Part shown: piece by piece, positions 1-64,000 of the stretch
Layout of the letters: each line of letters starts with the position of its first letter
Numbering within the stretch: position 1 is the stretch's first letter
Assembly (NCBI GenBank): GCA_026214975.1
Contig: JAOBSW010000332.1
Location: 1-64,000 of the forward strand
Direction: 5' to 3'
DNA: 64,000 nucleotides
DNA from: Gentiana macrophylla
Lineage: Eukaryota > Streptophyta > Magnoliopsida > Gentianales > Gentianaceae
Program-made: the position numbers and the translations under genes
The notes under the pieces: generated by a model
What the model was told of the DNA's origin: nothing
Seen by the model: only the letters and a program-made list of their open reading frames with translations
Database searches by the model: none

Positions 1-3000
1 CACGTCGTTGGCATCGGAAAGGGCTTTCGAGAATGGTGAAGCGCACGTGGAGCGGACACGGGAGCGAAGGTTATGGCCAAAATACTAGCGCGGGTCCACG
101 AACCACGAATGGGGTCATGCACAAATCCACCGACATCCCGAGGTACCCGACGAACCACAGAAAATCCCGAGAAGCACACCACGTCGTTGGCATCGGAAAG
201 GGCTTTCAGAATGGTGAGCTTGCGTGGAGCGGACCACGGGGCGAAGGTTATGGCCAAAATACTAGCGCGGGTCCACGAACCACGAATGGGGTCATGCACA
301 AATCCACCGACATCCCGAGTACCGGTAGAAAATCCCGAAAAAGAAGCACCACGTCGTTGGCATCGGAAAGGGCTTTCGAGAATGGTGAAGCGCGTGGAGC
401 GGACACGGGAGCCGAAGGTTATGGCCAAAATACTAGCGGGTCCACGAACCACGAATGGGGTCATGCACAAATCCCGACATCCCGAAGTACCGGCGAAGAA
501 AATCCCGAGAAGCACACCACGTCGTTGGCATCGGAAAGGGCTTTCGAGAATGGTGAAGCTGCGCGTGGAGCGGACCACGGGAGCGAAGGTTATGGCCAAA
601 ATACTATGCAGGTCCACGAACCACGAATGGGGTCATGCACAAATCCACCGACATCCCGAGTACCGGCGAGGTAGAAAATCCCGAGAAGCACACCACGTCG
701 TTGGCATCGGAAAGGGCTTTCGAGAATGGTGAAGCTTGCGTGGAGCGACCACGGGGCGAAGGTTATGGCCAAAATACTATGCGGGTCCACGAACCACGAA
801 TGGGGTCATGCACAAATCCACCGACATCCCGAGGTACCGACGAAACCACGAGAAAATCCCGAGAAGCACACCACGTCGTTGGCATCGGAAAGGGCTTTCG
901 AGAATGGTGAAGCTTGCGTGGAGCGGACACGAGGAGCGAAGGTTATGGCCAAAATACTAGCGCGGGTCCACGAACCACGAATGGGGTCATGCACAAATCC
1001 ACCGACATCCCGAGGTACCGGCGAAGGTAGAAAATCCCGAGAAGCACACCACGTCGTTGGCATCGGAAAGGGCTTTCGAGAATGGTGAAGCTGCGTGGAG
1101 CGGACCACGGGAGCGAAGGTTATGGCCAAAATACTATGCGGGTCCACGAACCACGAATGGGGTCATGCACAAATCCACCGACATCCCGAGGTACCGGCGA
1201 ACCACAGAAAATCCCGAGAAGCACACCACGTCGTTGGCATCGGAAAGGGCTTTCGAGAATGGTGAAGCTGCGCGTGGAGCGGACACGGAGAGCGAAGGTT
1301 ATGGCCAAAATACTATGCGGGTCCACGAACCACGAATGGGGTCATGCACAAATCCACCGACATCGAGGTACCGTGGTAGAAAATCCCGAGAAGCAGCACC
1401 ACGTCGTTGGCATCGGAAAGGGCTTTCGAGAATGGTGAGCTGCGCGTGGAGCGGACACGGGAGCGAAGGTTATGGCCAAAATACTAGCGCGGGTCCACGA
1501 ACCACGAATGGGGTCATGCACAAATCCACCGACATCCCGAGGTACCGGCGAACCACGAGAAAATCCCGAGAAGCACACCACGTCGTTGGCATCGGAAAGG
1601 GCTTTCGAATGGTGAAGCGCGTTGCGTGGAGCGGACACGGGAGCGAAGGTTATGGCCAAAATACTATGCGGGTCCACGAACCACGAATGGGGTCATGCAC
1701 AAATCCACCGACATCCCGAGTACCGACGAGGTAGAAAATCCCGAGAAGCACACCACGTCGTTGGCATCGGAAAGGGCTTTCGAATGGTGAAGCGCGCGTG
1801 GAGCGGACGGACGGGAGCGAAGGTTATGGCCAAAATACTAGCGGGTCCACGAACCACGAATGGGGTCATGCACAAATCCACCGACATCCCCGACGAACCC
1901 GAGGTAGAAAATCCCGAGAAGCACACCACGTCGTTGGCATCGGAAAGGGCTTTCAGAATGGTGTGCGCGGCGTGGAGCGGACACGGGAGCGAAGGTTATG
2001 GCCAAAATACTACTATGCAGGTCCACGAACCACGAATGGGGTCATGCACAAATCCACCGACATCCCGAGTACCGGCGAACCACGAGAAAATCCCGAGAAG
2101 CACACCACGTCGTTGGCATCGGAAAGGGCTTTCGAGAATGGTGAAGTGAAGCTGCGCGTGGAGCGGACCACGGGAGCGAAGGTTATGGCCAAAATACTAT
2201 GCGGGTCCACGAACCACGAATGGGGTCATGCACAAATCCACCGACATCCCGAGGTACCGAAAACCACAGAAAATCCCGAGAAGCACACCACGTCGTTGGC
2301 ATCGGAAAGGGCTTTCGAGAATGGTGAAGCTGTGCGTGGAGCGGACCACGGGAGCGAAGGTTATGGCCAAAATACTAGCAGGTCCACGAACCACGAATGG
2401 GGTCATGCACAAATCCACCGACATCCCGAGGTAGAAAACCAGAAAATCCCGAGAAGCACACCACGTCGTTGGCATCGGAAAGGGCTTTCGAATGGTGGCT
2501 GCGCGTGGAGCGGACCACGGGAGCGAAGGTTATGGCCAAAATACTAGCGCGCAGGTCCACGAACCACGAATGGGGTCATGCACAAATCCACCGACATCCC
2601 GAGGTACCGGCGAACCACGAAAAATCCCGAGAAGCACACCACGTCGTTGGCATCGGAAAGGGCTTTCGAATGGTGAAGCGCGCGTGGAGCGGACACGGGG
2701 CGAAGGTTATGGCCAAAATACTATGCGGGTCCACGAACCACGAATGGGGTCATGCACAAATCCACCGACATCCCGAGGTACCGGCGAAGGTAGAAAATCC
2801 CGAGAAGCACACCACGTCGTTGGCATCGGAAAGGGCTTTCGAGAATGGTGAAGCTGCACGTGGAGCGGACACGGGAGCGAAGGTTATGGCCAAAATACTA
2901 TGCGGGTCCACGAACCACGAATGGGGTCATGCACAAATCCACCGACATCCCGAGGTACCGACGAACCACAGAAAATCCCGAGAAGCACACCACGTCGTTG

Positions 3001-6000
3001 GCATCGGAAAGGGCTTTCCAGAATGGTGAAGCTGCCGCGTGGAGCGGACACGGGAGCGAAGGTTATGGCCAAAATACTAGCGCGGGTCCACGAACCACGA
3101 ATGGGGTCATGCACAAATCCACCGACATCCGAGGTACCGGCGAACCCACGAAAATCCCGAGAAGCACACCACGTCGTTGGCATCGGAAAGGGCTTTCGAA
3201 TGTGAAGCGCGCGTGGAGCGGACACGGGAGCGAAGGTTATGGCCAAAATACTATGCGGGTCCACGAACCACGAATAGGGTCATGCACAAATCCACCGACA
3301 TCCCGAGTACCGGCGAACCACAGAGAAAATCCCGAGAAGCACACCACGTCGTTGGCATCGGAAAGGGCTTTCGAGAATGGTGAAGCTGCGTGGAGCGGAC
3401 ACGGGAGCGAAGGTTATGGCCAAAATACTAGCGCGGGTCCACGAACCACGAATGGGGTCATGCACAAATCCACCGACATCCCGAGGTAGAAAATCCCGAG
3501 AAGTGCACCACGTCGTTGGCATCGGAAAGGGCTTTCGAGAATGGTGAGCTAGCGCGTGGAGCGGACACACGGGAGCGAAGGTTATGGCCAAAATACTATG
3601 CGGGTCCACGAACCACGAATGGGGTCATGCACAAATCCACCGACATCCCAGTACCGGCGAACCAGAAAATCCCGAGAAGCACACCACGTCGTTGGCATCG
3701 GAAAGGGCTTTCGAGAATGGTGAAGCGCGCGTGGAGCGGACACGGGGGCGAAGGTTATGGCCAAAATACTAGCGCGGGTCCACGAACCACGAATGGGGTC
3801 ATGCACAAATCCACCGACATCCCGAGTACCGGCGGTAGAAAATCCCGAGAAGCACACCACGTCGTTGGCATCGGAAAGGGCTTTCGAGAATGGTGAAGCG
3901 CGCGTGGAGCGGACACGGGAGGCGAAGGTTATGGCCAAAATACTAGCGCGGGTCCACGAACCACGAATGGGGTCATGCACAAATCCACCGACATCCCGAG
4001 TACCGGCGAACCACGAAAATCCCGAGAAGCACACCACGTCGTTGGCATCGGAAAGGGCTTTCGAGAATGGTGAAGCTGCTGCGTGGAGCGGACACGGGAG
4101 CGAAGGTTATGGCCAAAATACTATGCGGGTCCACGAACCACGAATGGGGTCATGCACAAATCCACCGACATCCCGAGGTAGAAAATCCCGAGAAGCACAC
4201 CACGTCGTTGGCATCGGAAAGGGCTTTCGAGAATGGTGAAGCGCGCGTGGAGCGGACCACGGGAGGCGAAGGTTATGGCCAAAATACTAGCGCGGGTCCA
4301 CGAACCACGAATGGGGTCATGCACAAATCCACCGACATCCCGAGGTAGAAAATCCCGAAAAAGCACACCGCGTCGTTGGCATCGGAAAGGGCTTTTTCGA
4401 ATGGTGAGCTGCGCGTGGAGCGGACCACGGGGCGAAGGTTATGGCCAAAATACTATGCGGGTCCACGAACCACGAATGGGGTCATGCACAAATCCACCGA
4501 CATCCCGAGTACCCGTAGAAAATCCCGAGAAGCACACCACGTCGTTGGCATCGGAAAGGGCTTTCGAAGAATGGTGAGCGCTGCGTGGAGCGGACACGGG
4601 AGGCGAAGGTTATGGCCAAAATACTAGCACGCGGGTCCACGAACCACGAATGGGGTCATGCACAAATCCACCGACATCCCGAGGTAGAAAATCCCGAGAA
4701 GCACACCACGTCGTTGGCATCGGAAAGGGCTTTCGAGAATGGTGAAGCGCGCGTGGAGCGGACACGGGGAGCGAAGGTTATGGCCAAAATACTATGCGGG
4801 TCCACGAACCACGAATGGGGTCATGCACAAATCCACCGACATCCCGAGGTACCGGCGGTAGAAAATCCCGAGAAGCACACCACGTCGTTGGCATCGGAAA
4901 GGGCTTTCGAGAATGGTGAAGCTGCGCGTGGAGCGGACACGGGAGCGAAGGTTATGGCCAAAATACTAGCGCGGGTCCACGAACCACGAATGGGGTCATG
5001 CACAAATCCACCGACATCCCGAGGTACCGGCGAACCACAGAAAATCCCGAGAAGCACACCACGTCGTTGGCATCGGAAAGGGCTTTCGAGAATGGTGAGC
5101 TGCGTGGAGCGGACCACGGGAGGCGAAGGTTATGGCCAAAATACTATGCGGGTCCACGAACCACGAATGGGGTCATGCACAATCCACCGACATCGACATC
5201 CCGAGGCGAAAACCGAGAAAATCCCGAGAAGCACACCACGTCGTTGGCATCGGAAAGGGCTTTCAGAATGGTGAAGCTTGCACGTGGAGCGGACACGGGA
5301 GCGAAGGTTATGGCCAAAATACTATGCGGGTCCACGAACCACGAATGGGGTCATGCACAAATCCACCGACATCCCGAGGTACCGAAAAACCACGAGAAAA
5401 ATCCCGAGAAGCACACCACGTCGTTGGCATCGGAAAGGGCTTTCGAATGGTGAGCTGCGCGTGGAGCGGACACGGGAGGCGAAGGTTATGGCCAAAATAC
5501 TATGCGGGTCCACGAACCACGAATGGGGTCATGCACAAATCCACCGACATCCCCGAGGTAGAAAATCCCGAGAAGCACACCACGTCGTTGGCATCGGAAA
5601 GGGCTTTCGAGAATGGTGAAGCGCGCGTGGAGCGGACACGGGAGCGAAGGTTATGGCCAAAATACTAGCGCGGGTCCACGAACCACGAATGGGGTCATGC
5701 ACAAATCCACCGACATCCCGAGGTACCGGCGAACCACGAGAAAATCCCGAGAAGCACCACGTCGTTGGCATCGGAAAGGGCTTTCGAGAATGGTGAGCTT
5801 TGCGCGTGGAGCGGACACGGGAGCGAAGGTTATGGCCAAAATACTAGCGCGGGTCCACGAACCACGAATGGGGTCATGCACAAATCCACCGACATCCCGA
5901 GGTACCGAAAAACCACGAGAAAATCCCGAAGAAGCACACCACGTCGTTGGCATCGGAAAGGGCTTTCAGAATGGTGAAGCTGCGCGTGGAGCGGACACGG

Positions 6001-9000
6001 GGCGAAGGTTATGGCCAAAATACTAGCGCGGGTCCACGAACCACGAATGGGGTCATGCACAAATCCACCGACATCCCGAGGTACCGGCGAGGTAGAAAAT
6101 CCCGAGAAGCACACCACGTCGTTGGCATCGGAAAGGGCTTTCGAGAATGGTGAAGCTTGCGCGTGGAGCGGACCACGGGAGCGAAGGTTATGGCCAAAAT
6201 ACTACTAGCGCGGGTCCACGAACCACGAATGGGGTCATGCACAAATCCACCGACATCCCGAGGTACCGGCGAACCAGAAAATCCCGAGAAGCACACCACG
6301 TCGTTGGCATCGGAAAGGGCTTTCGAGAATGGTGAGCGCGCGTGGAGCGGACCACGGGGCGAAGGTTATGGCCAAAATACTATGCGGGTCCACGAACCAC
6401 GAATGGGGTCATGCACAAATCCACCGACATCCCGAGGTACCGGCGAAGGTAGAAAATCCCGAGAAGCACACCACGTCGTTGGCATCGGAAAGGGGCTTTT
6501 CGGAGAATGGTGAGCGCACGTGGAGCGGACACGGGAGCGAAGGTTATGGCCAAAATACTAGCGCGGGTCCACGAACCACGAATGGGGTCATGCACAAATC
6601 CACCGACATCCCGAGGTACCGCGAACCACGAGAAAATCCCCGAGAAGCACCACGTCGTTGGCATCGGAAAGGCTTTCGGAATGGTGAGCGCGCGTGGAGC
6701 GGACCACGGGAGCGAAGGTTATGGCCAAAATACTATGCGGGTCCACGAACCACGAATGGGGTCATGCACAAATCCACCGACATCCCATCCCGAACCGGTG
6801 AAAATCCCGAGAAGCACACCACGTCGTTGGCATCGGAAAGGGCTTTCGAGAATGGTGAAGCTGCTGCGTGGAGCGGACGCGGAGAGCGAAGGTTATGGCC
6901 AAAATACTAGCGCGGGTCCACGAACCACGAATGGGGTCATGCACAAATCCACCGACATCCCGAGGTACCGGCGAACCCGAGAAAATCCCGAGAAGCACCC
7001 ACGTCGTTGGCATCGGAAAGGGCTTTCGAGAATGGTGAAGCGCGCGTGGAGCGGACACGGGGAGCGAAGGTTATGGCCAAAATACTATGCGGGTCCACGA
7101 ACCACGAATGGGGTCATGCACAAATCCACCGACATCCCGAGTACCGGCGAACCCAGAAAATCCCGAGAAGCACACCACGTCGTTGGCATCGGAAAGGGCT
7201 TTCGAGAATGGTGAAGCTGCGCGTGGAGCGGACCACGGGAGCGAAGGTTATGGCCAAAATACTATGCGGGTCCACGAACCACGAATGGGGTCATGCACAA
7301 ATCCACCGACATCCCAGGTACCCGGCGAGGTAGAGAAAATCCCGAGAAGCACACCACGTCGTTGGCATCGGAAAGGGCTTTCGAATGGTGAAGCTGCTGC
7401 GCGTGGAGCGGACACGGGAGCGAAGGTTATGGCCAAAATACTAGCGCGGGTCCACGAACCACGAATGGGGTCATGCACAAATCCACCGACATCCCAGTAC
7501 CGGCGAACCAGAAAATCCCGAGAAGCACACCACGTCGTTGGCATCGGAAAGGGCTTTCGAGAATGGTGAAGCTGCGTGGAGCGGACACGGGAGCGAAGGT
7601 TATGGCCAAAATACTATGCAGGTCCACGAACCACGAATGGGGTCATGCACAAATCCACCGACATCCCGAGTATCCCGGCGAAGAAAATCCCGAGAAGCAC
7701 ACCACGTCGTTGGCATCGGAAAGGGCTTTTCGAATGGTGAAGCTTGCGCGTGGAGCGGACCACGGGAGCGAAGGTTATGGCCAAAATACTATGCGGGTCC
7801 ACGAACCACGAATGGGGTCATGCACAAATCCACCGACATCCCAGGTACCGGCGTAGAAAATCCCGAGAAGCACACCACGTCGTTGGCATCGGAAAGGGCT
7901 TTCGAGAATGGTGAAGCTTGCGTGGAGCGGACACGGGGAGCGAAGGTTATGGCCAAAATACTATGCGGGTCCACGAACCACGAATGGGGTCATGCACAAA
8001 TCCACCGACATCCCGAGGTAGAAAACCACAGAAAATCCCGAGAAGCACACCACGTCGTTGGCATCGGAAAAGGGCTTTCGAGAATGGTGAAGCGCGCGTG
8101 GAGCGGACCACGGGAGCGAAGGTTATGGCCAAAATACTATGCGGGTCCACGAACCACGAATGGGGTCATGCACAAATCCACCGACATCCCGAGTACCGGC
8201 GAACCACAGAAAATCCCGAGAAGCACACCACGTCGTTGGCATCGGAAAGGGCTTTCGAGAATGGTGAGCTGCGTGGAGCGGACACGGGAGCGAAGGTTAT
8301 GGCCAAAATACTAGCGCGGGTCCACGAACCACGAATGGGGTCATGCACAAATCCACCGACATCCCGAGTACCGTAGAAAATCCCGAGAAGCACACCACGT
8401 CGTTGGCATCGGAAAGGGCTTTCAGAATGGTGAAGCTGCGCGTGGAGCGGACACGGGAGCGAAGGTTATGGCCAAAATACTATGCGGGTCCACGAACCAC
8501 GAATGGGGTCATGCACAAATCCACCGACATCCCGAGTACCCGCGAACCACGAGAAAATCCCGAGAAGCACACCACGTCGTTGGCATCGGAAAGGGCTTTC
8601 GAGAATGGTGAGCTGCGCGTGGAGCGGACCACGGGAGCGAAGGTTATGGCCAAAATACTATGCGGGTCCACGAACCACGAATGGGGTCATGCACAAATCC
8701 ACCGACATCCCGAGTACCGGCGAACCCGTAGAAAAATCCCGAAGCACACACGTCGTTGGCATCGGAAAGGGCTTTCAGAATGGTGAAGCTGCGTGGAGCG
8801 GACACGGAGGCGAAGGTTATGGCCAAAATACTAGCGGGTCCACGAACCACGAATGGGGTCATGCACAAATCCACCGACATCCCGAGTGGCGAGAAAATCC
8901 CGAGAAGCACACCACGTCGTTGGCATCGGAAAGGGCTTTCGAGAATGGTGAGCGCGCGTGGAGCGGACACGGGAGCGAAGGTTATGGCCAAAATACTATG

Positions 9001-12000
9001 CGGGTCCACGAACCACGAATGGGGTCATGCACAAATCCACCGACATCCCGAGTACCGGCGAACCAGAAAATCCCGAGAAGCACACCACGTCGTTGGCATC
9101 GGAAAGGGCTTTCGAGAATGGTGGTGAGCGCGCGTGGAGCGGACACGGGGCGAAGGTTATGGCCAAAATACTACGCAGGTCCACGAACCACGAATGGGGT
9201 CATGCACAAATCCCGACACATCCCGTACCGAACCAGAGAAAATCCCGAGAAGCACACCACGTCGTTGGCATCGGAAAGGGCTTTCGAATGGTGGTTTGCG
9301 CGTGGAGCGGACACGGGAGCGAAGGTTATGGCCAAAATACTATGCGCGGGTCCACGAACCACGAATGGGGTCATGCACAAATCCACCGACATCCCGAGGT
9401 AGAAAATCCCGAGAAAATCCCGAGAAGCACGTCGTTGGCATCGGAAAGGGCTTTTCGAATGGTGAAGCTTGCGCGTGGAGCGGACCACGGGAGCGAAGGT
9501 TATGGCCAAAATACTATGCGGGTCCCACGAACCACGAATGGGGTCATGCACAAATCCACCGACATCCCGAGTACCCCGAACCACGAAGAAAATCCCCGAA
9601 GCACACCACGTCGTTGGCATCGGAAAGGGCTTTCGAATGGTGAAGCGCGCGTGGAGCGGACACGGGAGCGAAGGTTATGGCCAAAATACTAGCGCGGGTC
9701 CACGAACCACGAATGGGGTCATGCACAAATCCACCGACATCCCGGTACCGGCGAACCAGAAAATCCCGAGAAGCACACCACGTCGTTGGCATCGGAAAGG
9801 GCTTTTCGAGAATGGTGAAGCTGCGTGGAGCGGACCACGGGAGCGAAGGTTATGGCCAAAATACTAGCGCGGGTCCACGAACCACGAATGGGGTCATGCA
9901 CAAATCCACCGACATCCCAGTACCCGAAAGGTAGAAAATCCCGAGAAGCACACCACGTCGTTGGCATCGGAAAGGGCTTTCGAGAATGGTGAAGCTGCGC
10001 GTGGAGCGGACCACGGGGCGAAGGTTATGGCCAAAATACTAGCACGCGGGTCCACGAACCACGAATGGGGTCATGCACAAATCCACCGACATCCCGAGTA
10101 CCGGCGAAGGTAGAAAATCCCGAGAAGCACACCACGTCGTTGGCATCGGAAAGGGCTTTCGAGAATGGTGAGCTGCGCGTGGAGCGGACCACGGGAGCGA
10201 AGGTTATGGCCAAAATACTATGCGGGTCCACGAACCACGAATGGGGTCATGCACAAATCCACCGACATCCCGAGGTAGAAAATCCCGAGAAGCACACCAC
10301 GTCGTTGGCATCGGAAAGGGCTTTCGGAGAATGGTGAAGCTGCGCGTGGAGCGGACACGAGCGAAGGTTATGGCCAAAATACTAGCGCGGGTCCACGAAC
10401 CACGAATGGGGTCATGCACAAATCCACCGACATCCCGAGGTACCGGCGAACCCGAGAAAATCCCGAGAAGCACACCACGTCGTTGGCATCGGAAAGGGCT
10501 TTCCAGAATGGTGAAGCGCGCGTGGAGCGGACCAGGGGGCGAAGGTTATGGCCAAAATACTATGCGGGTCCACGAACCACGAATGGGGTCATGCACAAAT
10601 CCACCGACATCCGAGGTAGAAAATCCCGAGAAGCACACCACGTCGTTGGCATCGGAAAGGGCTTTCGAGAATGGTGAAGCTGCGCGTGGAGCGGACACGG
10701 GAGCGAAGGTTATGGCCAAAATACTATGCGGGTCCACGAACCACGAATGGGGTCATGCACAAATCCACCGACATCCCGAAGTACCGGCGTAGAAAATCCC
10801 GAGAAGCACACCACGTCGTTGGCATCGGAAAGGGCTTTCGAATGGTGAGCGCTGCGTGGAGCGGACCACGGGAGCGAAGGTTATGGCCAAAATACTATGC
10901 GGGTCCACGAACCACGAATGGGGTCATGCACAAATCCACCGACATCCCGAGTACCGGCGAAGGTAGAAAATCCCGAGAAGTGCACCACGTCGTTGGCATC
11001 GGAAAGGGCTTTCGAATGGTTGAGCTGCACGTGGAGCGGACACGGGAGCGAAGGTTATGGCCAAAATACTATGCGGGTCCACGAACCACGAATGGGGTCA
11101 TGCACAAATCCACCGACATCCCGAGGTACCGGCGAGGTAGAAAATCCCGAAGCACACCACGTCGTTGGCATCGGAAAGGGCTTTTCGAGAATGGTGAAGC
11201 TGCTGCGTGGAGCGGACCACGGGAGCGAAGGTTATGGCCAAAATACTAGCGCGGGTCCACGAACCACGAATGGGGTCATGCACAAATCCACCGACATCCC
11301 AGGTACCCGGCGGTAGAAAATCCCGAGAAAGCACACCACGTCGTTGGCATCGGAAAGGGCTTTCGAGAATGGTGAAGCGCGCGTGGAGCGGACACGGGAG
11401 CGAAGGTTATGGCCAAAATACTACTGCGCGGGTCCACGAACCACGAATGGGGTCATGCACAAATCCACCGACATCCCGAGGTACCGGCGAACCACGTAGA
11501 AAATCCCGAGAAGCACACCACGTCGTTGGCATCGGAAAGGGCTTTCGAGAATGGTGAAGCGCGTGGAGCGGACACGGGGGCGAAGGTTATGGCCAAAATA
11601 CTAGCGCAGGTCCACGAACCACGAATGGGGTCATGCACAAATCCACCGACATCCCGAGGTAGAAAATCCCGAGAAGCACACCACGTCGTTGGCATCGGAA
11701 AGGGCTTTCGAGAATGGTGAGCGCGTGGAGCGGACCACGGGGCGAAGGTTATGGCCAAAATACTACTGCGGGTCCACGAACCACGAATGGGGTCATGCAC
11801 AAATCCACCGACATCCCGAGGTACCGGCGAACCAGAAAATCCCGAGAAGCACACCACGTCGTTGGCATCGGAAAGGGCTTTCGAATGGTGAGCTGCGCGT
11901 GGAGCGGACCACGGGAGCGAAGGTTATGGCCAAAATACTATGCAGGTCCACGAACCACGAATGGGGTCATGCACAAATCCACCGACATCCCGAGTACCGG

Positions 12001-15000
12001 CGAACCCACGGAAAATCCCGAGAAGCACACCACGTCGTTGGCATCGGAAAGGGCTTTCGAATGGTGAGCTGCGCGTGGAGCGGACACGGGGCGAAGGTTA
12101 TGGCCAAAATACTAGCGCGGGTCCACGAACCACGAATGGGGTCATGCACAAATCCACCGACATCCCGAGTACCGGCGAAAGGTAGAAAATCCCGAGAAGC
12201 ACACCACGTCGTTGGCATCGGAAAGGGCTTTCGAGAATGGTGAAGCGCACGTGGAGCGGACCACGGGAGCGAAGGTTATGGCCAAAATACTAGCGCGGGT
12301 CCACGAACCACGAATGGGGTCATGCACAAATCCACCGACATCCCGAGTACCGGCGAACCACGAGAAAATCCCGAGAAGCACACCACGTCGTTGGCATCGG
12401 AAAGGGCTTTCGAAGAATGGTGTTTGCGCGTGGAGCGGACACGGGAGCGAAGGTTATGGCCAAAATACTATACGGGTCCACGAACCACGAATGGGGTCAT
12501 GCACAAATCCACCGACATCCCGAGTACCGGCGAACCACAGAAAATCCCGAGAAGCACACCACGTCGTTGGCATCGGAAAGGGCTTTCGAGAATGGTGAGC
12601 TGCGTGGAGCGGACACGGGAGCGAAGGTTATGGCCAAAATACTACTACGCGGGTCCACGAACCACGAATGGGGTCATGCACAAATCCACCGACATCCCGG
12701 TACCGGCGAACCACAGAAAATCCCGAGAAAGCACACCACGTCGTTGGCATCGGAAAGGGCTTTCGAATGGTGAAGCTGCGCGTGGAGCGGACACGAGAGC
12801 GAAGGTTATGGCCAAAATACTATGCGGGTCCACGAACCACGAATGGGGTCATGCACAAATCCACCGACATCCCGAGGTAGAAAATCCCGAGAAGCACACC
12901 ACGTCGTTGGCATCGGAAAGGGCTTTCGAGAATGGTGAAGCGCGCGTGGAGCGGACACGGGAGCGAAGGTTATGGCCAAAATACTAACGCACGCAGGTCC
13001 ACGAACCACGAATGGGGTCATGCACAAATCCACCGACATCCCGAGTACCCCGCGAACCAGAAAATCCCGAGAAGCACACCACGTCGTTGGCATCGGAAAG
13101 GGCTTTCGAGAATGGTGAAGCTGCGCGTGGAGCGGACCACGGGGGCGAAGGTTATGGCCAAAATACTAGCGCGGGTCCACGAACCACGAATGGGGTCATG
13201 CACAAATCCACCGACATCCCGAGTGTACCGGCGAACCAGAAAATCCCGAGAAGCACACCACGTCGTTGGCATCGGAAAGGGCTTTCGAATGGTGAGCTGC
13301 GCGTGGAGCGGACCACGGGAGCGAAGGTTATGGCCAAAATACTATGCGGGTCCACGAACCACGAATGGGGTCATGCACAAATCCACCGACATCCCGAGGT
13401 ACCGGCGAACCACGAGAAAATCCCGAGAAGCACACCACGTCGTTGGCATCGGAAAGGGCTTTCGAATGGTGAAGCTGCCGTGGAGCGGACACGGGAGCGA
13501 AGGTTATGGCCAAAATACTATGCGGGTCCACGAACCACGAATGGGGTCATGCACAAATCCACCGACATCCCGAGGTACCGGCGAACCACAGAAAATCCCC
13601 CGAGAAGCACACCACGTCGTTGGCATCGGAAAGGGCTTTCGAATGGTGAAGCGCGCGTGGAGCGGACACGGGAGCGAAGGTTATGGCCAAAATACTAGCG
13701 CGGGTCCACGAACCACGAATGGGGTCATGCACAAATCCACCGACATCCCGAGATACCCCGAGGTAGAAAATCCCGAGAAGTGCACCACGTCGTTGGCATC
13801 GGAAAGGGCTTTCGAGAATGGTGAAGCTGCGTGGAGCGGACACGGGAGCGAAGGTTATGGCCAAAATACTATGCGGGTCCACGAACCACGAATGGGGTCA
13901 TGCACAAATCCACCGACATCCCGAGGTACCGAGGTAGAAAATCCCGAGAAGCACACCACGTCGTTGGCATCGGAAAGGGCTTTTCAGAATGGTGAAGCTG
14001 CATGCGTGGAGCGGACACGGGGGCGAAGGTTATGGCCAAAATACTAGCGCGGGTCCACGAACCACGAATGGGGTCATGCACAAATCCACCGACATCCCGA
14101 GGTACCGGCGTAGAAAATCCCGAGAAGCACCACGTCGTTGGCATCGGAAAGGGCTTTTCGAATGGTGAAGCGCGCGTGGAGCGGACACGGGAGCGAAGGT
14201 TATGGCCAAAATACTAGCGCGGGTCCACGAACCACGAATGGGGTCATGCACAAATCCACCGACATCCCGAGGTAGAAAACCCCGAAAATCCACACCACGT
14301 CGTTGGCATCGGAAAGGGCTTTCCAGAATGGTGCTGCGCGTGTGGAGCGGACACGGGGGCGAAGGTTATGGCCAAAATACTACTGCACGGGTCCACGAAC
14401 CACGAATGGGGTCATGCACAAATCCACCGACATCCCGAGTACCGGCGAACCACAGAAAATCCCGAGAAGCACACCACGTCGTTGGCATCGGAAGGGCTTT
14501 CGAATGGTGAGCGCGCGTGGAGCGGACCACGAGGAGCGAAGGTTATGGCCAAAATACTAGCGCGGGTCCACGAACCACGAATGGGGTCATGCACAAATCC
14601 ACCGACATCCCGAGGTACCGAAAAACCCAGAAAATCCCGAGAAGCACACCACGTCGTTGGCATCGGAAAGGGCTTTCGAGAATGGTGAAGCGCTGCGTGG
14701 AGCGGACACGGGAGCGAAGGTTATGGCCAAAATACTAGCGCGGGTCCACGAACCACGAATGGGGTCATGCACAAATCCACCGACATCCCAGGTACCCCGA
14801 ACCGTAGAAAATCCCGAGAAGCACACCACGTCGTTGGCATCGGAAAGGGCTTTCGAGAATGGTGAGCTGCGCGTGGAGCGGACCACGGGAGCGAAGGTTA
14901 TGGCCAAAATACTAGCGCAGGTCCACGAACCACGAATGGGGTCATGCACAAATCCACCGACATCCCGACAGTACCGGCGAACCACGAGAAAATCCCGAGA

Positions 15001-17943
15001 AGCACACCACGTCGTTGGCATCGGAAAGGGCTTTCGAGAATGGTGAAGCTTGCGTGGAGCGGACACGGGGCGAAGGTTATGGCCAAAATACTAGCTACGG
15101 GTCCACGAACCACGAATGGGGTCATGCACAAATCCACCGACATCCCGAGGTACCGGCGAACCACGAGAAAATCCCGAGAAGCACACCACGTCGTTGGCAT
15201 CGGAAAGGGCTTTCGAATGGTGAAGCTGCCGCGTGGAGCGGACCACGGGAGCGAAGGTTATGGCCAAAATACTAACGCGGGTCCACGAACCACGAATGGG
15301 GTCATGCACAAATCCGACATCCCCGACATCCCGGAGGTAGAAAATCCCGAGAAGCACACCACGTCGTTGGCATCGGAAAGGCTTTCGAGAATGGTGAAGC
15401 GCTGCGTGGAGCGGACCACGAGGCGAAGGTTATGGCCAAAATACTAGCGCGGGTCCACGAACCACGAATGGGGTCATGCACAAATCCACCGACATCCCGA
15501 GGTACCGAGCGACCCCAGGTAGAAAATCCCGAGAAGCACACCACGTCGTTGGCATCGGAAAGGGCTTTCGAATGGTGAAGCGCGTGGAGCGGACCACGGG
15601 AGCGAAGGTTATGGCCAAAATACTAGCAGGTCCACGAACCACGAATGGGGTCATGCACAAATCCACCGACATCCCGAGGTACCGACGAACCACGAAAATC
15701 CCGAGAAGCACACCACGTCGTTGGCATCGGAAGGGCTTTCAGAATGGTGAAGCTGCGCGCGTGGAGCGGACACGGGAGCGAAGGTTATGGCCAAAATACT
15801 AGCGCAGGTCCACGAACCACGAATGGGGTCATGCACAAATCCACCGACATCCCGAGGTACCGACGAACCACAGAAAATCCCGAGAAGCACACCACGTCGT
15901 TGGCATCGGAAAGGGCTTTCCAGAATGGTGAACTGCACGTGGAACGGACACGGGAGCGAAGGTTATGGCCAAAATACTATGCGGGTCCACGAACCACGAA
16001 TGGGGTCATGCACAAATCCACCGACATCCCGAGGTAGAAAATCCCGAGAAGTGCACCACGTCGTTGGCATCGGAAATGGCTTTCCAGAATGGTGAACTGC
16101 ACGTGGAACGGACACGGGAGCGAAGGTTATGGCCAAAATACTATGCAGGTCCACGAACCACGAATGGGGTCATGCACAAATCCACCGACATCCCGAGTAC
16201 CGGCGAACCACAGAAAATCCCGAGAAGCACACCACGTCGTTGGCATCGGAAAGGGCTTTCGGAATGGTGAGCTGCTGCGTGGAGCGGACACGGAGAGCGA
16301 AGGTTATGGCCAAAATACTATGCGGGTCCACGAACCACGAATGGGGTCATGCACAAATCCACCGACATCCCGGTACCGGCGAACCCAGAAAATCCCGAGA
16401 AGCACACCACGTCGTTGGCATCGGAAAGGGCTTTCGAGAATGGTGAACTGCACGTGGAACGGACACGGGAGGCGAAGGTTATGGCCAAAATACTAGCGCG
16501 GGTCCACGAACCACGAATGGGGTCATGCACAAATCCACCGACATCCCGAGGTAGAAAATCCCGAGAAGAAGCCCACCACGTCGTTGGCATCGGAAATGGC
16601 TTTCCAGAATGGTGAAGCTGCGACGTGGAGCGGACATGGGGGAGCGAAGGTTATGGCCAAAATACTATGCAGGTCCACGAACCACGAATGGGGTCATGCA
16701 CAAATCCACCGACATCCCAGTACCGGCGAACCACAGAAAAAAATCACGAAGCGCACCACGTCGTTGGCATCGGAAAGGGCTTTCGAATGGTGAGCTGCGT
16801 GGAGCGGACACGGGAGCCGAAGGTTATGGCCAAAATACTAGCACGGGTCCACGAACCACGAATGGGGTCATGCACAAATCCACCGACATCCCCAGGTACC
16901 GCGAACCAGAAAATCCCGAGAAGCGCACCACGTCGTTGGTATCGGAAAGGGCTTTCGAGAATGGTGAAGCTGCGAACATGGAGCGGACACGGGAGCCGAA
17001 GGTTATGGCCAAAATACTAGCGCGGGTCCACGAACCACGAATGGGGTCATGCACAAATCCACCGACATCCCACGGTAGAAAATCCCGAGAAGCACACCAC
17101 GTCGTTGGCATCGGAAAGGGCTTTTCGAATGGTGAAGCTGCATGTGGAACGGACACGGGAGCGAAGGTTATGGCCAAAATACTAGCGGGTCCACGAACCA
17201 CGAATGGGGTCATGCACAAATCCACCGACATCCCGAGTACCGGCGAACCCTGAAAATCCCGAGAAGCGCACCACGTTGTTGGCATCGGAAAGGGCTTTCG
17301 AATGGTGAAGCGCGCGTGGAGCGGACCACAGGAGCGAAGGTTATGGCCATAATACTATGCGGGTCCACGAACCACGAATGGGGTCATGCACAAATCCACC
17401 GACATCCCCGAGGTACCGGCGAACCACAGAAAATCCCGAGAAGCACACCACGTCGTTGGCATCGGAAAGGTCTTTCGAATGGTGAAGCGCACATGAAGCG
17501 GACCACGGGGCGAAGGTTATGGCCAAAATACTATGCGGGTCCACGAACCACGAATGGAGTCATGCACAAATCCACCGACATCCCCTAGGTAGAAAATCCC
17601 GAGAAGCACACCACGTTGTTGGCATCGGAAATGGCTTTCGAATGGTGAAGCGCTTGCGTGGAGCGGATCGGGAGGCGAAGGTTATGGCCAAAATACTATG
17701 CGGGTCCACGAACCACGAATGGGGTCATGCACAAATCCACCGACATCCCGGGTACCGGCGAGCCACGAAAATCCCGAGAAGCGCACCACGTCGTTGGCAT
17801 CGGAAAGGGCTTTCGAATGGTGAAGCGCACGTGGAGCGGACACGAGGCCGAAGGTTATGGCAAAAATACTAGCACGGGTCCACGAACCACGAATGGGGTC
17901 ATGCACAAATCCACCGGCGTCCCAGTACCGGCGAACCACAAAA
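1..17943. repeat. Satellite block A (about 100 monomers, 168-183 bp)
   Basis: Head-to-tail array whose landmark ACGTCGTTGG recurs at 181, 351, 519, 695, 873, 1051, 1228, 1401, 1580 and so on to the block end. Three stretches are almost invariant: the one around GGTTATGGCCAAAATACTA, the one around CACGAATGGGGTCATGCAC, and the one around GTCGTTGGCATCGGAAAG. Variation is mostly small indels at four spots: after GAATGGTGA, in GGAC(C)ACGGG(G), at CTAG/CTATGCGGGTCC, and at the GAGGTACCGGCGAACC joint. Compared with blocks B-F it reads GGAGCGG for GGAACGG and CCACGAACCACG for CCACCGAACCACCG. Monomers closer to the B-F type appear at about 15.9-17.9 kb. The array runs off the left edge of the window and ends where the SIRE LTR begins. 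It is open in several frames but codes for nothing recognisable. Confidence 0.97.
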
Positions 17944-18610
17944 TGTTGGTCCCAGAGAAGGGTGAAACTATAGTCGGAGGGGGTGAATGACTATAGTGGA
18001 GTTTCAAAACTTTTCTTTTGTTTAAAAGCTTTTGGGCGCGGATAAGTCCTTCTTACTATATTGTTTTCAAATCTGTTTAGACGATCCACAGATGTAAATT
18101 TTGATGTATGCAAATTAAATGAATCTTTGTAAAGTAAATTGTAGAAATTAAATTGACACAAGGCTTATAGTGGTTCGAGGGTGGTGTAATCCCTTAATCC
18201 ACTCTTCTCTGTGATGATTGGAGGAATTCACTATTGTTTTCAATTGATACAATAGTATGATTGTCCTTGGCTTCCCAAGCTTCACAATCTACAAGACTAT
18301 CACTCCTTAGCTGCAGCGACTTGATGATTGATCTTCCCTTTCTTTGCTCCTTAAGATCAAGATCCTTCAGCGGCTATCATAGATTCAACTCCTTCTCAGA
18401 TTGCCTCGATTGATTTGCTTGATTTGATGTGAATGTGATTCACACACTTGCTTGATCAATCTCGATTACGAGTATGACTTTGTAGTTACGATATTTGAGT
18501 TGATCACTAGATGTATCCTTGTAAGTTCGAGAGAGAGGGCTTTTCAAATTGACATAGTTTACGCTTGATTTTTCTTTTTCAATCGTTGTTTGTTTTTCGT
18601 CAATGCCTTC

Positions 18611-18618
18611 TATTTATA
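18611..18618 (-). promoter_or_regulatory. TATA box of the SIRE LTR
   Basis: Plus strand TATTTATA, i.e. TATAAATA on the minus strand. It lies in the middle of the LTR and points in the same direction as the element, as expected for an LTR promoter. Confidence 0.55.
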
Positions 18619-19293
18619 GCCTTGAGTAACTTTGGTTTTGAAATTACTGTCCGTTGGCTATATTAATGAGGAATAATCCTTGATTTTATTCTTGATTCCC
18701 CCTTAATTGTATTCTCCTTGATTTGGTGATCGGATTCTTTCTTCAAGCGTATAGCGAGAAAACCGGTCCTTGATTGATCCTCTATTGATTGTTCATTTAA
18801 TGCATGATCTTACGTATCTTCAACATATATCAAATCGATCGGTAAGTGTTACTTCGCCCGTTTTAGAGCGGTCGAGTGAGCCTTCCGACTTAGCCGTTAG
18901 TTCTTTCTTCATTTGTTTTGTTTTCACTTTGCGAAGGTCGGTCTACTCGGCCGATTCACTTTGTTTCCTTCTTTGTTCTAGTATTAGGAGAGTCTTTGTA
19001 CTTCTTGATCCTTGATTTGGGTGAGACCAGTGTACACCATATTTGAACATTGAGTTTCATCACTTAAAAACATAACTTAGACTTATCCAAGGTCATCACA
19101 GACTTCCTTGGTTATAAGTCAGACCATAATGTCTTCATTACTTCTCTGCTGGTGCTTTGCTGGCTTCACTTTGCCGAATATCTGTTTTTGCTTTGACGTC
19201 CTACCAACTAGTACAATACTTGTCTGACTCAACTTATACAACATGTCAGACTCTAAGTAAAGACTTATACAGAGAGTTCTAACTTATTTCAGG

Positions 19294-19298
19294 CTTGC
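19294..19298. other. Target site duplication CTTGC, left copy
   Basis: CTTGC directly before the Athila LTR start TGTCACGG. The second copy is at 28946-28950, directly after the other LTR end AAACA. A perfect 5-bp duplication is normal for Ty3/gypsy integrase. Confidence 0.9.
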
Positions 19299-20656
19299 TG
19301 TCACGGATTTTATCTAATGAAAAACAACAAGTAATAAAATTTATAAATCCGGTATTCCCCAAGTGTAGGGATCGTAGTACAACGATTAATACCGGAGTCG
19401 GTCACAGGGAATCGAGGTTGTTTAATCTAGTTCTTATTAATTCTTCTAAAATTGTCACTACTATTTATTACTAAACCTAAACTAAAACGGAAAATAAACT
19501 GGACAGAGGATTGTCAATCCAAAGCCAGGAAGGAAAGTTACGAACTTAACTAATGAAAATAAAATCTATTCTAAAAACTAAAACGAAAATAAAATTCAAG
19601 GATCACAACGAAGAACAAGGCACAAAGATGATTTCAATTAATTTTAACGAAGAACAAGCTATGATCCACCTATCTCGCAACTCTCAATTTCTACCCTAGA
19701 TCGTTTAGTGAAGATTTAATAAAGATGTGGTTCACCTATCAAAGGTATGAATTTCTACTCTCGTAAATAATTCGTCTATTAATCTATCATCTCTCGATCT
19801 TAAAGATTAACGCTTCCATAGCAAAGGTGTAAGATTTCTCAATCTAGCAACCAAGAAATTAACCTAACAACTCTCGTTATTTTTAGGTTAAAAATCCAAC
19901 CTTTACTATGGTGATCTAGGATTTAATAACGATTCTCATCACACATTAAACATCAAACATCAATACATTTATCAATGAAATTGCATAAGAACAATAAAAC
20001 ATAATAAAGATACAATCTTTAATTAAACTCACAAACAATCCAAGAGTTGAAATCAAAACGTTGCTGAGACGGTTTCACACGCTTGTCCCAGAAGTGCCTA
20101 GCCTCTGCTCATATCCGTACGAACGAAAAAAAAATAAATAAATAAATATGTTGCTCGGTCGACCGAGTGCTTCTCCCTTTTTTTTGATTTTCTGTCTCGG
20201 CTCTGTTCCCAGATGATTTTTTCGTGTTCTGTGCTGCCGCTGAATCCGTCCTTTTATAACCTTTTAGCCGACTTAGGGTAATTATTACCTTTTTTTCTTT
20301 TCTTTTTTAAATAAGAGAAAACCTAAACCCTAAAAAATAATAATAATCCCTAATTTGCCCTTCTCTTCAATCTTTAAAGAAATTGCTGCTTTAAACTCCT
20401 CCAGCTCGGCTCTTACTCGACCCATGATATATTTGTGTACCTTCAACCATGAAAACGTGCAAAGTGTAACATCACATATATAAATAGATAATTGCTAATA
20501 AAATCACGTAAATAACCCGACTTTGCACTTCAATAATTTCCAGCTTCATTCTTTCGATAATTCCATTAAACACTTAATTTTCTATAAAAATTAATAAAAT
20601 ACAAAGGAATTCATTACGAAATAAAGTAATATAAACCGTAAAAATCATCGTAAACA
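19299..20656 (-). repeat. E1 3' LTR (full length, 1358 bp)
   Basis: TGTCACGG to CGTAAACA. Its right-hand 511 bp (20146-20656) match the truncated 5' LTR at 28413-28945. It holds a TATA box at 20251-20258 and the palindrome CTCGGTCGACCGAG at 20154-20167. The 5' LTR copy has about 22 bp more here, consistent with a deletion between two CTCGGTCGACCGA repeats. Confidence 0.92.
20251..20258 (-). promoter_or_regulatory. TATA box of the E1 3' LTR
   Basis: Minus-strand TATAAAAG. The matching box in the 5' LTR remnant is at 28543-28550. The GGTCGACC palindrome follows about 85 nt downstream in both copies. Confidence 0.6.
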
Positions 20657-20692
20657 ACTCCCCCACACTTAGCTTTTGCTCGTCCCGAGCAA
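20657..20692 (-). promoter_or_regulatory. E1 3' polypurine tract with upstream hairpin
   Basis: Minus strand: TTGCTCG and CGAGCAA form a 7-bp stem around GGA (20676-20692), followed by the purine tract AAGTGTGGGGGAGT (20657-20670) ending exactly at the LTR. The tract is where plus-strand DNA synthesis should be primed. The same arrangement occurs in E3, E4 and E5. Confidence 0.8.
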
Positions 20693-21648
20693 GACAAAAC
20701 AAGATCAAGGCTCGAGAAAATATAGACATTTCAGCACATATAACACATATTCAATAACTTAGAGGTTCACCCCGGTGTGTGTGCAAAGCCATAACAAACT
20801 TCCACTAAGTCCAAACTTGAAAATTTCAAAGCAAACTAGCTAATACCCCCTTCAAACTAGAGATAAATGATACTCATAAGATGTACCCTACAAAACGTGA
20901 CATATACCGAAAAAGATGATAGAATACATTTAGGACCTTTCTGACATACTCGAGGAGGATAATCCCTACAACATATCATCGGTTTATCTTTGGGGATAAG
21001 GTATCACGATAGCTAAGTCTTTTATTCATACCACTTCTTATTGCAAGTTGATTTAACTATTTTCACATTTAAACGCACATCAGAATGAGCCAGTGCCCTG
21101 TCATAGCAGAATAGGACATTCGGGATATGCCCTACCTTACTCAAATCATAAGGCAGCTTCTTCTGACTGTCGTGAGCTTTTAGTCATCATAGTGGTATAG
21201 GACATACGAGATATGCCCTACCATACTCAAATCATCGACCAGCTTCCGACACACCCAATTTCAACTTTTTTAAACAACTTATTCAAAGCCACGTGAATTA
21301 CGTTTCACTTATCACATTCAAACCTCGGATTCACAAGTATGGCATACTTTGGATCTAAACACAAACTATTATAATTCTCACGATACGTACATTAGCACTA
21401 AGCACACGACTTATAAGATAACAAAAATCACTTATCAAAAGGGGTACAACTTTATATTTTAGCTCATCAGTCATTATGGCTCGTGAAAAATATATATCGG
21501 GTGAAACAACTAACTTACTGGACATACAGTATATAGCATCAATGACTAACAAAAACGAACAAAGACTATGCAATGCTTAATTGGGATAGAATTTTGAAAA
21601 ATTAGCTCATTTTGCATAGAAACATAACGAAGTAAGCAAATGATCATT
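20693..21648 (-). other. E1 non-coding 3' region with a two-copy motif
   Basis: About 1 kb without coding potential between two polypurine tracts. It holds a direct repeat, copies starting near 21101 and 21187 (period about 86 bp), sharing on the plus strand TCATAG, ATAGGACAT, TGCCCTACC and ACTCAAATCAT. E4 and E3 carry the same doublet. Confidence 0.7.
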
Positions 21649-21690
21649 CCCCTCCCCCACACTTAAATCACAACATGTCCTCAGGTTGTG
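21649..21690 (-). promoter_or_regulatory. E1 internal polypurine tract with hairpin (candidate central PPT)
   Basis: Minus strand: CACAACCTG and CATGTTGTG (8 of 9 positions pair) around AGGA at 21669-21690, followed by AAGTGTGGGGGAGGGG at 21649-21664. It lies about 1 kb upstream of the 3' tract and has the same layout. That it primes DNA synthesis is inference. Confidence 0.6.
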
Positions 21691-22114
21691 CAGAATTAAA
21701 AGGAAAAGATAATGAACTTAGCTGATTTTAATGAGATACTTGAAGATGGCAAGTGCAGAAGTGGCCATGATCGAAATGCTGATGAAAGCGATGAATCGTG
21801 GACCATCCACGGAAAAGCGGCTTCATCCGAAAGCTCACAATTGCTATCGAAAATATCCCGCACACTTGAACCAAACATGGCAACATCTCGGGAACATAGG
21901 GGATATAACATGGCAAAATAAAGATAAAGAGAAGGACAAGGCGAAATTGAATCAACCGACAAGGCAGAGTCAACAATTACCCTAATTAGACTTAAACGAA
22001 ACAAATGAATTAAAGAAAAGAACAAAAACGAAAGTAACCAAAACAGAAACGGATATCTAGGATGCCTCCTAGTGGATCTTTTGGTTAATGTCGTTTGCTC
22101 GGCACTCTTTTAGC
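21691..22114 (-). other. E1 stretch between integrase and internal PPT, no feature seen
   Basis: Overlapping short open frames on both strands at 21696-22025 have no recognisable motif. Nothing else supportable is seen here. Confidence 0.5.
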
Positions 22115-23488
22115 TCAGCCTGGATCAGGCCATTTAACTTTTCTGCCAGCCACTACCTCGTGTAAGCTCTGATGATTGGTGTGGCCACAAAAACAGCATC
22201 TAACACATGGGGTTAGGTTCCTTACTGCTTTCCAAACACGTTTAAACATTCCCATGGTTGACCTCTTCTTCTTCTGAGTCTTCTGATGACGTTTCAGCTG
22301 ACGCTCCCTCTCATACTCTTCCATATCCCAACTACCTGCTAGAACTTCTTCAGATCGACCACTACCGTCATCCTCTAAAAACAGGTCGGGTGAAAACTCG
22401 TCAAATTCTTCGACTTCTTTAGTAACACACCCGAGGATATCGAGGAAACGAACAATCAAAGGCTTTTCCTTAGGTTCACCAATGTAGTGCTTACACCTTT
22501 GACCATTCACTCGAAACGGTTGGTCACCATAACCGCGTAGTTCTAGAACGCCTCCAGGAATAATTTGGAGAATCTCAAAGGGACCGGACCATCGTGTCCT
22601 TAACTTCCCAGGAAATAGATGTAGCCTAGAATTATACAGAAGAACTTGTTCCCCTACATGGAATTCTCTCTTCTTAATCTTGGCATCATGGAGGAGTTTC
22701 ATCTTATCTTTACTGATCCTGGCGCTTTCGTAGGCCTGGAGTCTGAATTCGTCTAACTCATGCAACTGTTGCAGTCGATGCTTACCACATGATTGGGAAT
22801 CAAAGTTCAGAAACTTTGTAGCCCAATAAGCTCTGTGCTCTAACTCGACTGGCAGATGACATGGCTTACCATAAACCATTTGATATGGAGATGTACCCAT
22901 AGGAGTCTTATAGGCGGTCCTGTATGCCCATAGTACATCATCCAATTTCAAACTCCAGTCTTTTCTATGACTGTTGACCGTTTTTTCCAGGATTTTCTTA
23001 ATGCTCTGGTTGCTCCGTTCAACCTGACCACTCGTCATAGGATGATATGGTGTGCCAGTCTTATGACGAACACCATACTTTTCAAGCACTTTTTCTAAGG
23101 GTCGGTTGCAAAAGTGCGTTCCTTCATCGCTGATCAAGGCTCGAGGACATCCAAATCTCACGAAAATATTTTTCTTTAAGAAATTCATGACCGTCTTATG
23201 ATCATTGTGAGGAGTGGCTTGAGCCTCTACCCATTTCGACACGTAATCCACGCAGACTAAGATGTATTTGTTACCACAAGATGATGGGAATGGTCCCATA
23301 AAATCGATACCCCATACATCAAAGACCTCGCATTCTAGGATGGGTTTCAAAGGCATGTCAAACGCCTTGTCGAGTACCGGTTCTTTGGCATCTATCACAA
23401 GCTTTACAGAAAGCTTCTGTATCTTTAAAGATCGTGGGCCAATAGAAACCGGATTGGAAGATCTTAGCAACGGTTTTCCACGGACCAA
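22115..23488 (-). CDS. E1 integrase, catalytic core and C-terminal part
   Basis: Integrase inserts the reverse-transcribed DNA into the host chromosome. In the 457-residue frame the DDE triad is visible as Asp62 (in GIDFMGP), Asp121 (in ISDEGTHF) and Glu157 (in GQVERSN), with normal spacing. Downstream are the [10 protein letters not shown] and [10 protein letters not shown] stretches and a GYG-Q-FRVNG motif usual for Athila integrases. No chromodomain is seen at the C-terminus. The first 28 or so residues are in a shifted frame, so the HHCC zinc-binding domain (about 23400-23550) is broken, although KACDRCQ is readable in another frame. It belongs to the pol polyprotein, so the start of this frame is not a true start codon. 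Confidence 0.9.
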
Positions 23489-23545
23489 AGTGGCCTCCAG
23501 TGGGTCCAGCTGTGACCTTTGCTCAATGATATCGCGTTGCTCGGA

Positions 23546-23743
23546 CTACGGAACACATCTTCTAAGCAAACCATCTTTCTGAGATCTTAAAAGATAAGGT
23601 TTATCCCCAACGAAGATTTCAAATCGAGAGAAGAACTTTTTCTTCTCCTGATAGGACAATTCTGGATCGAGATATCGGGCATGAAGGTAATTGACAATGG
23701 AAGAATACCATGGAACATCAGGAGGACAACCGTCAATAAGCAT
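23546..23743 (-). pseudogene. E1 pol fragment between RNase H and integrase
   Basis: A 65-residue frame resembling the linker of Athila pol just ahead of the integrase zinc finger, with the features W-ADI/NYL, KKKFFSRF and a final RRCVP. It is separated from the integrase by a frameshift near 23540. It has no independent function. Confidence 0.65.
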
Positions 23744-23899
23744 AATGTTTTCTAGAGGAAAGTAAAGATCTATATCATCCGGATCATCCTTTTCCTCACT
23801 TAAAATTCTCGAAAGCGTGATCAGCCACTACGTTTTCAACGCCTTTTTGTCTTTAATTTGAGCGTCAAACTCTTGTAGGAAGTCGATTATCCAACGCGA

Positions 23900-24209
23900 T
23901 AGAGGCGCGGTTTGGCCTCTTTCTTAGTCATCGAGACATCATAAGCGGCGTGATCGAGTCCACACAATCACTTGAGCTCCTAACAAATAACTACAAAACT
24001 TGTCCATAGCAAAACTACGGCCAATAGTTCCTTTTCAGTAGTAGTATAGTTAACTTGAGAGGGGTTCAATGTGTGACTGGCGTAATAGATTGGCTGGAAT
24101 TTCCCTTTGATTCTTTGGCCTAAAACAGCACCAACTGCATAGTTTGATGCGTCGCACATAAGCTCGAAAGGTAGGTTCGATAAGGCAATATAAGAATTGG
24201 AGCGAGAGA
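23900..24209 (-). pseudogene. E1 RNase H domain, frameshifted
   Basis: Translated on the minus strand in two frames, the region shows ELMCDASNYAVGAVLG, then IYYASHTLNP and TTTEKELLAVVFA. These are the D-A-S and TE/EKELLAVV motifs of Ty3/gypsy RNase H, which degrades the RNA template during reverse transcription. A one-base loss near 24010 breaks the frame after LLAVV. It lies directly downstream of the reverse transcriptase, as expected. Confidence 0.75.
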
Positions 24210-24785
24210 TTAAAGCGGTTTTAAGCTCCTCAAACGCCTGCTTGCGTTTTCATCAAAATCGAACTCAACGTCTTCCTTAAGTAGTGTAGACAGGGGCTTG
24301 GCTATCTTGGAAAAGTCCTGAATGAATCTCCTATAGAAACCGACATGTCCAAGAAAACCTCTGACTTCGCGCACATTCTTAGGATAACTCATCTTCTCGA
24401 TAGCTTCCACTTTGGCCCTGTCTACCTCAATACCTTTGGCGGAAATCTTGTGGCCAAGAACTATTCCCTCATCAACCATGAAATGGCATTTTTCCCAATT
24501 GAGTACTAAGTTCTTTTCCACACATCTGGATAAGACCTGGTCAAGATTATCAAGGCAATCATCAAAAGACTGACCAAAAACCGAAAAATCGTCCATAAAG
24601 ATCTCCATACACTTTTCTACGAGCCCGTCAAAGATAGCCAGCATACATCGTTGAAATGTAGCTGGGGCATTGCAGAGACCAAATGGCATTCGCCTATAGG
24701 CGAATGTACCATAAGGGAAGGTGAAAGTGGTCTTTTCTTGGTCAGCTGGATCAATGGGTATCTGGAAGTATCCTTGAGTATCCAT
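24210..24785 (-). pseudogene. E1 reverse transcriptase, palm/thumb part
   Basis: Contains DQEKTTFTFPYG, FRRMPFGLCNAPATFQRCM (first residue Y here), the catalytic FMDD box (residues 63-66 of this frame), LNWEKCHFM, GIVLGH and RGFLGHVGFYRRFI. These are the conserved blocks of Ty3/gypsy RT. The preceding LDGYSGY block is damaged by frameshifts between about 24786 and 24915, which separate this part from the N-terminal part. Confidence 0.9.
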
Positions 24786-24865
24786 CTAGGAAGCGGTAGA
24801 ATGCATGTCCCGCCAGACGCTCAAGCACCGGGTCAAGAATGGAAGGGGAAAATGATCTTTCATGG

Positions 24866-25444
24866 TTACCTCATTGAGCTTTCGATAATCGATCTGGACT
24901 CAGAAACGGTGACAAGTCTCAATGCTATTTCCTCTCCTTTCTCATTCTTCTCAATCGTAATTCCACCTTTCTTGGGGACTACCTGAGTCGGGGAAACCCA
25001 TTCACTATCAGCGATGGCATAAATGATTCCCATGTCCAGAAGTTTGATGATTTCTTTCTTAACCACCTCTTGCATATGAGGGTTGAGCCTCCTCTGGGGC
25101 TGTCTAACACATTTCGCATCCTCATTAGTCTTGATCTTATGCATACGGATGTCGGGAGATATCCCTCTGATATCTCCTACTTGCCACCCAAAGGCTTTCT
25201 CGTTCTTTTTCAAGATGTTTATTAACTTCATTTCTTCTAGTCGAGACAGCTTGGCAGATATAATCAATGGAAGCTTGTCACCTTCTCTTAAAAACACATA
25301 CTTAAGATGTTTAGGCAACGGCTTCAACACCAAATCTGCAGGGGGGTCTTCTAAACTAGATTTGAGCTCTCCACCTTTCAACTCAACATCGCTTGAGCCA
25401 TTGAAGCGTCCCCATCGCCAAAGCTTCACCTTCCAACAACTCAT
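24866..25444 (-). pseudogene. E1 reverse transcriptase, N-terminal part
   Basis: Contains LKPLPKHLKYVFL, AFGWQVGDIRGISP, RRLNPHMQEVVKKE, SEWVSPTQVVPKKGG and ALRLVT, the usual run-up to the RT fingers in Athila/Tat pol. A frameshift near 24910 interrupts it at the IDYRKLNE block, which is readable in the next frame. Confidence 0.88.
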
Positions 25445-26461
25445 CCTTAAATTCAGCTTCTAACTGCTCTAGACTTACCACACCATGATTATTCAAATTA
25501 TCAACCAGTCGCTCATACTCCGTTGCAACAGCCATGACTTGCTTTTCCATCAAATCATCGAAGTCATCAGACGTCTCCTCAATGGAAAAACCGGTTGGAG
25601 GACCAGAGGGTATTTGAATGGATTTGGAGACATTATAGCTTACCTCTTGATCACCAACACGGATCGTCACTCGCCCACCATTGCAGTCAATGAGGGCTCT
25701 AGCTGTAGACAAAAAGGGTCTTCCAAGAATCAGGGGGACATTTTCATCTTTTTCAATGTCCAGGACGTACCAGTCGACGGGAAAGGTAAACCTATCGATT
25801 TGAACTAGTACGTCTTTTAAGATTCCCGCTGCTTTCTTAGAAGATCTATCAGCGAATTGCAAATTCATGGTAGTGGGTTCTAGAAGATCAATTAAACCCA
25901 TTTGTTTGCACCTGAGACAATGGCATGAGGCTTATAGACGCGCACCAGGTCACACAAAGAGTTAGGGAAGACCAGGCCTCCCATTAACACTGTAAGCACG
26001 AACTTCCCAGGGTCACCTCTCTTGGTTGGTAAGTTTTCGTAATTGATTATTGAACAATCCTCCCCAATCAGCCTCTCCATGTCTGACAACTTCCTTTTCG
26101 AAGAAACAACATCCTTGATAAATTTTGTATACTTAGGCATTTCAACCAAGACCTCGGATAATGGAAGACTTACCTGAGTATTTTTCAAGAGATTCAGCAC
26201 CTTTTCATACTTCTTATCTTCACTCAAAGGGATGTTTCTCTTTCTTGGTGGAAGTGGAAGCTTTTTCAAGTCACTCTCAGAAAAGACTTTCTTTGAGGAT
26301 GAACTGATAGCTTTGTCTTCCAAATCCTTCCACCTTACTACCTTCTCATTCTTCTTACTCGTCAGGGGATCAGCCTCCTGACTTTCACTTGTTTCTTCAT
26401 TCCTCAGGGGATCATCCACCTGAGGACTTCCAGCTTTTTCACCTCTCAGGGGATCAGCCAC
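25383..26461 (-). pseudogene. E1 aspartic protease region, active site damaged
   Basis: Two overlapping frames (25892-26461 and 25383-25901) cover the gag-pol linker and the protease. The second shows NLQFADRS, the PVDWYVLDI strand and PLILGRPFL followed by ALIDCNGG, the C-terminal half of retroviral-type proteases. At the active site the sequence reads CDL and then loses register where E4 has CDSGAS. The D-S/T-G motif is therefore not intact here. A small deletion or an assembly error would both explain this. Confidence 0.8.
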
Positions 26462-26535
26462 CTGAGTATTCGTTTTCGGCCAAGGGGGGTGTAGGTGCTC
26501 AGCTTTCCCTCCTGCCTTATCAATGGCAGGAGGGG

Positions 26536-27282
26536 CTAGTGGTTTCCCTGGTGGGAAGGACCACTAACTTGGGTACCGCTTCTCAGATTCATCGTACTGG
26601 CCTCTTCTCTACCGTATGGAATTGAAGGTACGAGGTCAGTACACTGGCCATTGTTCAAGTCGGCTTGAGCAACTTGACCACCCTTTGGATTCTTCTCGGT
26701 GAAACTGGGCAGCTGCCCTGGCGGTCTAGAAGCTAACTGTTCAGCCAGTTGCCCGATTTGCCTCTCAAGGTTTTTGTTTGTACTCATCAGGAGTTGGATA
26801 CTTTTATTTTGCTCCTCCAACTTAGCTTCAAGATTGTTAGATTGGGAGGGGCCTTGAGAGTTTTGGAAATTTTGAGAGTAGGGCTGGCTGGGCCGACTTT
26901 GGAATTGAGAATTTGAATTGGAAGGCCAATTCTGATTGAATCTTTGACTAGGATTGGAAAAATTTGAGTTTTGGTTCTGATTAAAACCAGGGTTTCTATT
27001 GAAATTTTGATTCGAATTAAAATTCGAATTAGGATTGAAACTGGAAGATTGATTAAACCCGTGGTTTTGGAAATTATTCTGGCCAGAAACTTGATTAGAC
27101 CCTTGGTTGTTCTGGCCATAGAATGCATTCACTTCAGCATTCTGTCCGTTCATAGGACAGAATCGAGAAGTGTGCCCCATATTGTCACAGGTTTGACATG
27201 TGACCTTATTATACTGTCCATAATCATGAACAACATTCACTTGACAAGGTGCAGGGGGATTAAATTGACACTGGCCATTCAT
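26536..27282 (-). pseudogene. E1 gag C-terminal part with CCHC zinc knuckle
   Basis: This nucleocapsid-like part should bind element RNA. A CX2CX4HX4C knuckle (CQTCDNMGHTSRFC) lies at about 27154-27204. It is followed by a long low-complexity stretch rich in Asn, Gln, Phe, Ser and Pro, then LGQLAEQLASRPPGQLPS-like sequence usual for plant gypsy gag C-termini. It is out of frame with the gag N-terminal part by one shift near 27280. Confidence 0.85.
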
Positions 27283-28274
27283 ATGGCGGTCGACAAACGA
27301 TTTTCACGATCTGAACACGAGGGTTCTGTGGAAAAGAAGAAGTTTGATTTATCGGATTTGAAACTTGAGATGCTGCCATCCGCAGCCTGCGACATGGCGA
27401 TCAAACTTTGCATGTTTACCTCCTCTACCTTGGGAGGAGGAGGAGGTGCTTGAATTGCTTGATAAGAGGGGGCGTAGTTGTACTTTGCAATGTCCTCAAA
27501 CAGTGCCCATCCCTCATCAGGAGTTTTCTTCAGAAACGCCCCACCAGATGAACTATTGACCATGCCTTTTGTAAGCTCGGTCAATCCACTAAAGAAAGTG
27601 TTGACTTGCCTTTCTAGTGGCAATCCATGGTGGGGACACTTTATAAGCAGAGACTTGAATCTTTTCCAACACTCGAAAAAGGATTCATTCTCTTTCTGAT
27701 AGAAAGTGAATATCTCGTTCAAACATTGGGCAGTTTTGGAAAGTGGGAAATATTGACTCAAGAACTCCTTTTCGAGTTCTGCCCAAGTATTTATAGATTC
27801 AGCTGGGAGAGAGCTATACCACTCCTTAGCTTTGCCCTTCAACGAAAAAGGAAAGAGTTTCAGTTTGATGGCATCCTCACTTACTCCTTGGATGCGTGTG
27901 GTGCCGCATATCTCCAAGAATGTATGCAAGTGAGTGTGTGGATTTTCCGACTGAAACCCATGAAAGATTGATGCATGCTGCATCATCTGAATGAGGCCAG
28001 GCTTTAGCTCGAAGGTCTGAGCATTAATGGCCGGTAGGATGATAGCCGGGTTGACTGTGACCGCGCCAGGCATGGCGTAGTCTGCCAACGTACGTCTATC
28101 ATTAGCAGCCATTATTACAAAATCAGTGATTTCTTTGGCTAGCTGATCCTCAAGATCTTGCTCGGCTCTGTCTGCCAGAAACGCAGAACGGAAAATCCGC
28201 CTGTTTGGCCGGACTACGGTTCGCTCGGGGTCAGGGGTGTATAGTAACGGTCCCTTCTGACTCCGAGTTTGCAT
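27279..28274 (-). CDS. E1 gag capsid-like protein
   Basis: Gag forms the virus-like particle in which reverse transcription takes place. I chose Met at 28274 (MQTRSQKG) rather than the Met ten residues upstream because Athila-type gag proteins usually start that way and E4 has the same start. The core retains DAIKLKLFPFSLKGKAKEW, NTWAELEKEFLSQYFP, ESFFECWKRFKSLL and CPHHGLP, the retrotransposon gag blocks. The frame ends at a stop near 27279, where the zinc-knuckle part continues in another frame, so the protein is truncated relative to the family. Confidence 0.9.
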   Translation of the reverse strand: MQTRSQKGPLLYTPDPERTVVRPNRRIFRSAFLADRAEQDLEDQLAKEITDFVIMAANDRRTLADYAMPGAVTVNPAIILPAINAQTFELKPGLIQMMQHASIFHGFQSENPHTHLHTFLEICGTTRIQGVSEDAIKLKLFPFSLKGKAKEWYSSLPAESINTWAELEKEFLSQYFPLSKTAQCLNEIFTFYQKENESFFECWKRFKSLLIKCPHHGLPLERQVNTFFSGLTELTKGMVNSSSGGAFLKKTPDEGWALFEDIAKYNYAPSYQAIQAPPPPPKVEEVNMQSLIAMSQAADGSISSFKSDKSNFFFSTEPSCSDRENRLSTAI

Positions 28275-28412
28275 AAACCAAAACCAAAAACAAGATGTCC
28301 GCACGAATTTCTTACAAAGGCTACAATAAACTCTAAAGTAAAAAAAAAAACGTAAATAAAACAGAAAAAGAGACTATAATACAGAACAGAACAGAGAACA
28401 GAAAAAAAAAAT

Positions 28413-28945
28413 TATGTTGCTCGGTCGACCGAAGGTGTGCACTCGGTCGACCGAGTGCTTCTCCCTTTTTTTTTTTTGATTTTCTGTCTCGGCTCTGTTC
28501 CCAGATGATTTTTTCGTGTTCTGTGCTGCCGCTGAATCCGTCCTTTTATAACCTTTTAGCCGACTTAGGGTAATTATTACCTTTTTTCTTTTCTTTTTTA
28601 AATAAGAGAAAACCTAAACCTTAAAAATAATAATAATCCCTAATTTGCCCTTCTCTTCAATCTTTAAAGAAATTGCTGCTTTAAACTCCTCCAGCTCGGC
28701 TCTTACTCGACCCATGATATATTTGTGTACCTTCAACCATAAAAACGTGCAAAGTGTAACATCACATATATAAATAGATAATTGCTAATAAAATCACATA
28801 AATAACCCGACTTTGCACTTCAATAATTTCAGCTTCATTCTTTCGATAATTCCATTAAACACTTAATTTTCTATAAAAATTAATAAAATACAAAGGAATT
28901 CGTTACGAAATAAAGTAATATTAACCGTAAAAATCATCATAAACA
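28413..28945 (-). repeat. E1 5' LTR remnant
   Basis: Matches only the outer part of the 3' LTR (20146-20656). The other 850 bp, the primer-binding site and most of the leader are gone. The break lies in an A-rich run in both partners, which suggests deletion by microhomology. It carries the TATA box at 28543-28550 and a perfect 20-bp palindrome at 28439-28458 (arms GCACTCGGTC and GACCGAGTGC). Region 28275-28412 is A-rich leader with no other feature. Confidence 0.9.
28543..28550 (-). promoter_or_regulatory. TATA box of the E1 5' LTR
   Basis: Minus-strand TATAAAAG, in the same context as in the 3' LTR. Because the LTR is cut about 130 bp downstream, it can only drive transcription into the truncated leader. 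Confidence 0.55.
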
Positions 28946-28950
28946 CTTGC
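28946..28950. other. Target site duplication CTTGC, right copy
   Basis: Directly follows the E1 LTR end CATAAACA and repeats 19294-19298. Confidence 0.9.
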
Positions 28951-29014
28951 TATAACAGCTAGTATGGCCATCTTCAAAACATAATAAAATGTTCCTAACA
29001 ATTTCCCCCTTTTT
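28951..29014 (-). repeat. SIRE-type 3' LTR, inner end, with polypurine tract
   Basis: 28951-29000 completes the LTR interrupted at 19298; on the minus strand it begins TGTTAGGAACA. Directly upstream in element orientation lies the purine tract AAAAAGGGGGAAAT (29001-29014) with GGCATCATC before it, a combination I associate with SIRE/Maximus elements. Confidence 0.75.
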
Positions 29015-29151
29015 GATGATGCCAAAACCCTCATAAGCCTGAACATAAGTAATCAAATTTTTTCATAATAAACAACTGAATAAAAACTTTAGCAATTTTA
29101 TTCATCCATCATAGGGTAATAAGTTCTAAGACTTTATTCAAGTGTTACAAA

Positions 29152-30484
29152 CTATATTTTGCTCAATTCAGCCTTGTACCTTTTGAATTTTGTAGTCTGA
29201 ACCTCTTCCATGTCTTTCCAATCAATTTCTAGAAACTTCCACTTCCAGTAAGCCCAAGCTGTGTATTCAGATACACATTGGAAAACTCTTTTGGCAAAAA
29301 GTCTGTTGAAATCAGGCATGGTCTCATTTGCCTTAGGTTCTCCAAAATATTTTTCAAGTCTTTCCCTAGCCTCAGCAATATGTGAATCTGCAAACTTGAG
29401 ACATTTGTAGAGACTCCACTGTTCCTCTTTCTCCATTCTCCCCATAGGATTGAAGAATTTTGCCATATATTTGAAATCTTCTTGTTGTTCAGCTGGCAAG
29501 TCTTCTGGTCCTTTTTGCAGATAGTGGTATGGCTGAGCTTGGTTTGTTGTTGGTTTGTTTGAGAAGTGCAAATTCTCTTTTGACTTCATTGTAGAGTTTG
29601 GCCATATCAGTTCTCATCCTTTCATCCTGATAGCTTAGCCAATCAGCCCAAGCTTCATCTTGTGAGGAGTGAGGATAAAGTCCTTCTTGTACTCTGAAAA
29701 ATTCTCTTACATGGTCCAGTACATCTGCATCATATTCTGCTTTGCTTTGGTGACCAGTGTAAGTTTTGTGCTCACCAGTATATTTGGAGCTGCTGCTACC
29801 TCTGCTGGTGTTTCCTCGGTCTTGAGTCTGTGTTGGTCGACAGATCCTCTTTCTTCGACTAGATCCAGGCCTTTCTTTGTCTGCCGGACTGTCTCTATCA
29901 TCATCTCTTCTTTGCATAGGGTGAGAAATCCAATGCAGGTTCCTTTAGGGCCTTTTCCTTTCTTCTCCGACCGCTTCTTCTTTGTTCTTCCGCTTCATTT
30001 CTCGATTCTTATTTCTCTGTCTCTTGCTCTCGGTTGTTCCTCGGTGAAATTTGGAGGTCGATTGTTGATCCTTCAGCTTATCCAGTTTCCCCCTTTTGGC
30101 AAAGATCATCCCTTTCTTTGGAGTAGGATGCTATTGGTAGCCTCTGCCGTGTCCAATTAGAGAATCAAGTTTTGATTCAATAGATGTGAATCTTTTGTTA
30201 TGATCATTCAATTTCTCATTGACACTCCTAAGTCTAGTGCCAAAAGCTACTGCCAGTGATTTGTTTTCTTGGGAAATGTGTTGCCTGAGGCCTGCAAGAC
30301 TGTTAGTGATATTGATGTTGAGTTGCTTCATCAGATCTCCTTGTTGTTGAACAACAATATTTTGTGCATCAATGTATTCTGCAATGGCCTGAAACTTGTT
30401 TTCAATGGAGGAGCTTTTGTCATTAAAAGCTGAAGTCATGGATCTGAGATACATTGATTGCTGTTCCAATTCTTCAGCCAGCAA
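29152..30484 (-). pseudogene. Remnant of the SIRE-type 3' open reading frame
   Basis: Three minus-strand frames in order: 30484-30131 (117 aa, heptad-like, rich in Gln, Leu, Asn, probably coiled coil), 29917-29489 (142 aa, Arg/Ser/Asp-rich start, then HVREFFRVQEG and DEAWADWLSYQ) and 29589-29152 (145 aa, with EQWSLYKCLKFADSH and YTAWAYWKWKFLEIDW). The position between pol and the polypurine tract fits the extra (env-like) ORF of SIRE elements, but I do not recognise a conserved domain. The breaks between frames mean it is not expressed as one protein. 30485-30596 continues this region without further features. Confidence 0.5.
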
Positions 30485-30596
30485 GTCTGCCGCTTTCTCA
30501 AAAGTTTCATTTGTAATGCCAGTGTTCAGCTGAGAGAGTCTGTGCCTTGTTTCAGCTGTTTCTGGATCCGTTTGCTATCCCTTGTCTTGATGTTGA

Positions 30597-32550
30597 GTGA
30601 ACTGCACGTGGAACTTACACGGGAGCCGAAGGTTATGGCCAAAATACTAGCACGGGTCCACCGAACCACCGAATGGGGTCATGCATAAATCCACCGACAT
30701 CCCCGATGTAGAAAATCCACGAGAAGCACACCACGTCTTTGGCATCGGAAAGGGCTTTCCAGAATGGTGAACTGCACCTGGAACAGACACAGGAGCCGAA
30801 GGTTATGGCCAAAATACTAGCATGGGTCCACCGAACCACCAAATAGGGTCTTGCACAAATCCACCGACATCCCCGAGGTACCGACGAACCACAGAAAATC
30901 CCCAAGAAGCACACCACGTCGTTGGCATCGGAAAGGGCTTTCCAGAATGGTGAACTAAACGTGGAACAGACACGGGAGCTGAATGTTATGGCCAAAATAC
31001 TAGCACGGGTCCACCGAACCACCGAATGGGGTCATGCACAAATCCACCGACATCCCCGAGGTAGAAAATCCATGAGAAGCACACCACGTCGTTGGTCTCG
31101 GAAAGCGCTTTGCAGAATGGTGAACTGCACGTGGAACGGACACGGGAGCCGAAGGTTATGGCCAAAATACTAGTATGGGTCCACCGAACCATTGAATGGG
31201 GTCATGCACAAATCCACCGACATCCCCGAGGTACCGACGAATCATAGAAAATCCCCGAGAAGCACACCACGTCGTTGGCATCGGATAGGGCTTTCCAGAA
31301 TGGTGAACTGCATGTGGAACGGAGACGGGAGCCGAAGGTTATGGCCAAAATACTAGCACGGGTCCACCAAACCACCGAATGTGGTCATGCACAAATCCAC
31401 CGACATCCCCGAGGTAGAAAATCCGTGAGAAGCGCACCATGTCGGTGGCATCGGAAATGGCTTTCCAGAATGGTGAACTGCACGTGGAACGGACACGTGA
31501 GCCGAAGGTTATGGCCAAAATAGTAGCGCGGGTACACCGAACCACTGAATGGGGTCATGCACAAATCCACCGACATCCCTGAGGTACCGATGAACCACAG
31601 AAAATCCCCGAGAAGCACACCACATTGTTGGCATCAGAAAGGGCTTTCCAGAATGTTGAATTGCATGTGGAACGGACACGAGAGCCGAAGGTTATGGCCA
31701 AAATACTAGCACGGTTCCATCGAACCACCGAATGGTGTCATGCACAAATCCACCGACATCCCGAGGTACAGACGAACCACAGGAAATCCCCGAGAAGCAA
31801 ACCACGTCGTTGGCATCGGAAAGGGCTTTCCAGAATGGTGAACTGAACGTGGAACAGACACGGGAGCCGAAGGTTATGGCCAAAATACTAGCACGGGTCC
31901 ACCGAACCTCCGAATGGGGTCATGCACAAATCCACCGACATCTCTGTGGTAGAAAATCCCCGAGAAGCTCACTACATCGTTGGCATCGGAAAGGGCTTTC
32001 CAGAATGGTGAACTACATGTGGAACGGACACGGGAGCCGAAGGTTTTGGCCAAAATACTAGCACGGGTCCACCGAACAATCGAATGCGGTCATGCACAAA
32101 TCCACCGACATCCCCGAGGTACCTACAAACCACAGAAAATCCCCGAGAAGCACACCACGTCGTTGGCATCGGAATGGGCTTTCCAGAATGGTGAACTGCA
32201 CGTGAAACGGACACGGGAACCGAAGGTTATGGCCAAAATACTAGCACGGGTCCACCGTACCACCGAATGGGGTCATGCACAAATCCACCGACATCCCCGA
32301 GGTAGAATATCCCCAAGAAGTGCACCACGCCGTTTCCATCGGAAAGGGCTTTCCAGAATGGTGAACTGTACGTCGAACGGACACGGGAGAAGAATGTTAT
32401 GGCTAAAATACTAGCACGGGTCCACCGAACCACCGAATGGGGTCATGCACAAATCCACCGACATCCCCGATGTAGAAAATCCCCGAGAAGTGCACCACGT
32501 CGTTGGCATCGGAAAGGACTTTCCATAATGGTGAACTGCACGTGGAACGG
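30597..32550. repeat. Satellite block B, 353-bp dimeric unit
   Basis: The landmark ACGTCGTTGG (with variants) lies at 30916, 31086, 31269, 31439, 31622, 31804, 31974, 32157, 32327 and 32497. Spacing alternates 170 and 183 bp with two exceptions (182 at 31622-31804; 170 twice at the end). The 170-bp form has GAGGTAGAAAATCC and the 183-bp form GAGGTACCGACGAACCACAG. The block starts in mid-monomer at the SIRE truncation point and stops at GTGGAACGG where E3 is inserted. Confidence 0.95.
32546..32550. other. Target site duplication AACGG of E3, left copy
   Basis: Last five bases of satellite before TGTTAAGGGC; repeated at 37785-37789 directly after CTCCAACA, where the satellite monomer continues with ACACGGGAG. 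Confidence 0.95.
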
Positions 32551-33138
32551 TGTTAAGGGCTAAATTATAGTGATTTTTACATATATTTTCTATATCAGTT
32601 TCCCCTACATTCGTATGATTTCCATAGAAATCGAGCTTTATATTGAAATATTGAGTAAATGATGTTTTTAATAGTTAAATTGCAAAACGTAACGAATTAT
32701 GTGCTTAAATTATGATTTTATATTATTTTGGAAATATGTTACACTTTGGTATGTTTTGATCCTTGTGTAGATACTCATTGATGATGGAAAAGATGATCCT
32801 AAAGAGCTAATTTGAGATGAGAGAGGATCAATCAAAGATATGGAAGAATAAAGGAGATAAGGAAAGAAATCAATGAAGATAAAGATGGAAATATCAAGAT
32901 TTTCGGCGGATGGTGGCGCCCAAGATTAACGAGCAGCGTCGGATCGTAGGCGGCGTTTGAAAATCTGAACCGGCGTCGTAATCGTAATTCACATTCGAGA
33001 GAGTTCAGACGTTGGTCGAATCAACTGGCGTCGATCTCCGTCAAGCATCACGGGCGGGCGTCGGTTGAGTGAAAGGCGTCCACCGCCGTTTTGCTTTGAA
33101 ACCGACTTAGGTTACTATAGCGACCGCCTCTGTTTTCT

Positions 33139-33146
33139 ATTTAAAG
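33139..33146 (+). promoter_or_regulatory. TATA-like box of the E3 5' LTR
   Basis: TATTTAAA. The same box is at 36834-36841 in the 3' LTR. It lies about 96 nt upstream of the TCACCCGAG hairpin. Confidence 0.5.
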
Positions 33147-33234
33147 CACAAAGCAGCCCCAAACCCTAATTCATTTGAAATTTCTTCACATCAAAAGAGA
33201 GCTAGTGACCGCATCTTGAGAGTTTGAAGGCCGG

Positions 33235-33259
33235 TCACCCGAGCCTTGTGCTCGGGTGA
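33235..33259 (+). other. LTR hairpin (R region) of E3, 5' copy
   Basis: TCACCCGAG and CTCGGGTGA pair perfectly around the 7-nt loop CCTTGTG. Identical copies stand at 36929-36953 (E3 3' LTR), 52683-52707 and 57239-57263 (E5 LTRs). Its place about 100 nt after the TATA box puts it in the presumed start of the transcript. Confidence 0.75.
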
Positions 33260-33394
33260 ACCGAGGTTAGATTAGGGGTAGTTTTGCATGTTTTTGTTTC
33301 CATCTTTTCTTGTTCCTACATTGATTAGGGGGCATCTAGGGTTGATTTATCTGACTTCAAGTTTTTAACGATCAAATTTTTGGAAAAAAGGGAT

Positions 33395-33600
33395 AGTTTT
33401 AGCACTCGTTACTATTTTGGCCATAACTTTCGGCTCGAGTGTCGGATTGGCGCGTAGGACCCCAATTCGGAAAGCTCGTTCCGACGCCGACGACAAGGTG
33501 GAAAGCCAAAGGCCGTCCGACACCGTTTTCGAGGTCAAAATCCACTGGTTTACCTTCAATTTTGGGCTCAGAAGATTTCAACACGTTTTTCCCCCCCTTT
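33395..33600 (-). repeat. Satellite-like segment in the E3 leader
   Basis: Read on the minus strand, the segment contains GTCGTCGGCGTCGGAA, GAGCTTTCC, CGACACTCGAGCCGAAAG and TTATGGCCAAAATA in this order and spacing. The satellite has GTCGTTGGCATCGGAA, GGGCTTTCC, GGACACGGGAGCCGAAGG and TTATGGCCAAAATA. The match runs about 90 bp with one side more diverged. The same leader segment occurs in E4 at about 49110-49320. The satellite plus strand corresponds to the antisense strand of the element in both. Confidence 0.85.
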
Positions 33601-34221
33601 CTAGTGTTTTCATGTTTTAAATTTTTCGTAGTTTAGGTTTAGGATTCTGTTTCCGTATCTTTTTAGGTATTTTTATCAATAAAAGTAGCGTGAATTAAAT
33701 TGAGAGTTTTTATTTTTGCCGTGTTTCGATGACCGGTAGGTTAAGAATGTGCAAAAAGTTTTTTTACTCAATTTATGAAACGTGAAGTATATGTTGGTGT
33801 GTTTTCTAATCTAATCTTTTGTGCTAAAAGTTATCGGTATTTGTTGAGTTGTTAATCTGAATTGCTATGAGTTTAAGATGTTAGTCTAGGGTTTGCGGTT
33901 GCGTTTACTAAGTTGCGAGTTCTTTGTGTCGAAGAAGGCGGACAGGCGTTCTGGTGAACGCCCGTTTGAAAATCGTAACGACGTTTGAAATTCGTAGCGC
34001 GACGTTCAAAGGGTTGACGAGCGCCCAACCCTACGCCTGTGTTCCAAAGTTTTTATTTATTCGATTTTTAATGCTTTATTTGACTTGGATGTTTTTAATC
34101 TGAGCTTCTGTGGCTGATTAATTTTACATAGATGTCCTGAACTTATATGTTTGTACCTTTCCATCTATGAATCCATGTTAGATAATTGATCTTATTCCTT
34201 ATACATGATTCATCTATTCAA
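33601..34221 (+). other. E3 leader / internal non-coding region with GC-rich palindromes
   Basis: From about 33680 it matches E5 from about 53620 (ATAAAAGTAGCG, GAGAGTTTTTATTTTT, CCGTGTTTCGATGACC). 33935-34035 holds several CG-rich GAACG/CGTTC-type half sites. No reading frame of note. Confidence 0.65.
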
Positions 34222-34725
34222 GTTATAGTCACTGTCGGTTCTCATACGCTATAACTGGTCTTATTAATTAGTAGCTAATGTCGGTTTCCGTATGCTACAT
34301 ACCGCTGTGATGAATCTTTTAAGCTTTGAGACTTATGTGCTTCCTTGTTATTTTTATAACTCATTTGGGTAGTAACTGTCGGTTCTCCGTTGCTACCATC
34401 GGTTACTTATGAGTTATATCTGTTTAGTATAGCTAATTGTTGGTTTCCATAATGCTATCACCTTTGACGAGTCTTAAAGCGTCGTACACTTGCATGTAAT
34501 GAACAACACCATCGTTTATCGTAACTTTGTCATTATTTGGTGAGGCGTTTATTTTATACATGTCGTGTTGCAAATGAGTGGGCTAGTTTTCTTTTTTATT
34601 TTCTTTTATTTTTGCATATCACTTAGATGCATATCATTTAGTTGCATATCATCTAGTTGCATTGTTTTAGTATTTTTCTTTTATTTTTCTTGAGTGTAGT
34701 TAACTGTCGGTTTCCGTAATACTAC
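34222..34725 (+). other. E3 five-hairpin region with covarying stems
   Basis: Five stem-loops share a core TGTCGGTTTCCGTA-like loop, but the outer stems differ and stay paired. H1 34222-34255 GTTATAG/CTATAAC; H2 34271-34298 GTAGC/GCTAC; H3 34368-34397 GGTAG/CTACC, itself enclosed by TATAACTCAT/ATGAGTTATA (34355-34418); H4 34429-34458 ATAGC/GCTAT; H5 34696-34725 GTAGT/ACTAC. The inner stem is CGG/CCG in H2 and H5 but TGG/CCA in H4. The same set occurs in E5. Function unknown; an RNA role such as packaging or dimerisation is inference. Confidence 0.75.
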
Positions 34726-35103
34726 CTCGTTTTTATTTTATTTTTAGGATTGCATATCATGTAGGCTGCATTGTAGTACATTTTCATGTAGTTGCACCTA
34801 GCCTACTGTTTTGTAATGTTCCATGTATATGTTCCATCTTTCTATGAGCTTAATCTGAAGAATCTCTATAACTTCTTTTCCATGTGTTTTACATGTATAA
34901 TCCTTTTTCCCCGTAGACTCTTTTTGCACTAATCAAGTCTGCAGGATACTTTCTTCCTAGCTATTGTGCACTTTCACGATGTATTCGGGTTGTCTGTGAT
35001 GCTCACGAGTCATCTTGAGCTATGCAAGCAATCACGGTTCTTGTTGGTTCCTCCGCACTGCCGGCATCCAATCGCCTAAGTTCTCTAATTTATTATTTCT
35101 GTA
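34726..35103 (+). other. E3 internal non-coding stretch
   Basis: Matches E5 54775-55239 in most of its length and contains no reading frame with a recognisable product. Apart from the shared sequence I see nothing in it. Confidence 0.5.
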
Positions 35104-35143
35104 CAACTTGAGGACAAGTTGCAATCTAAGTGTGGGGGAAGGG
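35104..35143 (+). promoter_or_regulatory. E3 internal hairpin plus polypurine tract (candidate central PPT)
   Basis: CAACTTG and CAAGTTG pair around AGGA (35104-35121), followed by AAGTGTGGGGGAAGGG at 35128-35143. It lies about 1.1 kb upstream of the 3' tract. Confidence 0.65.
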
Positions 35144-36211
35144 ATAGATGATTTATGTGTCTACTTTCGTTTGCTCGTATTTTTAGTATTTCTATGAAAA
35201 GTGCTTAATTTTCAAATTTTTTTTGTTTTGTCCCGAGTAGACAAAGGCATATCTTTGCTTGAGTTTATATCATTTTTGCTATATTCTGTATATTTAGTAA
35301 TTTTAGTTGTTTCACCCGACACTCTTTTTCACATGCCATAGTAAATGATGAGCTAAATGTTGAAAGCCTACCCCATTTTAGTTGGAGATTTTTGATGATT
35401 ATAGCATGTTTCTTTGATTATGTACAATTCTTGAAAAGTTTAGTAGTTTGTATTCTAGGATTAAAGTATGACATACTGTGAATATCTGTAAGTTTGAATG
35501 TGATAAGTGAAACGTGATTAAGTCTTTGCAATAGTAATAAATTGTTTACTTGAGGTGTTATGCTCGAGTGGTCTGTGCTACTAGAAAATAATCTTTTTTC
35601 CGCCGCCAAATTGAAATCTCTAAGTAAACATAATTGTAATTGTGTGTGTCGGAAGTGGTTTATGATTTGAGTGAGGTAGGGTGTACCACGTATGTCCTAT
35701 TCCACTATGATGACCAAAAGCTCACGCATGGTCGGTTTATATTTGCCTTATGATTGGAGTAAGGTAGGGATTATCTTGAAATGTCCTATTCTCGCTATGA
35801 GGCATAAGCTTATTACGATGTGTGTTAGAAAAGTGTGAAAAAATGAAAATATTGAAATATATTATTATGAATAAGTAAGGACTTAGTTATCGTTAATCTT
35901 ATACCCAGTATAAAATCTGAAGGATATGTTGTAGGGATTATCCTCTCGAGTGCATCGAGAAATGTTTTAGATATTCTCTACTATTTCTTTTTGGGATATG
36001 TATGTTTTGTAAAATGCCTGTTATAATTTTTGAATATTTCTAACTTAGATGGGAAACCGGGCTAGTTTTGGTTTGAATAACTTTCAAATTGTGGAACTTA
36101 GTGGAAGTTTATTATGGCTATGCACACACTCACTTGGGTGAACTTCTAAGTTATTGAATATACTTCATATTTGTATAGATGTTTATTTGTCTCGAGCTTG
36201 ATTATGTTTTG
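35144..36211 (+). other. E3 non-coding 3' region with two-copy motif
   Basis: Direct repeat with copies near 35661 and 35748 (period about 87 bp), sharing TATGATT-GAGT, AGGTAGGG and ATGTCCTATTC-C-CTATGA. It is the plus-strand equivalent of the doublets in E1 and E4, while E5 has different sequence at this place. No coding potential. Confidence 0.7.
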
Positions 36212-36251
36212 TTTTGCTCGAGGACGAGCAAAAAGATAAGTGTGGGGGTGT
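36212..36251 (+). promoter_or_regulatory. E3 3' polypurine tract with hairpin
   Basis: TTTTGCTCG and CGAGCAAAA form a perfect 9-bp stem around AGGA (36212-36233), then AAGTGTGGGGGTGT (36238-36251) directly before the LTR start TGTTAAGGGC. Confidence 0.8.
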
Positions 36252-37784
36252 TGTTAAGGGCTAAATTATAGTGATTTTTACATATATTTTCTATATCAAT
36301 TTCCCCTACATTCGTATGATTTCCATAGAAATCGAGCTTTATATTGAAATATTGAGTAAATGATGTTTTTAATAGTTAAATTGCAAAACGTAACGAATTA
36401 TGTGCTTAAATTATGATTTTATATTATTTTGGAAATATGTTACACTTTGGTATGTTTTGATCCTTGTGTAGATACTCATTGATGATGGAAAAGATGATCC
36501 TAAAGAGCTAATTTCGAGATGAGAGAGGATCAATCAAAGACATGGAAGAATAAAGGAGATAAGGAAAGAAATCAATGAAGATAAAGATGGAAATATCAAG
36601 ATTTCGACAGTGGACTGGCGTCCAAGATTAACGAGAAGCGTCGATCGTAATCGGCGTTTGAAAATCTGAACCATCGTCCAGAATCGTAATTCACATTCAG
36701 AGAGTTCAGACGTTGGTGAATCGGCGTCGATCTCCGTCAAGCATCACGGGCGGGCGTCGGTTGAGTGAGCGGGCGCCCACCGCCGTTTTCTTTGAAACCG
36801 ACTAAGGTTCTTGTAGCGGCCGCCTCTGTTTTCTATTTAAAGCACAGCAGCCCCAAACCCTAATTCATTCGTAAATTTCTTCACATCAAAAGAGAGGCGA
36901 AACCGCATCTTGAGAGTTTGAAGGCCGGTCACCCGAGCCTTGTGCTCGGGTGAACCGAGGTTAGATTAGGAGTAGTTTAGATGCTTTTCGTTTCCGTTCT
37001 TGGATCCTTCAATGTATGAGACTATGTGAGTTCTTCTTGATTTATTTACTTCCAGTTTTTATTCATGATCTTGGTTCTTTTTGTATTTTTCTATGTGGTT
37101 TGTATGGCTACGTGAATAAATTGAGGAATTAGTTCACGATAGATGTTTATAATACGGAAGTTGCATAAACCTTAGATCATCATAGAAAGATAGGGTTTTT
37201 AGCCGTTGATTATGTGACAAATTAATTGGTTAGATTCCTAGGTTGGTAGATTCGATTATACGAGAGTAACTTGAATCTACACCCGTCGTTTTGTTTGGTA
37301 AATCAGTCTCAACACTCGAAAGATGAGAGATAGATAATTGAATTAAGCTCACTTAAAGTAGGATTTCATAGCTTGAGAGATAAGTTCACTAAGAGATTAG
37401 GGATTTGTGTCTCGTGAAAGGGTGAAACCACAAACTGAATTAAAATCATGAGATTAACTAGGATTGAGATCACATAGGTTTGTATATTGGTTGTTTGATC
37501 CCATGTCTTTAGTTTAGATTGTTTTTTATGTTTCTTAGGTTAGATTTATCTTGATTGCTCTTTCGTTTATTTTATTTGTTCTTTCGTTTATTCATTTTTC
37601 CTAAGTAACAATTGAAAGGAATTAGTGAAATTAGATTCAACATCCCAATTCCCTGTGGATCGACCCCTTACTCACTTCGCTCTACTATCAATTACCCGGT
37701 ATTCGGCCGGTTAGGAGTTAGTTTTGCATGGTAGTTAGGGTTTATAAATTTTCTTTTGTTTAATGATGCAAAATCCCTCCAACA
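36252..37784 (+). repeat. E3 3' LTR (1533 bp)
   Basis: TGTTAAGGGCTAAATT to CCCTCCAACA. TATTTAAA at 36834-36841 and the 9-bp hairpin at 36929-36953. The last 850 bp resemble the E5 LTR closely, and the first part resembles the E4 LTR in a stretch before the TATA box. No coding content. Confidence 0.92.
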
Positions 37785-39462
37785 AACGGACACGGGAGCA
37801 GAAGGTCATGGCCAAAATACTAGGATGGGTCCACCGAACCACCGAATGGGGTCATGCACAAATCCACCGACATCCCCGAGGTAGAAAATCCCCAAGAAGC
37901 ACACCACGTCGTTGGCATCGGAAAGGGCTTTCCAGAATGGTGAACTGCACGTGGAACGGACACTGGAGCCGAAGGTTATGGCCAAAATACTAGCACGGGT
38001 CCACCGAAACACCGAATGGGGTCATGCCCAAATCCACCGACATCCCTGAGGTACCGACGAACCACAGAAAATCCCCGAGAAGCACACCACGTCGTTGGCA
38101 TCGGAAAGAGCTTTCCAGAATAGGGAACTAAACGTGGAACAGACACGGGAACTGAAGGTTATGGCCAAAATACTAGCATGGGTCCACCGAACCACCAAAT
38201 GGGGTCATGCTCAAATCCACCGACATCCCCGAGGTAGAAAATCCTCGAGAAGCACACCACATTGTTGGCATCGGAGAGGGCTTTCCAGAATGGTGAACTG
38301 CACATGGAACAGACACGGGAGCCGAAGGTTATGGCCAAAATACTAGCACGTGTCCACCGAACCACCGAATGGGGTCATGCACAAATCCACCGACATCCCC
38401 GAGGTACCGACGAACCATAGAAAATCCCCGAGAAGCACACCACGTCGTTGGCATTGGAAAGGTCTTTCCAGAATGGTGAACTGCACGCGGAATGGACACG
38501 GGAGCTGAAGGTTATGGCCAAAATACTAGCACGGGTCCACCAAACCACCGAATGGGGTCATGCACAAATCCACCGACATCCCCGAGGTAGAAAATCCCCG
38601 AGAAGCACAACACTTCGTTGGCATCGAAAATGGCTTTCCAGAATGGTTAACTGCACGTGGAACTTACACGGGAGCCGAAGGTTATGGCCAAAATACTAGC
38701 ACGGGTCCACCGAACCACCGAATGGGGTTATGCACAAATCCACCGACATCCCCGATGTACCGACGAACCACAGAAAATCCCCGAGAAGTGCACCACGTCA
38801 TTGGCATCGGAAAGGGCTTTCGCATTGTGAGGCGCACGTGGAACGGACACGAGAGCGAAGGTTATGGCCAAAATACTAGCACGGGTCCACCGAACCACCG
38901 AATGGGGTCATGCACAAATCCACCGACATCCCCGAGGTACCGACGATCCACATAAAATCCCCGAGAAGCACACCACGTCGTTGGCATCGGAAAGGGATTT
39001 CCAGAATGGGGAATCGCGCGTGGAACGGACACGGAGCCGCGAAGGTTATGGCCAAAATACTAGCACGGGTCCACGAACCACCGAATGGGGTCATGCACAA
39101 ATCCACCGACATCCCCATGGTATAAAATCCCCGAGAAGCGCACCACGTCGTTGGCATCGGTAATGGCTTTCCAGAATGGTGAAGCGCACGTGGATCGCAT
39201 ACGAGAGCCAAAGGTTATGGCAAAAATACTAGCACGGGTCCACCGAACCACCGAATAGGGTCATGCACAAATCTATTGACATCCCCGAGGTACCGATGAA
39301 CCACATAAAATCCCAGAGAAGCACACCACGTCGTTGGCATCAGAAAGGGCTTTCTAGAATGGTGAACTGCACATGAAACGGACACGGAGCCGAAGGTTAT
39401 GGCCAAAATACTAGATGCGGGTCCACCGAACCACCGAATGGAGTCATGCACAAATCCACCGA
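37785..39462. repeat. Satellite block C
   Basis: About nine and a half monomers of the 170/183-bp dimeric type. It begins with the right copy of AACGG in phase with the end of block B. The part 38748-39462 is nearly the same as block D (49329-50046), sharing rare variants such as ACGATCCACATAAAATCC, CCATGGTATAAAATCC, AATCTATTGACATC and ATGGAGTCATGC. It ends at CACCGA where the E4 LTR begins. Confidence 0.95.
39458..39462. other. Target site duplication ACCGA, left of E4
   Basis: ACCGA before the LTR start TGTTCGG. The same five bases stand on both sides of the solo LTR (50042-50046 and 51632-51636). Confidence 0.9.
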
Positions 39463-40369
39463 TGTTCGGTAAAAGCGTGTTTTAAATTTATAAACCGAAA
39501 CACCCCAAGTATAAGGATCGTAGTATAGGGTGTTTACGGTCGCCCTAAGGAGTGGAATGTTTATCGGATTCAAATATAAATCTATATCCATTATGTCACA
39601 ATTATCTATCTAAACTAAAGCTGAAACTAACTAAAACCTAAACCTAAGAATTAAAACTAAAACAGGAAATAAAAACAAGCAGGAAATAAGAAAACAGAAA
39701 GACGGACGAGCGTTCACTAAAGTGAACGAGCGTCTGAAAACTAAATCTAATGGACGAGCGCGTCTGCTATTGCGGACGAGCGTCTGATTATGAACTGAAG
39801 CAGAAAAGTGCAGGAAAACAGCAGGAAATTAGGGTTTATAAAACTAGAACTTAAACTAAACTTAATCTAAACGATTCGATTAATAAACAATAAAGGGAAA
39901 ACACAGCGAGGCGATCAGATTCCACCCATCAACCAACAACTCAACTAGATGATGATTTAGAACATAGTTTTTAGTAGTGATTTTTCACGGATTCAATTAG
40001 ATATCTCTAACCAAAATCTAGGGTTTCGTTTATCTTTTTCAAGTAAACTAAACATGCAATCAAAACGAAATCACGAGATTGTTTCCAAACTCTTACTCAA
40101 CTAATCATGCATAATCTCTTAAAACACAATTAGATGCATTACTTTGAACGAAAGAAAACTCAAATAAACAGACTTTCATAAATTTATTCAAGCATAAATT
40201 AAACATAGATCGTTTCATCAAATCTTAATTCAATAAAACTTAAGCAATACAAAACAGATCCAAAGTAATGAAAAACTATGAAATAAACTCACTAAACTTA
40301 AGCATCGAATTCTCTAGTTGGTTTTGTTGTTGATAGGCTTCCTCCGTCGACTCACTGCAAGGTTTCTAG

Positions 40370-40398
40370 CCAACAATCATGTTGAATATGATTGTTGG
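40370..40398 (-). other. LTR hairpin (R region) of E4
   Basis: CCAACAATCAT and ATGATTGTTGG form a perfect 11-bp stem with a 7-nt loop. It starts about 114 nt downstream of the TATA box. The same structure is at 50958-50986 in the solo LTR. Its sequence is unrelated to the E3/E5 hairpin, but position and loop size agree. Confidence 0.75.
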
Positions 40399-40511
40399 TT
40401 GGGAGATTTGCATCTCTGTGAAATTAGGGTTCTTTGGCCGCAGCTTTTGGTGAATTTGCGATCTCAATGTTGCGTAAAAAAAATATGTTCTTAGGGTTGG
40501 GGCTGCTGCTG

Positions 40512-40519
40512 TATTTATA
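40512..40519 (-). promoter_or_regulatory. TATA box of the E4 LTR
   Basis: Minus-strand TATAAATA; the solo LTR has the same box at 51100-51107. Confidence 0.6.
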
Positions 40520-41047
40520 GAGCTCTAAGTCGGTTAGCCTTAGGTCGGCGGCGGACGCTCGTTCGCTTATATGGACGCCCGTTCAAGATGCCTTAGACGC
40601 TATCAAGACGCTCGTCCAGATTCCGTCCAAACTCTCTGTTCAACTTTTCTTCTCTAGACGCTCGTCCGAATTACAAGACGCCCGTCCATATTGGACCATT
40701 GCATGGACGCTAAATGCGGATTGATGCGTGAACGGATTCCTTGATATTTCCATCTTTATCTTGATTGATTTCTTTCCTTATCTCTTTCATTTCCCATATC
40801 TTTGATTGATCTTCTCGAAATTAAGTCTCCTAAAAGATAAATGAACATTGCAAAATGTAATGAAATCCAAATAATCATAATTAAATCAATTAAACACTTA
40901 AAATAACCAATTTTGCAAATAACCATATTAAAATGACATTTACCTAATAATTACACTTAAACCCTTAATTCTCATGTAAATTACGCAAATGTGGGGAAAA
41001 TAATAATGAAATAAACCCTTAATAATCATATAAATATGGCCTTAACA

Positions 41048-41086
41048 ACACCCCCACACTTAACTTTTTGTACGTCCTCGGACAAA
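41048..41086 (-). promoter_or_regulatory. E4 3' polypurine tract with hairpin
   Basis: Minus strand: TTTGTCCG and CGTACAAA (7 of 8 pairs) around AGGA (41067-41086), then AAGTGTGGGGGTGT (41048-41061) up to the LTR. Confidence 0.75.
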
Positions 41087-42023
41087 ACAATCAAAACTAT
41101 AGCTCAACTTTATAAATAATCCACATAGATCTCTAACTCACGTAACAAAAGATACAACAACTATAGCAAACAATACCAACACAGAGATAGATTCGGTGTA
41201 AGTGTGACAAGCCGTTCTCAATCTAACAAGCCTTTCAAAGAAATATCCTCTCAAAAATTCCAATGACTATCCTAAGTGCAGATAAGAATAGCTCCACTCA
41301 AAGCCTTCCCACGCACTCAGTAGGATAATCCCTACAAGACATATCATGCGGTTCTACTGGGTATAAGATCCATGATAACAAAGACTTCACTTTATTTTAA
41401 CTCATCATTTTTCAAAATTTTCAAATTTGACGCATATCAGAATGAGCTCTTACCCATCATAGTAGAATAGGACATTTCGTGATAACACCCTACCTTACTC
41501 AAATCATAAGGTAGCTTCTCACTGGTATCGTGAGCTTACGGTCATCATAGTGGTATAGGACATCGAGGTATACCCTACCGCACTCAAATCATTAACGACT
41601 TCCGACAAGCGTATTTATTAATAATTGCTCACTCACTTTATTCATTCACTTTTCAAAGTCATAAGTTACATCTCACTTATCACATTCAAACTTTATGATA
41701 TTCACGATTACACGGTCTAACTAAGGTGTTACTATCTTGACCTTCCTAAGATAAATCATTAAAAATAATGAAAGGATATAATTCAAAAGTCATGCTTCAA
41801 AATCAAAGGCTTTCGTGAGTGAAAAATGAATACTATCTCCATGACAGTAAAAACATGCTATAATTATCTCACTAAGTCACATACTATCATCGTTAGAAAA
41901 CTACAACTAGCAAGCATCTAGTTCCAATTATATGCTCGAGACTCACAAAAAAAAAAATTTAAATTTCGCAGAAATTTAACATTCACTCATATTTCAAAGA
42001 ATATAGCATAAAAACATACCCAA
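41087..42023 (-). other. E4 non-coding 3' region with two-copy motif
   Basis: Direct repeat with copies near 41457 and 41545 (period about 88 bp), sharing TCATAGT-G-ATAGGACAT, CCCTACC and ACTCAAATCAT with the E1 doublet. No coding potential. Confidence 0.7.
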
Positions 42024-42038
42024 ACACCCCCCACACTT
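42024..42038 (-). promoter_or_regulatory. E4 internal polypurine tract (candidate central PPT)
   Basis: Minus strand AAGTGTGGGGGGTGT, about 980 bp upstream of the 3' tract. The AGGA loop sequence is present just upstream (near 42051) but the flanking stem is weak in this copy. 42039-42466 shows nothing else. Confidence 0.55.
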
Positions 42039-42466
42039 AAATCACATTATGTCCTCGGAGATATGCGAATAAAAGAAAAGAAAACTTAGTTGGTTTCTTG
42101 AGTGGTTGTCGGATGAAAGTTGGCAGAGGTCAGGCCGGAGCATGGATGTGTACCGCAACTCGAATAGACAACACTGGACATAAAAGCTTGTGAACACCGC
42201 TCAAAAGTATCTCGCCACACTCGACATACCATATAATCTCGGGTACACGGGGTATATGAGCAACACATAACACAAAACACTCACAATGAACGTAAGAGGA
42301 ATAACCATCAACACAAAATCAACTAAAGTATTATTTCTAAACAATAAAACAACCTAAGAAAAGAAAACAAACAAAGAAAACTAGGTTGCCTCCCAGAGCG
42401 CTCTTTTAATGTCAATAGCTTGACATGATTCAAAAGATCAACCCGGATCGGGCCACTTTGGTTTGA

Positions 42467-43078
42467 CTACCGCCACCTCGAGTGATCGTAATCCGGAGCT
42501 TTGGGGCGGAAATGATTTTCACCACAACAACAAGTCAAGTGTGCTATAAGATCATTAAACTTTTCTCTCCAAACTACACTGACTCTCTTCTTCTTGTTCT
42601 TGCGGATGATCGGCATAGGCATAGTGGTATGATCAGAAGTCTCAACAGAAGGTACCTTACGGGTGGATATAGGAACGTCATCATCATCTGACTCAAAGAA
42701 ATAAGATGGAATCTCTTCACAAATCAGGACATCTGTACTCTCATCTCTTCTTTGGAAATAAAGAATCTCAGGCTTTTCCTTTGGTTGCCTAAAATATTTC
42801 TTAAGTCGATGACCATTCACTTTAAAAGCTTGATTACCATACCCGTTCAAAGTAATTACTCCACTTGGATTAACCTCGAGAATCTCAAAGGGACCAGACC
42901 ATCTAGACTTGAGTTTACCCGGAAACAGGTGAAGTCTAGTATTATAGAGTAAAGCCATTTCACCAACTTTGAATTCTCGGTCCTTGATCTTAGCGTCATG
43001 GAGTACCTTAGTTCTCTCCTTTGCCGAGTTTAGCATTCTCGTGACGCTCTGAGTCCGAATTAAATCGAGCTCGTTCAA
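42467..43078 (-). pseudogene. E4 integrase C-terminal part
   Basis: Contains [31 protein letters not shown] and GYGNQAFKVNGHRLKKYF, parallel to E1 integrase residues from about 240 on. It continues into an acidic stretch and a basic tail with RKNKKKR, with no chromodomain. It is separated from the catalytic core by frameshifts between 43079 and 43326. Confidence 0.85.
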
Positions 43079-43326
43079 TTGTAACGATCGTTTCTCCCCA
43101 CAGAGTTGGCTATCAAAATTTAAGAATTTAATTGCCCGAAAGCTCTGTTTTCAAGTTCGACAGTGTAAATGACAAGCTTTGCCATAGACCATTTGGAAGG
43201 GTGACGTGCCCATCGGGTCTTGAATGCGAAGACGATAGGCCCACAATGCGTCATCCAGCTTAAGACTCCAATTAGATCGATTATTGTTCACGGTCTTCTC
43301 TAAAATTCTTTTCAAACTCTGGTTGC

Positions 43327-43713
43327 TTACCTCGACTTGGCCACTGGTTTGGGGATGATATGGTGTACCAACTTTGTGTTTGACACCATATTTTTCAAGG
43401 ATTTTATCAAGCGGCGCATTGCAAAAGTGAGTACCTTCATCACTAATGAGTGCTCTCGGACGTTAAATCTAGTAAAGATATTCTTTTGCAAGAATTTCTT
43501 TACAACCTTGTGATCATTAGTTTGAGTAGCTATGGCCTCGACCCACTTTGAAACATAATCCCACATGCAGACGAGGATATACTTATTACCACATGAGGAT
43601 GGAAAGGGTCCCATAAAATCTATGCCCCATACATCGAAAACTTCGCATTCAAGAATGGGCTTAAGTGGCATTTCCATCCGACTACTACGCCCAGTTCTCG
43701 CGGCACCTATCAC
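43327..43713 (-). pseudogene. E4 integrase catalytic core, frameshifted
   Basis: Shows the first catalytic Asp (residue 32 here, in GIDFMGP), then [11 protein letters not shown] and [10 protein letters not shown]. The frame is lost after NIFTRF, just ahead of the second catalytic Asp, which is readable in another frame together with TFAMRRL in place of THFCNRPL. There is also an extra residue in CMWDYVSKW relative to E1. The HHCC region (43720-43880) is readable only in pieces. Confidence 0.82.
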
Positions 43714-43899
43714 AACCTTTACAAAAGGCTTCGCATCTTTAAACAGAGTCGGCCAAGAGAATCCAGCTTGAAGAATCTTTGCAACCGTCTTGGTGTTCCA
43801 TAGTGACCTCGGTAGGACCGCTTATGGCATTGTTCTAGGATATCCCACTCGATCATGCTCAGAACACACCGTCGAAGCAACCCGTCTTTACTGGACTAC

Positions 43900-44450
43900 G
43901 AACAAATAAGGGTCTTCCCATACGAGATATTTAAGATCAGAAAAGAACTTCTTCCTCTCCTGATACGTCATATCCTCTAAATGACCACTCGCTAAATAGT
44001 TGACGTAGTCAGCATACCACGGCCTAACCGTTTCAAGCTTCATCAATTGCTCAGTCGGAAAATCAATGCCTATATCATTGTGATTCTCTGCACCCTCATT
44101 TACTAAGCGAGATAAATGATCACCACAATATTCTCACTACCTTTCTTATCTTTAATCACAAGGTCAAACTCTTGTAGAATTAAAATCCATCTATGTAACC
44201 TTGGTTTTGCATCCGCTTTGTCCATAAGGTAGCGTAAAAGTCGCATGATCGTCCATACAATCACTTGAGACCGAGAAGATAGCTTCTAAACTTGTCAATG
44301 GCAAAGACGACGGCTAAGAATTCCTTCTCGATCGTAGTATAATTGCATTGAGCCGGGTTCAAGGTACGACTCGCATAATAGATGGGCCTGAACCTTTTAT
44401 CAAGTCTTTGACCTAAAGCTGCGCCACGGCGTAATTAGAGGCATCGCACA
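43900..44450 (-). pseudogene. E4 RNase H and linker, frameshifted
   Basis: Minus-strand translation shows ELMCDASNYAV, then after a one-base loss LGQRLDKRF, IYYASRTLNPAQ and TTIEKEFLAVVFAIDKF. These are the RNase H blocks in their normal place after the RT. Further down, KKFFSDLKYLVWE-like sequence marks the linker to the integrase. Confidence 0.72.
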
Positions 44451-45755
44451 TCAACTCGAAAGGCTTGGTCCATCGGTGCAACTAAAATAGGGGGCGATAA
44501 GCTTGTCTTTCGGACAATTGAAAGCTTCTTTGCACTTCAGATCGAACAAGAAATCGACATCTTCTTTCAAGAGATTTGATAAAGGCTTGGCAATCGTAGA
44601 AAAGTCTCGAATGAAACGCCGGTAGAAGCCAACGTGTCCTAGAAAACCTCGTACCTCCTTCACTGTCTTAGGGTACGTCATCCTTTCAATGGCTTCGACC
44701 TTAGCCTTATCAACTTGAATACCAGCTTTGGACACCTTGTGTCCCAAAACTATTCCTTCATCAACTAGAAAATGGCATTTCTCCCAGTTAAGCACCAGAT
44801 TTTTCTCAACACAACGTTGGAGTACCATATCTAGATTCTTTAAAATTTCATCAAAGCTATCGCCATAGACTGAGAAGTCATCCATGAAGACCTCCATGCA
44901 TTGCTCCACAAGTCCATAAAAAATGGCCAACATGCACCGTTGAAAAGTCGCGGGTGCATTGCATAGACCGAATGGCATTCTACGAAAGGCAAAAGTACCA
45001 GATGGACATGTAAACGTGGTCTTCTCTTGGTCATTGGGGTCGATGGCTATCTGGAAGTAACCAGAGTATCCATCGAGAAAACAATAATACTTGTGACCAC
45101 TCAGTCTTTCAATAAGCTGGTCAATGAAGGGTAGGGGAAAGTGGTCCTTGGCAGTGACCTCGTTAAGTCGACGATAGTCGATACAGACTCTGTAGCCAGT
45201 CACGAGACGTAGGGCAACTTCCTCCCCTTTTTCATTCTTTTCAACCGTGATACCGCCCTTCTTTGGCACAACTTGAGTAGGGCTGACCCACTCGCTATCG
45301 GTGATTGCGTAGATGATTCCCATGTCAAGCCACTTTATAACCTCCTTCTTGACAACCTCTTGCATATGCGGATTCAGCCTTCGCTGAGGTTGTCTTACCT
45401 TTTTAGCTCCTTCCTCCGTTCGGATTTTATGCATGCATATGTCTGGGCTGATCCCTCGGATATCACCCACTTGCCAACCGAACGCGAGGATGTTTTTCTT
45501 AAGCACTTCTATCAGCTGTGCTTCTTGCTCTTGGTCGAGTTTCGAAGAAATGATCAAAGGCAATTTATCTCCATCCTTAAGAAAGATATACTTAAGGTGT
45601 TTTGGGAGCGGTTTGAGCTCTAAATCGTGAGGTGGTTGCTCAATACTAGACTTTAACGGGCCACCTTTCTCCTTATGAGCTTGAAGTGGTTGACAAAGAG
45701 AACACCTCATCTTCCCGAGGCTCAACCCGTAAAGGTACTGGATCAAATCATCCAT
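44451..45755 (-). CDS. E4 reverse transcriptase, intact domain
   Basis: RNA-dependent DNA polymerase domain of the pol polyprotein (434 residues in this frame). All blocks are present in order: AFGWQVGDIRGISP (about 91-104), RRLNPHMQEVVKKE, SEWVSPTQVVPKKGG (154-168), GYRVCIDYRRLNEVT (187-201), LDGYSGYFQI with the first catalytic Asp228, FRRMPFGLCNAPATFQRCM (257-275), FMDD at 290-293, LNWEKCHFLV, GIVLGHKVS and FLGHVGFYRRFI. This is the best preserved coding domain in the window. The first 25 or so residues are probably not native, because in pol the domain follows the protease without its own start. Confidence 0.95.
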   Translation of the reverse strand: MDDLIQYLYGLSLGKMRCSLCQPLQAHKEKGGPLKSSIEQPPHDLELKPLPKHLKYIFLKDGDKLPLIISSKLDQEQEAQLIEVLKKNILAFGWQVGDIRGISPDICMHKIRTEEGAKKVRQPQRRLNPHMQEVVKKEVIKWLDMGIIYAITDSEWVSPTQVVPKKGGITVEKNEKGEEVALRLVTGYRVCIDYRRLNEVTAKDHFPLPFIDQLIERLSGHKYYCFLDGYSGYFQIAIDPNDQEKTTFTCPSGTFAFRRMPFGLCNAPATFQRCMLAIFYGLVEQCMEVFMDDFSVYGDSFDEILKNLDMVLQRCVEKNLVLNWEKCHFLVDEGIVLGHKVSKAGIQVDKAKVEAIERMTYPKTVKEVRGFLGHVGFYRRFIRDFSTIAKPLSNLLKEDVDFLFDLKCKEAFNCPKDKLIAPYFSCTDGPSLSS

Positions 45756-46445
45756 CGGAATCCTCCGGTCAACACTTGCTTCCTTTTCTTGTGATCGATC
45801 ATTCTTCTTAACTCTTCATCTTTAAGCTCTTCTGCCAGCTCTTCCCAGTCATCTACTTCCCAATGAGTAGCTTCTCTCCAAAACTCTACCTCGTCCCAAC
45901 TACCCATCGAGCTTCTTCTTCACCAGGGATGAAGTCTTCGACTCATTCTTTGAAATCATCGTTTGTTCTTTGGGCATCTCCATGCTTCTAACTCAATACC
46001 AGCCCAGTGCAGAGCGAGTGAAGATGGATCGTCAATGCCTACGGCTTGAAATGAATTAGAAGGTGGTCCGCAATCACCGGATCCTCAATGTCCATGACTT
46101 CAAAAACACCTATCTCTGTAAGCTCCATTGCATCTTCATAATAGGCATCTCCTCCGTCCTCATATATGGCTTCGACAAAGCGATATTTCATCAATTACGG
46201 CTCTTTCAGGATGTGTCCCTCGTGTGAAGGTGACAGATGTGTCACCGACTCTAAGAGTGTCTGTCCTTTGCGTAAGTCGATGAGAGCGTTAGAAGTGTCT
46301 AAAAGGTTCGGCCTAGAATTAGAGGCATCTCCTTATCGGTGGATAGTCTAGAATAACCCAAATCGGTAGGGAAGACTAAATGTTCAATTTGAAGAAGAAC
46401 ATTAGCTACACAACGGCCGCTGATCGACTAGATTTGTCTACCATC
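45756..46445 (-). pseudogene. E4 protease-RT linker, degenerate
   Basis: By position this holds the C-terminal half of the protease and the linker. Pieces such as LGYSRLSTDKEMPLILG-like sequence are readable near 46300-46360 on the minus strand, but no long frame is open. Nothing else is recognised. Confidence 0.45.
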
Positions 46446-47096
46446 TCAAGAGAAATCGGGCGTTCCGCATCCTTTATCTAACCCGAGCTTTTTGCATACG
46501 TTTAATGGCATCACATTAATAGAGGCCCCTGAGTCGCATAATACATTTTCGAACAAATGGCCTTCGATCTCACAGGAGATTGAAGGTCTGCCAGGGTCAC
46601 CTCGCTTAACAGCAATTTTCTGTGAAACCATCGCGCAATCCTCGCGAAGCACTTCTTCAGCCATCCCCTGAAGCTTTCTCTTGCTCCCATAGAATTCTTT
46701 AAGATACTTAGTACATTTAGGCATTTCAGACAATACCTCAGCTAAGGGCATACTCACTTTAGTGTCCCTAAGTATCCTCCGCACTCCAGCATACTGCTTG
46801 TCATTAGTGAGGGCTTTCTCTTTCCTTTTTGGTGGGTAAGGAAGGGCTTTATCATTCCTCGTGGCCTGATTCTTTATCGCCTCATCCTCCTTATCCTTCC
46901 ATCTCACAAACTTTTCTTCCTTTTTCTTAGTGAGGTACAAGACCTCCACGACTCTCCTTTCTTTCCTCGTCATCGAATTATTTTCATCCTCCGAAGAATT
47001 GTCACTAAGCTCCTCATCGTTGCTTTCTTCGGCATGTGGTTTCTCGATTTCCCCTCCCGAACTCATAGCGTCGGGAGGGGCTACTGCTTCCGACAT
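46446..47096 (-). CDS. E4 gag-pol linker and protease with intact active site
   Basis: Acidic and charged N-terminal part (EESNDEELSDNSSEDEN), then KRKLQGM, RGDPGRPSISCEI and FENVLCDSGASINVMPL. The catalytic Asp of DSG is encoded at 46533-46535. Retroelement aspartic protease cuts the polyprotein and acts as a dimer. The frame ends 27 residues after this Asp through a frameshift, so the flap and C-terminal strands (GRPFL in E1) are lost from it. Confidence 0.85.
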   Translation of the reverse strand: MSEAVAPPDAMSSGGEIEKPHAEESNDEELSDNSSEDENNSMTRKERRVVEVLYLTKKKEEKFVRWKDKEDEAIKNQATRNDKALPYPPKRKEKALTNDKQYAGVRRILRDTKVSMPLAEVLSEMPKCTKYLKEFYGSKRKLQGMAEEVLREDCAMVSQKIAVKRGDPGRPSISCEIEGHLFENVLCDSGASINVMPLNVCKKLGLDKGCGTPDFS

Positions 47097-47296
47097 CTTG
47101 CCGGGTCGGCCCTTCTTACCACTTCTCGAGTTACTTGCTCAACTCCTCTTCTTGTCCATACTCCCATTGTGGTGTAATGGCGGTGCAAACATTCACATCG
47201 ACTGGATTTCTCTCGGTATAACTCGGAAGTTTACCGTGAGGTCCGCTTGCTTGTCGGTCCGCCATTTGACCAACTTGTCTCTCAATTGCTTTAACA

Positions 47297-47743
47297 CTAG
47301 TAGACGTGAGTCTTCACCATGTCCACTGACTCATCGAATTTGTGTTGAGGACACATGAGGTGGTATGATTGTTGTTCTCGAGTTTGATTCCAGCCACCTT
47401 GAGGCCTTTGGGAGTTCTGGCCTTTGATAGTTCGAGTTGAAAGAATTCGAATTTGAAGGGCCAGGTGGTAGCTTGGCTTGATTGAAGTTTTGTCTTTGAA
47501 ATCCTGAATAGTTCTGGTTCGGTTGAAGTTTCGGAAGGGTTGGTTTTGATTATCCATTAAGTTTACCTCCTCCGTCATCTCAGTCCCTGCCTGTGTTCCA
47601 AGATAATTCACCTCAGAAGGCTGCATCTGAAGATTGGCCAGCTGCTTGCTTATCGATTCCATCTGAGCAACCAACAGCTGTGTATCAGGATTGCTTGCAG
47701 TACCTTCTTTCTTAACAATATTGGTCTTCTTAGAGTCGACCAC
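47297..47743 (-). pseudogene. E4 gag C-terminal part
   Basis: Starts with VDSKKTNIVKKEGTA and shows LLVAQMESISKQLANLQMQ and an Asn/Gln-rich tail. I see no CCHC knuckle in this frame, whereas E1 has one. The junctions to the gag core (47744-47951) and to the protease region (47097-47296) are broken. Confidence 0.65.
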
Positions 47744-47951
47744 ATATTGTTCTTGGCGATGGTCTCACCACTCTGGCAGGCGATCTCATCACCTCCCCTA
47801 AGAAGGATCCATGAGTGTGGAGTCAAGATAGTCTCTATTAGGTTGAGAGACTCTCTCAGAGAAACGATTCCAAGAACTCATGTCCGTCATATCCGTGATT
47901 GGGGCATTTCCTCATCAATGATTTAATCTCTCCCAAGCCTTGCCAACAGCC

Positions 47952-48604
47952 TCATCCTCCATCTCGCTCAAACGTAGCTATTTCCCGTTTCATCTCCATA
48001 ATCTTGCCCGGTGAAACCCACTTAAGAGCGAAGGCTCTTTTGACATCATTCCATGTATGGAGAGAATGATGTGCTAACGATTTAAACCACCGACTTGCTT
48101 CACCTTTCAAAGCAAAAGGAAATAGCTTTAACTTTACGATCTCAGAATCAACACCAGGATAATGGCACGCTTCACGATTTATGCGAATGTGGTCAAGAAG
48201 TCGTATGGTCTTCTTGAGCAATGCCATGGAAAGAGCTATTTTGGACTAGTGCAACTACTCCATTTTTAAGGTCAAAATTTACTCCCCCATATCGGTGGAC
48301 GAATAGGTCTATGTCCTCGAGAAAATCTTGATTAAGATATGGGGTGTAGGGTCTGGTTCAACCGATTAAGTTTGGTTTTGGCGGAATTGTTGAAGTTGTT
48401 GATTTATGCCGACTTGTCGATTCTCGCTGCTATCGCAGAGCTTGCATTTGTTGAAGGAGTAAATTTAATCGAGCTTGGGGTCGGGATTTGGAATTGGTGG
48501 ATCTTGATCCGCCATTTTGTCCAAATCGGGAGAAGCTTCTTCTAAGGATAGATCGTTCGTGCTCGGGATCAAAGATCGAAGTCCTTCTTACTTCTCGTTT
48601 GCAT
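47952..48604 (-). pseudogene. E4 gag N-terminal and core part, frameshifted
   Basis: The start Met at 48604 (MQTRSKK) matches the E1 gag start. A frameshift follows within about ten residues, and DPEHERSILRRS is read in the next frame. The core frame (47952-48227) has SEIVKLKLFPFALKGEASRW and HTWNDVKRAFALKWV, the gag blocks also found in E1. 48228-48420 between them is degenerate. Confidence 0.78.
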
Positions 48605-49328
48605 AAACCAGAAGAAAGGAAAAGGAAGAAATCAACCATTTGGGGTTGATTAGAATAGGTTTAGAAAAGGTTAGATGGTTTAGAGGAAGAAAAGAAAAGA
48701 GAAGGAAAGAGAAGAAAGAAAAGAAGTGATGATTGAACAGATCGAATCAAGCGCCCGGTGTTAATGGAGCGTTCGTTTGAATCGAACGCTCGTTCAGTTG
48801 AATGAACGTTCGTTCAGAGGACAGAATTGAGGTGGACGGGCGTTCAAGTTGTTGAACGCTCGTTCAGATACGAAAACCTAAAAACTAAGGTTACCAGAAA
48901 TTAAAAACGAGATAAAAAAAATAAAAGCAGAAAAGACTTATGGAAATAAAATCAAACAAATCTATAATTACGGAAACAGATCTAAGCTATAAAAAAAAGT
49001 AAGGAAAATAATTGAAAGAAAATCAAATAAAATAAAACAAGAATAAATGTAATCCTAAAATTAAACTAAATCGGAAAAGAAACCTACCTAATAAAAGTTT
49101 AAAAACAAGAAAAACACTAAGACGGTAAAAACGTGTTGAAACCTTCTAGGGCCAAAATGGAGGGAAAGCAAGTGGATTTTGACCTCAAAACGCACTGAAC
49201 GGCCTACAGATATGCATACGAATTGGGGTCCTGCGTTCCAAACGGACACTCGAGCCGAAAGTTACGGCCAAAATACTACTGCGTGCTAAAAATGATCCGC
49301 ACGGACACGTAAAATCGCCCTATGAAGA
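48605..49328 (-). other. E4 leader with palindromes and satellite-like segment
   Basis: Non-coding. 48771-48870 carries GAACGCTCGTTC (48784-48795 and 48854-48865) and GAACGTTCGTTC (48804-48815). 49110-49320 is the leader segment shared with E3; it contains GGACACTCGAGCCGAAAG, TTACGGCCAAAATACTA and, 51 nt later, ATCCCCG at 49329. In the intact element this last motif should continue as the complement of the tRNA-Asp primer-binding site. Confidence 0.75.
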
Positions 49329-50046
49329 ATCCCCGATGTATCGACGAACCACAGAAAATCCCCGAGAAGTGCACCACGTCATTGGCATCGGAAAGGGCTT
49401 TCCAGAATTGTGAACTGCACGTGGAACGGACACGGGAGCCGAAGGTTATGGCCAAAATACTAGCACGGGTCCACCGAACCACCGAATGGGGTCATGCACA
49501 AATCCACCGACATCCCCGAGGTACCGACGATCCACATAAAATCCCCGAGAAGCACACCACGTCGTTGGCATCGGAAAGGGATTTCCAGAATGGTGAACTG
49601 CACGTGGAACGGACACGGGAGCCGAAGGTTATGGCCAAAATACTAGCACGGGTCCACCGAACCACTGAATGGGGTCATGCACAAATCCACCGACATCCCC
49701 ATGGTATAAAATCCCCGAGAAGCGCACCACGTCGTTGGCATCGGTAATGGCTTTCCAGAATGGTGAACTGCACGTGGATCGGACACAGGAGCCAAAGGTT
49801 ATGGCAAAAATACTAGCACGGGTCCACCGAACCACCGAATAGGGTCATGCACAAATCTATTGACATCCCCGAGGTACCGATGAACCACATAAAATCCCAG
49901 AGAAGCACACCACGTCGTTGGCATCGGAAAGGGCTTTCTAGAATGGTGAACTGCACATGAAACGGACACGGGAGCCGAAGGTTATGGCCAAAATACTAGC
50001 ACGGGTCCACCGAACCACCGAATGGAGTCATGCACAAATCCACCGA
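49329..50046. repeat. Satellite block D, copy of the left flank of E4
   Basis: Four monomers that repeat 38748-39462 variant for variant. It joins the E4 leader through ATCCCCG, which belongs to both sequences. It ends with ACCGA before the solo LTR. Confidence 0.93.
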
Positions 50047-51631
50047 TGTTCGGTAAAAACGTGTTTTAAATTTATAAACCGAAACACCCCAAGTATAAGG
50101 ATCGTAGTATAGGGTGTTTACGGGTCGTCCTAAGGGAGTGGAATGTTTATCGGATTCAAATATAAATCTATATCAATTATGTCACAATTATCTATCTAAA
50201 CTAAAGCTGAAACTAACTAAAACCTAAACCTAAGAATTAAAACTAAAACAGGAAATAAAAACAAGCAGGAAATAAGAAAGCAGAAAAGACGGGACGGCGC
50301 TCACTAAAGTGAACGAGCGTCAAAACTAAATCTAATGGACGAGCGGCGTGCGCTATTGCGGACGAGCGCCCGATTATGAATTGAAGCGTAAAAGTGCAGA
50401 AAACAAGCAGAAATTAGGGTTTATAAAACTAGAACTTAAACTAAACTTAATCTAAACGATTCGATTAATAAACAATAAAGGGAAAACACAGCGAGGCGAT
50501 CAGATTCCACCCATCAACCAACAACTCAACTAGATGATGATTTAGAACATAGTTTTTAGTAGTGATTTTTCACGGATTCAATTAGATATCTCTAACCAAA
50601 ATCTAGGGTTTCGTTTATCTTTTTCAAGTAAACTAAACATGCAATCAAAACGAAATCACGAGATTGTTTCCAAACTCTTACTCAACTAATCATGCATAAT
50701 CTCTTAAAACACAATTAGATGCATTACTTTGAACGAAAGAAAACTCAAATAAACAGACTTTCATAAATTTATTCAAGCATAAATTAAACATAGATCGTTT
50801 CATCAAATCTTAATTCAATAAAACTTAAGCAATACAAAACAGATCCAAAGTAATGAAAAACTATGAAATAAACTCACTAAACTTAAGCATCGAATTCTCT
50901 AGTTGGTTTTGTTGTTGATAGGCTTCCTCCGTCGACTCACTTCGCATAGGTTTCTAGCCAACAATCATGTTGAATATGATTGTTGGTTGGGAGATTTGCA
51001 TCTCTGTGAAATTAGGGGTTCTCGGCGCAGACTTTTGGTGAATTTGCGATCTCAATGTTGCGTAAAAAAATATGTTCTTAGGGTTGGGGCTGCTCTTTGT
51101 ATTTATAGAGCTCTAAGTCGGTTAGCCTTAGGTCGGGCGGCGGACGCTCGTTCGCTTATATGGACGCCCGTTCAAGATGCCTTAGACGCTATCAAGACGC
51201 TTCTCGTCGCATTCCGTCCAAACTCTCTGTTCAACTTTTCTTCTCTGACGCCGTCCGAATTACAAGACGCCCGTCCATATTGATATTTGCATGGACGCCG
51301 TCTGGATTGATGCGTAACGGATTCCTTGATATTTCCATCTTTATCTTGATTGATTTCTTTCCTTATCTCTTTCATTTCCCATATCTTTGATTGATCATCT
51401 CAAATTAAGTCTCCTAAAAGATAAATGAACATTGCAAAATGTAATGAAATCCAAATAATCATAATTAAATCAATTAAACACTTAAAATAACCAATTTTGC
51501 AAATAACCATATTAAAATGACATTTACCTAATAATTACACTTAAACCCTTAATTCTCATGTAAATTACGCAAATGTGGGGAAAATAATAATGAAATAAAC
51601 CCTTAATAATCATATAAATATGGCCTTAACA
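50047..51631 (-). repeat. Solo LTR of the E4 family
   Basis: 1585 bp, TGTTCGG to CTTAACA, with ACCGA at 50042-50046 and again at 51632-51636. Both sides are satellite, and the two flanks together restore one uninterrupted monomer (CCACCGA-CATCCCC). It contains TATA at 51100-51107 and the hairpin at 50958-50986. The open frame at 50903-51283 lies inside the LTR and is not a gene. Confidence 0.9.
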
Positions 51632-51725
51632 ACCGACATCCCCGAGGTAGAAAATCCCCGATAAGCACACCAAATTGTTGGCATCGGAAATGGCTTTCCA
51701 GAATGGTGAACTGCACGTGGAACGG
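51632..51725. repeat. Satellite block E (94 bp)
   Basis: Half a monomer of the GAGGTAGAAAATCC type between the solo LTR and E5. It starts with ACCGACATCCCC and ends GTGGAACGG. Confidence 0.95.
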
Positions 51726-53541
51726 TGTTAAGGGTGATTTTATACGTTTTATAAGGATATATTTTATATCAATATTCCCCATATATGGATGTTTTTCGTA
51801 GAATTCGAGCTTACAATCGATTAATTGAGCAAATGACGTTTTGAATAGTTAAAATGCAAAATCGAGTAAATATCGTGGTTTTATTATCTATTTTGTATGG
51901 TTTTACGTTTTGCTCGGTTTTGTCATCTTTTAGGTGCACAAATGTGGAATGGAAGAGGTCTAAATGATGTTTGATTGAAGATTAAAATGGAAAGAAAGAG
52001 ATACAAGAGGATGAAGATGAAATAAAGCTTGGGAAAATCCCAAAACGACTCGTAATCTGACGGGCTAACCAAAAGGCGTTCAAGAAGAGTCCTTAATGAA
52101 AGTTGTAGAGTTTTCCGAGAGATTTTTATGACATTCGGATCATAATTTTGGAGGTCTACAACTCAAGATATGGATTTTAGAAGTTTTATTCAATAAATAT
52201 TCCATGCAAGAATATTCGATCTGAGTTGCAAAGCAATCACTTTGAACTAGCGTTCCAAGATGCAGACTAGCGTTCAAGGCTGAACTGGCGTCCAAGATGA
52301 TGGAACTGGCGTCCAGGAGGCAAAAACATGTACAGAGTCTTCAGCATGTGCTTGGACGAACGTCCACCTTCCGTCTGGTTTAGCTTGGACGAGCGTCCAT
52401 TGTGGTAAACGAGCGTCCGCCACCGCCATGCACAGCCGCCTCACTTTTTAATTACAGCCGCATGCAAATTCTTTTTGGAAAAAGAATTATTCAGCCGACA
52501 TACATAATGCAAAATCCTAATTAAATTAGGATTATTTTCAGCCGCAAAAAGCAAAGGAACAGCCGCCTTAGTTGACCTATAAATACATGCATGTATTAAA
52601 AACCTAAATACAATAATTCATACATTATTCCAGCCGCAAAAAGCAAGGCCGAGCAATGCGCTTTGAGGAGTCCCAAGGCCGGTCACCCGAGCCTTGTGCT
52701 CGGGTGATCCGAGGTTAGATTAGGAGTAGTTTTTCGTTTCGTTTCCGTTTGTTGATCAATCCTTGTACCAAAACTATGTGAGTTTATTTTTAATTTATTC
52801 AATCCTTATTTATTTTTCATGATCTTTAATTTATTTTGTATCGTTCTATGATTATGATGCTATTATGTGAACTAGATCGAGAGATATGTTTACTAATTGA
52901 TAGTTTACAACATACGAAAGTTGCGTAAGCTAGATCACAATAGAAAGATAGGATCTTTAATCATTAATTATGTGACAAATTAATTGGTTAATTATCTAGG
53001 TTGTTAGATTCTAAAATACGAAAGTTAACATGAATCTACACCGAGTTTTGTTTGGTAAATCGATCTCAACATTCGGAAGATGAGAGATTGATAAATTGGA
53101 CTCATTAAGGAATTAGGAATCCATAGCTTGAGATTAAATTCACTAAGGAATTAGGGATTTGTATCTCGTGTAAAGGTGAAACCACAATTTGAATTAAAAT
53201 CATGAGATGAACTAGGATTGAAATCACTTGGTTTGTGCACTGTTTGATCCCATGTATCTTTAGTTTAGTTTAGGTTGTGTTATTTTATTTCGTAGGTTTG
53301 ATTTATTTTAATTGCTCTTTCGTTTATTTTATTTGTTCTTTCATTTATTCGTTTTTCCTAAGTAACAATTGAAAGGAATTAGTGAAATTAGATTCAACAT
53401 CCCAATTCCCTGTGGATCGACCCCTTATTCACTTCGCTCTACTATCAATTACCCGGTATTCGGCCGGTTAGGAGTTAGTTTTGCATGGTAGTTAGGGTTT
53501 ATAAATTTTCTTTTGTTTAATGATGCAAAATCCCTCCAACA
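51726..53541 (+). repeat. E5 5' LTR (1816 bp)
   Basis: TGTTAAGGGTGATTTT to CCCTCCAACA. TATAAATA at 52578-52585, R-region hairpin at 52683-52707, and palindromic CG motifs at 52250-52432 including GGACGAGCGTCC at 52387-52398. The U3 differs from E3; the U5 is shared with it. Confidence 0.93.
52578..52585 (+). promoter_or_regulatory. TATA box of the E5 5' LTR
   Basis: TATAAATA, repeated at 57134-57141 in the 3' LTR, about 105 nt upstream of the 9-bp hairpin in both. Confidence 0.65.
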
Positions 53542-53545
53542 AAAG

Positions 53546-53563
53546 TGGCGCCGTTGCCGGGGA
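53546..53563 (+). promoter_or_regulatory. E5 primer-binding site for tRNA-Asp
   Basis: TGGCGCCGTTGCCGGGGA, four bases after the LTR end. It is the complement of the 3' end of plant tRNA-Asp including CCA, as known for Athila/Tat elements. It is the only intact PBS in the window. Confidence 0.92.
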
Positions 53564-54274
53564 ATCGGTGTTTTGTTGAATCTAGTGGAGTTAATTCTTC
53601 AATTTTGTTACGATTTATTTTTCGTTCAATAAAAGTAGCGATAAATAAGTTGAGAGTTTTTATTTTTTCCGTGTTTCGATGACCGTAGGGTTAAGAATGT
53701 GCAAAAAAGTTTTTTACTCAACTTATGAAACGTGAATTATATGTTTAGATGTAGTCTAGTCTAACCCCCTGTGCTATAATTTGATGAGGCCGCTGTGTTG
53801 TTATGTGTACGTGTTGGTTTGTTTTGAGTTGATTTAGGGTTTGCTGTGTTTATCCTGCATATTGTGCAAATTCGTTGTTTGGACGGCGCGCTCGTAAGTG
53901 AACGCCCGTCCAGTTCATAATCTGCAGGTGAACGCACGTCTGGTATGTTGGACGTTCGTCTGTCCCAAAACGTATCAATTCTGCTCTGATTTCAAGAATC
54001 AGACGGGCGTCTGACTCACTGAACGCCCGTCCGACCTGTTTTTATTGCAAACGAGCGTCTGAACTATTGAACGCTCGTCCGGCAGTCCAGGTTCCAAAAT
54101 TTTTATTTATTTGATTTTTAATGCTTTATTTAACGTGGTTACTTTAATACGAGCTTCTGTGGCTAATTTCTTTTACGTAGATGTTCTGAACTTGCATATT
54201 CACATCTTTCCATCTACGAATCCATGTTAAATAATTGATTAATTTTTTTTATATACTTGATTCATCTATGCAAG
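53564..54274 (+). other. E5 leader with GC-rich palindrome cluster
   Basis: No coding frame. 53881-54085 contains a run of GAACGCCCGTCC-, GGACGTTCGTC- and GAACGCTCGTCC-type motifs (the last at 54069-54080). Unlike E3 and E4, there is no satellite-like segment between the PBS and ATAAAAGTAGCG. Confidence 0.6.
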
Positions 54275-54774
54275 TTATAGTCAACATCGGGTTCTCGTGA
54301 CGCTATAATCGGTCTTATTGTTAATTAGTAGCTAATGTCGGTTTCGTATGTTACGCATCATTGTGATGAATCTTTTAAGCTTTGAGACTTATGTGCTTCC
54401 TTGTTGTTTATGTAACTCATATGGGTAGCTATCGCCGGTTTTCCGTATGCTACGCCCGATCCATATGAGTTATATCTCATTTAGTATAGCTAATTGTTGG
54501 TTTTCCATAATGCTATCACTTTTGACGAGTCTTAAAGCGCGCGTCTACACTCGCATGTAATGGATGTAATCGCCGTTTATCGTAACCTGTCATTATTTGG
54601 TAGACGTTTATTTTATACATGTCATGTTGCAAATGAGTGGGCTAGTTTTCTTTCTTTTATTTTCTTTTATTTTTGCATATCATTCAGATGCATATCATTT
54701 AGTTGCATGTCATCTAGTTGCATTGTTTTTCTATTTTTCTTGAGTGTAGTTAAGCGTCGGTTTCGTAATACTAC
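54275..54774 (+). other. E5 five-hairpin region
   Basis: Counterparts of the E3 hairpins: H1 54275-54308 TTATAG/CTATAA; H2 54328-54354 GTAGC/GTTAC (one G-U pair); H3 54425-54453 GTAGC/GCTAC inside TAACTCATATG/CATATGAGTTA (54413-54472); H4 54486-54516 ATAGC/GCTAT with inner TGG/CCA; H5 54746-54774 GTAGT/ACTAC. The enclosing stem of H3 differs in sequence from E3 (CATATG against CATTTG/CTTATG) and is longer and fully paired here. Confidence 0.75.
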
Positions 54775-55239
54775 CTCGTTTTATTTTAGTTTCTGCATAG
54801 GCCGTAGTCCTTTGTAGAGTTGTCGTGGGTCAACTTGCTCACTGAGCCTGTCGTAATTTATTTTTTTATTTTTTTAGGATTGCATATCATGTAGATTGCA
54901 TAGTAGTATATTTTCATATAGTTGCACCTAGCCTACGACTTTGTAGTATTTCATGTATAGTATTCAATCTTTAGTTGAGCTTAAGTTGAAAAATCTCTAT
55001 GATCCTTTTCTTCATGTGCTTTATATATGTAATCTTTTCTTTTTCCCCGTAGACTCTTTTTGCACTGATCAAGTCTGCAGGATATTTTTGATAGCTATTG
55101 TGCACTTTCACGATGAATTCAGTTTACTGTGATGCTCCACGATCCTCTTGAGCTATGCAAACAGCTTTTGGTTTTACCAATTTTTCCGGAATTGTAAGCA
55201 TCCAATCCGCTAAGTTCTCTATTTGTTTTATTTCTGTAT

Positions 55240-55278
55240 AACTTGAGGACAAGTTGCAATCTAAGTGTGGGGGAGGGG
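55240..55278 (+). promoter_or_regulatory. E5 internal hairpin plus polypurine tract (candidate central PPT)
   Basis: AACTTG and CAAGTT around AGGA (55240-55255), then AAGTGTGGGGGAGGGG (55263-55278), about 1 kb before the 3' tract. Confidence 0.65.
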
Positions 55279-56263
55279 ATAGATGATTTATGTATCTACT
55301 TTCATTTGCTCATATTAGTTATAATTTTCTATGAAAAGTGCTTCAATTTTCAAAAATTTTTGTTTAGTCTGAGTAACATTTCACGGCATGCTAGTTTTAT
55401 AATCTGGCACCTTTAGTTGTTATCGATGAGTCATATCATGTTCGAGAATAGGTTTAGTAAGTCGATACTCACTTGAACTTCATTTCACGAACCTATTAGA
55501 TGAAGAGCCAAATATAGAATAGTTTCCGGTTAGTTAAAGGGAAGTTAATTCTTGATACAGATAACACTTATTTAGCATTAATGAAAGTTAAGAACTTGTG
55601 CTATACTCACAGTTAGAATCTCAGTACCTTAGTGTTCTTGAGAACTTTGAGAGTCTTGAATGTGTTAGAAATATATTTGACCGAGAGTTTCCAAAGAGTT
55701 TGAAAAATATAAAAATATATATATCTATAAATAATAAATGAATAAAATTTCTTTACGGGAATTTTGTTTATATCTATCACCTCGAGTCCATTTGGATACT
55801 GCCCCAATTGGGGAGTGTGGTTTACCTTGGACAGTAAGGGATTGAGTGATCTCGGGTGACTCGCCTCAATGTAGGGAGTGTGTTATACTTTTGAGACGCG
55901 ACGATAGGAAATATAAAATATCGCTTTTTTTTGGAATTCTAAGTCAAGTTGATCTAAAACCAGTAGAGACCGAAGGTATTTTCTTGGTACTAAGTAAAGG
56001 AATTTAGTTGTGAGTTGGTTACTATGTTCTTGGTAATTAGTTTTGTTAGGTAAGTGCTGTAGATAGAATGAAGTTTTCGTTTAGTTGACCGGATAACTGT
56101 TAGTGCTTGATGTATTATATCGAGAGAGGATCGGTGGAAGTTTAGTAGGTTCTGCACACACATCACCGAGTGAGGTCGATTTGCTGAATACTAGCTTGTC
56201 ATGATTTTGACTATATCTCGTGTCAGGTTATGTGGATTCTTGATAGTATGTTCTCGTTTTGTT
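55279..56263 (+). other. E5 non-coding 3' region
   Basis: No coding frame and no copy of the 87-bp doublet found in E1, E3 and E4. It instead has a pair of GGGAGTGTG-containing segments near 55812 and 55876. Only the last part, with GGTGGAAGTTTA and TGCACACACA (56134-56163), resembles the other elements. Confidence 0.55.
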
Positions 56264-56299
56264 TTGCTCGGGACGAGCAAGGTTCAAGTGTGGGGGAGT
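56264..56299 (+). promoter_or_regulatory. E5 3' polypurine tract with hairpin
   Basis: TTGCTCG and CGAGCAA around GGA (56264-56280), then AAGTGTGGGGGAGT (56286-56299) directly before the LTR start. Confidence 0.8.
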
Positions 56300-58097
56300 T
56301 GTTAAGGGTGATTTTATACGTTTTATAAGGATATATTTTATATCAATATTCCCCATATATGGATGTTTTTCGTAGAATTCGAGCTTACAATCGATTAATT
56401 GAGCAAATGACGTTTTGAATAGTTAAAATGCAAAATTGAGTAAATATCGTGGTTTTATTATCTATTTTGTATGGTTTTACGTTTTGCTTGGTTTTGTCAT
56501 CTTTTAGGTGCACAAATGTGGAATGGAAGAGGTCTAAATGATGTTTGATTGAAGATTAAAATGGAAAGAAAGAGATACAAGAGGATGAAGATGAAATAAA
56601 GCTTTGGGAAAATCCCAAAACGACTCGTAATCTGACGGGCTAATCAAAAGGCGTTTTCGAAGAAGAGTCCTTAATGAAAGTTGTAGAGTTTTCCGAGAGC
56701 TTTTTATGACATTCGGATCATAATTTTGGAGGTCTACAACTCAAGATATGGATTTTAGAAGTTTTATTCCAATAAATATTCCATGCAAGAATATTCAAGA
56801 TCTGAGTTGCAAAGAATCACTTTGAACTAGCGTTCCAAGATGCGAGACTAGCGTTCAAGGTGAATGGCGCCCAAGATGATGGGGCGGCATCCAGGAGGCA
56901 AAAACATGTACTGAGTCTTCAAGATGTGCTTGACGAACGCCCACCTTCCGTCTGGTTTAGCTTGGACGAGCGTCCATTGTGGTAAACGAGCGTCCGCCAC
57001 CGCCATGCACAGCCGCCTCACTTTTTAATTACAGCCGCATGCAAATTCTTTTTGGAAAAAGAATTATTCAGCCGACATACATAATGCAAAATCCTAATTA
57101 AATTAGGATTATTTTCAGCCGCCTTAGTTGACCTATAAATACATGCATGTATTAAAAACCTAAATCCAATAATTCATACATTATTCCAGCCGCAAAAAGC
57201 AAAGGAGCAGCGGCAGTTTTGAGGAGTCCCAAGGCCGGTCACCCGAGCCTTGTGCTCGGGTGATCCGAGGTTAGATTAGGAGTAGTTTTTCGTTTCGTTT
57301 CCGTTTGTTGATCAATCCTTGTACCAAAACTATGTGAGTTTATTTTTAATTTATTCAATCCTTATTTATTTTTCATGATCTTTAATTTATTTTGTATCGT
57401 TCTATGATTATGATGCTATTATGTGAACTAGATCGAGAGATATGTTTACTAATTGATAGTTTACAACATACGAAAGTTGCGTAAGCTAGATCACAATAGA
57501 AAGATAGGATCTTTAATCATTAATTATGTGACAAATTAATTGGTTAATTATCTAGGTTGTTAGATTCTAAAATATGAGATTTAACCTGAATCTACACCGA
57601 GTTTTGTTTGGTAAATCGATCTCAACATTCGGAAGATGAGAGATTGATAAATTGGACTCACTAAGGAATTAGGAATCCATAGCTTGAGATTAAATTCACT
57701 AAGGAATTAGGGATTTGTATCTCGTGTAAAGGTGAAACCACAATTTGAATTAAAATCATGAGATGAACTAGGATTGAAATCACTTGGTTTGTGCACTGTT
57801 TGATCCCATGTATCTTTAGTTTAGTTTAGGTTGTGTTATTTTATTTCGTAGGTTAGATATATTTTAATTGCTCTTTCGTTTATTTTATTTGTTCTTTCGT
57901 TTATTCGTTTTTCCTAAGTAACAATTGAAAGGAATTAGTGAAATTAGATTCAACATCCCAATTCCCTGTGCATCGACCCCTTACTCACTTCGCTCTACTA
58001 TCAATTACCCGGTATTCGGCCGGTTAGGAGTTAGTTTTGCATGGTAGTTAGGGTTTATAAATTTTCTTTTGTTTAATGATGCAAAATCCCTCCAACA
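56300..58097 (+). repeat. E5 3' LTR (1798 bp)
   Basis: Same ends as the 5' LTR. TATAAATA at 57134-57141 and hairpin at 57239-57263. It lacks one copy of a 21-bp repeat near 57118 that the 5' LTR has at about 52540-52565. Confidence 0.93.
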
Positions 58098-61000
58098 AAC
58101 GGATACGGGAGATGAAGGTTATGGCCAAAATACTAGCACGGGTCCACCGAACCACCGAATGGGGTCATGCACAAATCCACCGACATCCCCAAGGTACCGA
58201 CGAATCACAGAAAATCCCCGAGAAGCACACCACATCGTTGGCATCGGAAAGGGCTTTCCAGAATGGTGAACTGTACGTGGAACGGACACGGGAGCCGAAG
58301 GTTATGGCCATAATACTAGCACGAGTCCACCGAACCACCGAATGGGGTCATGCTCAAATCCAACGACATCCCCGAGGTAGAAAATCCCCCAGAAGCGCAC
58401 CACATCGTTGGCATCGGAAAGCACTTTCCATAATGGTGAACTGCACGTGGGACGGACACGGGAGCAGAAGGTCATGGCCAAAATACTAGCACGGGTCCAC
58501 CGAACCACCGAATGGGGACATGCACAAATCCACCGACATCCCCGAGGTAGAAAATCCCCGAGAAGCACACCACGTCGTTGGCATCGGAAAGGGTTTTCCA
58601 GAATGGTGAACTGCACGTGGAACGGACTGGAGCCGAAGGTTATGGCCAAAATACTAGCACGGGTCCACCGAAACACCGAATAGGGTCATGCACAAATCCA
58701 CCGACATCCCCGAGGTACCGACGAACCACAGAAAATCCCCGAGAAGCACACCACGTCGTTGGCATCGGAAAGGGCTTTCCAGAATGGTGAACTAAACGTG
58801 GAACAGACAGGGGACCTGAAGGTTATGGCCAAAATACTAGCACGGGTCCACCGAACCACCGAATGGGGTCATGCACAAATCCACCGACATCCCCGAGGTA
58901 GAAAATCCTCGAGAAGCACACCACATCGTTGGCATCGGAAAGGGCTTTCCAGAATGGTGAACTGCACGTGGAACAGACACGGGAGGCGAAGGTTATGGCC
59001 AAAATTCTAGCACGGGTCCACCGAACCACCGAATAGGGTCATGCACAAATCCACCGACATCCCCGAGGTACCGACGAACCAAAGAAAACTCCCGAGAAGC
59101 ACACCACGTCGTTGGCATCGGTAAGGGCTTTCCAGAATGGTGAACTAAACGTGGAACAGACACGGGAGCTGAAGGTTATGGCCAAAATACTAGCATGGGT
59201 CCACCGAACCACCAAATGGGGTCATGCACAAATCCACCGAGATCTCTGAGGTGGAAAATCCCCGAGAAGCTCACCACATCGTTGGCATCGGAAAGGGCTT
59301 TCCAGAATGGTGAACTGCATGTGGAACGGACACGGGAGCCGAAGGTTATGGCCAAAATACTAGCACGGGTCCACCGTACCACCAAATGGGGTCATGCACA
59401 AATCCACCGACATCCCTGAGGTAGAAAATCCCTTAGAAGCTCACCACGTCGTTGGCATCGGAAATGGCTTTCCATAATGATGAATTGCACGTGGAACGGA
59501 CACGGGAGACGAATGTTATGGCCAAAATACTAGCCCGGGTCCACCAAACCACCGAATGGGGTCATGCACAAATCCACCGACACTCCCGAGGTACCGACGA
59601 ACCACAAAAAATCCCCGAGAAGCGCAGCACGTCGTTGGCATCGGAAAGGGCTTTCCAGAATGGTGAACTGCACGTGGAACAGACACGGGAGCCGAAGGTT
59701 GTGGCCAAAATACTAGCACGGGTCTACCGAACCACCGAATGGGGTCATGCACAAATCCAACGACATCCCCGAAGTAGAAAATCCCCGAGAACCACACCAC
59801 ATCTTTGGCATCGGAAAGGGCTTTCCAGAATGGTGAACTGCACGTGGAACGGACACGGGAGCAGAAGGTTATGGCCAAAATACTAGCATGGGTCCACCGA
59901 ACCACCGAATGGGGTCATGCACAAATCCACCGACATCCCGAGGTAGAAAATCCCCGAGAAGTGCACCACGTCGTTGGCATCGGAAATGGCTTTCCAGAAT
60001 GGTGAACTGCACGTGGAACGGACACGGGAGCCGAAGGTTATGGCCAAAATACTACCACGGGTCCTCCGAACCACCGAATGGGGTCATGCACAAATCCACT
60101 GACATCCCCGAGGTACCGACGAACCACAGAAAATCCCCGTGAAGTGCACCACGTCGTTGGCATCGGAAAGGGCTTTCTAGAATTGTGAACTAAACGTGGA
60201 ACAAACACGGGATCTGAAGGTTATGGCCAAAATACTAGCACGGGTCCACCGAACCACTAAATGGGGTCATGCACAAATCCACCGACATCCCCGTTGTAGA
60301 AAATCCCCGAGAAGCGCACCACGTCGTTGGCATCGGTAATGGCTTTCCAGAATGGTGAACTGCACGTGGATCGGACACGGGAGCCAAAGGTTATGGCCAA
60401 AATACTAGCACGGGTCCACCGAACCACCGAATAGGGTCATGCACAAATCCACTGACATCCCCGAGGTACCGACGAACCACATAAAATCCCATAGAAGCAC
60501 ACCACGTCGTTGGCATCAGAAAGGGCTTTCTAGAATGGTGAACTGCACATGAAACGGACACGGGAGCCGAAGGTTATTGCCAAAATACTAGCCCGGAAAT
60601 GGCTTTCCAGAATGGTGAACTGCACGTGGAACGGATACGGGAGACGAAGGTTATGGCCAAAATACTAGCACGGGTCCACCGAACCACCGAATGGGATCAT
60701 GCACAAATCCACCGACATCCCCGAGGTACCGACGAATCATAGAAAATCCCCGAGAAGTACACCACGTCGTTGGCATCGGAAAGGGCTTTCCAGAATGGTG
60801 AACTGCACGTGGAACGGACACGGGAGCCGAAGGTTATGGCCAAAATACTAGCACGGGTCCACCAAATGTGGTCATGCACAAATCCACCGACATCCCCGAG
60901 GAAGAAAATCCCTGAGAAGCGCACCATGTCGTTGTCATCAGAAATGGCTTTCCAGAATGGTGAACTGCACGTGGAACGGACACGGGAGCCGAAGGTTATG

Positions 61001-64000
61001 GCCAAAATACTAGCACGGGTCCACCGAACCACCGAATGGGGTCATGCACAAATCCACCGACATCCCTGAGGTATCGATGAACCACAGAAAATCCCCGAGA
61101 AGCACACCACGTTGTTGGCATCAGAAAGGGCTTTCCAGAATGGTGAATTGCACGTGGAATGGACACGGGAGCCGAAGGTTATGGCCAAAATACTAGCACG
61201 GGTCCATCGAACCACCGAATGGGGTCATGCACAAATCCACCGACATCCCCGAGTGCAGATTTAACCACGAAAATCCCGAGAAGCATACCACGTCGTTGGC
61301 ATCGGAAAGGGCTTTCCAGAATGGTGAACTGAACGTGGAACAGACACGGGAGCCGAAGGTTATGGCCAAAATACTAGCACGGGTCCACCGAACCACCGAA
61401 TGGGGTCATGCACAAATCCACCGACATCTCTGAGGTAGAAAGTCCCCGAGAAGCTCACTACATCGTTGGCATCGGAAAGGGCTTTCCAGAATGGTGAACT
61501 GCATGTGGAACGGACACGGGAGCCGAAGGTTTTGGCCAAAATACTAGCACGGGTCCACCGAACCATCGAATGGGGTCATGCACAAATGCACCGACATCCC
61601 CGAGGTACCTACAAAACACAGAAAATCCCCGAGAAGCACACCACGTCGTTGGCATCGGAAAGGGCTTTCCAGAATGGTGAACTGCATGTGGAATGGACAC
61701 TGGAGCCGAAGGTTATGGCCAAAATACTAGCACGGGTCCACCGAAACACCGAATGGGGTCATGCACAAATCCACCGACATCCCCGAGGTACCGACGAACC
61801 ATAGAAAATCCCCGAGAAGCACACCATGTCATTGGCATCGGAAGGGCTTTCCAGAATGGTGAACTAAACGTGGAACAGACACGGGACCTGAAGGTTATGG
61901 CCAAAATACTAGCATGGGTCCACCGAACCACCGAATGGGGTCATGCACAAATCCACCGACATCCCCGAGGTAGAAAATTCCCGAGAAGTGCACCACGTCG
62001 TTGGCATCGGAAAGGGATTTCTAGAATGGTGAACTGCACGTGGAACGGATACGGGAGCCGAAGGTTATGGCCACAATACTAGCACGGGTCCACCGAACCA
62101 CCGAATGGGGTCATGCACAAATCCACCGACATCCCCGAGGTACCGACGAACAACAGAAAATCCCCGAGAAGCACACCACGTCGTTGGCATTGGAAAGGGA
62201 TTTCCAGAATGGTTAACTGCACGTGGAATGGACACGGGAGCTGAAGGTTTTGGCCAAAATACTAGCATGGGTCCACCAAACCACCGAATGGGGTCATGCA
62301 CAAATCCACCGACATCCCCGAGGTAGAAAATCCCCGAGAAGCACACCACTTCGTTGGCATCAGAAATGGATTACCAGAATGGTGAACTGCACGTGGAACT
62401 TACATGGGAGCCGAAGGTTATGGCCAAAATACTAGCACGGGTCCACCGAACCACCGAATGGGGTTATGCACCAATCCACCGACATCCCCGAGGTACCGAC
62501 GAACCACAGAAAATCCCCGATAAGTGCACCACGTCGTTGGCATCGGAAAGGGCTTTCCAGAATTGTGAACTGCACGTGGAACGGACACGGGAGACGAAGG
62601 TTATGGGCAAAATACTAGCACGGGTCCACCGAACCACCGAATGGGGTCATGCACAAATCCACCGACATCCCCGAGGTACCGACGAACCACATAAAATCCC
62701 GAGAAGCACACCACGTTGTTGGCATCGGAAAGGGATTTCCAGAATGGTGAACTGCACATGGAACGGACACGGGAGCCGAAGGTTATGGCCAAAATACTAG
62801 CACGGGTCCACCGAACCACCGAATGGGGTCATGCACAAATCCACCGACATCACCATGGTAGAAAATCCCCGAGAAGCGCACCACGTCATTGGCATCGGAA
62901 ATGGATTTCAGAATCTTTGAAGCGCACGTGGATCGGACACGGGAGCCAACGGTTATGGCCAAAATACTAGCACGGGTCCACCGAACCACCGAATAGGGTC
63001 ATGCACAAATCCACTGACATCCCCGAGGTACCGACGAACCACATAAAATCCCAGAGAAGCACACCACATCGTTGGCATCAGAAAGGGCTTTCTAGAATGG
63101 TGAACTGCACATGAAACGGACACGGAAACCGAAGGTTATGGCCAAAATACTAGCACGGGTCCACCGAACCACCGAATGGAGTCATGCACAAATCCACCGA
63201 CATCCCCGAGGTAGAAAATCCCCGACAAGCACACCACATTGTTGGCATCGGAAATGGATTTCTAGAATGGTGAACTGCACGTGGAACGGACACGGGAGCC
63301 GAAGGTTATGGCCAAAATACTAGCACGGGTCCACCGAACCACCAAATGGGGTCATGCACAAATCCACCGACATCCCCGAGGTACCGACGAACCACATAAA
63401 ATCCCCGAGAAGCACACCACGTTGTTGGCATCGGAAAGGGATTTCCAGAATAGTGAACTGCACATGGAACGGACACGGGAGCCGAAGGTTATGGCCAAAA
63501 TACTAGCACGGGTCCACCGAACCACCGAATGGGGTCATGCACAAATCCACCGACATCACCGTGGTAGAAATTCCCGAGAAGCGCACCACATCATTGGCAT
63601 CGGAAATGGATTTCCAGAATGGTGAACTGCACGTGGATCGGACACGGGAGCCAAAGGTTATGGCCAAAATACTAGCACGGGTCCACCGAACCACCGAATA
63701 GGGTCATGCACAAATCCACTGACATCCCCGAGGTACCGACGAACCACATAAAATCCCAGAGAAGCACACCACATCGTTGGCATCAGAAAGGGCTTTCTAG
63801 AATGGTGAACTGCACATGAAACGGACACGGAAACCGAAGGTTATGGCCAAAATACTAGCACGGGTCCACCGAACCACCGAATGGAGTCATGCACAAATCC
63901 ACCGACATCCCCGAGGTAGAAAATCCCCGACAAGCACACCACATTGTTGGCATCGGAAATGGATTTCTAGAATGGTGAACTGCACGTGGAACGGATACGG
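58098..64000. repeat. Satellite block F, dimers and a 706-bp higher-order unit
   Basis: About 33 monomers of the 170/183-bp type. At the right end a four-monomer unit repeats: CGACATCACC-GTGGTAG recurs 706 bp apart (62851 and 63557), as do the variants GTGGATCGGACACGGGAGCC, AATCCACTGACATC, ACATAAAATCCCAGAG, TTTCTAGAATGG, ATGAAACGG and ATGGAGTCATG. A related unit without the second repeat lies at 60285-60590. A shortened recombinant monomer is seen at 60590-60600, where CTAGCCC jumps to GGAAATGGC. The block runs off the right edge. Confidence 0.95.

What the first reader, a model, noticed from the sequence alone, without database searches (positions are those of the whole stretch)
33395..33600. 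The satellite monomer is homologous to a retrotransposon leader segment
In E3 (minus strand of 33395-33600) and in E4 (49110-49320) the region just downstream of the primer-binding site contains the satellite blocks GTCGTYGGCRTCGGAA, GCTTTCC, GGACAC-nnn-GAGCCGAA and TTATGGCCAAAATA in the same order and nearly the same spacing. In E4 the distance from the end of CCAAAATACTA to TCCCCG (the expected PBS complement) is 51 nt; in the satellite the distance to its own TCCCCGAGG is 50 nt, so the satellite may even keep a PBS remnant. The simplest reading is that the satellite arose by amplification of an Athila-type leader. The reverse, capture of a satellite unit by the elements, is possible. That related elements now sit inside the array makes this a self-reinforcing repeat domain.
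Basis: partly seen in the sequence, partly recalled or inferred. Interest (0 to 1): 0.88.

Follow-up and report, generated by a model that had tools for sequence, protein, structure and literature searches.

The report
Satellite half-built from retrotransposon leader
In what is likely a plant genome, the repeat unit of a satellite array shares an 88-base block with the leader of retrotransposons scattered across the genome, and the array likely arose when one such leader piece, fused to other DNA, was amplified in tandem; other satellites are already known to come from retrotransposons.

Summary
The homology is real. An 88-bp block of the 170/183-bp satellite monomer aligns without gaps to retrotransposon leaders: E3 z=23 and E4 z=18 against 1000 dinucleotide shuffles each, 0 as high, opposite strands at chance; single dispersed leaders reach 81%. 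Two details fail. E4 lacks the first two blocks, and its "PBS complement" TCCCCG is a junction to satellite DNA; a tRNA-Asp PBS lies 47-633 nt from the motif in 42 of 44 sampled leaders on contig C1. The other ~95 bp of the monomer match nothing in hand; a PBS remnant there is undecided.

Of 88 copies of the shared 14-mer examined on C1, 81 are leaders, 7 unrelated, 0 satellite. The satellite-word places listed lie on one large contig (C3, 4.1 Mb) and on small contigs. Satellites form one clade joining a minority leader class; E3 and E4 sit elsewhere and are unlikely to be the source. Amplification of a leader piece is favoured over capture but not proven, for lack of an outgroup. It is a new member of a known kind (CRM1TR/CRM4TR in maize, cenLTR in dogrose).

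The parts
1..17940 (+). Satellite array, unit about 177 bp (102 monomers used)
   Evidence: TRF; monomer splitting
30597..32550 (+). Satellite array, 170/183-bp units (353-bp dimers); ends at the E3 target site AACGG (32546-32550)
32551..33301 (+). E3 5' LTR, truncated: 3' half, PBS and about 340 bp of leader are missing
   Evidence: LTR pair with 36252-36995; comparison with dispersed copies L011-L013
33410..33497 (-). E3: the 88-bp leader block homologous to the satellite
   Evidence: z=23, 0/1000 shuffles; ungapped alignment
33302..33667 (+). E3 leader segment; found in dispersed elements
   Evidence: 40 scored places (one is the window itself) at 87-100% identity, of 2407 first-look candidates
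36252..37784 (+). E3 3' LTR, followed by TSD AACGG
37785..39462 (+). Satellite array between E3 and E4; ends at the E4 target site ACCGA
39463..41047 (-). E4 3' LTR
44451..45815 (-). E4 reverse transcriptase reading frame
   Evidence: Pfam RVT_1 E=9.9e-30; RT relatives, those with names nearly all from plants
49219..49278 (+). E4: partial leader block, about 60 of 88 bp, first part missing
   Evidence: z=17.8, 0/1000 shuffles; alignment
49329..49332 (+). ATCC shared by leader and satellite at the E4/satellite junction; E4's 5' LTR and PBS are missing here
   Evidence: comparison with L039, L071, L091, L118
49329..50046 (+). Satellite; together with the next LTR copy a duplicate of about 38748-41047
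   Evidence: K2P 0.0332 (satellite) and 0.0318 (LTR)
50047..51631 (-). Solo LTR of the E4 family with TSD ACCGA on both sides
51726..58097 (+). E5: LTRs 51726-53541 and 56300-58097, tRNA-Asp-type PBS at 53546, TSD AACGG; leader block deleted at about 53619
58098..64000 (+). Satellite array, 170/183-bp units; continues to C87:65681

Best explanation
An 88-bp stretch of the satellite monomer is homologous to the leader of dispersed LTR retrotransposons, and the satellite likely arose when a piece of such a leader became joined to other DNA, was duplicated in tandem and was then amplified at one chromosomal region. Shown: the homology; its place beside a PBS, with gag downstream in several dispersed elements; its presence in many elements with no satellite beside it; a single satellite clade; a restricted satellite location among the places listed; and near-equal divergence of array and embedded LTR copies, as expected if they were duplicated together. 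Inferred: the direction, the first joining by illegitimate (microhomology) recombination, and growth by unequal crossing-over. E3, E4 and E5 are best read as later insertions into an existing array.
For: Homology 0/1000 shuffles, opposite strand null; single leaders 80.7% over 88 bp to the satellite consensus, E=2e-18. Of 88 exact 14-mer copies examined on C1, 81 are leaders, 7 unrelated, 0 satellite; 42 of the 44 with longer flanks match the tRNA-Asp PBS at 13-18 of 18 positions, 47-633 nt away, where four unrelated loci reach 10; gag (PF03732) lies downstream in 5 of 9 loci tested. The leader block is part of a module of about 200 bp conserved at 85-93% between LTR-end families whose flanks often do not align; the satellite holds 88 bp of it. 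Listed satellite-word places: one large contig (C3 4.1 Mb) plus small contigs. Satellites are one clade (100/100); the split joining them to leaders L053/L098 has 89/83. Leader CG corresponds to satellite TG/CA at 4 sites, the reverse at 0. Array and LTR copies differ alike, K 0.033 and 0.032.
Against: The tree has no outgroup, so the root could lie between satellite and leaders. Mean pairwise identity within leaders and within satellites is the same (0.90 each), so depth does not order them. Four other transitions read leader A, satellite G, which offsets the CpG signal if all transitions are counted, and one of the four CpG sites depends on how a one-base shift is aligned. About 95 bp of the monomer have no known source. 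L053, of the leader class nearest the satellite, has no recognised PBS in what was fetched; L098 was not fetched far enough. Loci were chosen by a shared 14-mer or by similarity to E3. Four of nine downstream frames tested gave no gag; one of them hit an integrase zinc-binding domain.
Confidence: 0.77

Rival explanations
1. Capture: the satellite is older, and an ancestral element picked up part of a monomer in its leader and spread it.
For: Root unknown; equal average divergence within the two groups; homology is limited to 88 bp, as a captured fragment would be.
Against: The conserved leader module extends about 100 bp beyond the satellite match in element sense in nearly all copies compared, and L053 shares about 180 bp with other leaders. 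Capture would have to predate the split of three LTR-end families, while the satellite-word places listed are on one large contig and small contigs. Leaders with missing block parts (L007, L042, L070, E4) have differing breakpoints, unlike an empty site.
Confidence: 0.14
2. Whole-leader origin: the monomer derives from a short-class leader including the PBS, and the other 95 bp have diverged beyond recognition. (A variant of the best explanation, not exclusive with it.)
For: ACCGAC(A)TCCCCG matches the PBS side of L004 and L006 at a similar distance from the motif: 5 and 6 of 300 anchored shuffles. Leader sequence outside the module diverges fast between families.
Against: Over nine short-class leaders 23 of 300 shuffles do as well, and the other seven leaders score near their null; unanchored tests give 134-1212 of 2000; the tail against all loci then in hand and the window elements gives 118 of 200.
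Confidence: 0.25
3. A third source: satellite and leaders each took the block from another repeat.
For: The block is shared by element families whose other sequence often does not align, so it may be exchanged between elements.
Against: Among 88 C1 loci with the 14-mer the only homologous context seen is the leader.
Confidence: 0.05

Closest known systems
CRM1TR and CRM4TR, maize tandem repeats from centromeric retrotransposons (PMC3648361; passages seen, the abstract's results among them)
   Same: Tandem repeats from the LTR/UTR part of Ty3/gypsy elements, at one or two loci, with other retrotransposons inserted; monomers end inside a UTR region conserved between element subfamilies, as here the match ends inside a conserved leader module.
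   Different: There the monomer is entirely element-derived, and CRM4TR is about 1370 nt and 95-98% identical to its parent; here 88 of 170-183 bp match, at up to 81% to the satellite consensus, and the parent is Athila-like.
cenLTR1-4 of dogrose, tandem repeats from centrophilic ATHILA LTRs (PMC12222009; passages seen)
   Same: Tandem repeats probably derived from Athila elements, in a plant.
   Different: LTR-derived with monomers of 1425-2596 bp; here a short leader piece in a 170/183-bp monomer.
Lathyrus sativus satellites from Ogre 3' UTR tandem repeats (PMC7004042; passages seen)
   Same: Dispersed LTR retrotransposons as source, expansion into long arrays, elements later inserted into expanded arrays; the authors weigh the same two directions.
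   Different: Source was already a short tandem array downstream of gag-pol; here the leader block is single-copy in the elements seen.
Athila/Calypso/Diaspora-type elements (PMC1142308, PMC6317226; passages seen)
   Same: Diaspora and Calypso: tRNA-Asp PBS about 5 bp inside the LTR; Diaspora has 873 bp between LTR and gag.
   Different: The leader module seen here was not looked for in those elements; the RT clade of the present elements was not tested.

Membership tests
Retrotransposon-derived satellite DNA | Monomer homologous to a part of a dispersed element, above chance | tested here: met
   0/1000 shuffles for E3 and E4; 80.7% over 88 bp
Retrotransposon-derived satellite DNA | Long tandem arrays | tested here: met
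   17.9 kb and 5.9 kb arrays in the window; exact words over at least 17.8 kb on C3
Retrotransposon-derived satellite DNA | Element part exists dispersed without satellite | tested here: met
   81 of 88 C1 loci are leaders, 0 satellite
CRM1TR/CRM4TR type | Whole monomer derived from the element | tested here: not met
   the other ~95 bp match no leader or element in hand (118 of 200 shuffles as good); a match to unsampled elements is not excluded
CRM1TR/CRM4TR type | Monomer includes LTR sequence | tested here: inconclusive
   no LTR match in the fetched flanks, which hold only part of the LTR diversity
Athila clade of Ty3/gypsy | tRNA-Asp PBS next to the LTR end | tested here: met
   E5 53546; 42 of 44 C1 leaders and 25 of 29 E3-like loci. 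Shared with some other non-chromovirus elements
Athila clade of Ty3/gypsy | gag and pol (RT, integrase) domains | tested here: met
   E4 RVT_1 and rve below its cut-off; gag downstream of the leader in 5 of 9 loci
Athila clade of Ty3/gypsy | RT/RH/INT phylogeny within the Athila clade; no archaeal RNase H | not tested
   no lineage-labelled reference set was at hand

The most novel reading that the evidence does not exclude
A conserved leader module of about 200 bp, shared by Athila-type families whose flanking sequence does not align, is a recurrent seed of satellite DNA, and the resulting array feeds back on its parents: satellite transcripts or small RNAs, which share an 18-nt exact run (27 nt with one mismatch, for example with L071) with leaders, would guide silencing of the dispersed elements from one locus.
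Probability: 0.06. Interest if true: 0.72.

Novelty: new member of a known kind. Interest (0 to 1): 0.4.

Why it matters
It is a worked case of satellite birth from a retrotransposon leader, with many parent-type leaders (81 examined on one contig) still dispersed in the same genome, so direction and source class can be tested by adding related species. It also points to a conserved leader module shared between LTR families whose other non-coding sequence often does not align, which deserves study in its own right.

Tried and rejected
PBS remnant in the satellite: tested three ways, undecided to negative. PBS complement at E4 49330: rejected, junction to satellite. E3 or E4 as the source: not supported by the tree (E3 sits with L026, E4 with L038). 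Site-specific insertion: E3 and E5 have the same TSD AACGG at the same monomer position although they are different elements (LTR pairs K 0.062 and 0.022, between elements 0.158 or more), but a further copy at C87:82868 sits elsewhere in the monomer, so this is noted only. RNA structure of the leader module: RNAalifold gives a closing stem and hairpins on 29 leaders chosen by hand. There 15 cells change on both sides (0 of 500 shuffles reach that; covariation score 1 of 500), but 14 of the 15 come from one pair, and two such pairs are reached by 204 of 500 shuffles. With 50 sequences the covariation term is +0.11; single-sequence z-scores are -0.6 to -3.3. Not established. For one search, 50 of the 81 C1 leaders were used; 31 were dropped by hand for indels or deletions in the block. 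In one search, 78 of the 81 were used (L007, L096, L101 dropped). For one search, 9 of the 11 downstream frames of 120 codons or more found in 37 loci were tested. Array edge on C3: borders another tandem repeat, no leader seen. Leader word in viral and prokaryote collections: 0 hits, as expected. Papers holding any of five satellite/leader words: 0. Searches for Athila with satellite origin listed no title on a satellite from an Athila leader; most of those papers were not read.

The planned whole-genome searches with the E4 leader, with the L053 class and with GGCCAAAATACTAGCAC did not complete, so copy numbers per leader class are unknown.

Full report
WHAT IS THERE. The window is the first 64 kb of a 121-kb contig (C87) of a 1.79-Gb genome with large contigs of 95-196 Mb. 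Likely a plant: among the 120 relatives of the E4 reverse transcriptase listed (of 7986), those with organism names are nearly all plant proteins. Satellite arrays fill 1-17940, 30597-32550, 37785-39462, 49329-50046, 51632-51725 and 58098-64000. The units are mostly 170 and 183 bp (a 353-bp dimer in TRF), or about 177 bp in the left array. Between them lie LTR elements: E1 (minus; gag, RT and integrase by Pfam), E3 (plus), E4 (minus; RT) with a solo LTR, and E5 (plus).

THE HOMOLOGY. Against two joined monomers, the E3 segment (minus strand) scores 68 and the E4 segment (plus strand) 56; 1000 dinucleotide shuffles of each have mean 16.4-16.6 and maximum 30-31, none as high; the opposite strands score 17 and 16, at chance. 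The match is an ungapped block of 88 bp from CACGTCGT to CCAAAATACTA. E3 has the whole block (33410-33497).

WHERE THE BLOCK LIVES. The word TTATGGCCAAAATA occurs 3646 times in the genome, satellite copies included (147 of them in the window). The 100 places listed all lie on contig C1, spread over 2.3-111.7 Mb. I examined 88 of them: 81 are leader-like (score 47-95 against the satellite), 7 are unrelated (28-30), none is satellite. Of the 44 leaders fetched with longer flanks, 42 have a PBS matching the 18-base tRNA-Asp PBS at 13-18 positions, 47-633 nt away; the two without are L053 and L076; the four unrelated loci of that set reach 10. In a second set of 29 loci chosen for similarity to E3, 25 have it; L022, L026, L030 and L032 do not. 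The 40 scored matches to the E3 leader (one is the window) lie on 12 of the large contigs and on small ones. Nine downstream reading frames gave gag (PF03732) in 5 (L001, L003, L004, L006, L008), an integrase zinc-binding domain in L035, a weak unrelated hit in L007 and nothing in L002 and L034. So the block lies in the leader, between PBS and gag where both were seen.

A LONGER CONSERVED MODULE. Three LTR-end types (A, B, C) share the module. Compared with copies of other LTR-end types, about 200 bp starting at the motif align at 85-93% identity with coverage 0.97-1.00. For L006 and L002 nearly nothing beyond about 100 bp upstream and 300 bp downstream aligns (coverage at most 0.21); for L012, and upstream for L033, parts of the flanks align in a fraction of the copies. 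The satellite holds the first 88 bp of this module (element sense) and none of the rest that could be detected. Selection of loci by the 14-mer makes coverage at the motif itself trivial, but not at 100-200 bp from it. An RNA fold can be drawn but has no convincing covariation.

THE OTHER HALF. The remaining ~95 bp (82 bp in the short unit) match no leader, LTR piece or window element then in hand better than shuffles (118 of 200 as good). The stretch ACCGAC(A)TCCCCG resembles the PBS side of two short-class leaders at a similar distance, 5 and 6 of 300 shuffles each, but 23 of 300 when nine leaders are counted. I leave the PBS remnant open. E4's own TCCCCG is not a PBS complement: relatives continue from GAATCC towards the PBS, while E4 changes to satellite at ATCC.

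WHERE THE SATELLITE LIVES. A satellite word occurs 668 times; the 100 places listed run along C3:4.1076-4.1254 Mb, and none is listed on C1 or C2. A second word, the 170-bp junction, occurs 257 times; the 100 places listed are on C3 (4.108-4.133 Mb, 13 places), C87, C183 and C373. That list appears to run in contig number, which would mean no exact copy on C1, C2 or C4-C86. A 29-base word of the non-leader half occurs 2228 times with up to 3 mismatches, control 0; its first 100 places, in another order, are on C183, C373 and C436. The remaining places are not listed, so this is a restricted location, not a proof of one locus. The C3 array borders a different tandem repeat.

DIRECTION. In trees of the block the satellites are one clade (100/100). 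With 78 C1 leaders and 18 monomers the split joining satellites to L053 and L098 has support 89/83; the order of the next branches is not resolved. E3 groups with L026 (81/84) and E4 with L038 (99/48), not with the satellites. The tree is unrooted. For leader-first: the block is part of a longer module in leaders of all three LTR-end families; leaders are on at least 12 large contigs, listed satellite words on one; at four of 19 differing columns leader CG is satellite TG/CA and never the reverse. Against giving that last count much weight: one of the four depends on alignment of a one-base shift, and four other transitions go leader A to satellite G (44 of 72 leaders and 28 of 46 monomers that fitted without gaps). 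Mean identity within leaders and within satellites is equal (0.90). On balance I put leader-first at 0.77.

HISTORY OF THE ARRAY. LTR divergences (K2P) are E1 0.012, E5 0.022, E3 0.062. With recalled rates of 7e-9 and 1.3e-8 per site and year, E3 entered some 2.4-4.4 million years ago, which would be a minimum age of the array. The E4 LTR and the solo LTR differ by 0.032 and the satellite stretches beside them by 0.033, as expected if array and LTR were duplicated together: the array seems to have kept growing by duplication of blocks with elements inside. E3 and E5 sit at the same base of the monomer, but a further copy does not. E5 lost about 660 bp of leader, with the block. Nothing here shows that the homology attracts elements or drives array growth, so 'self-reinforcing' is not supported.

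MECHANISM. Most likely a leader piece was joined to other DNA by illegitimate recombination (the ATCC junction of E4 fits such a join here), a first tandem copy formed, and unequal exchange did the rest. Only the E4 junction and the matching divergences of the duplicated block are seen; the founding step is inferred. For maize CRM1TR and CRM4TR illegitimate recombination was likewise proposed, and their monomers likewise end inside a UTR region conserved between subfamilies (PMC3648361, passages).

Noticed in passing
L001-L038 (3-kb loci), element sense, 0-200 bp from the motif: A leader module of about 200 bp is conserved at 85-93% between LTR-end families whose flanks often do not align; its function is unknown.
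   Followed up: partly
1-17940 and C3:4107645 onward (L080): Monomers in these arrays lack single bases in short runs (CC read as C and the like) compared with the 170/183 arrays, giving many odd lengths; possibly sequencing or polishing error.
   Followed up: no
38748-41047 and 49329-51631: Satellite plus LTR look duplicated as one block (K 0.033 and 0.032); the right copy is a solo LTR with TSD ACCGA, the left joins E4, whose 5' LTR is gone.
   Followed up: yes
32546-32550, 37785-37789, 51721-51725, 58098-58102: E3 and E5, different elements, have the same TSD AACGG at the same monomer position; a further related LTR at C87:82868 sits at another position.
   Followed up: partly
L053 (L079) and L098: A minority leader class (2 of 81 on C1), nearest to the satellite; no TGGCGCC on either strand in the fetched 9.8 kb of L079.
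   Followed up: partly
L080 (C3 about 4.1075 Mb): The satellite array ends abruptly at another tandem repeat.
   Followed up: no
L006:2663-2770, minus strand: Below-threshold Rfam match to plant snoR71 (35.7 bits, gathering 40), overlapping on the other strand a frame that hits gag.
   Followed up: no
17960-30596: E1 and its surroundings carry no GGCCAAAATA on either strand, unlike E3 and E4.
   Followed up: no
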